From contig CACHEI010000001.1 of the NCBI GenBank assembly GCA_902578815.1, positions 62,001-126,000 on the forward strand: a stretch of DNA of 64,000 bases. Direction: 5' to 3'. The number at the start of each line of letters is the position of its first letter. Positions within the stretch are counted from its first letter, which is position 1. This DNA comes from an uncultured SAR116 cluster alpha proteobacterium (GTDB taxonomy: Bacteria; Pseudomonadota; Alphaproteobacteria; Puniceispirillales; Puniceispirillaceae). The notes beneath the pieces are model-generated. The model ran no database searches. It was not told the origin of the DNA and worked only from the letters and a program-made list of their open reading frames with translations. Shown here piece by piece: positions 1 to 64,000 of this stretch. Position numbers and translations under genes: made by a program.

Positions 1-310
1 TATCCGCTGTGGCATTTGTTACACATTTGTTTACTAGGAAAACATTTTTCAATTCAGAGTGGGTTTTGATTAGTGTTTGAAATAAATGTGGCACCGGTTC
101 AACAAGGCACACTTTCCCATACTCTGCGGCCTCTTTAACAAAGTATTTTGTTTTTACACCGTTGTGAGCACCAATCATCAAAAGGGCATAGTCTTTAGTA
201 TTTTCGAGAGCGAACCCTCTATAATAGCGCGGGTTGAATGGACGCTGTTTTGAACGAATTGGAGCTTCAATTCCAATTTTTGCCAGCAACTTTTCAAAAA
301 TAAAGCTCAT
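1..310 (-). CDS. FkbM-family methyltransferase, N-terminal part (cut by window edge)
   Basis: The minus strand from the ATG at 308-310 stays open to the left edge (103 codons), so the gene continues outside the window. About residues 37-50 read LLMIGAHNGVKTKYF, which resembles the SAM-binding motif I of FkbM-type methyltransferases (xDIGAHxG). A VEPVPHLFQTL segment about 20 residues later fits the acidic loop that holds the SAM ribose. Family members O-methylate sugars or small metabolites; the substrate here is unknown. Codon use is AT-rich like the neighbouring TPR genes and unlike the core genome to the right, which supports membership of an accessory island. No strong ribosome site precedes the ATG. 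The C-terminal half cannot be judged. Confidence 0.6.
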   Translation of the reverse strand, partial: MSFIFEKLLAKIGIEAPIRSKQRPFNPRYYRGFALENTKDYALLMIGAHNGVKTKYFVKEAAEYGKVCLVEPVPHLFQTLIKTHSELKNVFLVNKCVTNATAD

Positions 311-730
311 GTTTGTGGATACTTTCTGTGATACGAGAAACTAAAGCTTATTCTGAAAAGGCGTCATTTCTTACAACTGTATACCTTAAGGATAAAGACA
401 AAACCACCTTTGCATATGCTTCTAGCCGTTAAAAATTTACATTATTTTTCAGATATATACTATTGATGGCCAAATTCATTTGGGTTATCAAAAAATGACA
501 GGTTTAGGGAGCAAACTCCTTTATTTTCTCTAAACTTGGTGAATTAAGAGAAAATAATTAAGCTTTACAAAATTTTTGTGATTGCGCTTACAAAACAGTT
601 ACAGTCAACTTATTCTGCGTACGATATTTGTATTAGGAGTTGAACAATTTGTGAATATTAGTGTGATTATCACGAAATTTTGATTTGAACTACACGTGAA
701 AAATGTAAAGCTTTGAGGCGTGGGTTGACA
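311..730. other. AT-rich divergent intergenic region
   Basis: This 420-bp region separates the minus-strand methyltransferase from the plus-strand TPR gene, so it should carry both promoters. I see no reading frame worth calling and no clear sigma-70 promoter. A perfect palindrome, GTGAT-T-ATCAC, lies at 663-673, about 58 bp before the TPR start. It could be an operator, but an 11-bp palindrome can arise by chance in AT-rich DNA. Confidence 0.4.
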
Positions 731-2302
731 ATGCAAATTCCAACAAAAAAAATTGATCCTGATTTAGCTGAGCTAAAAAATATACACGATTTATTTAGCG
801 AAAAAAAATTTGCCGATGCAAAAAATTATATTTTGGCCATTCTCCCACATTACCCAAATTCTGCTCTTCTTTTTAATGTTCTTGGTTTAATTGATTACAA
901 TCTAAAAGATTATGAATGTTCAAAACAAAACTATTACAAAGCAATAGAGCTTAAGCCAAACTTCCCTGATCCGCTAAATAATCTTGGAATGGTAGAAAGA
1001 CTGCTGGGAAATTATCAGGTGGCGATTAATGCATTCAAAAAGTCAATCATACTTAAACCTGATTACTTAGAGGCATTTTTCAATTTGGCAAATCTTTATT
1101 TGCAAATTTCTGACTTTTCGCAGGCGGAGATTAATTACAAGTTCGCCTTGGAAATAAATCCAAGGTTTACCCAAGCATCACAAAATCTTGGTGCTACGTA
1201 TTTGAAAATGGGACGCAAAACAGACGCTGCTAATATATTTAGATCAGCCTTAGAATATTCACCAAATGACACTGATATCTTATTGAGTTTGGGTGGAGTG
1301 CATAAGGATACGGGGGAACTTCGCCAATCGTTAAAATGTTACGAGAAAATTCGAGAAAATAATACCGATCATGTGGAGTCATTTGCTCGCTGGATGAGTC
1401 TTAAGGTTCAGTTGGGTGACTTTTCAGCAATTAACACTGCGTTGATATTTCACGTCTCCCCATCATTAGCTGAAAAGCTTGAAAACCACCCTCGATTTCA
1501 AATTTATAAATCCATTTTCGATTTTTTAGTTAAGGACCTGGAATCTTGTAAATACCATTTAGAAAGATACGCTCATATACAGTCGATGAATGAAGCAATT
1601 AGCCTATCAGATAAAAATCGTCAATTTTGTAATGCTTTTTACGGCATACTGTCTCGCTTGGTCAAAAAAATATCATCAGATGACTTGAAAACGAATAATG
1701 AGGTATTTCACTTTGGAGAGAGCCATTGCCTCAGTTTTGCACATCGTTTGATCACAAAAAACGGTCTCCAAAAATACATTACACCGGTGATCACTTTTGG
1801 CGCGAAAGCATTTCATTTTTCCACGCAAGAAAACAACAATTTCAAAGCAATAACCTTGCAAAACCTGAACAGAATCCCAAGAAAATCAGACGTCTTTTTA
1901 TCTTTTGGAGAAATTGATTGCAGGTTTAGCGAAGGCATTCTACCAGCGCAAAAAAAGACAAACGCAAAAATTAAAACGCTAGTTGAGAAAACAGTTGATG
2001 GTTACGTGAAGTGGTTTTTAGATTCCAACACCAAAAATAACCATTCATTTTGGTTCTTTAATGTCCCCGCACCAGTTTTCCGTAATGATCGATCATCAGA
2101 CGACAACGAGGCAGTAGCGGAAGTTGTAACGATTTTCAATGACAGGTTGGTTTCTAATTTAGGAAAAAATCATTTGCGATTGATTGATGTTTACAGTGGA
2201 ACGAATAATAATCTCGGGTTCTCCAACCTCAAACACCACATCGATGGCATCCACTTGGGTGACTCTATGATCACTGAAATAGAACATCAGCTTTTTGCTT
2301 AA
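731..2302 (+). CDS. TPR protein with C-terminal SGNH-hydrolase-like domain
   Basis: A 523-residue protein. The N-terminal half (about residues 10-225) is a run of 34-residue tetratricopeptide repeats with the usual N-x-L-G and A-x-x-x-F/Y-x-x-A-L/I-x-x-x-P pattern. A linker of about 100 residues follows. The C-terminal part has three spaced motifs that fit an SGNH/GDSL fold: FHFGESHC near 327 (block I, Ser nucleophile), SFGEIDCR near 392 (block III-like) and IDGIHLG near 503 (block V, Asp-x-x-His). This suggests an esterase or acyl/sulfo-group hydrolase acting on a partner or glycan held by the TPRs; that role is inference. I start at ATG 731, with GAGG at 715-718. The same frame also opens at TTG 713. 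Composition is AT-rich, matching the island. No signal peptide is visible. Confidence 0.65.
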   Translation: MQIPTKKIDPDLAELKNIHDLFSEKKFADAKNYILAILPHYPNSALLFNVLGLIDYNLKDYECSKQNYYKAIELKPNFPDPLNNLGMVERLLGNYQVAINAFKKSIILKPDYLEAFFNLANLYLQISDFSQAEINYKFALEINPRFTQASQNLGATYLKMGRKTDAANIFRSALEYSPNDTDILLSLGGVHKDTGELRQSLKCYEKIRENNTDHVESFARWMSLKVQLGDFSAINTALIFHVSPSLAEKLENHPRFQIYKSIFDFLVKDLESCKYHLERYAHIQSMNEAISLSDKNRQFCNAFYGILSRLVKKISSDDLKTNNEVFHFGESHCLSFAHRLITKNGLQKYITPVITFGAKAFHFSTQENNNFKAITLQNLNRIPRKSDVFLSFGEIDCRFSEGILPAQKKTNAKIKTLVEKTVDGYVKWFLDSNTKNNHSFWFFNVPAPVFRNDRSSDDNEAVAEVVTIFNDRLVSNLGKNHLRLIDVYSGTNNNLGFSNLKHHIDGIHLGDSMITEIEHQLFA

Positions 2303-2911
2303 TTGAGTATTTCTACGCGCCCCTAAAAGAGATCAGGAAGCTCAAATAAAATTAATACCAGTACCCATTAACCACTGTAAAATGACGGGTTATTTTATCC
2401 ATCTTTTGCTTCTTCCATGTAATCCGATAGAAAACACAGCCAATTACACGAAACTTAGCCCAAATTGCGCTGGACATTTCAGCGATTAAAATCGTTCATC
2501 AAAAAGTTATTTTGAGTTCTGTTGTTGAATTTAAAGGATATATATGAAAGGCATTTTGGTTTGGTATTTTATCGTGAAGTTTTACCCACTTCTCACGTTT
2601 GAACATACGTCTAACTGCTTGCCACTAAACGTTAAAATTATTTAATAATTCGCTTTTACTGAAGTCTTTTTGTCAATCACGCCGGGGTTGTGGGTGTTGT
2701 CATTAATTGGTTTTGGTATAGCATATCGCTGGAACAAGGCTTCTAATATTTGGGTGGACACTTGAACTTATCTCTGCCACCTGTTTGGTTTGTCTAGCTG
2801 GCAAGATTTCGATTGCACCATCCAAACTCGCGCTTCTAATATCAAAATTTCTGGATGATTTCTCATGAAATGTGATTTTTTAGTATAATTTTATGTGATG
2901 TTTTTTTGGAT
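2303..2911. other. Gene-free stretch between two convergent TPR genes, possible gene relic
   Basis: This 609-bp AT-rich stretch has no intact gene. One frame, 2544-2765, begins with ATG after an AAAGGA site. It is interrupted by two adjacent stops (2643-2648) and ends at 2763. The second piece reads FLSITPGLWVLSLIGFG, a hydrophobic helix that vaguely recalls the end of acyltransferase-3 membrane proteins. A decayed membrane acyltransferase is possible but poorly supported. I see no convincing terminator for either flanking gene. Confidence 0.25.
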
Positions 2912-5050
2912 TTATCCAGGCATTAAATCGAATGACACGATGATTCTTTCATCGTTTGTTGAGAAGGGAATCGTCTCGTGATACAGCGATGATGGAAAAA
3001 GAACTATGTCCCCCACATTTGGATTATAAATTACCTCAGGCGCAACTATATTGGGGAATTTTGGATTACCAAGACTGAACTTTATAGCGCCTTCATCTTT
3101 ATCCAATGGGGGAACTACTTTTAAATAAATGACACCGCTTAACCAACCGTCTTGATGAATGTGCATCGTATTGTAGCCTTGTTCCTTTAGCACGACGTGC
3201 CAGCCTTTTATTCTTTTTTGATTTGGCCAGTCGTTCACAAATGTGCAGTCCTGCTCCCTAAATTTTTCGTAGTAAATGTCGATTTCATTAAAAATGATTG
3301 TTCTTAAGGCCATCACGTTTTCTTTTGGAAAATTAAATAAGTTACTCGATGTCTGAAACCCTCCCCGAACCGATTGCGCGTTTGGTTGCCAAACTTTTGG
3401 AACAGAATGCAAATCATCAATCACCCTTGTAACAAAAGATTTTGTATTTCTCACATGTTCTGAAATGTTTGAGAAATATAAGTAGTCAAGCGAATTACCA
3501 CAGAATTTATTTTGAAAAGCTTTTTTCTGAGTTCCCTCCATAAATGATGCGAATGCTGCCACTCCCAGATTGTGAGCGTCCACATCTGCCGTTTCCTCAA
3601 GACGCTGATAAATTTCAGCAGTTTTTCCAAGGGAGAACAGGCATTCTAGCGAATGCAATCGACTATAAAAGGTGTTATAAGTGTCGTAAAGTTTGAGGGC
3701 CTGTTCATATTTTTTTTGCCTGTAAAAAATACCGGCTTTGCTGATCATTTTTGGAGAGTGTATTGGTTCAAGTGACGCATATTGCCTATAACAATCCTCA
3801 GCTTCCTCAGTCAGACTCAATTCCTGAAGAACAACACCCAAATCGTCATACGCACCTGCATAATCAGGCTTTAAAAGGATGGCTTTTTCAAAACAGGATT
3901 TAGCCTCAGTTAAATTGCCAATCTGCTTGAATAAAGCCCCCAGATGCTGATGAGCCTCTGGTAGGTCATCTCTAGATAAAATTGCATTTTTGCAACTTGT
4001 AAATGCAGCATCAATGTCACCTAATTCTTCTAAAACCCTGCTTAAATTAAGATGGGCATTTGTATAACTAGATTTGAGCGATAGGGCTTGTTTAAGGCTT
4101 GTTTCAGCATCACGCAACCTACCCATTTCTTGAAGAGTAATACCAAGATTATTATGAGCTTCGGCGTACTTTGGCTGCAACTCTAATGCTCGCCGATAAC
4201 TTGTCTCGGCCTCCTGTAACTGTCCTTTTTTTTGATAAATTATGCCCAGATTGTTATGAGCTTCAGCAAAAGTCGGTTGCAACTCTATCGCCTGGCGGTA
4301 ATTTTCCTCGGCTTCGTTTATTTGACCCAGTTGTTTTTTGATAACGCCTAAATTATTGAATGGTTTTGCGGATTTCGATTTCAGTTTTATCGCCCGCTCA
4401 TAACTCTTGGCGGCGACGTTTAGCCGTCCCAATTCTTGAAGAGTAATACCTAAATTTGTATGGGCCTCCGAGTCGTCAGGGGCCAATTCAACGGCTTTTT
4501 CATTGGGTATCAAAGATTCCTTTAGCCGGCCCGTTCGTTTCATCACTGCACCTAGGACCTTCCATGCGAGCTCATGCTCTGGAAACTTTTTTGTCATAGA
4601 TATTGCTTGTTTTTCAGCGGATTCAAATTGTCCAGTGTTGAAAAAATTCAATAAATTTGAAATGTCAAATTGAGAAGGATATATTCCATCAGCCACATTT
4701 TTCAACTGATTCCATTGGGTCGCAAATTCCTTTGAAGCAATACTATTATTTTCAACCTCTGATATTGCTTCTTTTGCCTGTGTGAAACGCTCGATTTTAA
4801 CTAGTGCGTTCACATAATTTAACCAGAACTGCTCAGATTTTGGGTCTTCGTCTAATGCATTTTTTAACAAGGCAATAGCGTCTTCATTTTTATTTAATGA
4901 AACTGCTATTAAACCCAGATTATGGTTTGCTTGAGGATGTTTTGGCTTGGAACGCAGTACAGATTTATACAGCTTCTCGGCTTCTCCAAGATTTCCTTTT
5001 TGATGAGCCTCAATTCCGCGTTGCAGTGTTTGTTCGATGGTTAGTTCCAT
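2912..5050 (-). CDS. TPR protein with C-terminal 2-oxoglutarate/Fe(II) oxygenase domain
   Basis: A 712-residue protein. It has two TPR blocks, about residues 5-100 and 130-460, many with near-consensus repeats (AEAHNNLGI...GQLxEAExxYRRALELQP). The last 190 residues form a double-stranded beta-helix oxygenase. The HxD pair is H632-x-D634 in MHIHQDGW, the distal iron ligand is H691 in LYHETIPF, and the 2-oxoglutarate-binding Arg is R702 in ERIIVSFD. All four key residues are present, so the domain should be active. The fold matches the putative 2OG-Fe(II) oxygenases often fused to TPRs in marine proteobacteria. The substrate is unknown; a hydroxylation of a protein or surface-polymer precursor is inference. 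It is convergent with the TPR-SGNH gene. No signal peptide is seen. Confidence 0.75.
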   Translation of the reverse strand: MELTIEQTLQRGIEAHQKGNLGEAEKLYKSVLRSKPKHPQANHNLGLIAVSLNKNEDAIALLKNALDEDPKSEQFWLNYVNALVKIERFTQAKEAISEVENNSIASKEFATQWNQLKNVADGIYPSQFDISNLLNFFNTGQFESAEKQAISMTKKFPEHELAWKVLGAVMKRTGRLKESLIPNEKAVELAPDDSEAHTNLGITLQELGRLNVAAKSYERAIKLKSKSAKPFNNLGVIKKQLGQINEAEENYRQAIELQPTFAEAHNNLGIIYQKKGQLQEAETSYRRALELQPKYAEAHNNLGITLQEMGRLRDAETSLKQALSLKSSYTNAHLNLSRVLEELGDIDAAFTSCKNAILSRDDLPEAHQHLGALFKQIGNLTEAKSCFEKAILLKPDYAGAYDDLGVVLQELSLTEEAEDCYRQYASLEPIHSPKMISKAGIFYRQKKYEQALKLYDTYNTFYSRLHSLECLFSLGKTAEIYQRLEETADVDAHNLGVAAFASFMEGTQKKAFQNKFCGNSLDYLYFSNISEHVRNTKSFVTRVIDDLHSVPKVWQPNAQSVRGGFQTSSNLFNFPKENVMALRTIIFNEIDIYYEKFREQDCTFVNDWPNQKRIKGWHVVLKEQGYNTMHIHQDGWLSGVIYLKVVPPLDKDEGAIKFSLGNPKFPNIVAPEVIYNPNVGDIVLFPSSLYHETIPFSTNDERIIVSFDLMPG

Positions 5051-5175
5051 TTTATCTTTACCAAACTTGCAAGTATCTTATTTCTTAACATTGATTTTAA
5101 TGACTTTATTTTTTAAATCAAAACCACCAATCCTCACGTTACAAAAATTTATCCTTTTCAGGAAGAAAAAGATCA

Positions 5176-5826
5176 TTAATGACGATCAAACAAGGCCAGA
5201 AAGTGAATAATCATTGGTTCCAATGCTAGTATTTCTTTGCCGCGCAGAGCTGTTTCCATCGCAAAAATTATCGTTGGCAGGGCGTAATAGTTGCTCTGTT
5301 GTCTTGCAGCATCGGGGATTAGGTCGAATTCGCCAGCCTGCAAATGGCGTTCGCGTCGTCCACTTTTCCTAGGCATACACATTTTGCTGAAGATTTGGCT
5401 CCGGCGCCACAACCCATTCGTTAGAAGCAACATCTCAGTAATGCTGTAAAATTCCAATATCACGCACAAGTTTACTAGCCTTTACCTTTGCTAGCCTCAA
5501 ATCACAGTAGGTGCACGCGGCTTCCTGGGTGACATTATGCAACTGACGGTCGGCAATGTTTTCCTGGAGGAAGCGATCGACAATCCCGGTTTCTATCGAC
5601 TTCGATATTTTAAACGCGATCACGGTGTATTTGTACCGTTCTAAAATGTCACGTAAAGTTGTAACGGTTGGCCTGTGTTCGTCTTGCCTATTGATAAATT
5701 GGTATTCGGCATTCCGTGCCCAACTCTCGGCGCCTCTTTTGGTGCGAAACTCTTGGACATTGATGGGTGGTCAGCAATGTAGATTTGAGCTTGCCAAAGT
5801 TTGCCGCGTTTTCGAATTGTAGCCAT
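5176..5826 (-). pseudogene. Decayed tyrosine recombinase (phage/island integrase)
   Basis: Joining three frames on the minus strand restores the first two thirds of a site-specific integrase. The start is MATIRKRGKLWQAQIY at 5826. After a frameshift near 5725 the frame continues AESWARNAEYQFINRQD, then TTLRDILERY and ETGIVDRFLQENIADRQLHN, which is the SAM-like core-binding domain. An in-frame TGA follows GILQHY (about 5435), the frame runs on as DVASNEWVV, and it then ends in TAG. A second shift gives RRERHLQAGEFDLI and FAMETALRGKEILALE, corresponding to the start of the catalytic domain around its first Arg. The rest of that domain, with H-x-x-R and the Tyr nucleophile, is absent. The gene is therefore dead. 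It lies about 114 bp from the 3' end of tRNA-Gly, the usual place for an island integrase. Confidence 0.85.
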
Positions 5827-5939
5827 TTTAGACTGCTCTGTGACAAACACTGTGAAAGTTGTCCAAAATCCGAAAGCACCAGGCTATCAGACCAAGGCGG
5901 AATTGCGCTTTAATCTATTGACTACACTCGATTGAGATT

Positions 5940-6014
5940 TGGAGCGGGTGAAGGGATTCGAACCCTCGACCCCAACCTTGGCAAGGTTGTGCTCTACCAC
6001 TGAGCTACACCCGC
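5940..6014 (-). tRNA. tRNA-Gly (GCC)
   Basis: The minus strand folds as a complete tRNA. The acceptor stem is GCGGGTG/CACCCGC, the D-arm region is TAGCTCAGTGGTAGAGC, and the anticodon loop CTTGCCAAG gives anticodon GCC. The T-arm contains GGTTCGAATCC, the discriminator base is T, and CCA is encoded (complement of 5940-5942). Its 3' end faces the integrase relic, so the tRNA probably served as the attachment site. I looked for a second copy of the 3' tRNA sequence further left in the window and found none. Confidence 0.97.
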
Positions 6015-6297
6015 GTCGCATCTGCTATTTGTGGCGTGTTACGGTTATTGCAGACCACTATTCGATGGTATAATCCAAGCGCCGAAACCTTGCAAGCGAC
6101 AAATGGCTTGCTGTTTAGTGATGCACTAAAAGCCAGCCGCGCCTATTTCTGCTGGTGACACCGAGCTGTCAACACTGGCCCGATCTATTTTTTGCTTGTC
6201 TGTCATTTCTGGTCGCCCAGAGCCGCAGGGTGACCTTTAGGTACTAAATTTACACTTTACGCAGAACCACCACAATGTGGTCATACAGAAAGCGGAT

Positions 6298-7434
6298 TTA
6301 TCCTGCGCTCTGGAGCGCATCCTTCAAGGCGGAAACAATTGTATTTTGTGTGTCCGCATCTAGATAAGGGTGCATTGGCAATGACATTACGCATTTGCTG
6401 AGCCTGTTGGTGGTCTGCAGCGTACCGCCAGCAACCGGAAAATGACTGTAGGGTGGTTGGCAATGCATCGGCACAGGGTAATAGATGGCGGTCGGCACAC
6501 CAGCTGCTTGCATGTTTCTGCTGACAGCATCACGGTCAACACCATCCGGAAGTTTGATTGTATATTGGGCCCAGCTTGATGATGCGCCGACGGCGAGGCG
6601 GGGCGTTTCAACGCTGTTGCCAATTTTGTCCTGATATCTGTCAGCGACCAGCTGGCGCAGCGCCAGCTCCTCGGCAAAAATATCCAACTTGGCGTCAAGC
6701 ACCACAGCCTGCATTGTATCGAGCCTGCCGGTCATGCCGATACGGACATTCTGATATTTATTAACGCCCATGCCGTGAACTCGGCAGGACCGGATGATCT
6801 CAGCGATGCCATCATCGTCGGTGAAGACAGCCCCACCATCGCCGTAGCAGCCAAGTGGTTTTGCAGGGAAAAAGCTGGTGCATGTCACATGCGCCAGTGT
6901 TCCAACCTTGTGACGGTTCATGCTCGCGCCAAAACTCTGTGCGGCATCATCGATAAGCCATAACTTATTTGCCTCTGCATATTGCATTAATGCTTCATAA
7001 TTAGCGGGCTGCCCAAACAGGCCGACGCCTATAATACCGACAATGTTTACATCAGCATCTCTTGCCGCTGCGTAGGCAGCATCGAGTTGGGTTGGATCGA
7101 TGTTGAACGTCACCGGGTCTACTTCAGCGAAAACCGGAATGGCCCCCATGACAGGCATGACCTCGGCGGTTGCGGTGTAGGTAAAGGAGGGCACGATGAC
7201 ACCCTGCCCAGGTTCCAAGCCAAGCCCCTTCAACGCAAGTATTAGCGCATCCGTTCCCGAAGAACAGGAAATATTGTTTTTGGCTCCAGACCATTTTGCA
7301 AGCCTTTCCTCCAGTGCTGTGATTTCTGGCCCCATGATATAGGCGCCATGATCCAACACAGCAGCTAAGCCGGTGTCAATCTTGTCACGAATGCGGGCCT
7401 GCTGTGATTTCAGATCAATGAAGGGAATGCTCAT
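6298..7434 (-). CDS. DegT/DnrJ/EryC1 sugar aminotransferase (WbpE-like)
   Basis: A 378-residue PLP enzyme. Recognisable parts are SSGTDALILALKGLG (cofactor phosphate loop, near 58-72), VPSFTYTATAEV, LIDDAAQSFGA with the pyridine-binding Asp (near 160), and SFFPAKPLGCYGDGGA, where Lys in PAKPLG (near 188) forms the internal aldimine. The family transfers an amino group from glutamate to a keto-sugar nucleotide. Pairing with the adjacent Gfo/Idh dehydrogenase recalls the WbpB/WbpE step that makes 3-amino-3-deoxy-UDP-GlcNAcA, but the exact substrate is uncertain. It starts directly after the stop of the upstream dehydrogenase (TAA then ATG), so the two are cotranscribed and probably coupled. GC content is like the core genome, not the island. 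Confidence 0.85.
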   Translation of the reverse strand: MSIPFIDLKSQQARIRDKIDTGLAAVLDHGAYIMGPEITALEERLAKWSGAKNNISCSSGTDALILALKGLGLEPGQGVIVPSFTYTATAEVMPVMGAIPVFAEVDPVTFNIDPTQLDAAYAAARDADVNIVGIIGVGLFGQPANYEALMQYAEANKLWLIDDAAQSFGASMNRHKVGTLAHVTCTSFFPAKPLGCYGDGGAVFTDDDGIAEIIRSCRVHGMGVNKYQNVRIGMTGRLDTMQAVVLDAKLDIFAEELALRQLVADRYQDKIGNSVETPRLAVGASSSWAQYTIKLPDGVDRDAVSRNMQAAGVPTAIYYPVPMHCQPPYSHFPVAGGTLQTTNRLSKCVMSLPMHPYLDADTQNTIVSALKDALQSAG

Positions 7435-8433
7435 TTAACTAGTCCTGTTGGGGCGTTTGGGTGTTTCGGTTTTGCCCATGTCAAGCAAGGTTGCCTGCAT
7501 GGCCTCCAAGGTGCGCTGCACCGCCAACGCCTCGTTGATATTGCTGGCACCCGGTTTGCCCGTCAAACAGCTGTCTATGAAGGCGCGCATTTCATCCTTT
7601 AGTGGTTCGCCCTCAGCAACCGGAAGCGCTACTGGACTGGCACGCTCGATAATGAAGCTCTCATTGTCAGGGCGAATGTGATCCTGAAAAAGCACTAGCT
7701 TTTCTGGCCACGCTTTGGTGTCATCAAAAACAAGTGATCCGGCCGTGCCGCTGACTATGAGACGATGTTCTTTGTAGGGTGATATCCAGCAGGTCTGTAG
7801 GCTCGCCGAGACACTGTCCGCAAAACCAAGCATTGTTGCTAGAGTATCAACGACTCCAGGGGTGACATGGCTGGCACCTGCACAACTGATCTTTGTCGGC
7901 TCAGAACCAGTCAGCGCCTGAATTAGTGAGAGGTCATGGGGACATAAATCAAAAAGGACGGATTCAGTGTTACGGATCCGCCCCATCGCCAGCCTATTTG
8001 CCTGGATATGTCTTAATGTTCCAATGGCACCCGCACGAACCTGTGCTTGCAATTCAATGAAGGCGGCATGATAGCGAATCAGGTGACCGACCATCACCTG
8101 TCGGCTGTTCCTTTTGGAGGCGGCAGCGATTTTCTGCGCACCGGCAAGTGTCAGAGCCAGTGGTTTTTCAACAAAGACATGCTTGCCAGAATCGAGAATG
8201 CGAGTCGCAAGATCCACATGGCTTGGCGTTGAGGTGGCAAGCACTATACCGTTTATATCCACATCCCCAAGCAAAGCGTTAATGGATTTGGCTGTAACGT
8301 TGAATTGGGCGGCGAATTCCTGGGCGCTGGATCGCACTCTGTCCGCAACACCAGCCAAAACCCCCAGCTGCGCAAGATTGCGCGCAAGATTGCGACCCCA
8401 CATGCCGCAGCCAATTAAACCTATATTTGCCAT
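7435..8433 (-). CDS. Gfo/Idh/MocA-family NAD-dependent sugar dehydrogenase
   Basis: A 332-residue oxidoreductase. The N-terminal Rossmann fold has IGLIGCGMWGRNLARNL (G-x-G-x-x-G, about residues 5-21). The signature EKPLALT with its catalytic-site Lys lies near 92-98. The C-terminal alpha/beta domain includes DLCPHDLSLIQAL, whose HD pair is typical of WbpB/MviM-like members. It likely oxidises C3 of a UDP-sugar to supply the keto substrate for the next gene, a DegT aminotransferase; this is inference from pairing. I start at ATG 8433 (MANIGLIGCG) because it sits right before the nucleotide-binding strand. The same frame also opens at TTG 8445. The gene is divergent from the YbaK-like gene. Confidence 0.85.
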   Translation of the reverse strand: MANIGLIGCGMWGRNLARNLAQLGVLAGVADRVRSSAQEFAAQFNVTAKSINALLGDVDINGIVLATSTPSHVDLATRILDSGKHVFVEKPLALTLAGAQKIAAASKRNSRQVMVGHLIRYHAAFIELQAQVRAGAIGTLRHIQANRLAMGRIRNTESVLFDLCPHDLSLIQALTGSEPTKISCAGASHVTPGVVDTLATMLGFADSVSASLQTCWISPYKEHRLIVSGTAGSLVFDDTKAWPEKLVLFQDHIRPDNESFIIERASPVALPVAEGEPLKDEMRAFIDSCLTGKPGASNINEALAVQRTLEAMQATLLDMGKTETPKRPNRTS

Positions 8434-8580
8434 GTGAAACCGCAATATTTAATGCTACAAGAGGTGTACGGCGGCACTTAAATCGCGTCAATAGTTGCAT
8501 TTTGTAACATTCGGTTGAGGATGGGTGTTGGCTTTAGCATCCTGCTGCCTTTTGTATCCATCAAAATTAAGGAACCAAAG

Positions 8581-9099
8581 ATGGACGCTTCATCCGCATT
8601 CAAAGATAGCCTGCCAACAACACCGGAGTCGCTGATTGGCAAACTCGAATCCCTCAATATTGTATTTACCTCGCACCATCATCCGCCGTTGCGAACAGTT
8701 GAGGAGTCAAAAGTGTATCGCGACAACATGCCGGGTATGCATGTGAAGAATCTCTACCTGCGTGACAAGAAGAAGCGCAACTATCTGATTGTTGCCGATG
8801 AGGATCGCGTGATTGATCTGAAATCGCTGCATGCCATCATCGGCTCAGACCGACTGTCCTTTGCCAGTGCTGACCGCCTTTTTGAGATGCTTGGCGTCTG
8901 CCCGGGTGCGGTGAGCCCGTTTACCCTGATTAATGATCCCAAACACTTTGTTAGCCTTGTGATCGATGCAGAGTTGATGATGGCGAAAAGACTTTATTTT
9001 CATCCGCTGGTCAATGACATAACCTTGGGAGTAACGCCCGAGGGGTTGTCGCGCTTCCTCGCGGCTACAGGACACCAGCCGCAGCTGATCAACTTCTGA
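8581..9099 (+). CDS. YbaK/ProX-type aminoacyl-tRNA deacylase
   Basis: A 172-residue protein of the YbaK/EbsC (INS-like) superfamily. It most resembles the free-standing prolyl-tRNA editing proteins (ProXp-ala/PrdX), which remove alanine wrongly attached to tRNA-Pro in the cytosol. Visible marks are TSHHHPPLRTVEES near 25-38, KNLYLRDKKKRNYL near 56-69 with the conserved Lys, SFASADRLFEMLG and CPGAVSPFTLIND. ATG 8581 is preceded by AAGGAACCAAAG, a good ribosome site, and gives normal family length. The frame also extends upstream to TTG 8515 with no support. It is a single gene, divergent from the sugar pair. Confidence 0.85.
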   Translation: MDASSAFKDSLPTTPESLIGKLESLNIVFTSHHHPPLRTVEESKVYRDNMPGMHVKNLYLRDKKKRNYLIVADEDRVIDLKSLHAIIGSDRLSFASADRLFEMLGVCPGAVSPFTLINDPKHFVSLVIDAELMMAKRLYFHPLVNDITLGVTPEGLSRFLAATGHQPQLINF

Positions 9100-9317
9100 A
9101 CGTTACATCGTGCTCTGGAAATCTGTTCATGAAATAGATATACGCTGGATATCTACCAGACACTTCTTTGTCTTTCCAAAACCCTTGTTTCGTCATTTTG
9201 GACACCTAAATTGTAGTCATGGTATCCACAGGCGATGTGCTCAATTTCAGCTTTTAATGGTTCCCACTAGTTGCACGGGAAATCGACATCCGCCAAGATT
9301 CAGATTTTGAGGGGAAA

Positions 9318-10217
9318 ATGGAACAATTACTCTCGGGCGCAAGCAACACGTCTGTCGATGTGGACATGAACAACTTCATGGCTGAGGTGATTGAAGGATC
9401 GTCCATCTCGCCGGTCGTAGTACAATTTTGGGCACCATGGTGTGGTCCCTGCAAACAGCTAGGGCCGGTTCTTGAAAAGGTGGTTGCCGGCAACGGAGGT
9501 AAGGTCAAGCTCGTCCGTATCAATATTGATGACAACCAGCAGATCGCCCAACAGATGCGGGTACAGTCAGTTCCCACGGTTTATGGTTTTGTTGATGGAC
9601 AGCCAGTCGATGGTTTTTCAGGTGCACAGCCTGAGTCAGCGGTTACACAATTCGTTGAAAAGCTAGCATCAATGGGTGGTACTGGGGCTGATGTGGCAGA
9701 AATGCTGACTGCAGGAGAAACAGCTCTGGCGATGCGGGATTTTGATGCCGCCATGGGGCATTTCCAACAAGCCAAGGGCCTCGAGCCCGAATCAATTGTG
9801 GCGCTTGCGGGTGTTGTTAGATGCCTAACCGGAATGGGTGATGTGGCCGGAGCGCGCGAGGTAATCGATCAGCTCAATGATGAGTATCGCGAACATGAGG
9901 CAATGCAGTTGGCAATAAGCGCACTTGACCTTACAGAAAAGGCATCGGCGTCTGCGGATGGACTGGATGCCGCAAGGGCGGCGGTCAAAGCTGATAGCAA
10001 TGATCTGGAAGCGCGGCAGACACTGGCGATGGCACTCTATGCCGGCGGCCAGCACGCCGAAGCCATGGACCAGCTGCTTGAATCGATCAGGGCTGATCGC
10101 GCCTGGAATGATGAGGCTGCTCGCAAGCAGCTTCTTGAGTTTTTTAAGTCTCTGGGAGCTGCTAACTCCGATGTGATGAAAGCGCGCCGCAGGCTGTCAA
10201 CGGTTCTGTTTGCTTGA
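9318..10217 (+). CDS. cnoX: Thioredoxin-TPR protein (CnoX/YbbN-like co-chaperone)
   Basis: A 299-residue protein with a thioredoxin domain (about 10-115) holding the active motif FWAPWCGPCKQLGP, then a helical TPR-like region (about 125-299) with 'LAMRDFDAAMGHFQQAKGLEP'-type repeats. This layout is that of YbbN/CnoX, which binds unfolded or oxidised proteins and passes them to GroEL and DnaK. E. coli YbbN lacks the CxxC pair; this one keeps it, so reductase activity is likely, as in other alphaproteobacterial homologues. ATG 9318 follows GAGGGGAAA. The next gene, a LON-domain protein, starts 40 bp downstream, so the two are probably cotranscribed with the small genes that follow. Confidence 0.85.
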   Translation: MEQLLSGASNTSVDVDMNNFMAEVIEGSSISPVVVQFWAPWCGPCKQLGPVLEKVVAGNGGKVKLVRINIDDNQQIAQQMRVQSVPTVYGFVDGQPVDGFSGAQPESAVTQFVEKLASMGGTGADVAEMLTAGETALAMRDFDAAMGHFQQAKGLEPESIVALAGVVRCLTGMGDVAGAREVIDQLNDEYREHEAMQLAISALDLTEKASASADGLDAARAAVKADSNDLEARQTLAMALYAGGQHAEAMDQLLESIRADRAWNDEAARKQLLEFFKSLGAANSDVMKARRRLSTVLFA

Positions 10218-10257
10218 GGTCACGCGGGGGGTTAATTGGTTACAATGAGGTTTTTTA

Positions 10258-10902
10258 ATGAATCCACTTACATTTGAATTTCGCGACCTGCCGCCAACCT
10301 TGCCGTTGTTTCCATTGCCGAGTGCCTTGCTGTTGCCGGGATCACAGCTGCCACTGAACATTTTTGAACCACGTTATCTTGCAATGGTTGAGGATGCGTT
10401 GCAGACGTCTGAACGCATGATTGGCATGGTGCAACCGCTTAATGATGAGGGTACCTTGTTTGATGTGGGCTGTTCTGGTCGAATTACCTATTTTCAGGAA
10501 AGTGGAGACGGACGGTACATGATTGCCCTGACTGGTATCTGCCGATTTACGCTGCAGGCAGAACAACTGACTGATCGTGGGTATCGCAGGGCGACTATTG
10601 ACTGGGGTAGCTTTTCCGATGATCTGAAATCGAAAGATGACAGTGTCGCCGATCGAGAAAAGTTGTTGGACGTGATGAAACAGTATTTTGGTGTCATGGG
10701 TTTTGAGGCGGACTGGACGCAGATTGAACAGTCTGGCAATGAGCAGATTATGAACACGCTGGCTGCGGTCTGTCCATTTGACGTTGCAGAAAAACAGGCA
10801 TTGCTGGAGGCGCAAGGGCTGGCCAAGCGGGCTGATCTCTTGATCGCCATCATGGAAATGGCGCTACATGAAGAGGAAAGTGGCAATGACGCACGGCATT
10901 GA
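10258..10902 (+). CDS. LON substrate-binding-domain protein
   Basis: A 214-residue protein consisting only of the N-terminal (PUA-like) domain of Lon protease. [20 protein letters not shown] and [13 protein letters not shown] near 15-45 are diagnostic, and the C-terminal third is helical. It has no AAA or protease domain, so it is not a Lon fragment but the stand-alone family widespread in alphaproteobacteria. Its function is not firmly known; a role in protein quality control is suggested by the thioredoxin-TPR gene directly upstream. It overlaps the following Trm112-like gene by 17 bp. Confidence 0.85.
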
Positions 10903-11116
10903 TGATAGAAATGTCAAGGATGACCCGACGCAGCTTGTTGACAGCCGTCTACTTGCTGTCCTCGTTTGTCCGGTTACCAAGGGTCCGCTTGAATATGATG
11001 TGCAAAACAATGAGTTAATTAGCCACCAGCTCGGCAAGGCATTTCCTATTCGCGGCGGTGTGCCGATCATGCTTGTTGATGAGGCACGGGATCTCAATGC
11101 GAAGGGTAGCCAGTAA
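10886..11116 (+). CDS. Trm112-like small zinc-ribbon-type protein
   Basis: A 76-residue protein. The core reads [16 protein letters not shown], then [17 protein letters not shown], which is the YcaR/Trm112 pattern. In eukaryotes and archaea, Trm112 activates methyltransferases. In bacteria the role is uncertain. Only one Cys (VCPVTKG) remains, as in most bacterial members, so zinc is probably not bound. ATG 10886 is chosen because GAGGAAAG lies just upstream and it gives the usual length; ATG 10868 is in the same frame. It begins inside the end of the LON gene, implying translational coupling. Confidence 0.8.
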
Positions 11117-11117
11117 G

Positions 11118-11498
11118 ATGGATGCCTTAGCAGGCCAGATTGCCAGCCGGCGCTGGCCGACCGAAATCCGCCTGAGCAGCGATAAACGCCGCCTGAATGT
11201 CAGTTTTGATGATGGAACAGTTACATCAATAAAAGCTGAGTTGTTGCGGGTTGAATCACCCTCGGCAGAGGTTCAGGGACATGGCGTTGGACAGAAGACA
11301 ACGCCGGCTGGAAAGCGAAATGTAACGATTAGCCGCATTGATCCGGTTGGTAATTACGCCGTCCGCCTAGCCTTCAGCGACGGTCATGACACGGGCCTAT
11401 TTACTTGGGACATTCTTCATGATTATGGCCAGCGCCATGACAGCCTGATGGCCAATTATGAGAGGCGCCTAAATGACTTGGGCCAGAGCCGCGGCTAG
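11118..11498 (+). CDS. DUF971 protein (gamma-butyrobetaine hydroxylase N-domain-like)
   Basis: A 126-residue protein. WPTEIRLSSDKRRLNVSFDDG at the N-terminus and NYAVRLAFSDGHDTGLFTWDIL near the middle are the hallmarks of DUF971. This is the domain found at the N-terminus of gamma-butyrobetaine hydroxylases and, alone, next to Fe-S or chaperone genes. The stand-alone form has no proven enzymatic role. ATG 11118 lies 1 bp after the stop of the Trm112-like gene. The gene is convergent with the Ubi-type hydroxylase, with only 3 bp between stops and no room for a terminator. Confidence 0.8.
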   Translation: MDALAGQIASRRWPTEIRLSSDKRRLNVSFDDGTVTSIKAELLRVESPSAEVQGHGVGQKTTPAGKRNVTISRIDPVGNYAVRLAFSDGHDTGLFTWDILHDYGQRHDSLMANYERRLNDLGQSRG

Positions 11499-11501
11499 AT
11501 T

Positions 11502-12743
11502 TTACCTCCAACGCTCATCCCTTTGCGGTAATTTACCGGCAAGAAGGTTGGCCTGGGCAAGTATTCCACCACGTGCAATTGCTGAAAAAACAGATTTTGC
11601 TGGTGATCGGTTGAGCAGGCTCATCCCTAGCCCAGCAATCCTTGCTATGCCGGAAGGCATTGTGGTGAACAACGCGTTCAGGCTTGTTGTCGCAAGGCTC
11701 ATTGCCCCCACCTCAAACTGGCGTTTGTGCCTATAGTCGGCTAACACCGAGAGATGGCTTGCCGGCAGACCCCGTGCGCTGGCTGTACACAGAATATCAA
11801 GTAGTACCGCCGCATCGCCCAAAGCCAGATTATATCCCTGGCCAGCAAGCGGATGAATGACATGCGCAGCATCGCCTGCAAGGATCAGATTGTCGGCTGT
11901 CGGATTGGCAATGAAGGCTGGCTTCAGTGGCCAGACAAGGCGGTCTGATTGCAGGTTGAGGAACCCCAGCTCATCACCAATCGCCGCGGTGATTGCCATA
12001 TTGAATTCATTGACATCACATGCCTGATATCGTGATGCTTCCTGTTTTGGCAGGGTCCAGACAAGTGACATCAGATTGTTAGCCAGTGGCATCAGCGCGA
12101 TCGGGCCGGAGGCCAGAAACCTCTGAAACGCCGCGTTACTGTGGGGTTGTTCGGTGGAGATGAGCGCAACCACTGCTGTTTGCCTGTGTGGCAGCTTATG
12201 TTGCCTGATTCCGGCGGATTTGCGCAGTAGGCTGTTGGGGCCATCGCATCCCACAACAAGATCACAAATAACACTCTCAATAAGTCCCTTGTCATTGACA
12301 AGTGTCAGCTCTGCCTGCTTGTTGACGATGGTGGAACCAGCCACCGTTCTGTTGGTCAGGCGTTCGACATCCGCATTCCGCATATGACGCTCGAGCGCTG
12401 CCAACAAAGCGGCGTTTGGCACAACGAAGGCCATTGGCTCATCCTGGTCTTGCCATTCAAGATCAAAGGCATTGCCACGGCGCGCCTTTGAGCCAGCTGA
12501 CGGCTCGCCATCGGCAACTTTCAACGCCTCAATGGGTGTTGGTACCGCGGTAAGATGCTGCCAGACACCAAGCGTCTCCAGCATGCGCTTGCCGGAAGCA
12601 CTAATTGTCGTAGTGCGGATTGTCTCGCCATCACCATCTCTTTGTTGGCACTGGACATGTGCTACCTGAAAGGGGCTATGTGAAAGTGTCAGGGCTGTTA
12701 TCAGGCCTGTTAACCCCCCACCAACAACCACGATGTCTGCCAT
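11502..12743 (-). CDS. UbiH/COQ6-family FAD monooxygenase
   Basis: A 413-residue flavoprotein. IVVVGGGLTGLITALTL (GxGxxG, residues 4-20) binds the ADP part of FAD. The DG motif is in LVVGCDGPNSLLRKSAG (near 165). The second FAD motif GDAAHVIHPLAGQGYNLALGD lies near 290-310 and is typical of ubiquinone hydroxylases. It should hydroxylate a ring carbon during ubiquinone synthesis at the inner membrane face. Which position (UbiH, UbiF, UbiI or the broad UbiL type) cannot be told from the sequence. Its ATG overlaps the stop of the upstream gmhB-like gene by one base (TGATG), so the two are coupled. Confidence 0.88.
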   Translation of the reverse strand: MADIVVVGGGLTGLITALTLSHSPFQVAHVQCQQRDGDGETIRTTTISASGKRMLETLGVWQHLTAVPTPIEALKVADGEPSAGSKARRGNAFDLEWQDQDEPMAFVVPNAALLAALERHMRNADVERLTNRTVAGSTIVNKQAELTLVNDKGLIESVICDLVVGCDGPNSLLRKSAGIRQHKLPHRQTAVVALISTEQPHSNAAFQRFLASGPIALMPLANNLMSLVWTLPKQEASRYQACDVNEFNMAITAAIGDELGFLNLQSDRLVWPLKPAFIANPTADNLILAGDAAHVIHPLAGQGYNLALGDAAVLLDILCTASARGLPASHLSVLADYRHKRQFEVGAMSLATTSLNALFTTMPSGIARIAGLGMSLLNRSPAKSVFSAIARGGILAQANLLAGKLPQRDERWR

Positions 12744-13279
12744 CAGAAACGCTCCATCAGCAAGTGAGGAAAATGCTGGTCCAAAACATGTCTTGCAAGC
12801 GCATGTAGGTCTGTCCCGTCGAAAAGATAGGCATGGCAGCCAGCTGCTCTGCCGGCGGCAACATCGCTGTCGCGGTCACCAATCATTACCGAATTTGCAA
12901 GATCAAGCGACCATCTCTTTGCTAGATCCATAATCATAAGGTGTCCAGGTTTACGGTATGGGCAGGGCGTCAAGAGAGTGCTGATGACAGCTTCTGGGTG
13001 ATGAGGACAGAACGCAACATCCTTTATGTGACCGCCGTGCGTTGCTGCTTCAGAAATCAGATGATTATTGAAGCGGTGCATGTCATTTTCCGTGAAAAGG
13101 CCTTGACCAATACCGCCCTGATTAGTGACGATAAAGACATCGAGCCCGGCATCGCTGAACAGCCGCAATGCTTCAGGTGCGCCAGGCACCCATCGAAAAT
13201 CGGCCAGTTTATAAGTGTACCCCACATCGACGTTCAATGTGTCGTCCCGATCAAGAAATATCGCTGGTTTGTTTATCAT
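12743..13279 (-). CDS. gmhB: GmhB-like HAD phosphatase (heptose 1,7-bisphosphate / histidinol-P family)
   Basis: A 178-residue HAD-superfamily phosphatase. Motif I is FLDRDDTLN (nucleophile D10 and acid D12), with VTNQGGIGQG (motif II) and MIGDRDSDVAAG (motif IV). The family dephosphorylates D-glycero-D-manno-heptose 1,7-bisphosphate for LPS core synthesis. Two deviations stand out. The usual DRDGT is DRDDT here. The zinc loop, normally CxH...CxC, reads CPHHP...CPYRKP, so the last Cys is replaced by Tyr. Metal binding may be lost or changed, or the substrate may differ. No other heptose gene is in the window. It heads a two-gene unit with the Ubi-type hydroxylase. Confidence 0.75.
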   Translation of the reverse strand: MINKPAIFLDRDDTLNVDVGYTYKLADFRWVPGAPEALRLFSDAGLDVFIVTNQGGIGQGLFTENDMHRFNNHLISEAATHGGHIKDVAFCPHHPEAVISTLLTPCPYRKPGHLMIMDLAKRWSLDLANSVMIGDRDSDVAAGRAAGCHAYLFDGTDLHALARHVLDQHFPHLLMERF

Positions 13280-13488
13280 CTCGTCTCTGTTTGAAAACCT
13301 AACACAACACCTGCATTGCTATGTCAGTCAATGATATGGCCGATCAATGAACTGATTTTCTTACTCGCATTGCTCAGATTCTATAGATGCGGTAACAATT
13401 GTCACAGTCACTTTATTGCCGCATTGGTAAATTATTTGATCATCATGGTACGCTTTCTTTGTCCTCGCCACGCATGGGTTTTAACTCA

Positions 13489-14697
13489 ATGAGACTTAAC
13501 CCTGACTATCACATATTCGACGCCAACATGTTCATGCAGCTTCGGGCCGCACTTGAGGGCATTCCTGCGCCGGCTGGCATGGACATACTTGATTTGTCGA
13601 TCGGTGAGCCACAGTTATCGAGCGGACAATTGTTGACTGATAGCGTTGCCGTTCACAATGGAAATTGGCAGTTCTATCCCAAAGTGTGGGGTACGCCTGC
13701 CTTCATCGACGCTGTATGTGGTTATATCAGACGCCGCTGGCCTGCTGCAGCAGGTCTTGCCAGACTGCGCACGCAGATTTTACCGGTACCCGGTACTCGC
13801 GAACCGCTTGCATTGCTCGGCGGTCTGGTTCGCAACACAAAGCCAGATGCTGTGGCGCTGGTTACAAACCCATTCTATCACGCCTGGCGCGCGGGGGCGC
13901 TAGCAAGCGGGGCAGAGATTGCCTTTATCGACAGTCACAAGAACAATGATTTTATTCCTGATCTCTCGGCCATAGCGCCTGGCATGCTGGACCGGACAAT
14001 ATTGATGTATCTGTGCAGCCCAACAAATCCACAGGGACGTGTTATGAGTCTGGAGTATCTGCGCTATGCGCTTGGCTTGGCACGTCGACATGATTTCCTA
14101 CTGGTGATGGACGAATGCTACGCGGATATCTGGCGTGCGGATAGAGCGCCACCTGGCATGCTTGAGGCGGCCATCAGCCTTGCAGAGGATGACGGGGATC
14201 CGCTGCGAAATCTTGTTGTGGTGAACTCGCTCTCTAAGCGGTCGAGTGCGGCTGGATTGCGGGCTGGTTTCATCATCGGTGACGCCAGCGTAATCACCCA
14301 ATATGGCAACATTGTCGCAAATGGGGGATCGCTTGTTCCTACACCACTATTGGCGGTTGCGGCAGACCTCTATTCAGATGACTGTCATGTCGAGGTGATT
14401 CGGGCGCATTATGATAAATCCTTTTCCATCGCTAGACACTATCTCGGCATTGATCCACCTCCAGGTGGTTTTTTCCTGTGGCTTGAGGTTGGTGATGACG
14501 TTGCATTTGTTCGCCAATTGATGGCCGAGCAGGGCGTTCGGGCGTTGCCGGGCCAGTTCATGGGCGCGCCCGGTGCTGGGTCAAACCCTGCTGCCGGCTT
14601 CGTGCGGTTGGCGCTTGTTCATGATCATCCGACGATTGAGGATGCCATGTCCAGGGTTGCTCAACTTTGGCGAAAAGATGATCAGAAGATGGTCTGA
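13489..14697 (+). CDS. dapC: Class I/II aminotransferase, probable succinyldiaminopimelate transaminase (DapC)
   Basis: About 402 residues. It has the class-I fold marks DLSIGEPQ (near 33-40), [11 protein letters not shown] (near 181), [10 protein letters not shown] (near 207) and [16 protein letters not shown], where the Lys forms the PLP Schiff base. This combination matches DapC-type enzymes of alphaproteobacteria, which transaminate N-succinyl-2-amino-6-ketopimelate in the lysine/peptidoglycan pathway; a DapF gene lies 7 kb away. The start is unsure: the frame opens at TTG 13399, with ATG at 13474 and 13489. I choose 13489 because the family usually begins about 15 residues before the first helix. 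No start has a clear ribosome site. It is followed by ftsK within 8 bp. Confidence 0.75.
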
Positions 14698-14704
14698 CAG
14701 CGGC

Positions 14705-17068
14705 ATGGTTAATTCTGAAATCAAAAAACCGATCCTTTCGCCGATGCTCTCAAAATTTCTGTGCCGGCGTTTCATGGAGCTCCTTGGTGTCCTGCTACTG
14801 CTGTTTGGCGCTGTTTTGCTCATTTCGCTTGTGTCTGCCAGTCCGGGTGACCCCTCGATAGGCGTTGCGTCAATGAATGAAACCGCCAATTTCCTGGGCG
14901 TCACCGGCGCTAATATTGCCAATTTTCTCGAGCAGATGCTGGGCTATGCCGCCTATGGAGTTGCTTTCTTCCCGGTCTGCTGGGGATACAGACTGATTCG
15001 CAAGCAGAAAATCAGTCAAAAGCGCTTCCGGCTGATTGCCGCGCCAATCGCCATGGTGCTTTTGGCTATTGGCTTTTATGGCATAGGTGGCGGTGATGCC
15101 GGAATTGAGGGTGGCGGTGAAACCACTGATGGTGGTGCTCTTGGCAAGATTTTCTTTGATTTCGTTGCATCGCTTATTCCTGATTTTCCTGGGGTTGCAG
15201 GGCTGACGAAAACGCATTACGTCGGTATCGGTCTTGGGCTGTTGGGACTCGTCGTCTGGGCCTGGTCGGCGGCGCTGTCACGAGCCCAAATAATTCTTGT
15301 CGCCGCGCCAATAGGCTGGTGTTTCAGCGGAGCGAGAAAACTCGTGACATTGCTACTCCCTTTTGCTGCCGAACCTGTTAAGGCTACTGACCAGCAACTA
15401 TTAACAAAACCAAAGCGTAAGCGCCTGATGTCTGGCCATAAGAAGCAACGCCAGGAACCGATTCTTGTAGCTGGTGCAACGCCTCTTGAAAGCAATGTAG
15501 CTGAGGCTCAAAAACGTTCAGCTAGCATGCAGGGAAGTTTGGATTTTGGATTGGGTACAGCTTTCAAGCTGCCTGCAAAAAGTCTTTTGAAGACGCCGGC
15601 AAAGGCAGCAGCTGGGCCATCGAGGCAGGAGCTTGCAAAACGAGCTGCCGATCTGGAAATTGTACTCTCTGATTTTTCCGTCAATGGCAGCATTGGCGAC
15701 TCGCGCTTCGGCCCAGTCGTAACACGCTATGACCTTAACCCAGCACCAGGCACAAAATCGCAGCGTGTTATCGCGCTTGCGGATGACATTGCGCGTTCCA
15801 TGAGCGCCGTATCAGTTCGCGTGGCTGTTGTCCCCGGGCAGAATGTCATTGGCATTGAACTGCCGAATGAGAATCGGCAGACTGTTCTGCTTCGCGAAAT
15901 TCTCGACCATGGCATTTGGCGTAAGGATCAGAGCGATCTGCCAATGGCACTTGGCAAGGACATTGCCGGCACGCCGGTGGTGGTTGATCTGGCGCGGATG
16001 CCGCATTTGCTTGTCGCAGGAACGACTGGGTCGGGTAAATCGGTTGGCATTAACGCGATGATCATCTCAATGCTCTATCGGCACACGCCTGAGACCTGCC
16101 GGATGATCATGATCGATCCAAAAATGCTTGAATTGTCAGTATACGATGGCATCCCACATCTGTTAAGTCCAGTCGTTACCGATCCATCCAAGGCGGTGAC
16201 GGCGCTGAAATGGGCTGTCCGGGAAATGGAAAGCCGGTACCGCAACATGGCCAAAATGGGTGTCAGGAACATCACCGGCTACAATGAGCGGCTGGCTGAG
16301 GTTCGCGCTGCCAACGAGGTTCTGACGAGGCGCGTACAGACTGGCTTTGATCAAGAGACGGGCAAGCCTGTTCATGAAGAAGAGGTGCTGGATTTGGCCC
16401 CGTTGCCATTCATTGTCGTAGTGATTGACGAGGTGGCTGATTTGATGCTGGTCGCCGGCAAGGAGATCGAAGCGGCCGTGCAGCGCCTTGCACAGATGGC
16501 ACGCGCCGCTGGCATTCATGTGATCATGGCGACACAGCGGCCATCAGTTGACGTAATCACTGGAACGATCAAAGCCAATTTTCCAACACGGATGAGCTTT
16601 CAAGTGACCTCACGCATTGACAGCCGAACCATCCTCGGAGAACAGGGTGCTGAGCAACTTCTTGGGCGCGGTGACATGCTATTCATGGAAGGTGGTGGAC
16701 GGCTGTTGCGTGTTCATGGCCCTTTTGTCGAGGATGGCGAGGTTGAGGCGGTGGCAAATTTCCTGCGGCAGCAGGGTGCACCGGAATATGATGAGCGTGT
16801 GGTGGCGGATGAACAGGCGGATCAGGATGATAAGTCAGTCGCTGGTAATATTGTCGGAAATGGAAACAGCCTCTATGATCAGGCAGTTCAGCTTGTTGTT
16901 CGGGAACAAAAGGCGTCAACTAGTTTCGTGCAGCGCCATCTTAAAATCGGCTATAATCGTGCGGCGACAATTATTGAAGAGATGGAAAGCAGCGGCATCA
17001 TTAGCGCGGCCAATCATGTAGGCAAACGCGAAGTTCTGATTAATGATGATGCAGCGGACGGATTTTGA
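14705..17068 (+). CDS. ftsK: DNA translocase FtsK
   Basis: 787 residues from ATG 14705. The N-terminal part holds four hydrophobic segments (about 20-45, 75-95, 105-125, 165-205) that anchor it at the division septum, followed by a short low-complexity linker. The RecA-like motor has Walker [14 protein letters not shown] near 438 and Walker [13 protein letters not shown] near 569. The last 65 residues are the winged-helix gamma domain ([20 protein letters not shown]), which reads KOPS and activates XerCD; a XerC gene is at 48 kb. The frame is open further upstream inside dapC, but starts there would add unrelated residues before the first membrane helix. It ends in TGATG, overlapping the lolA-like gene. 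Confidence 0.95.
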
Positions 17069-17676
17069 TGATGGGCAAATCAAGGTACAGATTTGGAAAG
17101 AGTCTATTGTTTTTTTTATCCGCGCTGTTTTTGCTGATTGCGGTGCCGGGGCGCGCCATGAATTACATCGATGAGGCTGAGAGCTGGTTTGCCAAAATTA
17201 CTACGATGAAAGCTGATTTTATCCAGATCGTATCCGATGGCACAATGGCCGAGGGTGAACTTCATCTACGCCGTCCGCATCGTATGAAGATCATTTATGA
17301 TCTGGATGAACCGCTGGTGCTGCTGACTACGCCAGTGTGGTTGCATGTTGACCGGCCAGAGGAGAAGACGCTGACCAGCTACCCCATCAGTGAGACACCG
17401 CTCTCGCTGATCTTGCAGGAGCAGGTCAAACTGCGTTCGGACGAATTCAAGACTAAGAGTTTTCTTAGGGACGGTATCATCACCATTGTCATGGAAAAGA
17501 GAACTGGCAAGGCGGCAGGAGTTTTGACGCTGGAATTTACCGAAAGGCCGTTTGAACTGCGACGCTGGACAATTGTTGATGCGGCAGACATCACAACTAC
17601 CGTTACCTTGCAGAACATGCGCTTTGGTCATAAATATGAAAATAAATTTTTCACACCATCCAATTATCAGCGGTAG
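17068..17676 (+). CDS. lolA: LolA-like outer-membrane lipoprotein carrier
   Basis: A 202-residue periplasmic protein. A signal peptide is clear: basic KSRYRFGK, hydrophobic SLLFFLSALFLLIAV, then cleavage near PGRA-MN. The mature part begins YIDEAESWFAKITTMKADFIQ and carries GELHLRRPHRMKI and TPVWLHVDRPE. This is the pattern of LolA, which ferries lipoproteins from the LolCDE transporter to the outer membrane. ATG 17068 overlaps the ftsK stop by one base; a second ATG follows at 17071. The ftsK-lolA order is common in proteobacteria. The gene is followed by a long AT-rich spacer. Confidence 0.88.
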   Translation: MMGKSRYRFGKSLLFFLSALFLLIAVPGRAMNYIDEAESWFAKITTMKADFIQIVSDGTMAEGELHLRRPHRMKIIYDLDEPLVLLTTPVWLHVDRPEEKTLTSYPISETPLSLILQEQVKLRSDEFKTKSFLRDGIITIVMEKRTGKAAGVLTLEFTERPFELRRWTIVDAADITTTVTLQNMRFGHKYENKFFTPSNYQR

Positions 17677-18540
17677 CGTCCTCATCCAGCCTAACATCAA
17701 ATACGATTACGCATCCGCAGTGAGATTTGAAGAAACACGAAAATAGCAACCTGAAACAATTGTTATCTCCGCCAAAATTCTGTAACTTGTAATGAAATTT
17801 TGTTCGCGAGCGGTACAAAACTGTGTTTGGCAGTGTTAACGAAAAACATTGTAGAAACTTAGAGAAATTAATTTTGCATAATCATAGTAGTTTCAGAATA
17901 GATGTATAAAAAGTAAATAGCATTTATCGGGTAGATACATACTTAAGTGGTCTTTTGCAGTCTGGTACTGTTTTGATTAAGACAATTCAAAAAGTCGGCA
18001 CCGGAATCAGGTGACTAATAAAATAATTTTCTATCTATTTTTTGTAAAATCATTACATTGACCTTGTGTATGTAGGGGACAAAGACTCTTACGCAAAACA
18101 TTGTAAATGATAGATTCATCACCACAAAAATCAGTTTAAAGTTAATGTAAGGATCCGAAATAAAACTATAGAGCTTTGATTAGCATCGCTATGGTGAATT
18201 GACACTTTGTATCGCATTTCACAAACCTAGCGGTGCGATGCCCACAACTGCTGTCAAAACAATATTCCAAATACAGAATTCGATGGGACAAACTAAAAAA
18301 TAACGTAAATAGATAACTGCGCTGATATCTTCAGAGTTGCAAAATCAAAAAGTAAAAGAATGAGTAACTACGTGAGCAAGCATCGCCGCCAAAATTTATT
18401 TTCAAGTTTTGAGTAACGCCTAAAGTCGTTATGGCGAGTGTGATAGGGCTGGATTGACAGACCCAAAAATATATCATTGCTTATGCATTATACTCGAGCG
18501 TTAGTACATCCGTTGCCTTGTAATAACATCAGAACAAACA
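17677..18540. other. Long AT-rich gene-free spacer
   Basis: I see no credible gene in these 864 bp, and the composition shifts sharply to AT relative to ftsK-lolA. One possible folded element lies at 18184-18240: CATCGC pairs with GCGATG at its ends, with an inner GTGAA (18194-18198) / TTCAC (18218-18222) pairing. The loops are large, so this is weak. A TTGACA box occurs near 18454 without a matching -10. The spacer lies downstream of both lolA and the acidic repeat gene and has no T-rich hairpin I would call a terminator. Confidence 0.4.
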
Positions 18541-20103
18541 TCACTCCTCCTCTTCTTCCTCCTCTTCTTCCAGCTCTTCTTCTAGTTCTTCTTCCAAATC
18601 TTCCAGCTCTTCTTCTAATTCTTCTTCCAAATCTTCCAGCTCTTCTTCTAATTCCTCCTCAAGCTCTTCCTCCAAATCTTGCAATTCGTTCTCAAGCTCT
18701 TCTTCTAATTCCTCCTCTATGCTTTTTTCGATTTCTTCAAGATTTTGTTCGAGCGTTTCAAGATCCTGCTCTAAATTATTTCTGAGTTCGTCGTCAAGAT
18801 CACCAGCCAAGCGAGCTTCAATGTTTTCGATTTCACTCTCAAGACCTTCAACTTCCTGTTCGAGTTCGGCATCAAGGCTATTTCCAAGCTCAATTTCAAT
18901 GCTGTCTAGATCATTGTTGAGATCTGCTAACTCGTCTTCAAGCTCCGCGCGTAAAGATTCATCAATTTCACCGGCTAGTTGCTCTTCAAGCGTTTCAATT
19001 TCTGCTTCAAGTTCTTCCAATTCGCCTGCTAGTTGACTGTCGAGTTCTTCATTTAATCCTTTTAAAGCACTTGACAGCTCTTCCAGTTCTTCTTCAAGGT
19101 CTGACCGAAGCGTCTCATCCAACTCTTTTGCTAAGGCCTCTTCAACATCTTTAATTTCACTTTCTAGAGCCTCAAATTCTTCTTCCAGCTCCTCGTTTAA
19201 GTTTGCATCAAGCTCCACTAACTCTGTGGAGAGCTCCTTTAATTCGCTCTCTAGCACTGATCTTAAATCGGTACTAATATTACTCGCTAATCTTGCTTCA
19301 ATATCTTCAATTTCATCCTCAATCTGTGTGATCTCGTCTTCCAATTTGTTGTTTAGTTCATCGTAAAAGTCTCCTAATTCTTCTTCCAAGTCTTCTAACT
19401 CAACCTGAAGTTCTGCTTTTACGGCTTCATCGAGTTCACTAGCCAGCTTGATTTCAATATCAGAAATTTCATTCTGAACACTTGTTATTTCTTCCAAATC
19501 ATTTTGAAGTTGAACAAATCCCTGTTCCAGGTTTTCTAATTCATCACCTAACTCTTGCAGTCTATCATTGAGTTGACCTCTAAGCTCTTCCGAAATATTC
19601 CCTTCGATTTGATCACGGATATCAGCAATCTCTTGCTGTACCGATGATATTTCATCACTTTCATTTGAAACTATCTCAATAAGGGCTTGTGATCTCTGTC
19701 CATTGAATCGTTCTTTGATTTCTTCACTTGATGACTTTACAGCTTCGAGGCTGTTTTCCAAGCGAGCGTTAGATTGTGCGTTCTTAAGGCCGACCACAAT
19801 TTTTTCTTTAACGTATGCGCCTCTTTGCTCCTTTGGAAGGGCTTTAATTTCGGACAAGGGTACGAAGACGGTCGTATCTTGTTGATTGAAATAGAGGTTT
19901 CCATTGACTGTACCAAGTTTTTTCCCCGTTTGAGCATCTCGTTTTTTAATATTCTCAAGGTTCTGGGGACTTGCTCCCTTGTATACTTTTCCATCACCAC
20001 CAAGCACTTCTCCACTCTTAAGGGTCAACGCGAGAGCCTGATGATTAGCAAACGCAAGAACAATCGCCGTAAAAACACCAATAGTATTTTCCCTTTTGTT
20101 CAT
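18541..20103 (-). CDS. Exported, extremely acidic coiled-coil repeat protein of unknown function
   Basis: A 520-residue protein I do not recognise. ATG 20103 has AAGGGA 9 bp upstream; the frame also opens at GTG 20130. A signal peptide is likely: MNKRENTIGVFTAIVLAFANHQALA, cleaved after the last Ala. Residues 26-110 look like a small globular domain (SGEVLGGDGKVYKG, NGNLYFNQQDTTVFVPLSE). From about residue 150, six repeats of about 52 residues follow, each with a core like EIExIEARLAGELDDELRxELE, Leu/Ile spaced 3 and 4 apart and Glu/Asp in most other places. The last 50 or so residues are almost only Glu, Leu and Asp, ending in nine Glu. I see no Cys and little aromatic sequence in the repeats. 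A long, highly negative periplasmic or secreted helical rod that binds cations or cationic partners is inference. The gene stands alone between AT-rich spacers. Confidence 0.8.
   Translation of the reverse strand: MNKRENTIGVFTAIVLAFANHQALALTLKSGEVLGGDGKVYKGASPQNLENIKKRDAQTGKKLGTVNGNLYFNQQDTTVFVPLSEIKALPKEQRGAYVKEKIVVGLKNAQSNARLENSLEAVKSSSEEIKERFNGQRSQALIEIVSNESDEISSVQQEIADIRDQIEGNISEELRGQLNDRLQELGDELENLEQGFVQLQNDLEEITSVQNEISDIEIKLASELDEAVKAELQVELEDLEEELGDFYDELNNKLEDEITQIEDEIEDIEARLASNISTDLRSVLESELKELSTELVELDANLNEELEEEFEALESEIKDVEEALAKELDETLRSDLEEELEELSSALKGLNEELDSQLAGELEELEAEIETLEEQLAGEIDESLRAELEDELADLNNDLDSIEIELGNSLDAELEQEVEGLESEIENIEARLAGDLDDELRNNLEQDLETLEQNLEEIEKSIEEELEEELENELQDLEEELEEELEEELEDLEEELEEELEDLEEELEEELEEEEEEEEE
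18544..18660. repeat. Triplet tract and 33-bp tandem repeat encoding the Glu/Leu tail
   Basis: Positions 18544-18570 are a pure mix of CTC and CTT triplets on the plus strand, encoding nine Glu. Next to it, a 33-bp unit starting CAGCTCTTCTTCTA is present at 18571-18603 and 18604-18636, differing by a single base, and partly at 18637-18660. All units are multiples of three, so slippage would change tail length without breaking the frame. The near identity of the units shows recent duplication, unlike the older 156-bp repeats upstream. Confidence 0.8.
18703..19656 (-). repeat. Six degenerate coding repeats of about 156 bp (52 codons)
   Basis: Within the acidic protein the conserved point 'LA(S/G/K)-x-(L/I)D-x-x-LR' recurs at spacings of 54, 52, 52, 52 and 56 residues. 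Copies begin near residues 150, 202, 256, 309, 361 and 413. Copies are clearly related in protein sequence but diverged in DNA, so the duplication is old and has been kept under selection for the helical pattern. Confidence 0.75.
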
Positions 20104-20501
20104 CAGCTTGATTCCCTTAAATAGATTCACCGGATAATTGAGTTCAACATGTAAAAGATTAAAGTGGCATCATGGCAGAAGATCTTTTCTAAAGTCATTT
20201 CTAAAGTTTAATTAATATCTTATTTCGCACTGAAGCAAAAAACGGTTTTCTTAAGACGTTTTCATTGAAACTCAAGAGTTTCAGTCCCATCCATCGCAGA
20301 AACCCTTGAATTGCTGCCGATGTTCGTCCGTTGTTGAGTCATATTTCATATAACGTAGTGATCGTATTCAAGATTTGCTTTATCCATACTGGTTGAGTTA
20401 CGTCAAGATAGAAAGTGCTGACAAATAGCAGCAGGAATACTCCTTGCAATTCTAGAGAGCAATAATGCTCGTGAGCAAGAGATAAAATTGGATTAAAAAA
20501 A
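20104..20501. other. AT-rich divergent spacer with a short direct repeat
   Basis: This 398-bp spacer separates the minus-strand acidic repeat gene from xthA and must hold the promoter of the former. TTTCTAAAGT occurs twice, at 20186-20195 and 20198-20207, a 12-bp period about 85-105 bp upstream of the acidic gene start; it may be a regulator site. I see no gene and no clear RNA structure. Confidence 0.4.
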
Positions 20502-21281
20502 ATGCGACTAGCAACCTGGAATATCAATTCAATTAGATTGCGAATTCAGTTAGTTATAAATTTTTTGCAAAAGCATGACATCGACGTGATTTGCCTGCAA
20601 GAAACGAAAACTGAGGATAAATTTTTTCCGGCGGCGACGCTGGCGGAGGCGGGTTGGAGGCATCACGCCTTCCGTGGTGAGAAATCTTACAATGGCGTGG
20701 CAATAGTTTCCCGCCTTCCCATTGATCAGACTTACCATGAGAATTGGGCTGAAAAGACTGACTGCCGGCATATTTGTGTGCAAATTGAGAATGGTCCGTC
20801 GATTCATAACTTCTACGTTCCAGCAGGCGGTGACGTGCCTGACCGCTATGAGAATCCGAAATTCGGCCATAAGCTAGATTTCATCGCAGAGATGACCCGT
20901 TATTTCATGGATCAAAAGCCCCATAATGAGATTCTGGTTGGCGATCTAAACATCGCGCCGCTCGCCGAGGATGTCTGGTCCTCAAAACATCTGCTGAAAG
21001 TGGTTAGCCACACTCCGGTTGAGACGGAGGCGCTGAAAAGGCTGATAAGTAACGGTGGGTGGGTTGATGCTGTGCGCGAGCACTTCGGTACTGATGAAAA
21101 GCTCTATTCATGGTGGTCCTACCGCGCCCGGGATTGGGCGGCGAGCAATCGGGGGCGCAGGCTTGATCATATCTGGATCAGCCATGACCTTGCACCCTCG
21201 GTAAAGGAGGTGGATATAAAGGCTGATTACCGCGGCGTAGAAAAACCGTCAGACCATGTGCCGGTGATTGTCGAACTTTAG
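20502..21281 (+). CDS. xthA: Exodeoxyribonuclease III
   Basis: A 259-residue Mg-dependent nuclease of the exo III/APE1 fold. MRLATWNINSIRLR (Asn for metal and substrate), DVICLQETKTED (catalytic Glu near 34), VGDLNIAPLAEDVW (Asp and Asn near 147-149), WWSYRARDWAASNRGRRLDHIW and KPSDHVPVIVEL (Asp-His pair at the end) are all present, so activity is expected. It cuts DNA at abasic sites and removes blocked 3' ends in base-excision repair. It starts at ATG 20502. The first 20 codons are unusually AT-rich, as if the adjoining spacer's composition spills into the gene. Confidence 0.95.
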   Translation: MRLATWNINSIRLRIQLVINFLQKHDIDVICLQETKTEDKFFPAATLAEAGWRHHAFRGEKSYNGVAIVSRLPIDQTYHENWAEKTDCRHICVQIENGPSIHNFYVPAGGDVPDRYENPKFGHKLDFIAEMTRYFMDQKPHNEILVGDLNIAPLAEDVWSSKHLLKVVSHTPVETEALKRLISNGGWVDAVREHFGTDEKLYSWWSYRARDWAASNRGRRLDHIWISHDLAPSVKEVDIKADYRGVEKPSDHVPVIVEL

Positions 21282-21346
21282 GCAGCGCCTCGCCGGCCGG
21301 TGGCTTAACTCTTTTCACGTTTGGCAATTTGGCGTATATGCACGGC

Positions 21347-22201
21347 ATGACAGAGTTTGTGAAAATGCATGGCCTTGGAAATGACTTCGTCATTCTTGAT
21401 GCACGCGGCAGCACCCCTTTGCGCGTTGATGCGGCGGCGGCGTATGCTATCGCGGACCGGCGACATGGCATTGGCTGTGATCAAATTCTGATCCTGCGCG
21501 ATGCTGCAGACGCTGATTTTTTCATGGAAATCCTGAATAGTGATGGCAGCCGCGCGCAGGCCTGCGGCAATGGAACGCGCTGTGTTGCCGCGATGGTCAT
21601 GCGCGAGACAGATAGGGAATCGCTGCAGATTAATACGGATGGCGGCGTGTTAAAGGCCTGGAATGGTGAGAGCGGTCTGGTGTCGGTCGATATGGGACCG
21701 GTTCAGATGGGCTGGCAGGAGGTGCCGCTTGCCTGTGAAATGGACACAGTTGCGGTTGAGCTGGCGGCGGCCCCTGGGCCAGCGGTCTGCCATTCGATGG
21801 GCAATCCACATGCGGTTGTGTTTGTCGATGATGTGGAAGCGGTCGATTTGGAACGGATTGGCCCGGCCATTGAACATGATGATCTGTTTCCCGATCGGGT
21901 CAATCTTTCGATTGTCCACCGGCAAGAGGAGGATCTGTTCCGGGTGCGAGTCTGGGAACGCGGTGCCGGCATTACGCTGGCATGTGGCAGCGGTGCCTGT
22001 GCTGCCGGTGTCGCGATTGCCAGACGAGGCCTTGGTGGGCGCAAAAACGGAATCATGATGGACGGCGGCCTGATCACAATCGACTGGCAGGATAATGGCA
22101 GCGTGGGTGGACGGGTGGTGATGACCGGACCGTTTGCCTATACCTGTCATGGTGTGATGGAGGGGGCGTTGGCGCAGGCGCTGAAGGCCGCCAATGGCTG
22201 A
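21347..22201 (+). CDS. dapF: Diaminopimelate epimerase
   Basis: A 284-residue cofactor-free epimerase that converts LL- to meso-diaminopimelate for lysine and peptidoglycan. The two catalytic Cys are in QACGNGTRC (near 70) and LACGSGACAAG (near 214). FVKMHGLGNDFVILDAR marks the N-terminus. I start at ATG 21347 (MTEFVKMHG), the usual family start; the frame also opens at TTG 21329 and ATG 21338. The gene overlaps mtaB by 8 bp, implying cotranscription and coupling. Confidence 0.95.
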   Translation: MTEFVKMHGLGNDFVILDARGSTPLRVDAAAAYAIADRRHGIGCDQILILRDAADADFFMEILNSDGSRAQACGNGTRCVAAMVMRETDRESLQINTDGGVLKAWNGESGLVSVDMGPVQMGWQEVPLACEMDTVAVELAAAPGPAVCHSMGNPHAVVFVDDVEAVDLERIGPAIEHDDLFPDRVNLSIVHRQEEDLFRVRVWERGAGITLACGSGACAAGVAIARRGLGGRKNGIMMDGGLITIDWQDNGSVGGRVVMTGPFAYTCHGVMEGALAQALKAANG

Positions 22202-23462
22202 ACGCAATGCACCAAAACTGCAGACATTCGGCTGCCGCCTCAATATCTGGGAATCAGAAGTTATGCGCAATCAGGCGGCAGATGCTGGGCTGAATGATGC
22301 TATCATCTTCAACACCTGCGCCGTCACCTCAGAGGCTGAGCGGCAGGCGAGACAGGCCATACGCCGCGCGCGCAGGGAAAATCCGAATGCACGTATTGTC
22401 GTAACCGGATGCGCGGCACAGATCGCCCCGCAGAACTGGGCGGATATGCCCGAAGTAGATCATGTTATCGGCAATCACGAGAAGCTACACCCCGACCAGT
22501 GGCAGGCGCTTGGCGCTGGCGAAAATGTCGGTGACATCATGGTTGGTGATGTGATGAGTCTGCGAGAGACGGCATCTCACATGGTTGACGGCTTCCATGG
22601 TCACACAAGGGGGTTCTTGCAGATCCAGCAGGGATGTGATCATCGCTGTACCTTCTGCATAATCCCGTATGGCCGTGGGAACAATCGGTCTGTGCCGCGC
22701 GACCAGATTGTCCAGTCGGCCAGAAAGCTTATCGATGATGGCTGCGCCGAGATTGTGTTGACCGGCGTGGACATAACATCCTGGGGAGCAGATATCCTCG
22801 GTCGCCCGCGCCTTGGCCAGCTTGTCCGTCATATGCTTGTTGCTTTGCCTGATCTGCCCCGGCTTCGCCTTTCATCGGTTGATCCGGCTGAACCCGATCA
22901 TGATCTAATGGAAATGCTGGAGTGCGAGGAGAGGCTGATGCCGCATCTGCACCTATCCATCCAGCATGGTGATGATCTGATTCTCAAACGCATGAAGCGG
23001 CGGCATCTGGCGCGTGATGTGATCAGATTCTGTGACGAGGCCCGCCGCCGGCGTCCGGATATTGTCTTTGGTGCCGACATGATTGCTGGTTTTCCAACCG
23101 AGACAATGTCGGCGCACGAATCCAGTCTTGATCTGATCAACCAGGCAGGGATTACCTTTTTGCATGTGTTTCCGTTCTCGCCCCGTAAGGGAACGCCGGC
23201 AGCGTTAATGCCACAGCTTGATGGTGGCCTCATTCGTGAACGTGCTGCCGCATTGCGTGATTGTGGCAGGACCAGGCAATCGGTTTTCTTTTCAAATGCG
23301 GTTGGCAGTCGTGATCAGATTCTTGTTGAGACAGGTAATATGGGTCATGGCCGCAATTACAGCAGGATGCAGCTTATTGGTGATTATGTGGCCGCGGGAA
23401 GCCTTGTGGATGTGACAGTCCAAGAGTCGCAGAGTGATCTTTTGGTAGTTAAAAGGTGCTGA
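22194..23462 (+). CDS. mtaB: tRNA t6A37 methylthiotransferase MtaB
   Basis: A 422-residue radical-SAM enzyme. The N-terminal UPF0004 domain binds one cluster through Cys in TFGCRLN, NTCAVTSEA and TGCAAQ. The radical-SAM cluster motif is GCDHRCTFCIIPYGRG (Cys near 149, 153, 156). The C-terminal TRAM region is present. GCRLN and CAVTSEAERQARQAIRRA distinguish MtaB, which makes ms2t6A at position 37 of ANN-decoding tRNAs, from MiaB and RimO. It overlaps dapF at its start and lies 1 bp before ftsY, so dapF-mtaB-ftsY form one unit, a common alphaproteobacterial order. Confidence 0.92.
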   Translation: MAERNAPKLQTFGCRLNIWESEVMRNQAADAGLNDAIIFNTCAVTSEAERQARQAIRRARRENPNARIVVTGCAAQIAPQNWADMPEVDHVIGNHEKLHPDQWQALGAGENVGDIMVGDVMSLRETASHMVDGFHGHTRGFLQIQQGCDHRCTFCIIPYGRGNNRSVPRDQIVQSARKLIDDGCAEIVLTGVDITSWGADILGRPRLGQLVRHMLVALPDLPRLRLSSVDPAEPDHDLMEMLECEERLMPHLHLSIQHGDDLILKRMKRRHLARDVIRFCDEARRRRPDIVFGADMIAGFPTETMSAHESSLDLINQAGITFLHVFPFSPRKGTPAALMPQLDGGLIRERAAALRDCGRTRQSVFFSNAVGSRDQILVETGNMGHGRNYSRMQLIGDYVAAGSLVDVTVQESQSDLLVVKRC

Positions 23463-23463
23463 T

Positions 23464-24381
23464 ATGAGCTGGCTTCAAAAACTTAAAAATGGGCTTGGCA
23501 AGACCAGCGCCAAGGTCACAAGCCAACTGTCATCCCTGCTTGGCAGGCCGAAAATTGACGCGGCCTCTCTTGAGGAAGTTGAGGATGCGCTGATCGCTGC
23601 GGATCTCGGCACGCAGTCAGCAATGCGTTTGGCGGCGTCAATGCGCAAATACAAATTTGATGGACCTGTAACCAGTGAGTTGCTGGCTGCGGCGCTGTCA
23701 GATGGGATCACCGAAATTCTGGAACCGGTCGCTACCCCGATCGCCATACGTGATGAGGTCAAGCCGCATGTTATCCTGCTGGTTGGGGTCAATGGGTCGG
23801 GAAAGACAACGACTGCCGGCAAACTTGCTCAGCAATGGCGGGCCGATGGCAAAAGCGTGATGCTGGCTGCTGGTGATACGTTTCGCGCTGCCGCCATCGA
23901 GCAGTTGCAGATCTGGGGTGAACGCACCGGAACCGAGGTAATCGCGGGCGCTCAGGGTGGTGATGCCGCGGCGCTCGCCCATACGGCGATGGAAAAGGCT
24001 GCGGCGACGGGAACGGATGTGCTGATTATCGACACGGCAGGCCGATTGCAGAATCGGGCTGAGCTGATGGATGAGCTGGCAAAGATCGTTCGGGTGATTC
24101 GCAAGCTAGATGTTACAGCGCCGCATAATTCCATCATCGTCCTCGATGGTACGGTCGGGCAGAATGCGATTAGCCAGGTTGAAGCTTTCCGGACGGTCGC
24201 TGATGTCAGTGGTCTGATTGTCACCAAACTTGATGGCTCAGCTAAAGGTGGCATCGTGATTGCGCTTGCCGAGGAATTTGGTATCCCCGTCCACGCCGTT
24301 GGCGTTGGTGAGGGTGTGGATGATTTGCAGGCATTCGCGGCGCGTGATTTTGCTAATGCCCTTACCGGTGCTGGCGACTAG
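23464..24381 (+). CDS. ftsY: Signal recognition particle receptor FtsY
   Basis: A 305-residue SRP GTPase. It consists of the N (helical) and G domains only, without the long acidic A domain of E. coli, which is normal for the group. G1 is GVNGSGKTTTAGKLA near 108; other motifs are DTFRAAAIEQLQIW, DTAGRLQNRAELMDEL (G3), TKLDGSAKGG (G4) and GVGEGVDDLQAF. It docks the Ffh-ribosome complex at the inner membrane; ffh is 1 kb downstream. Its last 20 bp overlap the 3' end of the convergent DUF218 gene. Confidence 0.96.
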   Translation: MSWLQKLKNGLGKTSAKVTSQLSSLLGRPKIDAASLEEVEDALIAADLGTQSAMRLAASMRKYKFDGPVTSELLAAALSDGITEILEPVATPIAIRDEVKPHVILLVGVNGSGKTTTAGKLAQQWRADGKSVMLAAGDTFRAAAIEQLQIWGERTGTEVIAGAQGGDAAALAHTAMEKAAATGTDVLIIDTAGRLQNRAELMDELAKIVRVIRKLDVTAPHNSIIVLDGTVGQNAISQVEAFRTVADVSGLIVTKLDGSAKGGIVIALAEEFGIPVHAVGVGEGVDDLQAFAARDFANALTGAGD

Positions 24382-25186
24382 CGCTCACCTGCAGTGTCGC
24401 GCCGGGCAGCAGCTCGCTGCTGCGTCCTGTAAGCCGGTAAACCACCAGTCCGGCAATTTCATGAAGCGTTTGCCGCATTGAGTTAAAGCCAAGTCGAAGA
24501 CTGTAAAGCTGATCGAAATCTGTTCCCGTGGTGTAATCGACTGGATACGGGATGACCCCAGTCCATCCTGCCGCCTTGAAGGTCCCAATTGACCGCGGCA
24601 TATGCGCGGCGGACGTCACCAGGATCCAGCGCGACCCGGGCTGGGGTAGAAGCATCTGCCGGCTGTTCAGGGCATTTTCGTAGGTGTTGCGGCTTGTCCG
24701 TTCGAACAGAACACGTGCCGTGGATACATTCAGATCAGACAGTAATTGCTGGATGATATCCGCCTCACTCCAGCCCCGGTGAAACAGCTTGCCTGAAAAG
24801 CCTGAAAAGACAAGTGGAACATCAGGGTGTTGCCGATGCAGGCGTAAGCCCATCGTAAGTCGTTCGGCACTCTGGTTCTGCTGTGGCTGGCCACGCTGTT
24901 GCGAGACAAGACCAGATCCGGTATGGCCGCCAAGCACGATGACACCGTCAACCGGGCGCTCATCCATTGTTGGAATGGGAAAGCGGTTCTCAAGCAGCTT
25001 CAGCCCCGCCTGCGAGAAAGGAAGAAACCCGTATAGGAGCGGCAGGCCAACAGCAAGCGCAATGCAGGTGCTTTGTAAACGCCGCCGCCGCCGCCATCTG
25101 GCGAGCCACGCGACAATCAGCAGGAAGAAGGGGTGAACTAGCGGTTCGAGAACCAGCGACAGAGCCTTTGAGAGAACAAAAAACAT
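24362..25186 (-). CDS. DUF218 (YdcF/ElyC-like) membrane protein
   Basis: A 274-residue protein. Two N-terminal hydrophobic segments (about 5-28 and 38-58) anchor it, followed by the DUF218 domain: VDGVIVLGGHTGSG near 82, 'FSGFSGKLFHRGWSEADII', ERTSRNTYENALNS near 162 and 'ILVTSAAHMPRSIGTFKAAGW'. ElyC in E. coli supports peptidoglycan assembly and undecaprenyl-phosphate use; a similar envelope role is likely but unproven here. It overlaps ftsY tail-to-tail by 20 bp. Confidence 0.82.
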   Translation of the reverse strand: MFFVLSKALSLVLEPLVHPFFLLIVAWLARWRRRRRLQSTCIALAVGLPLLYGFLPFSQAGLKLLENRFPIPTMDERPVDGVIVLGGHTGSGLVSQQRGQPQQNQSAERLTMGLRLHRQHPDVPLVFSGFSGKLFHRGWSEADIIQQLLSDLNVSTARVLFERTSRNTYENALNSRQMLLPQPGSRWILVTSAAHMPRSIGTFKAAGWTGVIPYPVDYTTGTDFDQLYSLRLGFNSMRQTLHEIAGLVVYRLTGRSSELLPGATLQVSASRQHR

Positions 25187-25397
25187 AGCCCAATTCTTGA
25201 CAATTTATTCTGGATGGCGCAATACGTCTCTCATTTCCGGCCATTGCCGACCGATCTGACCCTAGTGGGTTCCATCCGTCCTTGAAGTTTTCGAGCACGG
25301 GTGCTACTTCGCAATTCCAGTAATCAGGTTGGCTGCTGACAGGAAGCGGTGCGCAAGGTGACGGCTTAGCGGAATAGAAAGAGGACTGATCGGCACG

Positions 25398-26870
25398 ATG
25401 TTTGACAGCTTGAAAGACAAGCTTCAGGACGTTTTCAGCGGCCTTGCCAGGCGCGGCGCGCTTAGCGAGGCCGATGTTGACGCAGCGCTGCGCGAGGTTC
25501 GTCTTGCACTGCTTGATGCTGACGTGGCTCTGCCTGTGGTTAAATCCTTCATTGCAAAAGTCCGTGACGGAGCCGTTGGTTCGGACGTGCTGAAATCAGT
25601 CCGCCCGGACCAGCAGGTCATCAAGCTGGTCAATGATGCGCTGACTGAGGTTCTTGGGGGTGATGCGGCGCCGCTGAATATTGCGACAAATCCGCCATTA
25701 GTGATTTTGATGGTCGGCCTGCAGGGTTCTGGCAAGACCACGACGGCCGGTAAATTGGCGTTCCGCCTGCGCTCGCGCGAGCGGAAAAAGGTGATGTTGG
25801 CGTCGCTTGACGTCACCCGCCCTGCGGCACGAGAACAGCTGCGCTTGCTGGGCGAACAGGCAGAGGTTGGTGTCCTGCCGGAGGTCGACCACGAAACTCC
25901 GGGACAGATTGCCAAGCGCGCATTACAGGCCGCTAAATTGCAGGCCTTTGATTTGCTGATTCTCGACACGGCTGGCCGGATCAGCATCGATGAGGCGCTG
26001 ATGGCTGAATTGCGCGACATCAAAAAACTGACCGAACCGCATGAAATTCTGCTTGTTGCGGACGCGCTTACCGGTCAGGACGCGGTCAACACCGCCGAGT
26101 CATTCCACAATGCGATTGGAGTAACCGGAATTGTTCTGACCCGCCTTGATGGTGACGCACGCGGTGGTGCGGCGCTTTCGATGCGTCACATAACGGGCTG
26201 CCCCATCAAACTTGTGGGTGTTGGTGAAAAGCAGGATGCGCTCGAGGATTTTGACCCAGCACGTATGGCTGGCCGCATTTTAGACATGGGCGACGTTGTC
26301 GCGCTTGTGGAAAAGGCAGCCGAGACCATTGAGGCAGATGAGGCCGAGCGCATCGCCAAACGGATGGCCAAAGGCCAATTTGATATGAATGATTTTTTGG
26401 CACAGATTCGCCAGTTGCAGAAAATGGGTGGTCTTGGTGGTTTGATGGGCATGTTGCCAGGCATTGGCAAGCTGCAGAAAAAAATTGCTGCTGCTGGCAT
26501 TGACGACTCGATGATCAAGCGCCAGGAGGCCATAATCCTGTCGATGACGAAAAAGGAGCGGGTGTCGGTCGGCCTGTTGAACGCATCTCGGCGCAAACGT
26601 ATCGCTGCCGGCTCGGGAACCTCGGTTCAAGAAGTTAATAAGGTCGTCAAACAATATCAGGACATGTCGCGCATGATGAAAAAGCTGGGTGGTAAATCTG
26701 GCGCTGCAGCAATGAAGGCGATGATGGGTGGCGGCATGCCTGACATGGATGTGTTGTCGAAGGGAATGGGAAAGTTACCCAACATGTCGGGAATGCCCGG
26801 TGGCCTGATGGGCGGATTGCCGAAGGGATTACCCGGTCTCGGTGGAAAGCCATTGGGAAAGAAGAAATAA
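25398..26870 (+). CDS. ffh: Signal recognition particle protein Ffh
   Basis: A 490-residue SRP54 homologue. The N domain is at 1-90. The G domain has GLQGSGKTTTAGKLA near 107, DVTRPAAREQLRLLG, DTAGRISIDEALM and TRLDGDARGGAALS. The methionine-rich M domain (about 300-450) contains FLAQIRQLQKMGG and RRKRIAAGSGTSVQEVNKVVKQ, which bind 4.5S RNA and signal sequences. A Gly/Met/Lys-rich tail follows. A TTGACA box at 25197-25202 could belong to its promoter, but no good -10 follows. rpsP begins 33 bp downstream. Confidence 0.96.
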   Translation: MFDSLKDKLQDVFSGLARRGALSEADVDAALREVRLALLDADVALPVVKSFIAKVRDGAVGSDVLKSVRPDQQVIKLVNDALTEVLGGDAAPLNIATNPPLVILMVGLQGSGKTTTAGKLAFRLRSRERKKVMLASLDVTRPAAREQLRLLGEQAEVGVLPEVDHETPGQIAKRALQAAKLQAFDLLILDTAGRISIDEALMAELRDIKKLTEPHEILLVADALTGQDAVNTAESFHNAIGVTGIVLTRLDGDARGGAALSMRHITGCPIKLVGVGEKQDALEDFDPARMAGRILDMGDVVALVEKAAETIEADEAERIAKRMAKGQFDMNDFLAQIRQLQKMGGLGGLMGMLPGIGKLQKKIAAAGIDDSMIKRQEAIILSMTKKERVSVGLLNASRRKRIAAGSGTSVQEVNKVVKQYQDMSRMMKKLGGKSGAAAMKAMMGGGMPDMDVLSKGMGKLPNMSGMPGGLMGGLPKGLPGLGGKPLGKKK

Positions 26871-26903
26871 ACGGTTTCATTTGCCAATGAGAGGAATTAA
26901 AAC

Positions 26904-27359
26904 ATGGCTCTGAAAATCAGACTGGCACGCGGTGGAGCGAAGAAGCGTCCGTTTTACCGGATCGTTGTTGCCGAGGCGTCAGCCCCGCGTGATGGCCGCT
27001 ATGTGGAACGGGTAGGAACATATAACCCGATGGTGCCAAAGGATCATGATCAGCGTTTGACCCTGAATGGCGAACGGATTACCTACTGGATAGGTAAGGG
27101 TGCGCAACCTACCGAGCGGGTGCAGAAAATGCTGGCGAGTGTCGGTCTTGCCAAGGCGCCATTGATTCGTGAACAGCCAAAGAAATCAGCCCCGGGCAAA
27201 AAGCGTGTGGAACGCGAGGCTGAGGCTGCCGAGGCCGCTGCTGCTGCTGCTGTCGAGGAAGTCCCGGCTGAAGAAGCTTCTACTTTGGAAGATACTGCTC
27301 CTGCCGAGGACGCCCCAGCTCAAGAAGCTGCTGACGAAGAGGAAAAGGCAGAGGGATAA
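26904..27359 (+). CDS. rpsP: 30S ribosomal protein bS16 with an acidic tail
   Basis: 151 residues. The first 80 are a standard S16 ([51 protein letters not shown]). About 70 further residues are low-complexity, first Lys-rich, then Ala/Glu-rich ([14 protein letters not shown] and similar). Such tails are common in alphaproteobacterial S16 and are probably disordered. It starts at ATG 26904 with GAGGAATTAAAAC upstream. It overlaps rimM by one base (TAATG). Confidence 0.96.
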
Positions 27360-27955
27360 TGGCTACTGGCCGGATATGTCTTGGCATGATCGTTGGCGTT
27401 CACGGTGTTCGTGGACATCTTAAAATCAAAGCCTACACGGGCAACCCAGCCGCGCTTGACCAATACGGACCGGTATCCCTGGACGACGGAAGGGTTTTGC
27501 ATCTCAACGTCAAATCTGTGTCCGCAAAAGGTTCGGTCATTGTCATGGCGCGGGATGTAAAAGACCGCGAAGAGGCCGAACTCATGCGAGGTCTCGAGCT
27601 GTTCATCAGTCGTGACGCCCTGCCGGCAATTGCGAATGACGAAGTCTATCATTCAGACCTTATCGGCCTTGATGCGCGCGGCATGGATGGTGAGGCAATT
27701 GGTGTCATCGTCGGGCTTCATGATTTTGGTGCGGGCGACATTATTGAGGTAAAACCACCTTCAGGGCCGACGATGATGTTACCTTTTACGCCCGAATACC
27801 GGCACGAGGTGAGGCCTGAGGTAGGGTTTGTGACGCTGTCACCACCGCTTGGCATGATTGAGCTGGCATGTCTGAAGGGCAAGAAGGACACGCCGCATAG
27901 ACGATCGGACCGGGGAGAAGCGCAAGATACCCGAAATAAGGGCGTATTGGAGTAG
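27359..27955 (+). CDS. rimM: 16S rRNA processing protein RimM
   Basis: A 198-residue 30S assembly factor that binds S19. The N-terminal domain has ICLGMIVGVHGVRGHLKIKAYTG. The PRC-barrel C-domain has YHSDLIGLDARGMDGEAIGVI and GAGDIIEVKPPSG. A 25-residue charged tail after the barrel (KKDTPHRRSDRGEAQ region) is extra to the usual length of about 170. It sits between rpsP and trmD with 1-bp overlap and 4-bp spacing, the classic operon. Confidence 0.94.
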   Translation: MATGRICLGMIVGVHGVRGHLKIKAYTGNPAALDQYGPVSLDDGRVLHLNVKSVSAKGSVIVMARDVKDREEAELMRGLELFISRDALPAIANDEVYHSDLIGLDARGMDGEAIGVIVGLHDFGAGDIIEVKPPSGPTMMLPFTPEYRHEVRPEVGFVTLSPPLGMIELACLKGKKDTPHRRSDRGEAQDTRNKGVLE

Positions 27956-27959
27956 TTAG

Positions 27960-28667
27960 ATGGCGGTCTCGCGATGGGATGCGACTGTTTTAACCCTGTT
28001 TCCGCAGATGTTTCCAGGACCACTGGCTTCGTCGCTGGCAGGAAAATCGCTGAATCAGGGTATCTGGACGCTGAAAACGCTGGACATTCGGGATTTCGCA
28101 AGCGATAAGCACCAAACCGTCGATGGAACCCCTTTTGGAGGTGGGGGTGGTATGGTGTTGAAGGCCGACATTGTTGCCGCCGCCTTGGCACATGTCGCGG
28201 AGGCACCCGGGCCCAGAATATACCTCACCCCTCGGGGCAGGCTTCTGGATCAGCAGACGGTCCGTGACCTGGCAGGACAGCCCGGTGCTGTTTTTCTGTG
28301 CGGGCGATATGAGGGTGTCGATCAGCGGGTGATTGACGAGGCCAGTATGATGGAGGTCAGTATTGGTGACTATATCCTGTCTGGCGGTGAGCCTGCCGCT
28401 ATGATAGTGATTGATTCAGTCGTCAGGCTTTTGCCCGGGGTGATGGGAAAGGAAAGGGGCCATCGCGACGAGAGTTTTGAGAACGGATTGCTGGAGCATG
28501 CGCAATACACGCAACCCAGAGTCTGGCACGGGATTGAGGCGCCGGCGGTTCTGGCGTCAGGCCATCACCAAAAGATTGCCCAATGGCGGTTAGCGGAGGC
28601 TGAAAGAGAAACGCAGGAACGGCGTCCAGATTTGTGGGAACAATATCTAAGGGCGCAGCAAGAGTAG
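27960..28667 (+). CDS. trmD: tRNA (guanine-N1-)-methyltransferase TrmD
   Basis: A 235-residue SPOUT methyltransferase that makes m1G37. The trefoil-knot SAM site is visible in [31 protein letters not shown] and [18 protein letters not shown] (about 82-140). The C-domain includes [18 protein letters not shown] with the catalytic Asp of the family. It starts at ATG 27960, 4 bp after rimM. Confidence 0.96.
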
Positions 28668-28689
28668 AAAACAAAAACCTAGGTGATTT

Positions 28690-28707
28690 GTCTGCTAAAG
28701 TGCAGAC
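28690..28707 (+). promoter_or_regulatory. Small hairpin in the rplS leader
   Basis: GTCTGC (28690-28695) and GCAGAC (28702-28707) pair perfectly around a 6-nt loop, 42 bp before the rplS start. There is no T-run, so it is not a classical terminator. A leader structure for L19 control or an mRNA processing site is possible; a 6-bp stem is modest evidence. Confidence 0.3.
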
Positions 28708-28749
28708 GAAGGCGTGAAATTGGAACGAGATAACGAAGGGACGCGAGCG

Positions 28750-29130
28750 ATGAATATCCTTTACCGTATTGGCAAGAAACAGATAGGAAATGCGTTGTCC
28801 CAACGCGAAATCCCCGAGTTTGCGCCCGGCGACACAGTGCGGGTTGATGTTAAAGTGGTAGAAGGCTCGCGCGAGCGTATTCAGGCCTTTGAAGGCGTAT
28901 GTATCGCCCGTAAGAACAAGGGGGTAAATTCCTCATTTACAGTTCGCAAACTGTCCTATGGTGAGGGTGTTGAGCGAGTTTTTCCGCTGCATGCACCACA
29001 GGTCGCAGGCTTGACGGTTGTGCGTCGTGGCCGTGTGCGCCGCGCCAAGCTATATTATCTCCGTGGTCGCACCGGTAAGGCAGCTAGGATTGTGGAAAAG
29101 ACAACATACCGCGAGGCATCTCCTTCCTGA
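28750..29130 (+). CDS. rplS: 50S ribosomal protein bL19
   Basis: 126 residues from ATG 28750: [13 protein letters not shown], then [32 protein letters not shown] and [37 protein letters not shown], all diagnostic of L19 at the 30S-50S interface. The frame opens earlier at 28714, but family members begin at the chosen Met. It closes the rpsP-rimM-trmD-rplS operon. Confidence 0.97.
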
Positions 29131-29139
29131 GTGGCCTGA

Positions 29140-29166
29140 CCGGCAAGGGGAGGATTTCCTCGCCGG
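29140..29166 (+). terminator. Strong hairpin between rplS and leuC
   Basis: CCGGC (29140-29144) pairs with GCCGG (29162-29166), enclosing GAGGA (29150-29154) and TCCTC (29157-29161), with AAGGG unpaired on one side. It begins 9 bp after the rplS stop. It lacks a T-run, so partial termination, mRNA 3'-end protection or attenuation before the leucine genes are all possible. Confidence 0.4.
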
Positions 29167-29185
29167 CAGACAACAGGAGAAAATC

Positions 29186-30589
29186 ATGTCGGCTCCAAAA
29201 ACACTGTTTGATAAAATCTGGGATGCGCATGTTGTGCATCAGCAGGGCGATGGTACGTGTTTGATATATATCGACCGGCACCTTGTTCACGAAGTGACAA
29301 GCCCACAAGCATTTGAGGGTCTGCGCAATACTGGGCGCGCTGTCCGTTCACCTGAGCGGACACTCGCAGTGGCAGACCATAATGTACCGACAACCGACAG
29401 GTCGCGGGGCATTACCGATGAAGAGTCACGCATCCAGGTTGAAACGCTGGCGCAGAATGCAGCCGATTTCGGCGTTCCCTATTTTGCCATGAACGATATC
29501 CGCCAGGGCATTGTCCATGTGATTGGACCGGAGCAGGGATTCACCCAACCGGGCATGACCATTGTTTGTGGTGACTCGCACACGGCGACACATGGTGCTT
29601 TCGGAGCACTTGCCTTTGGTATTGGCACATCCGAAGTCGAGCATGTGCTGGCGACGCAGACATTGATCCAGAAGCCAGCTAAGAACATGCGGATCACGGT
29701 TGACGGCGATCTTGCTCCGGGCGTGACAGCCAAGGACGTCATTTTGGCAATCATCGGCAAGATAGGTACCGCTGGTGGTACTGGCCATGTCATTGAATTT
29801 GCTGGATCGGCTATTGAGGGTCTGTCGGTCGAAGGGCGCATGACAGTCTGCAATATGGCCATCGAAGCAGGTGCAAGGGCTGGTATGATTGCACCGGATG
29901 AGGCAACTTTTGCCTATCTTGCCGACAAGCCGATGGCACCAAAAGGCGAGATCTGGGACCAGGCAGTTACCTATTGGCGCAGCTTACCATCCGATGCGGG
30001 CGCAAAATATGACACCGAAGTTGTGCTGCCGGCGGCCGAGATTGCGCCAACAGTAACATGGGGCACAAGCCCGGAGGATGCGTTGGCGATCACCGCCTCT
30101 ATTCCGGATCCCGATGCCGAGAAGGATGACATGAAGCGCGCGAAGGTTTTGCGGGCGATTGAATATATGGGCCTTGCCGCCGGTCAGAAACTGACTGATG
30201 TAAAGATTGACACAGTGTTCATTGGCTCCTGCACAAACAGTCGGATTGAGGACCTGCGCGCTGCTGCCAGCCTAGCTAAGGGGCGCAAGATCGCCGATGG
30301 GATGCGGGCGTTGGTTGTTCCGGGGTCTGGTCTTGTCAAGGAACAGGCGGAAGCAGAAGGCCTTGACCAGATTTTCCGTGATGCTGGCTTTGACTGGCGT
30401 GAACCGGGCTGTTCAATGTGTCTTGCAATGAATGCCGACAAGCTGGATGAGGGTGAACGCTGTGCCTCCACCTCGAACCGGAATTTTGAGGGCCGGCAGG
30501 GTCGCGGAGGCCGCACTCATCTCGTCAGCCCACAAATGGCAGTTGCCGCCGCCGTGACCGGACATCTGACAGATGTGCGGGATTTCTGA
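29186..30589 (+). CDS. leuC: 3-isopropylmalate dehydratase large subunit
   Basis: 467 residues from ATG 29186, preceded by CAGGAGAAAATC. The aconitase-fold 4Fe-4S cluster ligands are Cys in GSCTNSR (near 348) and CSMC (near 409 and 412). [29 protein letters not shown] is the family signature. With LeuD it isomerises 2- to 3-isopropylmalate in leucine synthesis. The frame extends upstream through rplS without a start. leuD follows after 18 bp. Confidence 0.97.
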
Positions 30590-30607
30590 GCCAAGGGGAT
30601 ATGAACA

Positions 30608-31213
30608 ATGCAGAAATTTGATCAGCTTACGGGTGTGGCTGCGCCGCTCAACATCCTGAACATTGACACAGATATGATCATCCCTAAGCAGTTCCTGAAG
30701 ACCATCAAGCGCTCGGGCCTTGGCAAAAATCTTTTTGACGAGATGCGTTACACCAGAGATGGCGCGGAGATTTTGGATTTCGTTCTGAACCGAGATCCAT
30801 ACAGGCAGGCCAAAATCATCGTTGCTGGCGATAATTTTGGCTGTGGCTCGAGTCGCGAGCATGCCCCATGGGCGCTTTTGGATTTTGGCGTGCGCTGTGT
30901 TATTTCGACAAGCTTTGCTGATATCTTTTTTAACAATTGTTTCAAGAACGGTATTCTGCCGATTGTTGTTTCATCCGATGACCGTGACGCATTGATGGCT
31001 GATGCGTCGGACAGCGAGAACCCTGAAGTGTCTGTTGATCTGGTTGCGCAGACCATCCGCCGTCCAAATGGCGTGACCATCTCGTTCCAGATTGATCCAT
31101 TCCGCAAGAAATGTCTGCTTGAAGGGCTGGATGACATTGGACTGACGCTGGAGAAATCAGAGGACATTTCCAGTTTTGAAGAAGCTCGCCAGGCCAGTCA
31201 ACCCTGGCTCTAG
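30608..31213 (+). CDS. leuD: 3-isopropylmalate dehydratase small subunit
   Basis: A 201-residue swivelling domain. [20 protein letters not shown] near the start and [17 protein letters not shown] near 79 are the LeuD marks; the [11 protein letters not shown] loop contacts substrate. The partner is LeuC just upstream. leuB follows after 79 bp in which I see only a possible weak ribosome site (AAAAAGGGGATAGGTT) before its ATG. Confidence 0.97.
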
Positions 31214-31292
31214 GGACCAAAGCTGGTTGCAGAAACATGCAGGTTGAGTTTTGCCGTCGTTGCTGCGGTAATATCTAAAAAGGGGATAGGTT

Positions 31293-32405
31293 ATGGCGTC
31301 AAATCGAAAGGTCATGGTATTGCCAGGTGATGGCATCGGCACCGAGGTGATGCAGGCCAACATGAAAATCATCGATTGGCTGGCCAAACATCGCAGTCTT
31401 GATTTTGACTTGTCGGAGGGCCTCGTCGGTGGCGCGTCCTACGATGCGCATGGCACACCGCTGACTGATGAGGTTCTGGCCGATTGTGTTGCCTCTGATG
31501 CTGTTTTGTTTGGCGCTGTTGGTGGTCCGCAATATGACAATCTTGCCTTTGATTTAAAGCCTGAGCGCGGTCTTCTGACGCTGCGCAAGGAAATGGACCT
31601 GTTCGCAAATCTACGTCCTGCGCTTGTCTTTCCTGCGCTCGTCGATGCTTCGACGCTGAAGCGTGAGGTTGTTTCGGGTCTTGATATCATGATACTGCGT
31701 GAACTCTGTGGCGGCTCCTATTTTGCCGAGCCACGCGGCATTGATGATTTGGGCGATGGCATTCGCAAGGGCTATGATACCAACGCTTACACCACCCCGG
31801 AGATCGAACGCATCGGGCGTGTCGGCATTGATCTCGCGCGAAAGAGACATGGCCGCCTAACTTCCGTTGAAAAGGCTAATGTCATGCATTCTGGTGTTCT
31901 ATGGCGTGAGGTTATGACAGAGCTGCATGCCGCCGAGGGTAATGGCATCGAACTCAGTCATATGTATGCCGACAATTGCGCGATGCAGCTGGTTCGGAGC
32001 CCAAAGCAGTTTGATGTGATTGTAACAGACAATCTATTCGGTGATCTGCTCTCGGATTGCGCGGCGATGTTGACGGGTTCGCTTGGTATGCTGCCATCAG
32101 CCTCGCTTGGTGAGCAAGATCCGGATACCGGCTTACCAAAGGCAATGTATGAGCCGGTGCACGGCTCCGCACCTGATATTGCCGGGCAGGATCTGGCCAA
32201 TCCACTGGCCCAGTTCATGAGCTTTTCAATGATGCTGCGCTATAGCTTTGACCAGGCTGCCGAGGCCGATCTGCTTGATCAGGCGGTCAATGACGCGCTG
32301 TCGAAAAAGCGCACCGGTGATATCATGGCCGCCGGCTGTGAACAGACCGGTACGGATGGCATGACAGCCGCTGTAATTGATGCGCTTGATCATCTGGCGC
32401 GTTAG
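31293..32405 (+). CDS. leuB: 3-isopropylmalate dehydrogenase
   Basis: A 370-residue beta-decarboxylating dehydrogenase (NAD). [23 protein letters not shown], '[15 protein letters not shown]', [15 protein letters not shown] and [25 protein letters not shown] are conserved and include the metal-binding Asp residues and the substrate Arg. It catalyses the third step of leucine synthesis, following LeuCD encoded directly upstream. asd begins 54 bp downstream and is likely cotranscribed. Confidence 0.97.
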
Positions 32406-32459
32406 GGCTGATAGGGAATCAGAGGTGGTGGATGATGCGCCACGGTGAACGAGGATGAA

Positions 32460-33494
32460 ATGGGATATAGAGTAGCTGTTGTTGGTGCCAGTGGCGCTGT
32501 TGGCCGTGAAATGCTGCAGACATTGGCTGAACGCAATTTTCCAGCCGACAAGGTGCATGCCTTGGCGTCATCAAAATCAGCTGGGCGGGAGCTCTCCTAC
32601 GGTGATGATGTAACGCTGACTGTTGAAGCGCTTGGTAAATTTGACTTCGCCGCAGCCGATATTGCGCTGTTCTCAGCCGGGGGTGAGACGTCAAAGGCAT
32701 TTGCACCAAAGGCTTGTGAGGCCGGGTGCCTGGTGATCGACAATTCGTCCGCATTCCGTATGGATGAGGATGTGCCGCTAATTGTCCCTGAGGTCAATTC
32801 CGATGCGGTCTCTGGAGTGACCCGTGCCAATGGTGGGCGCAACATCATTGCCAATCCAAATTGTTCAACGGCCCAGCTTGCTGTGGCATTAAAGCCGCTG
32901 CACGAGGCCTATTGTGTGCGTCGCGTCGTGGTTTCAACCTATCAGGCGGTTTCGGGTGCTGGTCGTCCGGCAATGGATGAACTATTCAATCAGACGCGTG
33001 GCATTTTCGTCAATGACCCGGTCCAGCCTGAGCAGTTCACCAAACAGATTGCCTTTAACGCGATCCCGCATATCGACGTCTTTCTTGATGATGGTTTCAC
33101 CAAGGAAGAATGGAAGATGTCAGCGGAGACCAAAAAGATTCTAGACCCGTCGATCGAGCTTGTAGCGCATTGTGTGCGTATTCCGGTTTTTATCGGCCAT
33201 AGTGAAGCCGTGTTCATTGAAACTGATCGGCCAATCCCCGAAGAGGAGGCGCGCAAGCTTCTGCAGGATGCCGAGGGCTGTATCGTGGTCGATCATCGAG
33301 CCAATGAGGGTTACGTAACACCACATGAGGCTGCCGGTGAGGACGCTGTCTATATCAGCCGGATCCGCAAGGACCCAACGGTTGATAATGGTCTGATTTT
33401 CTGGTGTGTTTCGGATAATCTTCGAAAAGGGGCTGCCCTGAATTCGGTACAGATTGCCGAACTGGTGGTCGAGCGCGGCATTTCTGGACGGTAG
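32460..33494 (+). CDS. asd: Aspartate-semialdehyde dehydrogenase
   Basis: 344 residues from ATG 32460, with GAGG 5 bp upstream; the frame also opens at GTG 32445. VAVVGASGAVGREMLQ binds NADP. NPNCSTAQLAVALKPL contains the catalytic Cys (near 133), and 'VAHCVRIPVFIGHSEAVFIE' contains the catalytic His (near 260). It supplies the branch to lysine/diaminopimelate, threonine and methionine, and so feeds DapC and DapF encoded earlier in the window. It is convergent with pdxY, with 7 bp between stops. Confidence 0.96.
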   Translation: MGYRVAVVGASGAVGREMLQTLAERNFPADKVHALASSKSAGRELSYGDDVTLTVEALGKFDFAAADIALFSAGGETSKAFAPKACEAGCLVIDNSSAFRMDEDVPLIVPEVNSDAVSGVTRANGGRNIIANPNCSTAQLAVALKPLHEAYCVRRVVVSTYQAVSGAGRPAMDELFNQTRGIFVNDPVQPEQFTKQIAFNAIPHIDVFLDDGFTKEEWKMSAETKKILDPSIELVAHCVRIPVFIGHSEAVFIETDRPIPEEEARKLLQDAEGCIVVDHRANEGYVTPHEAAGEDAVYISRIRKDPTVDNGLIFWCVSDNLRKGAALNSVQIAELVVERGISGR

Positions 33495-33501
33495 GATACT
33501 G

Positions 33502-34350
33502 TCAGTCGACTGGCACCTGTTCGCTTAACAGATGCAGCTGTTCCATTAGTGCGAGATCACGTGTCCCATCGCTGTTGGCGATGATGCGCTGTGTCATCTG
33601 GCTGGCATTGCCTGCTGCCTGAACAAGATCCATGCCGAGGGCAAGATTGCCAGTCATGATGGCAGTCATAAGATCGCCACCACCCGGAATGTTTTTTGGC
33701 GATAGCGGTCCACCATCTGAGGCTGGCAGCCACAACGGAGGATCATTTCTGGTAATCAGCAGATCGCCGATGTTACCAGACCTGCCTGTATCGCGGCTAA
33801 TCCCAGTGGCGATTACTGCGCCCAGCCTTGGGTGCGTTGTTATCAGCGTCTGGCCGGCATCGATAGCGCTGTCAAGATCGGTGACGTTGCATTTGGCCAG
33901 AAAGCCGAGTTCAAACCGGTTGGGCGTTATGATGTCGGCAAGAGGCAGCAATTCTGCCTGCAGGGACTCTGCTACTTGCGGTTTGACATAGAGGTTGTCG
34001 TAATCGCCCAGAACTGGATCTAGAATGTAGACGCCTCCGCTTACCTGCCGCCGCCAGCTATTGAGTGTTTCCTTAATGGGACTCGCCTGATGTGCCGCAC
34101 CCAGATAGCCGGTGATCACGAAATCAATCCCACCGAGCGCATCAAACAGTGACAGCGCTCTCAGAATTTCGGTGAAATCATCATTTGCAGGGACGCCGCC
34201 GCTTCGGCTGCCATATCCAGGATGGGCAGCGAGTGCGATGGTGTCCACGGCAAGGGGGTGATGCCCCATTGCTGTCAACACCGGTGCTGCGACACGGTTT
34301 CCCACAAAACCAAGTGTGACTGACGATTGTATGGATAGAATCTGTTTCAT
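33502..34350 (-). CDS. pdxY: Pyridoxal kinase-like protein (PdxY family)
   Basis: A 282-residue ribokinase-fold kinase. ILSIQSSVTLGFVGNRVAAPVLTAMGH is the PdxK/PdxY N-terminus. YILDPVLGDYDNLYV (near 122) and DIITPNRFELGFL (near 150) follow. The C-terminal anion-hole motif, normally GTGDLF, is PGGGDLMTA here and keeps the catalytic Asp. It probably phosphorylates pyridoxal to salvage PLP. Two points lower certainty over substrate: the Thr-to-Gly change, and the fact that the group also includes hydroxymethylpyrimidine kinases. It is divergent from the sdh operon. Confidence 0.8.
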   Translation of the reverse strand: MKQILSIQSSVTLGFVGNRVAAPVLTAMGHHPLAVDTIALAAHPGYGSRSGGVPANDDFTEILRALSLFDALGGIDFVITGYLGAAHQASPIKETLNSWRRQVSGGVYILDPVLGDYDNLYVKPQVAESLQAELLPLADIITPNRFELGFLAKCNVTDLDSAIDAGQTLITTHPRLGAVIATGISRDTGRSGNIGDLLITRNDPPLWLPASDGGPLSPKNIPGGGDLMTAIMTGNLALGMDLVQAAGNASQMTQRIIANSDGTRDLALMEQLHLLSEQVPVD

Positions 34351-34437
34351 GGCAAGCGTTGTGCCGCCAAAATGTCAAAAAGGCAATTTGAAATGACAAG
34401 TTTCACGATGTCGAATTGTTCGTTCGGGTGTTTCGCA

Positions 34438-34466
34438 TTGACTATCACTGGCCGTTAAATCATAAA
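34438..34466 (+). promoter_or_regulatory. Probable sigma-70 promoter of the sdh operon
   Basis: TTGACT (34438-34443) and CATAAA (34461-34466) are separated by exactly 17 bp. They match the -35 consensus at five of six and the -10 at four of six positions. The promoter sits about 43 bp upstream of the sdhC start, in the divergent spacer with pdxY. Confidence 0.5.
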
Positions 34467-34508
34467 CACAACTCAATTTCACAGTAGTTATGTCCGATGA
34501 GGTATGTC

Positions 34509-34886
34509 ATGGCCAAGCCACGACCATTGTCACCGCATTTGCAGGTTTATCGTCCGCAACTGACATCCGTCCTGTCGATTACCCATCGGGCGAGCGGGGT
34601 GGTTTTAACGACAGGCACGATCACTCTAGCCTTGTGGCTCACTTCCGTCGCCCGTGGCCCTGAAGCCTTTGCCGTCATGGCGTCGGTCGTCGGCCACCCA
34701 TTGGGTCAATTTGTCCTATTCGGGTATACTGTTGCACTATTCTATCATGGAACCAATGGAATACGGCATCTCAGCTGGGATCTCGGTTTTGGCCTGACCC
34801 TTCCGGAAGTCTATCGAAGTGGATATTTTGTGCTTGGCGCGACCTGTGTTCTCACAGCGTTGCTCTGGTTCTCTGTCTGGTTTTAG
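34509..34886 (+). CDS. sdhC: Succinate dehydrogenase cytochrome b556 subunit
   Basis: A 125-residue membrane anchor. RPLSPHLQVYRPQLTSVLSITHRASGV is the SdhC signature, with Ser and Arg lining the quinone site. Three hydrophobic helices follow. YHGTNGIRHLSWDLG near 82-96 carries the haem-ligand His. ATG 34509 follows GAGG by 6 bp; the frame also opens at ATG 34497. It is the first gene of sdhCDAB. Confidence 0.94.
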   Translation: MAKPRPLSPHLQVYRPQLTSVLSITHRASGVVLTTGTITLALWLTSVARGPEAFAVMASVVGHPLGQFVLFGYTVALFYHGTNGIRHLSWDLGFGLTLPEVYRSGYFVLGATCVLTALLWFSVWF

Positions 34887-34903
34887 AAAAAGGTTAAATA
34901 AAG

Positions 34904-35269
34904 ATGGCTGATTACTCCGCAGGCACTGACCACCGGCCCCGCGTTTCTGGTGTTCAGCACTGGCGTTGGCAGCGGCTCAGCGCCATCGCCCTTTTTGTCG
35001 TGATGGCGTATTTTGTTTTTGTCGTCTCAAAGCTTGGTACGCTGGACCATGCGCAGGCAGTTGCATTTGTCAGGGCGCCTCTGAATCTGTTGGGTCTTGC
35101 CTGCCTTGTTGTGATTGGTCTGTTTCACGCATCGTTGGGTCTGGAAATTATAATTGAGGATTATGTGCCTTTGAAAAAAGGCCGCAGACCTCTTATTTAT
35201 ACAGTAAAGTCAATACTGCTCGTTGTCGGTTTGACCAGCATCTGGTCCCTCGTCGTAACGGCTTTTTGA
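34904..35269 (+). CDS. sdhD: Succinate dehydrogenase hydrophobic anchor subunit
   Basis: 121 residues with three predicted membrane helices (about 24-43, 58-80, 92-118). [15 protein letters not shown] at the start and [16 protein letters not shown] (near 68-83), with a His placed as the second haem ligand and the DY pair near the quinone, match SdhD. With SdhC it anchors SdhAB and passes electrons to ubiquinone. sdhA begins 17 bp downstream. Confidence 0.93.
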
Positions 35270-35286
35270 GATGGAAAGTGGAGCCA

Positions 35287-37077
35287 ATGTCCTTATACGA
35301 AATTAATGATCACCATTATGATGTTGTGGTTGTTGGTGCAGGTGGCGCTGGGTTGCGAGCGACGTTAGGTATGGCGGCATCTGGTTTGAAAACGGCCTGT
35401 ATCACCAAGGTGTTTCCAACGCGCTCGCACACGGTCGCCGCCCAGGGCGGCATCGGCGCGGCCCTAAACAACATGGGAGAGGGAGACAACTGGCAATATC
35501 ACATGTATGACACTGTCAAGGGGTCGGACTGGCTCGGCGATCAGGATGCCATCGAATATATGTGCCGAAACGCAATCCCATCGGTGATCGAGCTGGAAAA
35601 TTACGGCGTGCCGTTCTCACGTACGGACGAGGGCAAGATCTACCAGCGGCCCTTTGGTGGCCATACGCTTGATTACGGCAAGTCCATGGCACGGCGTGCC
35701 TGTGCTGCGGCTGATCGGACAGGGCACGCCATTTTGCATACGCTCTATCAGCAATGTCTGAAGCATCAGGCGCATTTTCATATTGAATTTTTTGCTCTTG
35801 ATTTGCTGATGAGTGATGAGGGTGAATGCGCGGGCATCATTGCGCTTTGCATGGAAGATGGCACTTTGCATCGTTTTTGGGGCCAGGAAACGGTTCTAGC
35901 GACCGGTGGCTACGGCCGGGTTTATTTTTCATGCACCTCGGCACATACCTGTACCGGCGATGGCAATGCAATGGCGCTGCGCGCAGGGCTACCATTACAG
36001 GATATGGAATTTGTCCAGTTTCACCCTACCGGTGTCTATGGCGCAGGCGTGCTGATCACGGAAGGCGCGCGCGGTGAGGGCGGCTATCTGACAAATTCCC
36101 AGGGGGAGCGTTTCATGGAGCGGTTTGCACCAACCGCCAAGGATCTTGCCAGCCGGGATGTCGTTAGCCGGGCAATGACGATCGAAATCAATGAAGGCCG
36201 AGGTGTGGGTCCGAACAAAGATCACATCATGCTGCACCTTGAACACATCGACTCCGATACGCTTCACCAACGGTTACCGGGGATCACTGAAACGGCGCGA
36301 ATTTTTTGCGGCGTAGATGTTACCCGTGAACCAATACCGGTGTTGCCGACAGTGCATTACAATATGGGTGGTATCCCGACAAATTATCATGGTGAGGTGA
36401 TCTCACCGAACAGCAAAGATGAAAATGCAGTTGTCCCTGGACTGATGGCGATTGGTGAGGCAGCCTGTGTTTCAGTGCATGGTGCCAACCGCTTAGGAAC
36501 CAATTCGTTGCTCGACATCGTGGTATTTGGCCGGGCGGCAGCGCACAGGGCGGCGGAAACAGTAACACCGGGTGCTGCTGGGCGCGGTGCGCCTAAAATA
36601 GCAACCGAAAAGGCGCTTGATCGCTTCGATCGGATGCGCAATGCCGGTGGCAGCGAGAGCGCCGCCTCAATCCGTCTTGAAATGCAGCATGTGATGCAGC
36701 GGCACGCCGCTGTTTTCAGATCCAGCGACAGCCTCGCCAATGGTGTGCAGAACATGGACAGTGTGGCTGCAAGGATGGCGCATATTGGGGTCAAGGACAA
36801 ATCACTGATCTGGAACACTGATCTGGTTGAGGCGCTGGAACTGGAGAACCTTGTCGGTCAGGCTCTAGTTACAATCCGGTCGGCTGAGCAGCGTTTGGAG
36901 TCACGCGGCGCCCATGCGCATGAGGACTGGCCGGAGCGTGATGACGAAAAATGGATGAAACATACCGTCATGCGTCTTGATGACAACAATAAATCCGAAC
37001 TTTCATACCGCAATGTAATCATGAACACCCTGAGTAACGATGTGGCGCCCATTCCACCGGCACCCCGTGTTTACTAG
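35287..37077 (+). CDS. sdhA: Succinate dehydrogenase flavoprotein subunit
   Basis: 596 residues from ATG 35287, after AAAGTGGAGCC; the upstream TTG 35266 is in frame but lies inside sdh[18 protein letters not shown] binds FAD. The covalent flavin His is in [16 protein letters not shown] (near 45). [24 protein letters not shown] and [12 protein letters not shown] include substrate and proton-shuttle residues. It oxidises succinate to fumarate on the cytosolic face of the inner membrane. Confidence 0.97.
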
Positions 37078-37097
37078 GGGTAAATGGCGAGGCATCA

Positions 37098-37874
37098 ATG
37101 GCTGAATTCGCGCTTCCTGCAAACTCCAAAATGACCAAGGGCCAGTCGCATTCCGCGCCAGCCAGCGCGAAGAATGTGAAAACATTCCAGATCTATCGCT
37201 GGTCGCCGGATGATGATGCTAATCCTCGAGTTGACGTTTTCAATATTGATCTCGATGCATGTGGGCCTATGGTCCTGGATGCGTTAATCAAGATCAAGAG
37301 TGAACAGGACAGCAGCTTGACATTTCGCCGGTCATGCCGTGAGGGCATCTGCGGATCCTGTTCGATGAATATTGATGGCACAAACACGCTGGCCTGTTTG
37401 AAAAGCATCGATGAGGTAAAGGGAGATGTGAAGATTTTTCCCCTGCCCCACATGCCAGTGGTCAAGGATCTCGTGCCAGATCTTAGTAACGCCTACCGGC
37501 AGCTGACATCGATTGAACCCTGGTTGAAATCCGACAAAGTTGCGCCCAAGGGTGAGGAGCGGCGGCAATCGCCGGAGGAACGCGAAAAGCTGGACGGGCT
37601 GTGGGAATGTGTGCTGTGTTTTAGTTGTTCAACCGCATGCCCGAGCTATTGGTGGAACAGCGACGAATATTTGGGACCGGCGGTGCTGCTGCAGGCTTAT
37701 CGTTGGGTCGCTGATAGCCGTGATGACCACACAAGCGAACGTCTTGATGCGCTTGATGACAGTTTCGCTCTCTATCGCTGTCATACCATTATGAATTGCG
37801 CAAAGACTTGTCCAAAGGGGCTGAACCCAGGCAAGGCCATTGCCAGTATCAAGTCGGAGCTTGCGAGCCGCTAG
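37098..37874 (+). CDS. sdhB: Succinate dehydrogenase iron-sulfur subunit
   Basis: 258 residues with all three clusters: 2Fe-2S in CREGICGSC and its later Cys (TNTLAC), 4Fe-4S in [12 protein letters not shown], and 3Fe-4S in [17 protein letters not shown]. The N-terminus is about 15 residues longer than in E. coli. It carries electrons from FAD in SdhA to the quinone site in SdhCD. It ends the sdhCDAB set; zapE follows after 76 bp. Confidence 0.97.
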
Positions 37875-37895
37875 TCTAGTGCGCCAGTTTTGACT

Positions 37896-37929
37896 AGCTG
37901 CGTATTTACTGATCTGATACGACGCAGCT
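37896..37929 (+). terminator. Hairpin between sdhB and zapE
   Basis: AGCTGCG (37896-37902) pairs with CGCAGCT (37923-37929), extended by TAT/ATA with a bulged CGA, around an 11-nt loop. It starts 22 bp after the sdhB stop. No T-run follows, so it may stabilise the sdh mRNA end or weaken read-through into zapE rather than stop it. Confidence 0.35.
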
Positions 37930-37950
37930 GTATAAGACAGAGATGAGCAA

Positions 37951-39057
37951 ATGGCCGAACAAATCTTGACACTGACCGAGGCTCTGGCAGAGAAAATCGC
38001 CGTCGGTGATCTGGAGGAAGACGAGGGGCAGCTGGCGACCGCGCAAGAACTAGACAAATTGCACACTGCGATTATCGAATGCCAATCACGCGGTTTCCTA
38101 AAGAAATTAATTAGCCGGACGAAACCGGTAACCGGTCTTTACATTTACGGCGGGGTTGGTCGCGGCAAAACCATGTTGATGGACATGTTCTTTGCCTCTC
38201 TGCCTTGTGGCAATGGTGGTCCGATTGGCTGGCGTCTGCATTTTCACGATTTCATGGTGTTGGCGCAGGATTTAATCCACGCTGCCCGCGAGGCCGGAAA
38301 GGCCGACCCAATCGGAGAGGCTGCTTTGGAGCTGGCTAGCAGGGGAAGTGTGCTTTGTTTTGATGAGTTGGAAGTGCGTGACATAGCCGATGCGATGATT
38401 ATCGCACGATTGTTCACGGCAATCTTTGACGAAGGCGTCACTCTGGTTACCACGTCTAACCGGCGACCTAATGATCTCTATAAGGGTGGGTTGCACAGGG
38501 ACCGATTCCTGCCCTTTATCTGCCTACTCACGCAACGCTGCAAATTGGTTGAAATTGCCAATGGGCCGGACTGGCGTGGGTCGGTGCTGGCCGAAATGCA
38601 GGCCTGGTATACGCCCGATGACAGCCGCGCCGCAGTGGCATTGGAAAGAGCATTTGATGCGCTGCGGGGAATGACCGCAGCAACTGCCGGTGCCTTGCGT
38701 GTGGCGGGTCGTGATATTGTAATTGAAAGCAGTGCGGGTGATGTTGCGCTGGTTACTTTTGCTGAACTGTGTGAAGCACCGCTTGCTGCACGCGACTATC
38801 TGGCGGTTGCTGGAAAATATGCTGGTATTGTGATGCGTGGGGTTCCCAGGTTCGATGACCAGAACGAAGCATCTGCACGGCGTTTCATGTGGCTTGTCGA
38901 CGCGCTCTATGACCGGTCACGTTTCCTCATCGTCTCAGCCGCTACGGATATTAGCGCTCTCTACAAGGGACAACATTTTGCGTTTGAGTTTTCCCGCACG
39001 ATGTCGCGGCTGGGTGAAATGACCCATCGCGGAAAGTTGATTCAAACCGACATTTAG
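37951..39057 (+). CDS. zapE: Cell division protein ZapE (AFG1-like ATPase)
   Basis: A 368-residue AAA-type ATPase. Walker A is YIYGGVGRGKTMLMDMFF near 64-81; HFHDFM, LCFDELEVRDIADAMI (Walker B near 137) and TTSNRRPNDLYKGGLHRDRF (sensor region) follow. This is the ZapE/Afg1 pattern. ZapE modulates the Z-ring in E. coli, and Afg1 assists respiratory-complex quality control in mitochondria. Its place between sdhB and mdh is shared by many alphaproteobacteria. Confidence 0.93.
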   Translation: MAEQILTLTEALAEKIAVGDLEEDEGQLATAQELDKLHTAIIECQSRGFLKKLISRTKPVTGLYIYGGVGRGKTMLMDMFFASLPCGNGGPIGWRLHFHDFMVLAQDLIHAAREAGKADPIGEAALELASRGSVLCFDELEVRDIADAMIIARLFTAIFDEGVTLVTTSNRRPNDLYKGGLHRDRFLPFICLLTQRCKLVEIANGPDWRGSVLAEMQAWYTPDDSRAAVALERAFDALRGMTAATAGALRVAGRDIVIESSAGDVALVTFAELCEAPLAARDYLAVAGKYAGIVMRGVPRFDDQNEASARRFMWLVDALYDRSRFLIVSAATDISALYKGQHFAFEFSRTMSRLGEMTHRGKLIQTDI

Positions 39058-39192
39058 AAATATCATCATCCCTCTTTTCACGGCTTGGCACTTGTGTAAT
39101 CGAGTATAATTTTGTAAATACGCCAAAGAAATCTGTTGCTAAACCAGTTGGTTTTTAAAGGCCTTCTTTCTCGTTATCTTTTTGGATTTTAG

Positions 39193-40146
<954 letters not shown>

Positions 40147-40194
40147 CGGCTAGCGGGCTGATGCTTGCCTTTTTCTTTTGGGGGAAATGTTTCA

Positions 40195-41355
40195 ATGAAT
40201 ATTCATGAGCATCAGGCAAAGGCCCTGCTTGCTGAATATGGCGTGTCGGTTCCACGTGGACAGGCTGCTTTCTCGGTTGATGAGGCGGTGTCGGCAGCAA
40301 AAGAGCTGGGCGGTCCGGTCTATGTTGTAAAGGCACAGATTCATGCAGGCGGCCGTGGCAAGGCTGGGGGCGTGAAAGTTGTCAAATCACTTGACGAGGT
40401 TGCTGACGTAGCTGGTGAAATCCTTGGTAAAACGCTGATCACGCACCAGACTGGTCCTAATGGGCGCGCAGTTCGCCGTCTGTATGTTGAGGATGGCTGC
40501 GACATTGCTGATGAACTCTATCTCTCGATGCTTGTCGATCGTAGCACCGGCCGTATTACAATAATTGCTTCAAGCGAGGGCGGAATGGATATCGAGGAGG
40601 TGGCAGCCAGTCAGCCAGAAAAGATTCTTTCTCTGGCGATTGACCCCGCTACTGGCCTACAACCACATCATATGCGCAGACTCGCTGATATTCTTTGTCT
40701 ATCTGGTGGCACCGCCAAGCAGCTGACAAAGTTCCTACATGGAATTTTCACGGCGTTCAATGCACTTGATGCTTCGCTTATTGAGATCAATCCTCTCGTG
40801 GTGACTGGAACGGGTGATCTGCTGGCGCTCGATGCGAAGATGAGTTTTGATGACAATGCGCTGTACCGCCATCCTGATGTGATGGAACTGCGCGACCTTG
40901 GTGAGGAGGACCCGGCCGAGGTGCGTGCCAGCGAATTCGATCTCAATTATATCAAGCTGGATGGTGAGATTGGCTGTATGGTCAACGGTGCGGGTCTGGC
41001 TATGGCGACGATGGATATCATTGAGTTGAATGGTGCTTCACCGGCAAATTTCCTTGATGTGGGTGGCAGCGCCACAACTGAACGCGTGACTGAGGCCTTC
41101 AAGATTATTCTCTCGGATAACAATGTTAAGGGCATCCTGGTCAACATTTTTGGTGGCATCATGCGGTGCGATATCATTGCCGAGGGTGTTGTCTTAGCAG
41201 CGCGGACTCTTGGTCTGAACAAACCCCTTGTAGTCCGGCTAGAGGGAACAAACGTCGAGGAGGGTAAAAGAATCATGGCCAAGTCCCGAATTTCAATTAT
41301 TCCAGCTGACAATCTTGCCGATGCCGCGACAAAAATTGTTGCGGCCATCAAGTAA
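40195..41355 (+). CDS. sucC: Succinyl-CoA synthetase beta subunit
   Basis: 386 residues from ATG 40195, after GGGGGAAATG; the frame also opens at 40165. [20 protein letters not shown] and [19 protein letters not shown] mark the ATP-grasp domain. [24 protein letters not shown] and [20 protein letters not shown] mark the C-terminal part. It pairs with SucD, whose gene starts 12 bp later. Confidence 0.97.
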
Positions 41356-41367
41356 CTGGGGAAAACC

Positions 41368-42252
41368 ATGTCCGTTCTTGTAAACAGTCAGACACGAGTC
41401 ATCTGTCAGGGCCTCACGGGTTCACAAGGCACTTTTCATTCCGAACAGGCAATCGCCTACGGCACTAAGATGGTTGGAGGGGTGACGCCGGGCAAAGGTG
41501 GGCAAAAACATCTCAATCTGCCAGTTTTCAATTCAGTCGCTGAAGCTATGGCGAAGACCGAGGCAAATGCGTCGGTCATCTATGTTCCGCCGCCATTTGC
41601 CGCCGACTCGATTCTTGAGGCAATAGACGCGGAAATCCCGCTGATAATCTGTATCACCGAGGGCATTCCGGTGTTGGACATGGTGAGGGTGAGGCGTGCT
41701 CTTGATGCCAGCAAAAGCCGTCTGATTGGTCCCAACTGTCCGGGCATCATCACACCAGGTGAATGCAAGATCGGCATTATGCCTGGGCACATTCATCAGC
41801 CCGGCAAGGTTGGCATCGTGTCGCGTTCCGGAACCTTGACTTATGAGGCTGTCGCGCAGACAACAGCTGCCGGACTAGGCCAGTCAACCTGTATTGGTAT
41901 TGGTGGCGATCCAATAAACGGAACCAATTTCATCGATTGTCTGGAAATGTTCCTTGAGGATGAGCAAACCGAAGCAATCGTGATGATTGGCGAGATTGGT
42001 GGTTCGGCTGAGGAAGAGGCAGCTGCCTTCTATGCCAACAAGCCAGCTAGAAAGCCTATCGCCGGTTTCATTGCTGGCCGAACCGCACCTCCAGGACGGC
42101 GGATGGGGCATGCGGGGGCCATCGTCAGTGGTGGCAGTGGAGCCGCTGTAGACAAGATTGCTGCGATGGAGGCATCAGGGTTTGTTATGGCCGCCTCACC
42201 TGCTGGACTTGTTGAGGCCGTAATAAAAGCCATTGCCGACTTTAGTGATTAG
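41368..42252 (+). CDS. sucD: Succinyl-CoA synthetase alpha subunit
   Basis: 294 residues. [28 protein letters not shown] and [21 protein letters not shown] form the CoA site. [21 protein letters not shown] contains the phosphohistidine (GHAGA, near 249). With SucC it makes ATP or GTP from succinyl-CoA. sucA follows after 76 bp. Confidence 0.97.
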
Positions 42253-42328
42253 AACGTAAAGACTTGAATAAGCTAGCATAGCGCATACACTGTGCTCAAT
42301 TTTGTAATCCTGTGAAGGAAGACTTCTG

Positions 42329-45256
42329 ATGGACGACTCCAGGCAAGCCCCAAGTTTTGAAAGTTACAGAAACACAAAAACCACCGAACCGAACTATAGT
42401 CTGCTATCGGGTGCCAATGCTACTTTTATTGCGGAAATGAAAGCATCATGGGTGCGCGATCCCAATTCGGTAGACAATAGCTGGGCTGCCTATTTCAAAC
42501 ATCTTGATAAAGTCATGACGGAAAATGATTTTGTAGAAACCGGGCCAAGCTGGGGGCGCACCGCAAGCCGTGTTGTCGGTGCTATCGACCCAGAGGAATC
42601 GATCCGCGCCGTGGCCGAAGGGCATGTTGCGGGCCGGCATGTGAATGCAGGTGACATCCGCGCTGCAACGCTCGACTCACTGCGAGCTGTGATGTTGATC
42701 CGGGCATACCGCATCAGGGGTCACCTGATTGCTGATCTTGATCCTCTGGCATTGGAGGAAAAGCCCCTCCATCCGGAACTTGATCCGCAGACTTATGGTT
42801 TTGTTGATGATGATTGGGATCGTCCCATTTTCATCAATTATGTGCTGGGTCTGGAAACCGCCACCCTGCGTGAGATCGTTGCTCAGCTTCGCAAAACTTA
42901 TTGTGGCACGATCGGTGTTGAATTTATGCATATTCAGGATCCAGCGCAAAAGGCATGGATCCAGGAGCGCATTGAGGCTATAGGCAATAAAACCGACTTC
43001 ACGCTACGTGGTAAAAAAGCAATTTATGAGCGTCTCGTTGACGCAGATGAGTTCGGCAGGTTCTTACACCGGAAGTTTCCTGGTACGAAACGCTTTGGGC
43101 TTGACGGCGGTGAAGCTATTATCCCAGCACTTGAACAGATATTAAAACGCGGTAGTCAACTAGGCCTCGTTGAAGTTGTTCTTGGGATGGCTCATCGAGG
43201 CAGGCTCAATATTTTGCACAACGTCTTGAGCAAGCCCTTTCGAGCAATTATCTCTGAATTCTACGGGAACTCCTCCAACCCAGAAGAAGCTGGTGGTTCT
43301 GGAGACGTAAAATATCATATGGGTGCCTCAGCTGATCGAGAATTCGATGGAAAGCAAGTTCACCTCAGTTTAGCGCCAAATCCATCTCATCTAGAGATCG
43401 TCAATCCGATTGTTGTTGGACGGGTACGCGCTAAACAGCAACAACGATTAGATTCTGATCGAACCAAGGTTCTTGGCATTTTGCTCCATGGCGATGCCGC
43501 TTTTGCCGGACAAGGTGTAGTTGGCGAAACCTTTGCCTTTTCTGCCCTTCGCGGGTATCGCACGGGTGGAACAATCCACATCATCGTTAACAACCAGATT
43601 GGCTTTACTACAAGCCCAAATTACTCGCGATCATCACCTTATCCAACTGACGTAGCGAAAATGGTAATGGCACCAATTTTCCATGTGAATGGAGATGACC
43701 CCGAAGCGGTTGTACACGTTGCTCGTATTGCCACTGAATTCCGGCAAGCTTTTGGAACAGATGTGGTCATTGACATGTTTTGCTACCGTCGATTTGGGCA
43801 TAACGAAGGAGATGAACCAGCATTCACGCAGCCGTTAATGTATAGAGCTATCGAGACACATCCACGCACCAGAGAGATCTACGCCAAGAAACTCATCCAT
43901 GAGGGTGTATTTGATCATACAGAAGCTAAAAAGGTCATCGATGATCGGTTGGCTTTTATGAATAGAGAATTTGAAGCTGGATCAAATTACCGACCTAATA
44001 AGGCCGATTGGTTGGAGGGAAGTTGGTCAGGCATGCGCAGGGCGCATGGAATTGAGCGACGCGGCGAAACAGCGGTTGATCTCGATGTGTTGCGGCGGAT
44101 TGGCAAGGCCATAACGACTCCGCCAGAGCATATGACTCTCAATTCAAAACTGATCCGTATTCTGAAAACGCGTGGTGCGAATATTAAGGCTGGCACCAAT
44201 ATTGACTGGGCGACTGCCGAGCATCTTGCCTTTGGCTCGCTGCTACTTGAAGGTGATGTTGTACGTCTTTCCGGTCAGGATTCTTGTCGTGGCACTTTTA
44301 GCCAGCGCCATGCTGTTCTGATTGATCAGAATACCGAGGAACGCTACGCGCCGCTTATGCATCTTGACCCAGATCAGGCGATTTTTGAGGTAATCGACTC
44401 TCCGCTATCTGAGGCATCAGTTATGGGTTTTGAGTATGGTTTCTCGCAGGTGGAGCCGAACGCTCTTGTCATGTGGGAAGCACAATTTGGTGATTTTGCA
44501 AATGGTGCCCAGGTTGTCATCGACCAGTTCATTTCCTCTGGTGAAGCAAAATGGCTGCGGATGAATGCGCTTGTTTTGCTCTTGCCACATGGCTATGAGG
44601 GGCAGGGACCAGAACATTCATCGGCACGTTTGGAGAGATATCTCCAGTTATGCGCCGAGGATAATATGCAGGTGGTTAATTGCACCACCCCAGCCAATTA
44701 TTTTCATGTTCTGCGCCGGCAGCTCCGCCGTGATTTTCGCAAGCCGCTTGTCGTGATGACTCCAAAATCGCTGTTGCGGCACAAAGCCTGTGTTTCCAAC
44801 ATCGAGGAGATGGGGCCTGAAACAAGTTTTCACCGAGTTCTTGATGAACGCGATACAAACGTAAACCATGGTAAAGCGAAGCGCGTCGTGATGTGCAGCG
44901 GCAAGGTCTATTTTGACCTTGCGGCAAAACGTGATGAGCAGCGTGCCTGGGATACAGAGATCATCCGGTTCGAACAACTATATCCATTTCCAAGTAAGGC
45001 CCTCAAGGAAGTGATCGCTATGACCCCTAAAGCAACTTTCGTCTGGTGTCAGGAAGAGCCAAAAAACATGGGCGCATGGACAGTGGTCCGTGACTTCATT
45101 GAGGACATAATGGCTGAGGCTGGCACTAAGCAGCAACGGCTTGCCTATGCCGGGCGTGTCGCGGCGGCCTCTCCGGCAACGGGTTCGCTATCACGTCACA
45201 ACAAGGAACAGCAGGGGTTAGTCGCCGCTGCCCTGGGGTTGGATGCTGGTGATTAA
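42329..45256 (+). CDS. sucA: 2-oxoglutarate dehydrogenase E1 component
   Basis: 975 residues. The N-terminus has FIAEMKASWVRDPNSVDNSWAAYF, the E2-binding helix type. The thiamine-diphosphate site includes GMAHRGRLNIL (near 287), LHGDAAFAGQGVVGE (near 386) and 'VNNQIGFTTSPNYSRSS'. RYAPLMHLDP and 'PHGYEGQGPEHSSARLERYLQL' mark the transketolase-like C-half. AAGGA precedes ATG 42329. Oddly, codon choice changes in the middle: from about 43,080 to 44,040 Arg CGA and Gly GGA become frequent, while both flanks and neighbouring genes favour CGC/CGT and GGC/GGT. A homologous-recombination import is the simplest reading. Confidence 0.97.
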   Translation: MDDSRQAPSFESYRNTKTTEPNYSLLSGANATFIAEMKASWVRDPNSVDNSWAAYFKHLDKVMTENDFVETGPSWGRTASRVVGAIDPEESIRAVAEGHVAGRHVNAGDIRAATLDSLRAVMLIRAYRIRGHLIADLDPLALEEKPLHPELDPQTYGFVDDDWDRPIFINYVLGLETATLREIVAQLRKTYCGTIGVEFMHIQDPAQKAWIQERIEAIGNKTDFTLRGKKAIYERLVDADEFGRFLHRKFPGTKRFGLDGGEAIIPALEQILKRGSQLGLVEVVLGMAHRGRLNILHNVLSKPFRAIISEFYGNSSNPEEAGGSGDVKYHMGASADREFDGKQVHLSLAPNPSHLEIVNPIVVGRVRAKQQQRLDSDRTKVLGILLHGDAAFAGQGVVGETFAFSALRGYRTGGTIHIIVNNQIGFTTSPNYSRSSPYPTDVAKMVMAPIFHVNGDDPEAVVHVARIATEFRQAFGTDVVIDMFCYRRFGHNEGDEPAFTQPLMYRAIETHPRTREIYAKKLIHEGVFDHTEAKKVIDDRLAFMNREFEAGSNYRPNKADWLEGSWSGMRRAHGIERRGETAVDLDVLRRIGKAITTPPEHMTLNSKLIRILKTRGANIKAGTNIDWATAEHLAFGSLLLEGDVVRLSGQDSCRGTFSQRHAVLIDQNTEERYAPLMHLDPDQAIFEVIDSPLSEASVMGFEYGFSQVEPNALVMWEAQFGDFANGAQVVIDQFISSGEAKWLRMNALVLLLPHGYEGQGPEHSSARLERYLQLCAEDNMQVVNCTTPANYFHVLRRQLRRDFRKPLVVMTPKSLLRHKACVSNIEEMGPETSFHRVLDERDTNVNHGKAKRVVMCSGKVYFDLAAKRDEQRAWDTEIIRFEQLYPFPSKALKEVIAMTPKATFVWCQEEPKNMGAWTVVRDFIEDIMAEAGTKQQRLAYAGRVAAASPATGSLSRHNKEQQGLVAAALGLDAGD

Positions 45257-45346
45257 GCTGCCTCCTAATGAGGATGCCCTGTTCCAGGTGATGTGTTTAG
45301 AAATGCGCCGCCCATTTGAATATGGCACCGGAGGAGGGTGCTGAAC

Positions 45347-46597
45347 ATGGCTATTGACATCGTTGTTCCCACACTTGGCGAATCTGTGAGCGATGCAACA
45401 ATCGCTCGTTGGATGAAGCAGGCCGGTGAGACCATCGCGCAGGATGAACCCATCGTCGAATTAGAAACTGACAAGGTGACGCTGGAGGTACCTTCACCTG
45501 TTGCGGGCACCCTATCGGAAATCATTGCCGATGAGGGGGTGACGGTTGAGGTTGGCGCGCTGTTAGCGCGGGTTGAGGAAATTAGCGCACTGGTGGTGCC
45601 TGCGCCAAAAGATGCCACGACCGCCGCGAGGAAAGCTGTGGCTCCTGCCCCACAAGAACCGTCAGCTCCTGTTGCTGTTCCCTCTGGCCTTAAGCACCCT
45701 CTGTCCCCCTCTGTTCGTCGCCTTGTGGAGGAAAATAGCATTGATCCCTTCAAAATCAGGGGAACCGGGGTGGATGGCCGTCTGACCAAAGCCGATGTGA
45801 TGGCTGCTTTGACCGAAGGAATGTCAACGTCCGCAGCAGCATCACCAGAACTTGTTGTGGCCTCACCGGCACGGCAGATGCCGCGTGAAATTGACGCATT
45901 GCGTGAGGAACGCGTTCAAATGTCAAAGCTACGCCAGGTTATTGCTGGTCGTCTAAAAATCGCGCAGAATAATGCAGCCATGCTGACAACCTTCAACGAG
46001 GTTGATATGGCACAGGTGATGGCGATGCGGGCAGAGTACAAGCAGAAATTTGAGACTGTGCATGGGGTCCGCCTTGGTTTCATGGGCATGTTCACCCTTG
46101 CCGCCATTCAGGCGTTGCGTGATTTTCCTGCGGTCAATGCAGAAATCGAAGGCAACGATATCATTTACAAGAATTACTACCATATTGGTGTTGCTGTTGG
46201 CACTCAGCAGGGGCTTGTTGTACCGGTAGTGAAGGATGCTGGTGACATGTCATTGGTTGACCTTGAGCGCACGATTAGTGATTTTGGCGTGCGCGCGCGG
46301 GACGGCAAAATCAAGCCGGATGAGATGGCCGATGGCACCTTTACAATTTCAAATGGCGGCGTTTATGGCTCGTTGATGTCGACGCCGATTTTGAACCCGC
46401 CACAAAGCGGTATTCTGGGAATGCATAAAATCGAGAAACGGGCTGTCGTGGTTGATGACCAGATTGTCATTCGTCCGATGATGTATCTGGCATTGTCCTA
46501 TGACCATCGGATTATTGATGGCCGCGAGGCAGTCTCATTTTTGGCGCGTATCAAGGAAACCATTGAGGACCCACGTCGCTTGATCATGGGTATTTGA
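45347..46597 (+). CDS. sucB: 2-oxoglutarate dehydrogenase E2 component (dihydrolipoyl succinyltransferase)
   Basis: 416 residues from ATG 45347, with GAGGAGGG upstream. The single lipoyl domain has the modified Lys in [14 protein letters not shown] (near 42). An Ala/Pro-rich linker follows, then the peripheral-subunit-binding domain [33 protein letters not shown] (near 125-157). The catalytic domain ends with [18 protein letters not shown], containing the active-site His and Asp. It moves succinyl groups to CoA. Confidence 0.96.
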
Positions 46598-46636
46598 TCA
46601 TCTTGGCAGCGGCAGAGTTTAAAGCGGGACAAGAGC

Positions 46637-48046
46637 ATGGCGGCAAAAAAATTTGATCTGGTTGTTATAGGGGCAGGCCCTGGAGGGTATGTAGCTTCCA
46701 TCAGGGCATCGCAGCTTGGAATGAAAGTTGCCTGTGTTGACAGACGCTCGACGCTGGGCGGGACATGTCTGAATGTAGGCTGCATACCCTCGAAGGCTCT
46801 CCTCAATGCATCTGAACAATTTGCTAAAGCAAAGGATGGCACGCTTGCTGATCTAGGCATTTCCGTTGGTACGCCAAAACTTGATCTGGGCAGGATGCAG
46901 GCTTTTAAGGATGAAATTGTAGCCAGCTTGACAGATGGCATCGACTATCTGTTCAAGAAAAACAAGATTACCCGGCTCGAAGGTACCGCGCGGATTGATC
47001 AGGCGGGGACGATCAGCCTCGTCGATGGCCCGGACAAAGACAGCTATCAGTGCGACCGTATTCTGATTGCCACCGGCAGCCATGCCATAGGCTTGCCGAA
47101 TGTAGAAATTGATGAAAAGCGGATTGTGAGTTCCACCGGCGCTCTTGCTTTGGCAAAGCTGCCCAAGAAATTGGTTGTGATCGGCGCTGGATATATTGGT
47201 TTGGAACTTGGCACAGTCTGGGCGCGTCTTGGCGCTGAGGTTGAGGTAATCGATTTTCTGCCTAGGATTTTGCCGGGTATGGATGAGGAGGTGGCGAAGA
47301 AATTCAAGGCCATTGCCACTAGACAGGGCTTAATGTTCCGCCTTAACACCGCTGTAAAATCGGCCAAGATTGAAAAGACGGGAGTTTCGCTTACGGTTGC
47401 CCCTGCCGATGGTGGCAATTTTGAACAAATCGACGCGGATGTGGTTCTGGTCTCAGTTGGCCGTCGTCCTGCAATTGATGGTCTCGGGTTGGCAGAGGTT
47501 GGTGTTGCTGTCAGTGACCGTGGTCGGATCAAGGTTGATGCTAGATTTGAAACATCTGTTGAGGACATCTTCGCCATCGGCGATGTCATTGATGGGCCGA
47601 TGCTGGCGCATAAAGCGGAAGAAGATGCCTTTGCAGCGGTCGAATTGATGGCTGGCGTTGCAGGCCATGTCGATTATGATGCCGTGCCAGGAATTGTCTA
47701 CACCGCACCTGAGGTGGCAACGCTGGGCAAGAACGAGGAAAACCTGAAAGCTGAAGGTCGCAGCTATGCAAAAGGTATCTTTCCTTTTCAGGCAAACAGC
47801 CGGGCCAGGTCCATCGGACATACTGATGGTTTTGTCAAAATTCTGGCTTGCGCCAAAACTGATCGGGTGCTTGGCGTGCATATTATCGGGCATGAGGCTG
47901 GCACGGTTATTCATGAATGTGCAACAGCGATGGCCTTTGGTGCAACTGCTGAAGATATCGCCCGCACCTGTCACGGCCATCCAACATTAAATGAGGCGGT
48001 TAAGGAAGCTTCGTTGGCTGTCAATGGCAGAGCCATTCATATCTAA
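46637..48046 (+). CDS. lpdA: Dihydrolipoyl dehydrogenase (E3)
   Basis: 469 residues. VVIGAGPGGYVASIRASQLG binds FAD. GGTCLNVGCIPSKALLN (near 39-55) holds the redox disulfide. VVIGAGYIGLELGTVWARLGAEVEVIDF binds NAD. 'HECATAMAFGATAEDIARTCHGHPTLNEAVKEA' carries the catalytic His-Glu pair at the dimer interface. It reoxidises the lipoyl arm of SucB and closes the sucAB-lpdA set. Confidence 0.97.
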   Translation: MAAKKFDLVVIGAGPGGYVASIRASQLGMKVACVDRRSTLGGTCLNVGCIPSKALLNASEQFAKAKDGTLADLGISVGTPKLDLGRMQAFKDEIVASLTDGIDYLFKKNKITRLEGTARIDQAGTISLVDGPDKDSYQCDRILIATGSHAIGLPNVEIDEKRIVSSTGALALAKLPKKLVVIGAGYIGLELGTVWARLGAEVEVIDFLPRILPGMDEEVAKKFKAIATRQGLMFRLNTAVKSAKIEKTGVSLTVAPADGGNFEQIDADVVLVSVGRRPAIDGLGLAEVGVAVSDRGRIKVDARFETSVEDIFAIGDVIDGPMLAHKAEEDAFAAVELMAGVAGHVDYDAVPGIVYTAPEVATLGKNEENLKAEGRSYAKGIFPFQANSRARSIGHTDGFVKILACAKTDRVLGVHIIGHEAGTVIHECATAMAFGATAEDIARTCHGHPTLNEAVKEASLAVNGRAIHI

Positions 48047-48074
48047 CCAACACGTATCGTTAAGCGATGACTAG

Positions 48075-48974
48075 TCAACGTGCCCGCGGATGTGTCTGGT
48101 TATGGACGCGCTTTAGATGCGCTTCGTCGATGCTGGTGTAGCGTTGTGTGGTTGACAGGCTGGCATGCCCCAACAATTCCTGAATGGCCCGCAAATCACC
48201 CCCGTTACCCAATAAATGCGTTGCAAAGGCATGCCGCAGTGCATGCGGTGTGACATGCGTTGGCAAGCCAAGTTCATGGCGCAACCCTTCCACTAACCGC
48301 TGTGCCGCCCGTGGCCCGTAAGGGTTGCCCCGATTGGTGACGAACAGAGCACCGTCGTTACCGACATCAAAGGGACATACGGCCAGATAATCGTTTATTG
48401 CCTTTGTGACAGCTGGCAGCACTGGCACCTCGCGAATTTTTCCACCCTTCCCTGTAATACGCAGCCAGTTGACAAGTGGTGCGTCGCCCTGTTTTAAGCT
48501 GAGCGCTTCAGAAATCCGCAAGCCAACTCCATAAAGCAACATCAACAGACCGAAATCTCTTTTTTTACTCCAGTCAGGTCCGCGTCGGGTAAAAATGGCG
48601 CTTAACATGGCAAGGGCGTCGTCATGCGATACAGATTTTGGCACCGCAAGGGGCGGTCGGGGTGCTTTCAGCCAATTTATATCGTCGATGTTAGCAAGGC
48701 CGGTCTGCCCACAAAAGCGATAAAAGCTGCGAAGTGATGAGACGCGGCGGGCAATAGTTGTTCTCGCAAGGCCACGCGCCGCCATATCGGCAAGCCAAGC
48801 CCGAATTTCTAGCCGGCTCATCGCATAGTTGGTGACGGTAGATGTACCAGAATTTCTAATGAAGGTACAGAAATCATCCAAATCAGATCCGTAGGCCGAG
48901 AGCGTGTTATCGCCATACCGCTTTTCGATGCTGAGCCAGTCAAGCCAGGCCTTGCGGTGAGTTGCAGCAATCAA
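48075..48974 (-). CDS. xerC: Tyrosine recombinase XerC
   Basis: 299 residues. The N-terminal core-binding domain (1-95) is followed by the catalytic domain with all active residues: R in GLRISEAL (near 151), K in GKGGKIREVP (near 176), H-x-x-R in HALRHAFATHLL (near 243-246), H in LGHASLSTTQRY (near 268) and Tyr at the end of that motif. It resolves chromosome dimers at dif with XerD, under FtsK (encoded at 14.7 kb). Its start overlaps the DUF484 gene by ATGA, the standard partner of xerC. Confidence 0.93.
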   Translation of the reverse strand: MIAATHRKAWLDWLSIEKRYGDNTLSAYGSDLDDFCTFIRNSGTSTVTNYAMSRLEIRAWLADMAARGLARTTIARRVSSLRSFYRFCGQTGLANIDDINWLKAPRPPLAVPKSVSHDDALAMLSAIFTRRGPDWSKKRDFGLLMLLYGVGLRISEALSLKQGDAPLVNWLRITGKGGKIREVPVLPAVTKAINDYLAVCPFDVGNDGALFVTNRGNPYGPRAAQRLVEGLRHELGLPTHVTPHALRHAFATHLLGNGGDLRAIQELLGHASLSTTQRYTSIDEAHLKRVHNQTHPRAR

Positions 48975-49720
48975 AGGATGTCCACCTCTCTGCTCGTTTC
49001 TAGCCGCGCAGTCAGCGTTACCCCAACTAATTCTGCAAGCAGAACCAATAAATCGCTAGAAAGGTCAGGAGTGAAGCTGGATTTTTCTTGCCCGCATAGG
49101 ACGAGAAGCGTCTTGGCAACAGGATCCGCAAGCTGGTCTGGCAGCGCGATTGTGGCAACGCTGGCAGGGACCATGCCAAGCAGCGTGCATAGCGGTGATT
49201 TCGGCGCACCAAGAACGATTGATTTACCGCCAGTGAGTGCGGTCAGGATCTCATCCGGGCAAAAAATGGGCCCGTCTCCACTAGCGGCATGCTGGAATTG
49301 TTTGCTTGCGCTTATCAGGCGGCAAGAAACAAGGTCAAAGATAGGCGGAAACTCATTGTTGACCACATGAAAAAGCTGGTTGATGTCACCAGCAGCAAGC
49401 AGGGCTAGTGCCGCGTGATGTAGCCGCTGCCAATTGACCATGTTTTCCGATGCCAGGCTCAGGATTGATCTGTTCTGTAGACCTATCTGCCGCGCCTCGT
49501 TGCGGGCCCGCCGCGCAATGGCTGGAGTCAAATCAACAATTTTGCCGTCTGCAATGCCTTTTTTGGGGCCTTTGGCCGCAACCTGGTTAAGGAAATCTGG
49601 ATTTTCAGCGAGGAACCGCAAGACCTGTTCAGCAGTGGGGATCATATCATCTTTCTTTTTTGTCATGCTGCTTGTCTCTGAAGCCTGCCTGTGGCATGCC
49701 CTGATCTGATTGGATTTCAT
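48971..49720 (-). CDS. DUF484 family protein
   Basis: A 249-residue protein. [22 protein letters not shown] and '[21 protein letters not shown]' mark DUF484, a GAF-like domain of unknown function nearly always encoded beside xerC. The start at ATG 49720 overlaps the stop of the upstream fsa gene (ATGA), so translational coupling favours this start over the later Met residues. It also overlaps xerC by 4 bp, making fsa-DUF484-xerC a tightly packed operon. Confidence 0.85.
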
Positions 49721-50370
49721 AGAATTGTTTGCCCTGTTTGTTTCCAGTCGGCGATGAAGGCTTCCAGCCCACTGTCGGTCAATGGGTGTTTGTATAGGGA
49801 CGAAAGGATTTTTGGTGGAAGAGTGACAACATCCGCACCTAACAGGGCGGCATCAATGACATGCTGTGTGCTGCGTACTGACGCCACCAGCACTTTCGTG
49901 TCGAAATCAAAATTTGCATATATAGCGCATATATTCTCGATCAGCCCCATGCCATTCTTGCCGATGTCATCAAGACGGCCAACAAAGGGCGAGATGAAAC
50001 TTGCGCCTGCCTTTGCTGCGAGCAGCGCCTGACCGGCGGTAAAGCACAGAGTTACATTGACCTTTGTTCCTGTATCGGCGAGCGCCCGGCAGGTCTGCAG
50101 TCCAACTTCCGTCAATGGCACCTTGACCGCGACGTTAGGCGCGATAGCGGCAAGTTTTTTGCCCTCCGTCAGCATTGTTTCAAAATCGGTGGCGGTTACC
50201 TCCGCGCTGACTGGTCCGTCAATAAGGGTGCAGATTTCAGCAATCGTCTCAATAATATTACGGCCTGATTTGGCTATCAGCGACGGGTTGGTTGTCACGC
50301 CATCGACAAAACCGCTGCTCTGATGGGTTTTGATCTCGTTAATATCTGCACTATCGAGGAAAATTTTCAT
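49717..50370 (-). CDS. fsa: Fructose-6-phosphate aldolase / small transaldolase
   Basis: 217 residues of the TalC/MipB/FSA type. [14 protein letters not shown] at the start, [28 protein letters not shown] with the Schiff-base Lys (near 85), [31 protein letters not shown] and ASVRSTQHV are all typical. Members act as transaldolase or as aldolase, and sequence alone does not tell which. No other transaldolase is in the window. It is divergent from priA. Confidence 0.9.
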
Positions 50371-50564
50371 TTGGGTCTCTCGCTATTCGGCCATAATCTG
50401 AGCCGGTATCATGTTGGTGATTGCGCTAGTTTATCCGAACCACATCAGCAAATCCACCGGCGCGGGAGGTATCTTTGACATCTCTCGGATAGTGGCTGAA
50501 ACAGAGAGGCGAGGCGCCCATCAGGGATAGGGTGACCAGAGTGAGCGTGAAAAGAGTAAATGAT

Positions 50565-52745
50565 ATGGTAAATGATAGTGTGAGCGTTGCGCTAGCCATG
50601 CCTCTGCTCGCTGCCTATGACTATCATGTTGGTGATTTTGGACAGCTGGCCCGCGGCACAATCGTATTGGTTCCGCTTGGCAGAAATTTTGTCTATGGTA
50701 TCATTCTTGGACCCGGAATTAACGAAATTCCGCGAACCAAGCTCCGTCCAATCAAGTCGGTCTCGCGGTTGGCACCCCTCGTACCGCGCTTTGTCGATTT
50801 TCTTGAGAAAATGTCAGCCTGGACGTTGGCCCCACTCGGAAGCGTGGTCAAGATGGTTCTCAGCCAGCCAGACGCCCTGCTGCCACCGCCACTGCAAACG
50901 ATCTATCGCCCTGTCATGCCGCAGCCAGATGCGGCCCGTCCGACAAAGGCTCGCGAGCGAGTTCTTGACCTGCTGCAAAAGGCTGGTGGCCTGAGCGCGG
51001 CTGAAATTCGGAAAAGCGCTGGCGTCAGCGCGTCGGTCATTACGACAATGGTGAATCAGGGGTTACTTGAGGCAGCAAAAGTCAACCTAATGACGCCGGT
51101 GGCAAACCCTGATCTGGAGCTTGCCGGACCGGAGCTGACAGAAGATCAGCGACGTGCAGCATCGGTTATGTGTAGTTCAATTGGCTCAGGTTTTGCCGCC
51201 TTTCTACTTGATGGAGTGACCGGGTCTGGCAAGACCGAAACTTATCTAGAGGCCGTTCGAAGTGCGCTTGCCGTTGGGCAGCAGGTGCTGATCTTGCTGC
51301 CAGAAATTGGGATGTCGACAAGCTGGCGAAACCGGTTTAAAGCCCGATTTGGTGTACCGCCAACTGAGTGGCATTCTGAAATTGGTCCAGCTAGTAAGCG
51401 CCGGGCTTGGCGGGCGATCCAAAAGGGTGAGGTGCAGGTTGTGGTCGGTGCCAGATCGGCCCTGTTTTTACCTTTTGCCGATCTTGGCCTAATCATTGTC
51501 GATGAGGAGCATGAACAGTCTTTCAAACAGGAGGATCAGGTCATCTATCAGGCGCGTGACATGGCTGTTCTGCGCGCCAGTCAGGAGGGTTGTCCAATCA
51601 TTCTGGCAAGTGCAACCCCTTCGCTGGAAAGTTGGGTAAATGCAGGAATGACGGGCGAGAAACAACGTTATCAGCGGCTGGTTTTGCCAAACCGGGTCAT
51701 GGCAGCGGCGCTGCCTGAAATCAGCGCCATAGATCTGCGGACAACACCGCCAGACCGTGGCCGCTGGCTTGCGCCGCCATTGATTGAGGCTCTACAGGCC
51801 CGGCTTGACGTTGGTGAGCAGAGCTTATTGTTTCTCAACAGGCGTGGTTATGCGCCACTCACTATGTGTGGTGCCTGCGGCCATCAACTGGCCTGTTTAA
51901 ATTGTGACAGCTGGATGGTAGCTCACCGTCTCGCTGGCCGGTTGCGCTGTCATCATTGTGGGTATGAGATGCGGCCACCGAATGAATGTTCGGCTTGTGG
52001 AGAAAGCGACAGCATGCTTGCTTGTGGTCCCGGAGTGGAACGACTTGCCGAAGAAGTGCTGCACCGCTTTCCAAGCGCCCGATTTGCTGTTCTTTCTAGT
52101 GATACGATGGGAAGCCTGAAGGCGAGCGAGATGTTTGTGCAATCGGTGATTGATGGTGATGTTGATATCATTATAGGCACGCAGATGGCTGCGAAGGGCC
52201 ATCATTTTCCCAAGCTGACATTGGTCGGGGTGGTTGATGCCGATCTTGGGCTTGCTGGCGGTGATCTCCGGGCAGCAGAACGCACGTTTCAGATGTTGAT
52301 GCAGGTTGCAGGTCGAGCAGGTCGCGAATCGCTTCCAGGAGTAGCCATTTTGCAAACGCTACAGCCCGAAAATCCGGTGATTTCAGCGCTTCTAGACGGA
52401 GACAGGGACGAATTTCTGGCATATGAGGTTGCCGCGCGTCAAGCTGCTGGTATGCCGCCTTTCAAGCGCCTAGCGTCAATCGTCCTTTCAGCGTCGGATC
52501 AGGAGAGATTGCACACTGCCTCAGACACCCTTGCGCGCGCAGCTCCCCGCTTTAAAGGAGTTGACATCTTCGGCCCTACAGTGGCGCCACTGTCATTTCT
52601 GCGGGGCAAGCACCGCACCCGTATTTTGATAAGGGTAGAAAAATCAGTTGATATACAACAGGTTGTTAAAAGCTGGTTGGAGGATGTTAAGCTGCCAACG
52701 TCTGTACGACTCAATATAGATATTGACCCTTATAGCTTTTTATGA
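50565..52745 (+). CDS. priA: Primosomal protein N' (PriA helicase)
   Basis: 726 residues from ATG 50565; the frame also opens at GTG 50532. The N-terminal 3'-DNA-binding domain has VALAMPLLAAYDYHVG and VLVPLGRNFVYGII. The helicase core has Walker A LDGVTGSGKTETYLEA near 218 and IIVDEEHEQSFKQEDQ (DEEH box). Eight Cys in CGACGHQLACLNC and RCHHCGYEMRPPNECSACG (about 434-482) bind two zinc ions. QMAAKGHHFPKLTLVGVVDADLGL and 'QMLMQVAGRAGRE' are motifs V and VI. It restarts stalled replication forks. Confidence 0.95.
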   Translation: MVNDSVSVALAMPLLAAYDYHVGDFGQLARGTIVLVPLGRNFVYGIILGPGINEIPRTKLRPIKSVSRLAPLVPRFVDFLEKMSAWTLAPLGSVVKMVLSQPDALLPPPLQTIYRPVMPQPDAARPTKARERVLDLLQKAGGLSAAEIRKSAGVSASVITTMVNQGLLEAAKVNLMTPVANPDLELAGPELTEDQRRAASVMCSSIGSGFAAFLLDGVTGSGKTETYLEAVRSALAVGQQVLILLPEIGMSTSWRNRFKARFGVPPTEWHSEIGPASKRRAWRAIQKGEVQVVVGARSALFLPFADLGLIIVDEEHEQSFKQEDQVIYQARDMAVLRASQEGCPIILASATPSLESWVNAGMTGEKQRYQRLVLPNRVMAAALPEISAIDLRTTPPDRGRWLAPPLIEALQARLDVGEQSLLFLNRRGYAPLTMCGACGHQLACLNCDSWMVAHRLAGRLRCHHCGYEMRPPNECSACGESDSMLACGPGVERLAEEVLHRFPSARFAVLSSDTMGSLKASEMFVQSVIDGDVDIIIGTQMAAKGHHFPKLTLVGVVDADLGLAGGDLRAAERTFQMLMQVAGRAGRESLPGVAILQTLQPENPVISALLDGDRDEFLAYEVAARQAAGMPPFKRLASIVLSASDQERLHTASDTLARAAPRFKGVDIFGPTVAPLSFLRGKHRTRILIRVEKSVDIQQVVKSWLEDVKLPTSVRLNIDIDPYSFL

Positions 52746-52950
52746 GCGTGTTCGTTTATTTAGGCTTTGCTGATTAAGCAACTAAGAATTCTACCTGACG
52801 ATCGGAAAGCCAATTTTTAACCTGCTGAACGCTTGCCTTTCGGCCGTGGCTATGATACCCCGTCTGCGTGTATTCGCCATGGGCGCACCGTCCTGTGGCC
52901 GCCGAACATTTCACCTGTGGAATCACGTTTCAAAGGATGAGGATTGGTCG

Positions 52951-53505
52951 TTGAGTTCAGGCGCGAAAGGTCTTGCTGGTCGTTATGCAAGTGCGTTGTA
53001 CGCATTGGCAAATAATGCTGGTAAAGTAGAGTCGGTTGTGGCGGATCTGACGAATTTGTCCGCACTTATAATGGAAAATGCGGATGTTAAGTTCATGGTT
53101 GGCTCTCCAGCCATTACGTGGATTGAGCAGATGAATGCAATCACAGCGATCCTTGAAAAGGCTGGTGCGGACGCGCTGACCGTCAAATTCGCTGGTACGG
53201 TTGCCGCGAACGGGCGGCTGCATGCCATGGAACGAATAATCAGCGCATTTCTCGAGTTACATGCCCGTCGACGTGGAGAAATCTCTGCCGAGGTGATTTC
53301 GGCTGTCGCGCTTGACAAGTCGCGGGCGGCGTCTCTAGCAAAAGTCGTTGGTAGCCTCGCTGGCAATGACAAACTTTCTCTCTCAATGCGCGTTGACCCG
53401 TCCCTAATTGGTGGTGTGGTTGTGCGCATTGGCTCCCGAATGATTGATACGTCAATCAGAACAAAACTTAACCGGCTGAAAACAGCTATGAAGGGTGTTG
53501 CGTGA
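52951..53505 (+). CDS. atpH: ATP synthase F1 delta subunit
   Basis: 184 residues if started at TTG 52951, which follows AAAGGATGAGGAT and gives normal family length. The frame is open upstream to GTG 52846, and that extension does not look like family sequence. [26 protein letters not shown] at the start and [39 protein letters not shown] at the end are the OSCP/delta signature. It joins F1 to the peripheral stalk. Its stop overlaps the atpA start (TGATG). The F0 genes are not in the window, as usual in alphaproteobacteria. Confidence 0.9.
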
Positions 53506-55040
53506 TGGATATTCGTGCGGCTGAAATTTCGGCGATCCTAAAAGAACAAATTGCAAATTTTGGCAGCGAGGCCGAAATTGCTGAGGTAGGTCGGGTATTG
53601 TCTGTTGGTGACGGCATCGCCCGTGTCTACGGTTTGGACGAGGTTCAGGCTGGTGAGATGGTCGAGTTTGAGGGTGGTGTCAAAGGCATGGCGCTGAACC
53701 TTGAGGCTGACAACGTCGGAATCGTTATTTTTGGCGATGACCGTGCCATCAAAGAAGGTGATGTCGTGCGTCGGACGGCCTCGATTGTTGACTCACCGGT
53801 TGGCATGGGGCTGCTTGGCCGCGTCGTTGACGCTCTCGGTAACCCTATCGACGGCAAGGGTCCACTAAAAAATGTCAAGCGTAGCCGTGTTGAGGTCAAA
53901 GCCCCGGGCATTATGCCACGTCAGTCGGTGCATGAGCCGATGCAGACTGGCCTTAAGGCAATCGACAGCCTGATCCCGATTGGCCGTGGCCAGCGTGAGC
54001 TGATTATCGGTGACCGCCAGACAGGCAAAACAGCCATTGCTGTTGACACATTCATCAACCAAAAGCCGGTGAATAAAGCAGCCGGAAAAGATGACTCTAA
54101 AAAGCTGTTCTGCATTTATGTTGCCGTTGGCCAGAAACGCTCGACTGTTGCACAAATTGTTCGGTCGCTTGAGGAGCAGGGTGCGCTTGAATACTCAATC
54201 GTGATTGCGGCGACAGCGTCTGATCCGGCTCCGATGCAGTTCCTGGCCCCATACACGGCAAGTGCAATGGGTGAATATTTCCGTGACAACGGTATGCATG
54301 CGTTGGTGGTGTTTGACGATCTTTCTAAGCAAGCTGTGGCCTATCGCCAGATGAGCCTCCTACTCCGCCGCCCCCCCGGGCGTGAAGCCTATCCGGGTGA
54401 CGTTTTCTATCTGCACTCACGTCTGCTGGAACGCGCTGCAAAGATGAATGCGGAAAACGGATCTGGATCACTGACCGCACTTCCTGTCATCGAAACGCAG
54501 GCTGGTGACGTCTCCGCTTATATTCCAACAAACGTGATTTCAATCACGGACGGCCAAATTTTTCTTGAGACAGAATTGTTTTACAAAGGCATCCGTCCGG
54601 CAGTGAACGTTGGTCTGTCAGTTTCGCGTGTGGGGTCTTCGGCGCAGATCAAGGCAATGAAACAGGTTGCCGGTTCGGTCAAGCTAGAGCTCGCACAGTA
54701 TCGTGAGATGGCAGCCTTTGCCCAGTTTGCGTCTGACATGGATGCGTCAACACGCGCTTTGCTTGATCGTGGCGCACGTTTGACCGAGCTCCTGAAGCAG
54801 CCACAGTACAGTCCTATGAAAGTTGAGGAGCAAGTTGCTGTAATTTTTTCAGGGGTGAAGGGTTACCTAGATGTGATCCAGGTAGCTGATGTCGGCCGAT
54901 TCGAGGCTGGTTTGATGGACCATTTGCGCAGCGCGGCTCAGGACGTTTTGGACACCATCCGTGATGAGCAGAAGCTGTCTGAGGAAACCGAAAGCAAGCT
55001 CTCTGCAGCAATTGAGGCCTTTGCCAAGAATTTTGCATAG
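53505..55040 (+). CDS. atpA: ATP synthase F1 alpha subunit
   Basis: 511 residues from ATG 53505. The N-terminus is [16 protein letters not shown]. Walker A is [13 protein letters not shown] near 169. [45 protein letters not shown] includes the ATPase alpha/beta signature region. The arginine finger is in [15 protein letters not shown]. It is the non-catalytic nucleotide-binding subunit. atpG follows after 54 bp. Confidence 0.98.
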
Positions 55041-55094
55041 GGCTGGTGGAGTGCGTCTGTGGCGCACCGGCAACCAAAAAATGGAGTTTGGTGA

Positions 55095-55979
55095 ATGCCA
55101 TCGTTGAAGGACCTCAAGACGCGTATCAATAGTGTCAAGTCTACGCAGAAAATCACCTCTGCCATGAAAATGGTGGCGGCTGCGAAGCTGCGGCGGGCGC
55201 AGGAAGCGGCTGAACAGGGCCGTCCGTATGCCGATAGAATGCGCCAGGTAATGGCCAACCTTGTAACGAAATCCCACGGTGTAGACGGTCCAGCGCTGCT
55301 CGTTGGTAACGGTAAATCTGATATACATCTGCTCGTTGTAATGTCTGCTGACCGCGGTTTGTGTGGTGGGTTTAACGGATCGATTACAAGACAAACCCGT
55401 TCTGAGGTTAGCCTTTTGCGGTCAGAAGGCAAGACAGTCAAGCTGCTAATGGTTGGCCGTAAATCAGCAGATGCGTTGCGGCGTGAACTAGGGGAAGTGT
55501 ATCTTGACCAGCTCGAGGGCATCCAAGGAACAAGCGTGTCCTTTGCTGATGCCGTTTCGATTGGCAAAATCATCCGAAATGGATTTGAGGCTGGTGAATT
55601 TGACGTTTGCACCGTCATTTATAATAAATTTGTTAGCGCGATTACCCAGGAAGTGACACTTGCGCGGCTGATTCCTGCGGAGGTTGGACCCGGTGAGGCT
55701 GCTAGCGCTAACGAAGCATCAACGGTGAACTATGACTATGAGCCGGAAGAAGACGAATTGCTTGCCAACCTGTTGCCTCGCAACATCTCTACGCAGCTTT
55801 TTAATGCGCTACTAGAATCTTCGGCTTCTGAGCTGGCGGCGCGTATGACAGCAATGGATAATGCCACGCGGAATGCAGGCGATCTTATAGACAGGTTGAC
55901 GCTTGTTTATAATCGTTCACGGCAGGCAACGATTACTAAAGAATTGATTGAGATCATCTCGGGTGCCGAGGCGGTCTAG
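55095..55979 (+). CDS. atpG: ATP synthase F1 gamma subunit
   Basis: 294 residues. [35 protein letters not shown] forms the N-terminal rotor helix. [14 protein letters not shown] is the central-domain signature. [52 protein letters not shown] is the C-terminal helix inside the alpha3beta3 ring. GGAG lies 9 bp before the ATG. It is preceded by atpA and followed by atpD after 72 bp. Confidence 0.98.
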
Positions 55980-56048
55980 ACATAATTGGAAATTGAAGCA
56001 CTGATGGGACGGTTTGGGCCCAAAAACGACTTAGCTTGGAGTGAATGA

Positions 56049-57476
<1,428 letters not shown>

Positions 57477-57517
57477 CCTTGCTTTTTGGCAGAGCGTTTG
57501 GCAGAAGGTAGGTGCTA

Positions 57518-57871
57518 ATGGCTAAAACAACGCAACTTGAATTGGTCACACCCGCTAGAGTTATGGTGCAAAAGGCGGTCGAAATGGTTGTCGCGCCTGG
57601 TGTTGAAGGGTTGTTTGGTGTGCTTCCACGGCATGCGCCGCTACTTGCGGAGTTGGCACGCGGTGTTATTGAAGTGCATGAAAATGGGAAAATCGTTAAC
57701 CGCTACATGATTGATGGTGGCTTTGCGGATGTCACGCCTGAAGCCGTCACCATTCTGGCTGAACGTGCTGAGGATCTTGACGCGGCAGATGCTGCTGATC
57801 TCAACACACGCGCTGATGCGGCGCCTGAAGTAGAGGCAGATTTTCTGCGGGCCGTAGCTGCGGCCCTGTAA
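57518..57871 (+). CDS. atpC: ATP synthase F1 epsilon subunit (short form)
   Basis: 117 residues from ATG 57518; an in-frame GTG lies 6 bp earlier. The beta-barrel domain is complete: LELVTPARVMVQKAVEMVVAPGVEGLFGVLPRHAPLLAEL and MIDGGFADVTPEAVTILAERAE. After the barrel only about 32 residues remain, against about 45-50 in E. coli. The second C-terminal helix appears shortened, and that helix inhibits ATP hydrolysis when extended. This may affect regulation. It ends the atpHAGDC set. Confidence 0.94.
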   Translation: MAKTTQLELVTPARVMVQKAVEMVVAPGVEGLFGVLPRHAPLLAELARGVIEVHENGKIVNRYMIDGGFADVTPEAVTILAERAEDLDAADAADLNTRADAAPEVEADFLRAVAAAL

Positions 57872-57891
57872 AAGGTTAAAAAAGAATGAAT

Positions 57892-57920
57892 AGAGAGGTC
57901 TGGCAATGCCGGGCCTTTCT
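57892..57920. terminator. Bidirectional terminator between atpC and rppH
   Basis: The stem AGAGAGGTC-T-GGC pairs with GCC-G-GGCCTTTCT around an AAT loop (57892-57920), with one mismatch and some G-T pairing. It lies 21 bp after the atpC stop, reaches the rppH stop, and is followed by a T-rich tract on the minus-strand side (complement of the A-run at 57870-57884). It suits both convergent transcripts. Confidence 0.6.
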
Positions 57921-58428
57921 ATCTGGGGGTGGCGATCTGCGCTTTTTCGATATGTGGCGTGAAGGCGGTGAGCACATGGCGATAGACATCACGTTTGAAC
58001 GGTACCGCCAGATCAAGCAGCCTGTTTGGTGATAGCCATTTCCATTCACAGAATTCAGGCTCGGCAGTTTCAATATTGATTTCGGCATCGGCACCATTGT
58101 AGCGAAATAGCAGCCATTTCTGCTTTTGGCCTTTATATTGGCCGTGCCAAAGCCGTTCTGCAAGCGCTATGGGGATGTCATAGTTAAGCCATTCTTCAAT
58201 CTCATGAAGCACGGTGGCTTTGCAGGTGCCAATTTCTTCTTCCATTTCCCGCAAACAGGCCTCATGTGGTGTTTCACCAAGGTCGATTCCACCCTGTGGC
58301 ATCTGCCAGGCCTCGGCCCTACTGTCGATCCGCCGACCGGCAAAGACCAAGCCATTGTCATTGATCAGGAAAATACCAACACAGGGCCGATAGGGCCGCT
58401 CGTCATAGGGAATAACTGGCGCCGTCAT
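57919..58428 (-). CDS. rppH: RNA pyrophosphohydrolase
   Basis: A 169-residue Nudix enzyme. YRPCVGIFLINDNGLVFAGRR leads in, and the Nudix box GGIDLGETPHEACLREMEEEIG (near 46-67) is intact. 'LPWHGQ...KWLLFRY'-type residues follow (LWHGQYKGQKQKWLLFRY). It removes pyrophosphate from the 5' end of mRNA and so triggers decay. It overlaps the upstream ctpA by 4 bp (ATGA). Confidence 0.94.
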   Translation of the reverse strand: MTAPVIPYDERPYRPCVGIFLINDNGLVFAGRRIDSRAEAWQMPQGGIDLGETPHEACLREMEEEIGTCKATVLHEIEEWLNYDIPIALAERLWHGQYKGQKQKWLLFRYNGADAEINIETAEPEFCEWKWLSPNRLLDLAVPFKRDVYRHVLTAFTPHIEKAQIATPR

Positions 58429-59744
58429 GATGATGCCTTAATTGATTCAAAAACGCTAATGCCACGAATTAGATCAAGGGCTCGGGCGAGTTGGAAATCG
58501 ATTTTCGATTGGTCAAACGGTTCCTTATCCTCGTCCTCATTTGACGTTTCGACGCCTAAGTCCTCGCTACCATCTAGAGCGCCCTTTAAATTTTCCTCGC
58601 GGAAATTTCCACCATCAAGTTTCTCGATTCGGGCCAGCGCCACCTCGATGTCGGGAGTGATACCCTTGCCCTGGATGGATTCGCCCGAGGGTGTGTAATA
58701 ACGGGCCGTAGTCAGGCGGATTGCGGCGGTGTTAGATACAGGTATAACTGACTGAACAGACCCCTTGCCAAAAGTGCGTGTGCCAAGGAGGATCGCCCGT
58801 TTGTGGTCTTTTAGGGCTCCAGCCACAATCTCTGATGCAGATGCTGAACCGGAATTAATCAGCACAACGAGAGGCAATCCACGCGCAATATCACCGGCTC
58901 GTGCATAGATATGACTGCCTTCGTCTGCGTTGCGGCCGCGCGTTGATACAATCTCGCCCTCCTCAAGGAAGGCGTCGCTGACCGCTACAGCCTCATTCAA
59001 TAACCCACCTGGGTTGTTCCTGAGATCCAAAACGATACCCTTTAGATTGTCACCTTCACTGGCAAAGAAATTGCCGACCGCATCCTGTAGGCCAGGGCTC
59101 GTCTGTTCTGAAAAGGTTGTCAGCCGAACATAACCGATACCGTCAAAAATTTCTGAGCGCACAGATTTGATTTTAACGAAATCCCGAACGAGCGTGACGT
59201 CAAAAGGTTCACCCTGATTACGCTGTACTTTAACGGTGACTTTGGAGCCGACCTTGCCCCGCAGTTTTTCAACGGCTTGCGAGAGTTGCAGACCGATAAT
59301 CGATTCATCATCAACCGCGATAATGTAGTCCTCAGGCTGCAACCCGGCCTTGGCGGCTGGTGTATCATCAATTGGCGATACAACCTTGACCATTCCTTTT
59401 TCAAGGGTAATTTCGATGCCAAGTCCGCCAAAACGGCCTTTTGTCTGGACCTGCATCGAGTTATAATTGTCGGTATCAAGGTAACCTGAGTGTGGATCAA
59501 GTGAAGACAGCATGCCTGTGATAGCAGCCTCGACAAGGTCTTTGTCTTCAACCTCATCTACATAAGATTCCCGGATCCTTTGGAACACGTCACCAAACAG
59601 TCCGAGTTGACGATAGGTTTCCTGTTGCTCATCCGATTGCGCAGTGGTCAGTGACGGTACTGCCATACCACCAATAAAAAGTAGGCCGCCGAGCGCTAGA
59701 ATTTGCCACAGGCGAATGTGTCGAAATGATAATCTCAGTTGCAT
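58425..59744 (-). CDS. ctpA: Carboxy-terminal processing protease (S41 family)
   Basis: A 439-residue periplasmic protease. A signal/anchor segment (LWQILALGGLLFIGGMAVP) sits near 11-29. A PDZ domain (GLGIEITLEKGMVKVVSPIDDTPAAKAGL...) spans about 100-180. The catalytic Ser-Lys pair is in INSGSASASEIVAGALKDH and LLGTRTFGKGSVQ (near 300-327). An acidic tail rich in Asp/Glu follows. GGAG lies 9 bp before the ATG. It lies between gpmI and rppH, where related genomes usually also have an EnvC-type murein hydrolase activator; none is present here. Confidence 0.94.
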   Translation of the reverse strand: MQLRLSFRHIRLWQILALGGLLFIGGMAVPSLTTAQSDEQQETYRQLGLFGDVFQRIRESYVDEVEDKDLVEAAITGMLSSLDPHSGYLDTDNYNSMQVQTKGRFGGLGIEITLEKGMVKVVSPIDDTPAAKAGLQPEDYIIAVDDESIIGLQLSQAVEKLRGKVGSKVTVKVQRNQGEPFDVTLVRDFVKIKSVRSEIFDGIGYVRLTTFSEQTSPGLQDAVGNFFASEGDNLKGIVLDLRNNPGGLLNEAVAVSDAFLEEGEIVSTRGRNADEGSHIYARAGDIARGLPLVVLINSGSASASEIVAGALKDHKRAILLGTRTFGKGSVQSVIPVSNTAAIRLTTARYYTPSGESIQGKGITPDIEVALARIEKLDGGNFREENLKGALDGSEDLGVETSNEDEDKEPFDQSKIDFQLARALDLIRGISVFESIKASS

Positions 59745-59877
59745 CTATTTCAACTCCACTCGTCATTTCAGCACGACGCCACCATACAGCGGTCCAATAT
59801 GACATTTAGTGTTTAAATCAAATATTGCAACATGGTGCCAGCGCGCTTGAGATGACGCAAGTGTTCTGTCATGGGTC

Positions 59878-61413
59878 CTATCGCAACAACGAGGTGCCAG
59901 TCATCTCAGAGGGTTTGTTAATGCCGAGCATTTCTAATAGGCTTGGTGCAAGATCAGCAAGCCGCCCGTCAACAATAGTGGCGGCGGATCTGCCGCTGAT
60001 CAGGATTAGCGGTACAGGGTTAGTGGTGTGTGAGGTATGCGGCGAGTCAGCGTGATCGTCCCACATCACCTCGCAATTGCCGTGATCGGCTGTGAGGAGC
60101 ATCTCGCCACCAGCCGATATTAGTGCGTCGGCAATTTGCCCGACACAGTCATCTACTGTTTCAACCGCTGTGATCGCTGCCTGCAAGTTACCCGTGTGCC
60201 CAACCATGTCTGGATTGGCAAAATTAACAATGATCAGATCATGCCGATGGGTGCTAATGCTGTCCAGAGCTGCGCCCAGAACGCCTCTGGCATTCATTTC
60301 CGGTCGCCGGTCATAGGTTGCCACCATCGGTGATTGCACCATGCACCTATCCTCGTTAGGCTGGCTCCTTTCATCACCGCCATTTAAGAAATATGTCACA
60401 TGCGGATATTTTTCAGTTTCAGCAAGCCGCAATTGGCACTTGCCTGCTGCCGCAACAACCTCGCCAAGTGTCTTTGTTAGTTCCGGTGGGGGAAACAACG
60501 TCTGCATGCAGTTAGCAAGAGTATTGGAGTAGGTTGTCATGCCGACGGCTGTGGATATCTTGGGTGGGGCGGCATCAAAGCCAACTGTTTCTGGCAGCAG
60601 CATGGAATTCAATAGTTGCCGCGCCCGATCAGCCCGAAAATTAATAAAGATTAGCGCATCGCCATCCTGCATACCGGCATAATTTCCAACTATGCGTGGG
60701 TGGATGAATTCATCGCTCTCACCAGCGTTATAGGCATTAATGATGGCATCGGTGGCTGATGCAAAGGACTCTTGCTTGGTCTTGGCGGAAATGATCGCAT
60801 CAAAGGCGCATTTTGTCCGATCCCACCGGTTGTCGCGGTCCATCGCATAATAGCGGCCAATAATTGTGGTAATTTTGCTGTTTTTTGGCAATGCCAGGGT
60901 AAAATCTGCGACGCTCTGTCCGGCAATTCTTGGCAGAACATCGCGACCATCAGTAAAACCATGGATCGCTACATTGGCGCCTGCGTCACACAGGCCGTTA
61001 GTGATCGCCAGCATATGGTCCTGATGCGAATGCACACCGCCGTCGGAGAGCAGCCCCATGACATGGGCGGTACAGCCGGTTGCAGCCAGTTGTGTGGCAA
61101 GGGTTAACAGCAATGGGTGTGTTTTAAGCGAACCTTCAAAGGTCGCTTTGTTTATTCTTGGCAGATCTTGCATGACTATTCTGCCAGCGCCAATATTAAT
61201 ATGACCGACCTCAGAATTACCAACTTGGCCTTCTGGCAGGCCTACATCAGGGCCAGCTGCAGCAAGAAAACTGTTTGGATATTCACCGCGTAGCCGGTCA
61301 AAATTTGGCGTTTTGGCAAGTGCAACAGCATTGTTGCTGATGGATTCGCTATGACCCCACCCGTCCATGATACATAGAACCACAGGGCCTGTTTTCTTGT
61401 TTTTCTGTGACAT
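59878..61413 (-). CDS. gpmI: 2,3-bisphosphoglycerate-independent phosphoglycerate mutase
   Basis: 511 residues of the alkaline-phosphatase superfamily. VVLCIMDGWGHSESI holds the first metal Asp. EGQVGNSEVGHINIGAGRIV contains the catalytic Ser (near 64). 'FTDGRDVLPR' and 'IIGRYYAMDRDNRWDRT' are substrate-loop motifs. 'VNFANPDMVGHTG' and 'LLTADHGNCEVMWD' hold further Mn ligands. It interconverts 3- and 2-phosphoglycerate. It follows rlmH in the same direction after 68 bp. Confidence 0.96.
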   Translation of the reverse strand: MSQKNKKTGPVVLCIMDGWGHSESISNNAVALAKTPNFDRLRGEYPNSFLAAAGPDVGLPEGQVGNSEVGHINIGAGRIVMQDLPRINKATFEGSLKTHPLLLTLATQLAATGCTAHVMGLLSDGGVHSHQDHMLAITNGLCDAGANVAIHGFTDGRDVLPRIAGQSVADFTLALPKNSKITTIIGRYYAMDRDNRWDRTKCAFDAIISAKTKQESFASATDAIINAYNAGESDEFIHPRIVGNYAGMQDGDALIFINFRADRARQLLNSMLLPETVGFDAAPPKISTAVGMTTYSNTLANCMQTLFPPPELTKTLGEVVAAAGKCQLRLAETEKYPHVTYFLNGGDERSQPNEDRCMVQSPMVATYDRRPEMNARGVLGAALDSISTHRHDLIIVNFANPDMVGHTGNLQAAITAVETVDDCVGQIADALISAGGEMLLTADHGNCEVMWDDHADSPHTSHTTNPVPLILISGRSAATIVDGRLADLAPSLLEMLGINKPSEMTGTSLLR

Positions 61414-61481
61414 TCCAGTTTTATAATCACGCTGTCGGTTAAAGTACAGATGGCTGTCTTGTGGCAGCTATGGAATGCAGG

Positions 61482-61940
61482 TCAATTGCCGCGATGATAA
61501 GGGTGGCCTGAGAGAATAGCACTTGCCCTGTAAAGCTGTTCTGCGAGCATTGCGCGGAACAGCATATGCGGCCAGATTGCGCTGCCAAAGGACATCAGCA
61601 GGTCTGCTTGTTTGTGTATCTCGCGATTATGGCCATCTGCACCGCCTATGGCAAAAAAGACCGCTTTCTGACCTTCTTCTCGCCAGATGCCAATTTTGCT
61701 GGCAAGCAGCTCCGAGGAGATATCCTTGCCGAGGGGATCGAGGCAAACAAGTATGGCGTTGTCTGGTACCAGCTGCAACAAAAGCCTAGTCTCATCCTTC
61801 TGGCGCTTGGGACCAGGAGGGAGTTTCGAATCAATTTCTTGGATCTCGCCACCTTCTGGTAGGCGTTTGATGTAGCTGGTGGCGAGTTCATGTTCGCGGG
61901 AATTTTTTCCCTTTCCCACCGCAAGAATAACCAACTTCAT
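61482..61940 (-). CDS. rlmH: 23S rRNA pseudouridine-1915 N3-methyltransferase
   Basis: A 152-residue SPOUT methyltransferase from ATG 61940; TTG 61946 is in frame. MKLVILAVGKGKN starts it. VCLDPLGKDISSELLASKIG, FFAIGGADGHNREI (the SAM-binding knot) and 'LMSFGSAIWPHMLFRAMLAEQLYRASAILSGHPYH' end it, all diagnostic of RlmH. It methylates pseudouridine 1915 in helix 69 of the assembled ribosome. Confidence 0.95.
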   Translation of the reverse strand: MKLVILAVGKGKNSREHELATSYIKRLPEGGEIQEIDSKLPPGPKRQKDETRLLLQLVPDNAILVCLDPLGKDISSELLASKIGIWREEGQKAVFFAIGGADGHNREIHKQADLLMSFGSAIWPHMLFRAMLAEQLYRASAILSGHPYHRGN

Positions 61941-62052
61941 TGTCAAGCCTCTCTGGCTGGAACTAGGTCATCGGTTCGGTATCCGGCAGAGACTTTCCTG
62001 GCACTCTAGGTCCATGCCGGCAGCGAACGGGCTCGTTATCCGTTGTTCTGGT

Positions 62053-62421
62053 CTAATCGCGTCCCACTGTGATCACTTCTTCGTCCGAATTATTCATCCA
62101 CATTCGTTCCAGCCCGTAGAAGTCGCGAACCTCAGGGCGGAAAAGATGGACGATCACATCGTTCGCATCAAGTAGAACCCAATCTGCTTGCCGCATGCCT
62201 TCAAGCCCCAGCAAGCTAACCCCAGCCATTTTGAGCTTGAACTCAATATGCTCTGCCATTGAAGCAACCTGACGCGAGGACGTCCCACTTGCAATGACCA
62301 TATAATCAGCCATTGAGGATTTGCCTTGCAGGGGAATTGTCAGGATGTTTTTGGCTTTATCAGCATCAAGTGATGATGTTATCAAATCAAGAATCTGATC
62401 AGCGTTTGGTAGCGAAAGCAC
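62053..62421 (-). CDS. rsfS: Ribosomal silencing factor RsfS
   Basis: 122 residues. 'ADKAKNILTIPLQGKSSMADYMVIASGTSSRQVASMAEHI' and 'GLEGMRQADWVLLDANDVIVHLFRPEVRDFYGLERMW' are the RsfS/Iojap core, which binds L14 and blocks subunit joining in starvation. The called start is GTG 62421. GGAG lies about 15 nt upstream, a rather long spacing, so the precise start is uncertain. It lies between nadD and rlmH as in most alphaproteobacteria. Confidence 0.93.
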   Translation of the reverse strand: MLSLPNADQILDLITSSLDADKAKNILTIPLQGKSSMADYMVIASGTSSRQVASMAEHIEFKLKMAGVSLLGLEGMRQADWVLLDANDVIVHLFRPEVRDFYGLERMWMNNSDEEVITVGRD

Positions 62422-62499
62422 TTTAGTAATGATGTTTCTCCAAAAGTTTGCTTGATTGCTGGGCTAGTGAAAGAACGTCTTCACATAATGAAAACACGC

Positions 62500-63159
62500 C
62501 TATAATTTCAGACCCAGCGCACGAAGCGCAGTTGCCGACGCATAGTGTCGGCGTTCCGATATGAAGCACCAGATTGGTGGTTTCGCCCAGTTTCCACGTT
62601 CCAGTTTTCCCAGCCGTCTTGCCGGAACGCGACCGGATAAAATATACCGTCCGACGCTTAACGCCTTATAAGAATAGCCCGGTCGGTCAATTACAGCAAT
62701 GGGGATCCGGCCTACAATGTCGCGATGCCGGTACCATTTGCCAAACTGCACCAAATTGTCAGCTCCCATAATCCAGAAAAAATTTATTCTGGGTGCAATT
62801 TTCTGTAGTAAAATCAGTGTGTTGAGAGTATAGTTTTCGCGCGATTCTAATTCTGGAGCAATCACCCTGATATAGTTCCTCTTGCCAACAAATTTCCGGG
62901 CATGCGCCAACCGGTGCTTTAGAAGGGCCATATCCACCGACGGTTTCAGCGGGTTTTGTGGGGTCACCATCCACCATATCTCATCAAGGCCAAGCGTCTT
63001 TCTGGCCAATTCCGCCATATGAAGGTGACCATCATGAGCTGGGTTGAAGGACCCACCAATCAACCCGACAGACCGCCGCCGCGTATCATGAAACAAACAA
63101 GGTGTCAGATGTCGACGGTGCACCACGTTGGCACCCTCAAGCTGGACGGGTTTGTCCAT
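62500..63159 (-). CDS. nadD: Nicotinate-nucleotide adenylyltransferase
   Basis: 219 residues from ATG 63159; TTG 63171 is in frame. [22 protein letters not shown] is the nucleotidyltransferase motif. [28 protein letters not shown] and the late SATALR (equivalent to SSTxIR) complete the site. It makes deamido-NAD from nicotinate mononucleotide and ATP. The N-terminus carries about 30 residues before the first strand, longer than usual. The start lies 23 bp inside the end of proA. Confidence 0.94.
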
Positions 63160-64000
63160 CGCCTCTAACAATATATTTAAAGCTAGTCAACTGGGCTGCG
63201 CCAACAGGGCCACGTGCATGCAGCCGCCCTGTTGCAATGCCGATTTCAGCGCCCATTCCAAATTCGCCGCCATCTGCAAATTGAGTTGAGGCATTAACCA
63301 TGACAATTGCACTATCAACTTGGTTGATGAAAATTTCGGCTTCACTTACTTTTTCAGTAATTATGCAATCTGTGTGGTTAGAGCCAAATTTGGCTATGTG
63401 TGAAATTGCCGAATTTAAGTCGTCTATGATTTTGATTGAAATGATGCTGTCCAGATATTCGGTGGCCCAGTCTTCCTCCGTTGCAAGTTCAATCTCAGCA
63501 AATATGCCTCTCGCGATTTCGTCCCCTTTCAATCTGCATCCTGCATCGCGCAACCGTTTTGATATTTTTGGAAGAAAGGTTTGGGCAATGGATTTTTGAA
63601 TCAACAAGGTTTCTGCTGCACCACAAATTCCTGTGCGTCGCATTTTTGCATTTTCGATAATTTCGCATGCTTTTTTTAGGTCTGCATCCGCGCTCACAAA
63701 GATGTGACAAATGCCCTCCAAATGTGCGAATACAGGCACTCGTGCCTCAGTCTGAACAAGTTGAACGAGAGATTTTCCTCCGCGAGGAATGATAACGTCT
63801 ATCTCACCGGATGCTTGAAGCATAGCTGATACAACATCCCGGTCTGTTGTGGGAACAACCTGAATGGCGCCAATGGGCAGTCCCGCTGATGACATGGCGT
63901 CTTTCAATATGGTCTGAAGTGCCGTTGCAGAACTATGACTATCTGACCCGCTACGTAATATTGCTGCATTGCCGGACATTAGGCACAGCCCGCCCGCGTC
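63137..64000 (-). CDS. proA: Gamma-glutamyl phosphate reductase, C-terminal part (cut by window edge)
   Basis: The frame is open to the right edge (287 residues seen; the family has about 420). It begins [19 protein letters not shown] and contains [16 protein letters not shown], '[15 protein letters not shown]' with the catalytic Cys (near 128 of the visible part), '[21 protein letters not shown]', '[46 protein letters not shown]'. It reduces gamma-glutamyl phosphate in proline synthesis. proB is expected just outside the window. Several 'Ile/Lys' codons are AT-rich compared with nearby core genes. Confidence 0.93.

Follow-up and report, generated by a model that had tools for sequence, protein, structure and literature searches.

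The tRNA-Gly(GCC) locus

The window analysed here, 64,000 nucleotides in length, corresponds to positions 62001-126000 of contig C1 in a SAR116 draft genome (G000), the assembly of which comprises 2.07 Mb in 82 contigs and is 70% complete. The sole tRNA gene in the window, detected with ARAGORN, is a tRNA-Gly(gcc) on the minus strand (5940..6014), which is recognised as an integration target by the core copies found in relatives; the attachment (att) core corresponds to the final 16 bases of this gene (CCCTTCACCCGCTCCA). The right flank of the site (6298..8445, minus strand) carries two genes, conserved in most SAR116 loci, which we take to encode a DegT aminotransferase and a Gfo/Idh-type oxidoreductase. 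The assignment to the SAR116 cluster follows from named relatives of its DegT gene, which occur in AG-916-C06 (94% identity), MED-G116 (genome G003) and AG-901-J20 (genome G002). In most of the SAR116 loci examined, DegT adjoins tRNA-Gly and a variable stretch lies beyond the tRNA, followed in several genomes by genes that presumably encode UDP-glucose dehydrogenase, galU and phosphomannomutase. The sites of G003, G006 and G027 are empty, the core genes being located almost directly after tRNA-Gly; the order in G003 is tRNA, 220 bp, a small ORF and UDP-glucose dehydrogenase. At the same site in a genome of the same genus (G001, contig C4, 15138-15212, locus L074), the tRNA-Gly body bears the anticodon GCT (Ser), one base from tRNA-Gly(GCC), which could represent a sequencing error or a missense tRNA.

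The two sides of the site differ in composition. The GC content is 0.374 at window 1-5050 versus 0.522 at 6015-17000, so the composition step is real. On the contig, the AT-rich block extends from 58.1 to 67.2 kb (GC 0.378 versus 0.51) and is classified as an insert, of ~9.8 kb, because there are relatives that lack it (e.g., G003). Its five genes encode a TPR-glycosyltransferase, an epimerase, an FkbM methyltransferase, a TPR protein and a TPR-2OG oxygenase. Within the window, Pfam and synteny place the FkbM methyltransferase at 1..310 (minus strand, running past the left window edge), the TPR protein, common to the sister genome G004, at 713..2302 (plus strand; TPR62713), and a TPR protein with a C-terminal 2OG-Fe(II) oxygenase domain at 2912..5050 (minus strand; TPR64912). 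The region upstream of the latter gene (5051..5225, minus strand) is 89% conserved in G004, where its equivalent adjoins the stub of a different integrase.

Several other features were observed at a distance from the site. A second AT-rich stretch (window 17500-20000; GC about 0.37-0.40) displays a strong negative GC skew, and a strong negative AT skew is apparent from about 18500. An intact tyrosine recombinase, possibly of the Xer-type housekeeping kind, is encoded at 48120-48629 (minus strand; open frame of 326 aa; PF00589 at 1e-34). To the left of the window, an AT-rich patch with a 606 aa protein (contig C1 31147-34839) lies ~3 kb from a tRNA-Gln (C1 37635-37709) and is perhaps a second variable locus.

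The remaining feature of the site is a relic of a tyrosine integrase (5221..5826, minus strand), identified by tblastn and PHROGs and assigned to a class, here termed class A, whose intact members are ~320 aa in length and carry PF00589. The relic represents the N-terminal two thirds of such an enzyme (~206 aa), the 3' third of the gene having been lost. In tblastn searches with open integrases, the relic DNA was matched in three colinear blocks (5826-5737, 5755-5414 and 5376-5221), of which the first and third share one reading frame and the second lies in another. The best E-value was 2e-20, versus 0.004 as the best obtained with 20 mononucleotide shuffles of the same DNA. Among the closest open integrases are those of locus L003, on contig C29 of the window genome, and of locus L017 in G004. 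Pfam provided no match for either the relic pieces or the frame-joined reading, and the homology is based on tblastn together with one PHROGs match, that of the frame-joined reading to phrog_1 (integrase) at 5e-5.

The preliminary description had reported a dead tyrosine recombinase with two frameshifts and an in-frame stop, and these lesions agree with the alignment: the frameshifts are situated at the block joins (near 5755-5737, and between 5414 and 5376), and the stop is a TGA at 5437-5435, inside the second block. The reported loss of the C-terminal catalytic part is likewise confirmed, since homology ends just beyond the first catalytic Arg region ('ALRGKEILAL') and the rest of the catalytic domain, approximately the C-terminal third of the protein, is therefore missing; the relic lacks a complete catalytic set (Arg, His-x-x-Arg, Tyr) and does not match PF00589. 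The start codon is located 114 bp from the tRNA 3' end, as stated previously. The intervening spacer (5827..5939, minus strand), which corresponds to the left att arm region (D), has no second copy, inverted or direct, on contig C1. By itself, the relic belongs to a known kind and is unremarkable within it.

Two integrase classes at tRNA-Gly and the probable source of the TPR block

Integrase matches were detected within the first 2.5 kb at 12 of the 34 tRNA-Gly sites that have >150 bp of downstream sequence. Four of these integrases are full-length (G007, G011, G020 and G034), that of G025 is truncated where its contig ends, and the other seven are short or broken; a search of the first 220 bp only revealed further weak stubs in G023 and G068. 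The tRNA-Gly(GCC) gene is thus a multi-class hotspot, in which relatives carry intact integrases of unrelated classes. The second class at the hotspot is characterised by DUF6538 together with PF00589 and a length of ~390 aa. Integrase 5' stubs of 10-40 codons are present at many sites and might serve as functional arms of elements that lack an integrase; the pattern is accounted for in part by the left-arm repeat of G002, which extends into the integrase gene start.

The class to which the relic belongs shows the classical layout. In G020, an intact class-A integrase (324 aa) is located 146 bp from the same tRNA-Gly, and a second complete tRNA-Gly is found 13.2 kb away. Among ten longer class-A loci, nine were counted (L256, in which no integrase was classed as tRNA-adjacent, was excluded); six of the nine carry the tRNA end again in direct orientation, at 4.9-14.3 kb, and none carries it inverted. 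The class-A integrase recombines a short block of identity with the 3' end of the tRNA, which leaves the island bounded by direct tRNA-end repeats.

At the window's own site, the corresponding far repeat is missing. The preliminary description had advised looking for a second tRNA-end copy (attR) to the left; none was found in contig C1 1-126000 (18-mer, up to 3 mismatches) or in the whole genome assembly (25-mer, up to 3 mismatches), nor was an attR found in the 67.9 kb to the left with several core lengths. An inverted-core trace proposed inside the window's TPR block was rejected, since its best match differed at 9 of 24 positions and did not surpass those obtained with shuffles. A 'CATTGG..CCAATG' junction shared by G000 and G004 was also rejected, as an unproven recombination site, because it is a short palindrome and G002 seems to share a little sequence further upstream.

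The complete TPR block was found in one sister genome only, G004, in which all five island genes are 92-97% identical, with order and place kept. The gap between the last island gene and the tRNA measures 385 bp in this genome. The initial 175 bp of this gap align with window 5051-5225 at 89%; the remainder differs and encodes the first 32 aa of a DUF6538-class integrase, 87.5% identical to a live integrase; no class-A integrase trace is present in the gap. In G002, TPR64912 is inverted relative to the tRNA and lies beside another, broken DUF6538-class integrase, between the tRNA and an inverted tRNA-end copy. The inverted att repeats there are 116 nt in length, and the arm outside the inverted att site resembles that of G007 (62 bp, 81%). 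No att arm of either class was detected beside the TPR block in G000 or G004, so that any assignment of a deliverer to the block is tentative.

The relic is quite probably the remnant of a separate class-A element, and the TPR block would have been delivered by another element, probably of the DUF6538 class. Given the mismatch between relic and island in G004 and G002, together with the absence of a second tRNA end, the relic is best interpreted as a decayed element that had reached a shared site independently; the block most likely came from another element, since sister genomes possess it alongside remnants of other integrases in the gap. We infer an order of events in which a class-A integrase would have inserted its own element at the tRNA-Gly(GCC) 3' end; this element would have decayed through two frameshifts, a stop and a deletion that brought the integrase into direct contact with the region upstream of the TPR gene, with loss of the far repeat; and the TPR/glycan block would have been brought in or held by the other element.

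It is unlikely, by comparison, that the relic is the TPR island's own integrase and that the pair forms one old immobilised island. The position and orientation of the relic would suit such an arrangement, as would the composition step at the relic and the ~9.8-kb length of the block, which falls within the class-A range, and the sister's integrase could be a replacement. However, G004 carries the same island with the stub of another integrase in place of any class-A trace, G002 carries yet another, different broken integrase, and the 67.9 kb to the left hold no attR. That the frameshifts and the stop are mere draft assembly errors in a living integrase is very improbable, even for a genome that is 70% complete in 82 contigs, given three separate lesions within 600 bp, the absence of the C-terminal third and the fusion of the gene to a region conserved in G004.

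The preliminary description thus stands with respect to the place, a tRNA 3' end with a dead integrase and an insert, and the comparison that it had suggested with the tRNA-Gly flank of relatives lacking the insert disclosed the empty sites of G003, G006 and G027. Its further claim, that the relic marks or moved the AT-rich block, is not upheld: the refuting case that it had itself named is provided by G004, a relative with the same TPR genes and a DUF6538-class stub instead of the class-A trace, and G002 has another integrase. Viewed as one unit, the relic and TPR block have no far direct tRNA-end repeat, the insert is missing from relatives with intact flanks (the three empty sites), and the cargo in G004 and G002 is accompanied by different integrase remnants. 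The term 'immobilised island' is therefore a fair one for the place, but not for the relic plus the TPR genes as a single unit. A fossil integrase next to a tRNA is thus not necessarily what mobilised the adjoining island, and the comparison of relatives at one tRNA served to separate two integrase classes with different layouts.

Head-to-head layout of the DUF6538-class elements

The DUF6538 class is expanded in SAR116: at E <= 1e-40, it was found in 37 of 61 Puniceispirillaceae genomes, with up to 12 matches each, many of them with stops. Outside the family it is rare and was detected in 5 of 286 genomes of the taxonomic class, and a draw from the phylum yielded 2 of 298 genomes besides that of the window, both in the same taxonomic class. 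Its target tRNAs include Gly, Arg, Thr, Phe, Leu, Asn and SeC.

The elements of this class are arranged as tRNA-core-[D-int-rc(D)]-rc(core)-rc(R)-cargo-R-core. Beyond the integrase, the last 14-18 bases of the tRNA, with 40-75 bases of the left arm (D), are typically repeated in inverted orientation, and the module from the tRNA to this inverted copy spans 1.2-5.8 kb. After removal of duplicate-looking rows (same tRNA, integrase length and aligned residues), an inverted copy of at least 30 bp was present in 26 of 38 tRNA-adjacent DUF6538-class integrases, and in 29 of 41 after the addition of Ruegeria sp. TM1040, G488 and G610. A right arm (R) lies beyond the inverted core, and the same R appears again, in direct orientation, at the far core. 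Among 11 regions, a direct core was present in seven and an inverted core in addition in six, and R matched in all six, with exact identity runs of R plus core of 287, 304, 345, 195, 381 and 188 bp; the R arms at the tRNA-Asn of G005 also agree (99 bp). Overall, the right arms are identical in eight of eight contigs that contain both far cores, over 99 to about 1,130 bp.

A complete head-to-head element is located at tRNA-Phe in Ruegeria sp. TM1040 (complete record NC_008043.1, locus L253, 15850-28677), where the inverted repeats, of 85 bp and 1148 bp, are both 100% identical. The long pair contains a BRO-family gene, which is thereby duplicated, and brackets a type I restriction-modification system. 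At the tRNA-Gly of the relic's site in G007, the inverted copy is found on contig C1, and contig C37 of that genome starts with the same R and core in direct orientation. The window genome has a DUF6538-class element of its own at tRNA-Thr(CGT) (contig C35, locus L222, 5004-8809; inverted copy at +3718). Over 4.1 kb, the module of this element shares 91.7% identity with that at tRNA-Leu(CAG) in G005, the tRNA-end cores being different, which suggests target switching with a matching change of both cores.

The inverted copy is missing in 12 of the 41 cases, six of which have <400 bp of sequence beyond the integrase. Four of the negative cases were still negative with longer flanks (longer by only ~160-190 bp in two of them), and a tRNA-Thr locus (L223) has no inverted copy in a flank of 3.6 kb. 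Also among the negatives is the tRNA-Phe of G010, where the left arm at the inverted core differs but the right arm matches. At the window's own tRNA-Gly, inverted core copies were sought and the head-to-head layout was absent.

Tandem arrays at the same tRNAs (Phe in G010, Thr in G017 and in G020) would be in keeping with a layout that arose as a by-product of neighbouring insertions or of homologous inversion, rather than as a property of one element. We regard such an origin as rather improbable, since the layout occurs in 29 of 41 members of this class versus none of the nine class-A controls with long flanks; moreover, the left and the right arms each pair exactly within one element (the right arms in 8 of 8), and the complete TM1040 record shows the arrangement, as do G010 and G017, each of which is a single-contig genome.

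A number of draft SAR116 contigs end 0-140 bp from tRNA-Gly (L044, L054, L058, L060, L089, L092, L096 and similar loci). Assembly breaks caused by long inverted repeats or by strain variation would produce such ends, and the head-to-head layout, in which the inverted repeats are long and perfect, may explain why contigs terminate at these tRNAs.

The predicted circle and comparison with known systems

Excision between the direct cores of a DUF6538-class element would generate a circle with two identical, inverted R-core-D sites, in which the attP inverted repeats would measure roughly 165 to 1,200 bp. In the yeast 2-micron plasmid, inverted recombinase sites are carried on a replicating circle, and inversion drives amplification. 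An integrase that acted on both sites of the predicted circle would, in a similar manner, invert one half against the other. Such inversion could turn ordinary replication into amplification as in the 2-micron plasmid, keep the arms identical and pair integrase halves with different cargo halves. Some DUF6538-class elements carry primase and helicase-like genes: the G010 element encodes an AEP-TOTE primase with a DUF5906 domain and a small AlpA-like HTH protein, and the G005 element encodes a Prim-Pol and an AAA_25 protein. Because some of the elements encode primases, the predicted circle may replicate.

The integrase was in the normal orientation in 26 of 27 module-bearing sites (counted with loci L101-L160 excluded), and the single flipped case (G002) has a dead integrase. 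Free inversion of the integrase module is unsupported by these numbers (26 normal versus one flipped); a preference for the normal orientation might result from transcription that reads through from the tRNA. No circular forms were found in a scan of a viral contig collection. A phage collection contained only two weak matches, from Microcystis, and a plasmid collection contained one, from Ruegeria TM1040.

It is conceivable, and we propose it only tentatively, that the DUF6538-class elements are of an undescribed kind, with a circle whose two identical inverted attP sites split it into integrase and cargo halves and thereby allow inversion and amplification. Full-text searches of a library of openly licensed papers yielded no account of double att sites placed head-to-head around a tRNA integrase. 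Should the proposal be true, tRNA-integrating elements of common ocean bacteria and a type I restriction system in Ruegeria would ride a bacterial analogue of 2-micron amplification, through which the multiplication of integrated satellites and their exchange of cargo could be tested directly.

Genomic islands borne by tRNA genes and equipped with tyrosine integrases (Islander-type) are known (PMC4383910). The present site resembles them in the integrase beside the tRNA 3' end and in the direct tRNA-end repeats that bound class-A islands; it differs in having a broken integrase and no remaining attR, and in sharing its cargo with genomes that carry other integrases. Direct-repeat tRNA islands and additive flexible genomic islands of marine bacteria are also already known from work that includes the Methylophilaceae tRNA-Lys island (PMC10872708). 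The latter island shares with the elements described here the repeated copies of the tRNA 3' end downstream of the tRNA and the variable cargo; in the DUF6538 class, in contrast, one copy is inverted, with matched long arms, whereas only direct repeats appear for tRNA-Lys in the available sections of that report (PMC10872708). The tycheposons of Prochlorococcus are similar in their tRNA target, tyrosine recombinase and cargo, and some of the elements examined here carry primase genes; inverted double attachment sites are not mentioned for tycheposons in the accessible part of the same source (PMC10872708). The likeness to the Flp/FRT system of the 2-micron plasmid lies in the predicted circle, with two identical inverted recombinase sites and two unique halves, but the elements described here are bacterial, are chromosomally integrated at tRNA genes and employ a different recombinase family.
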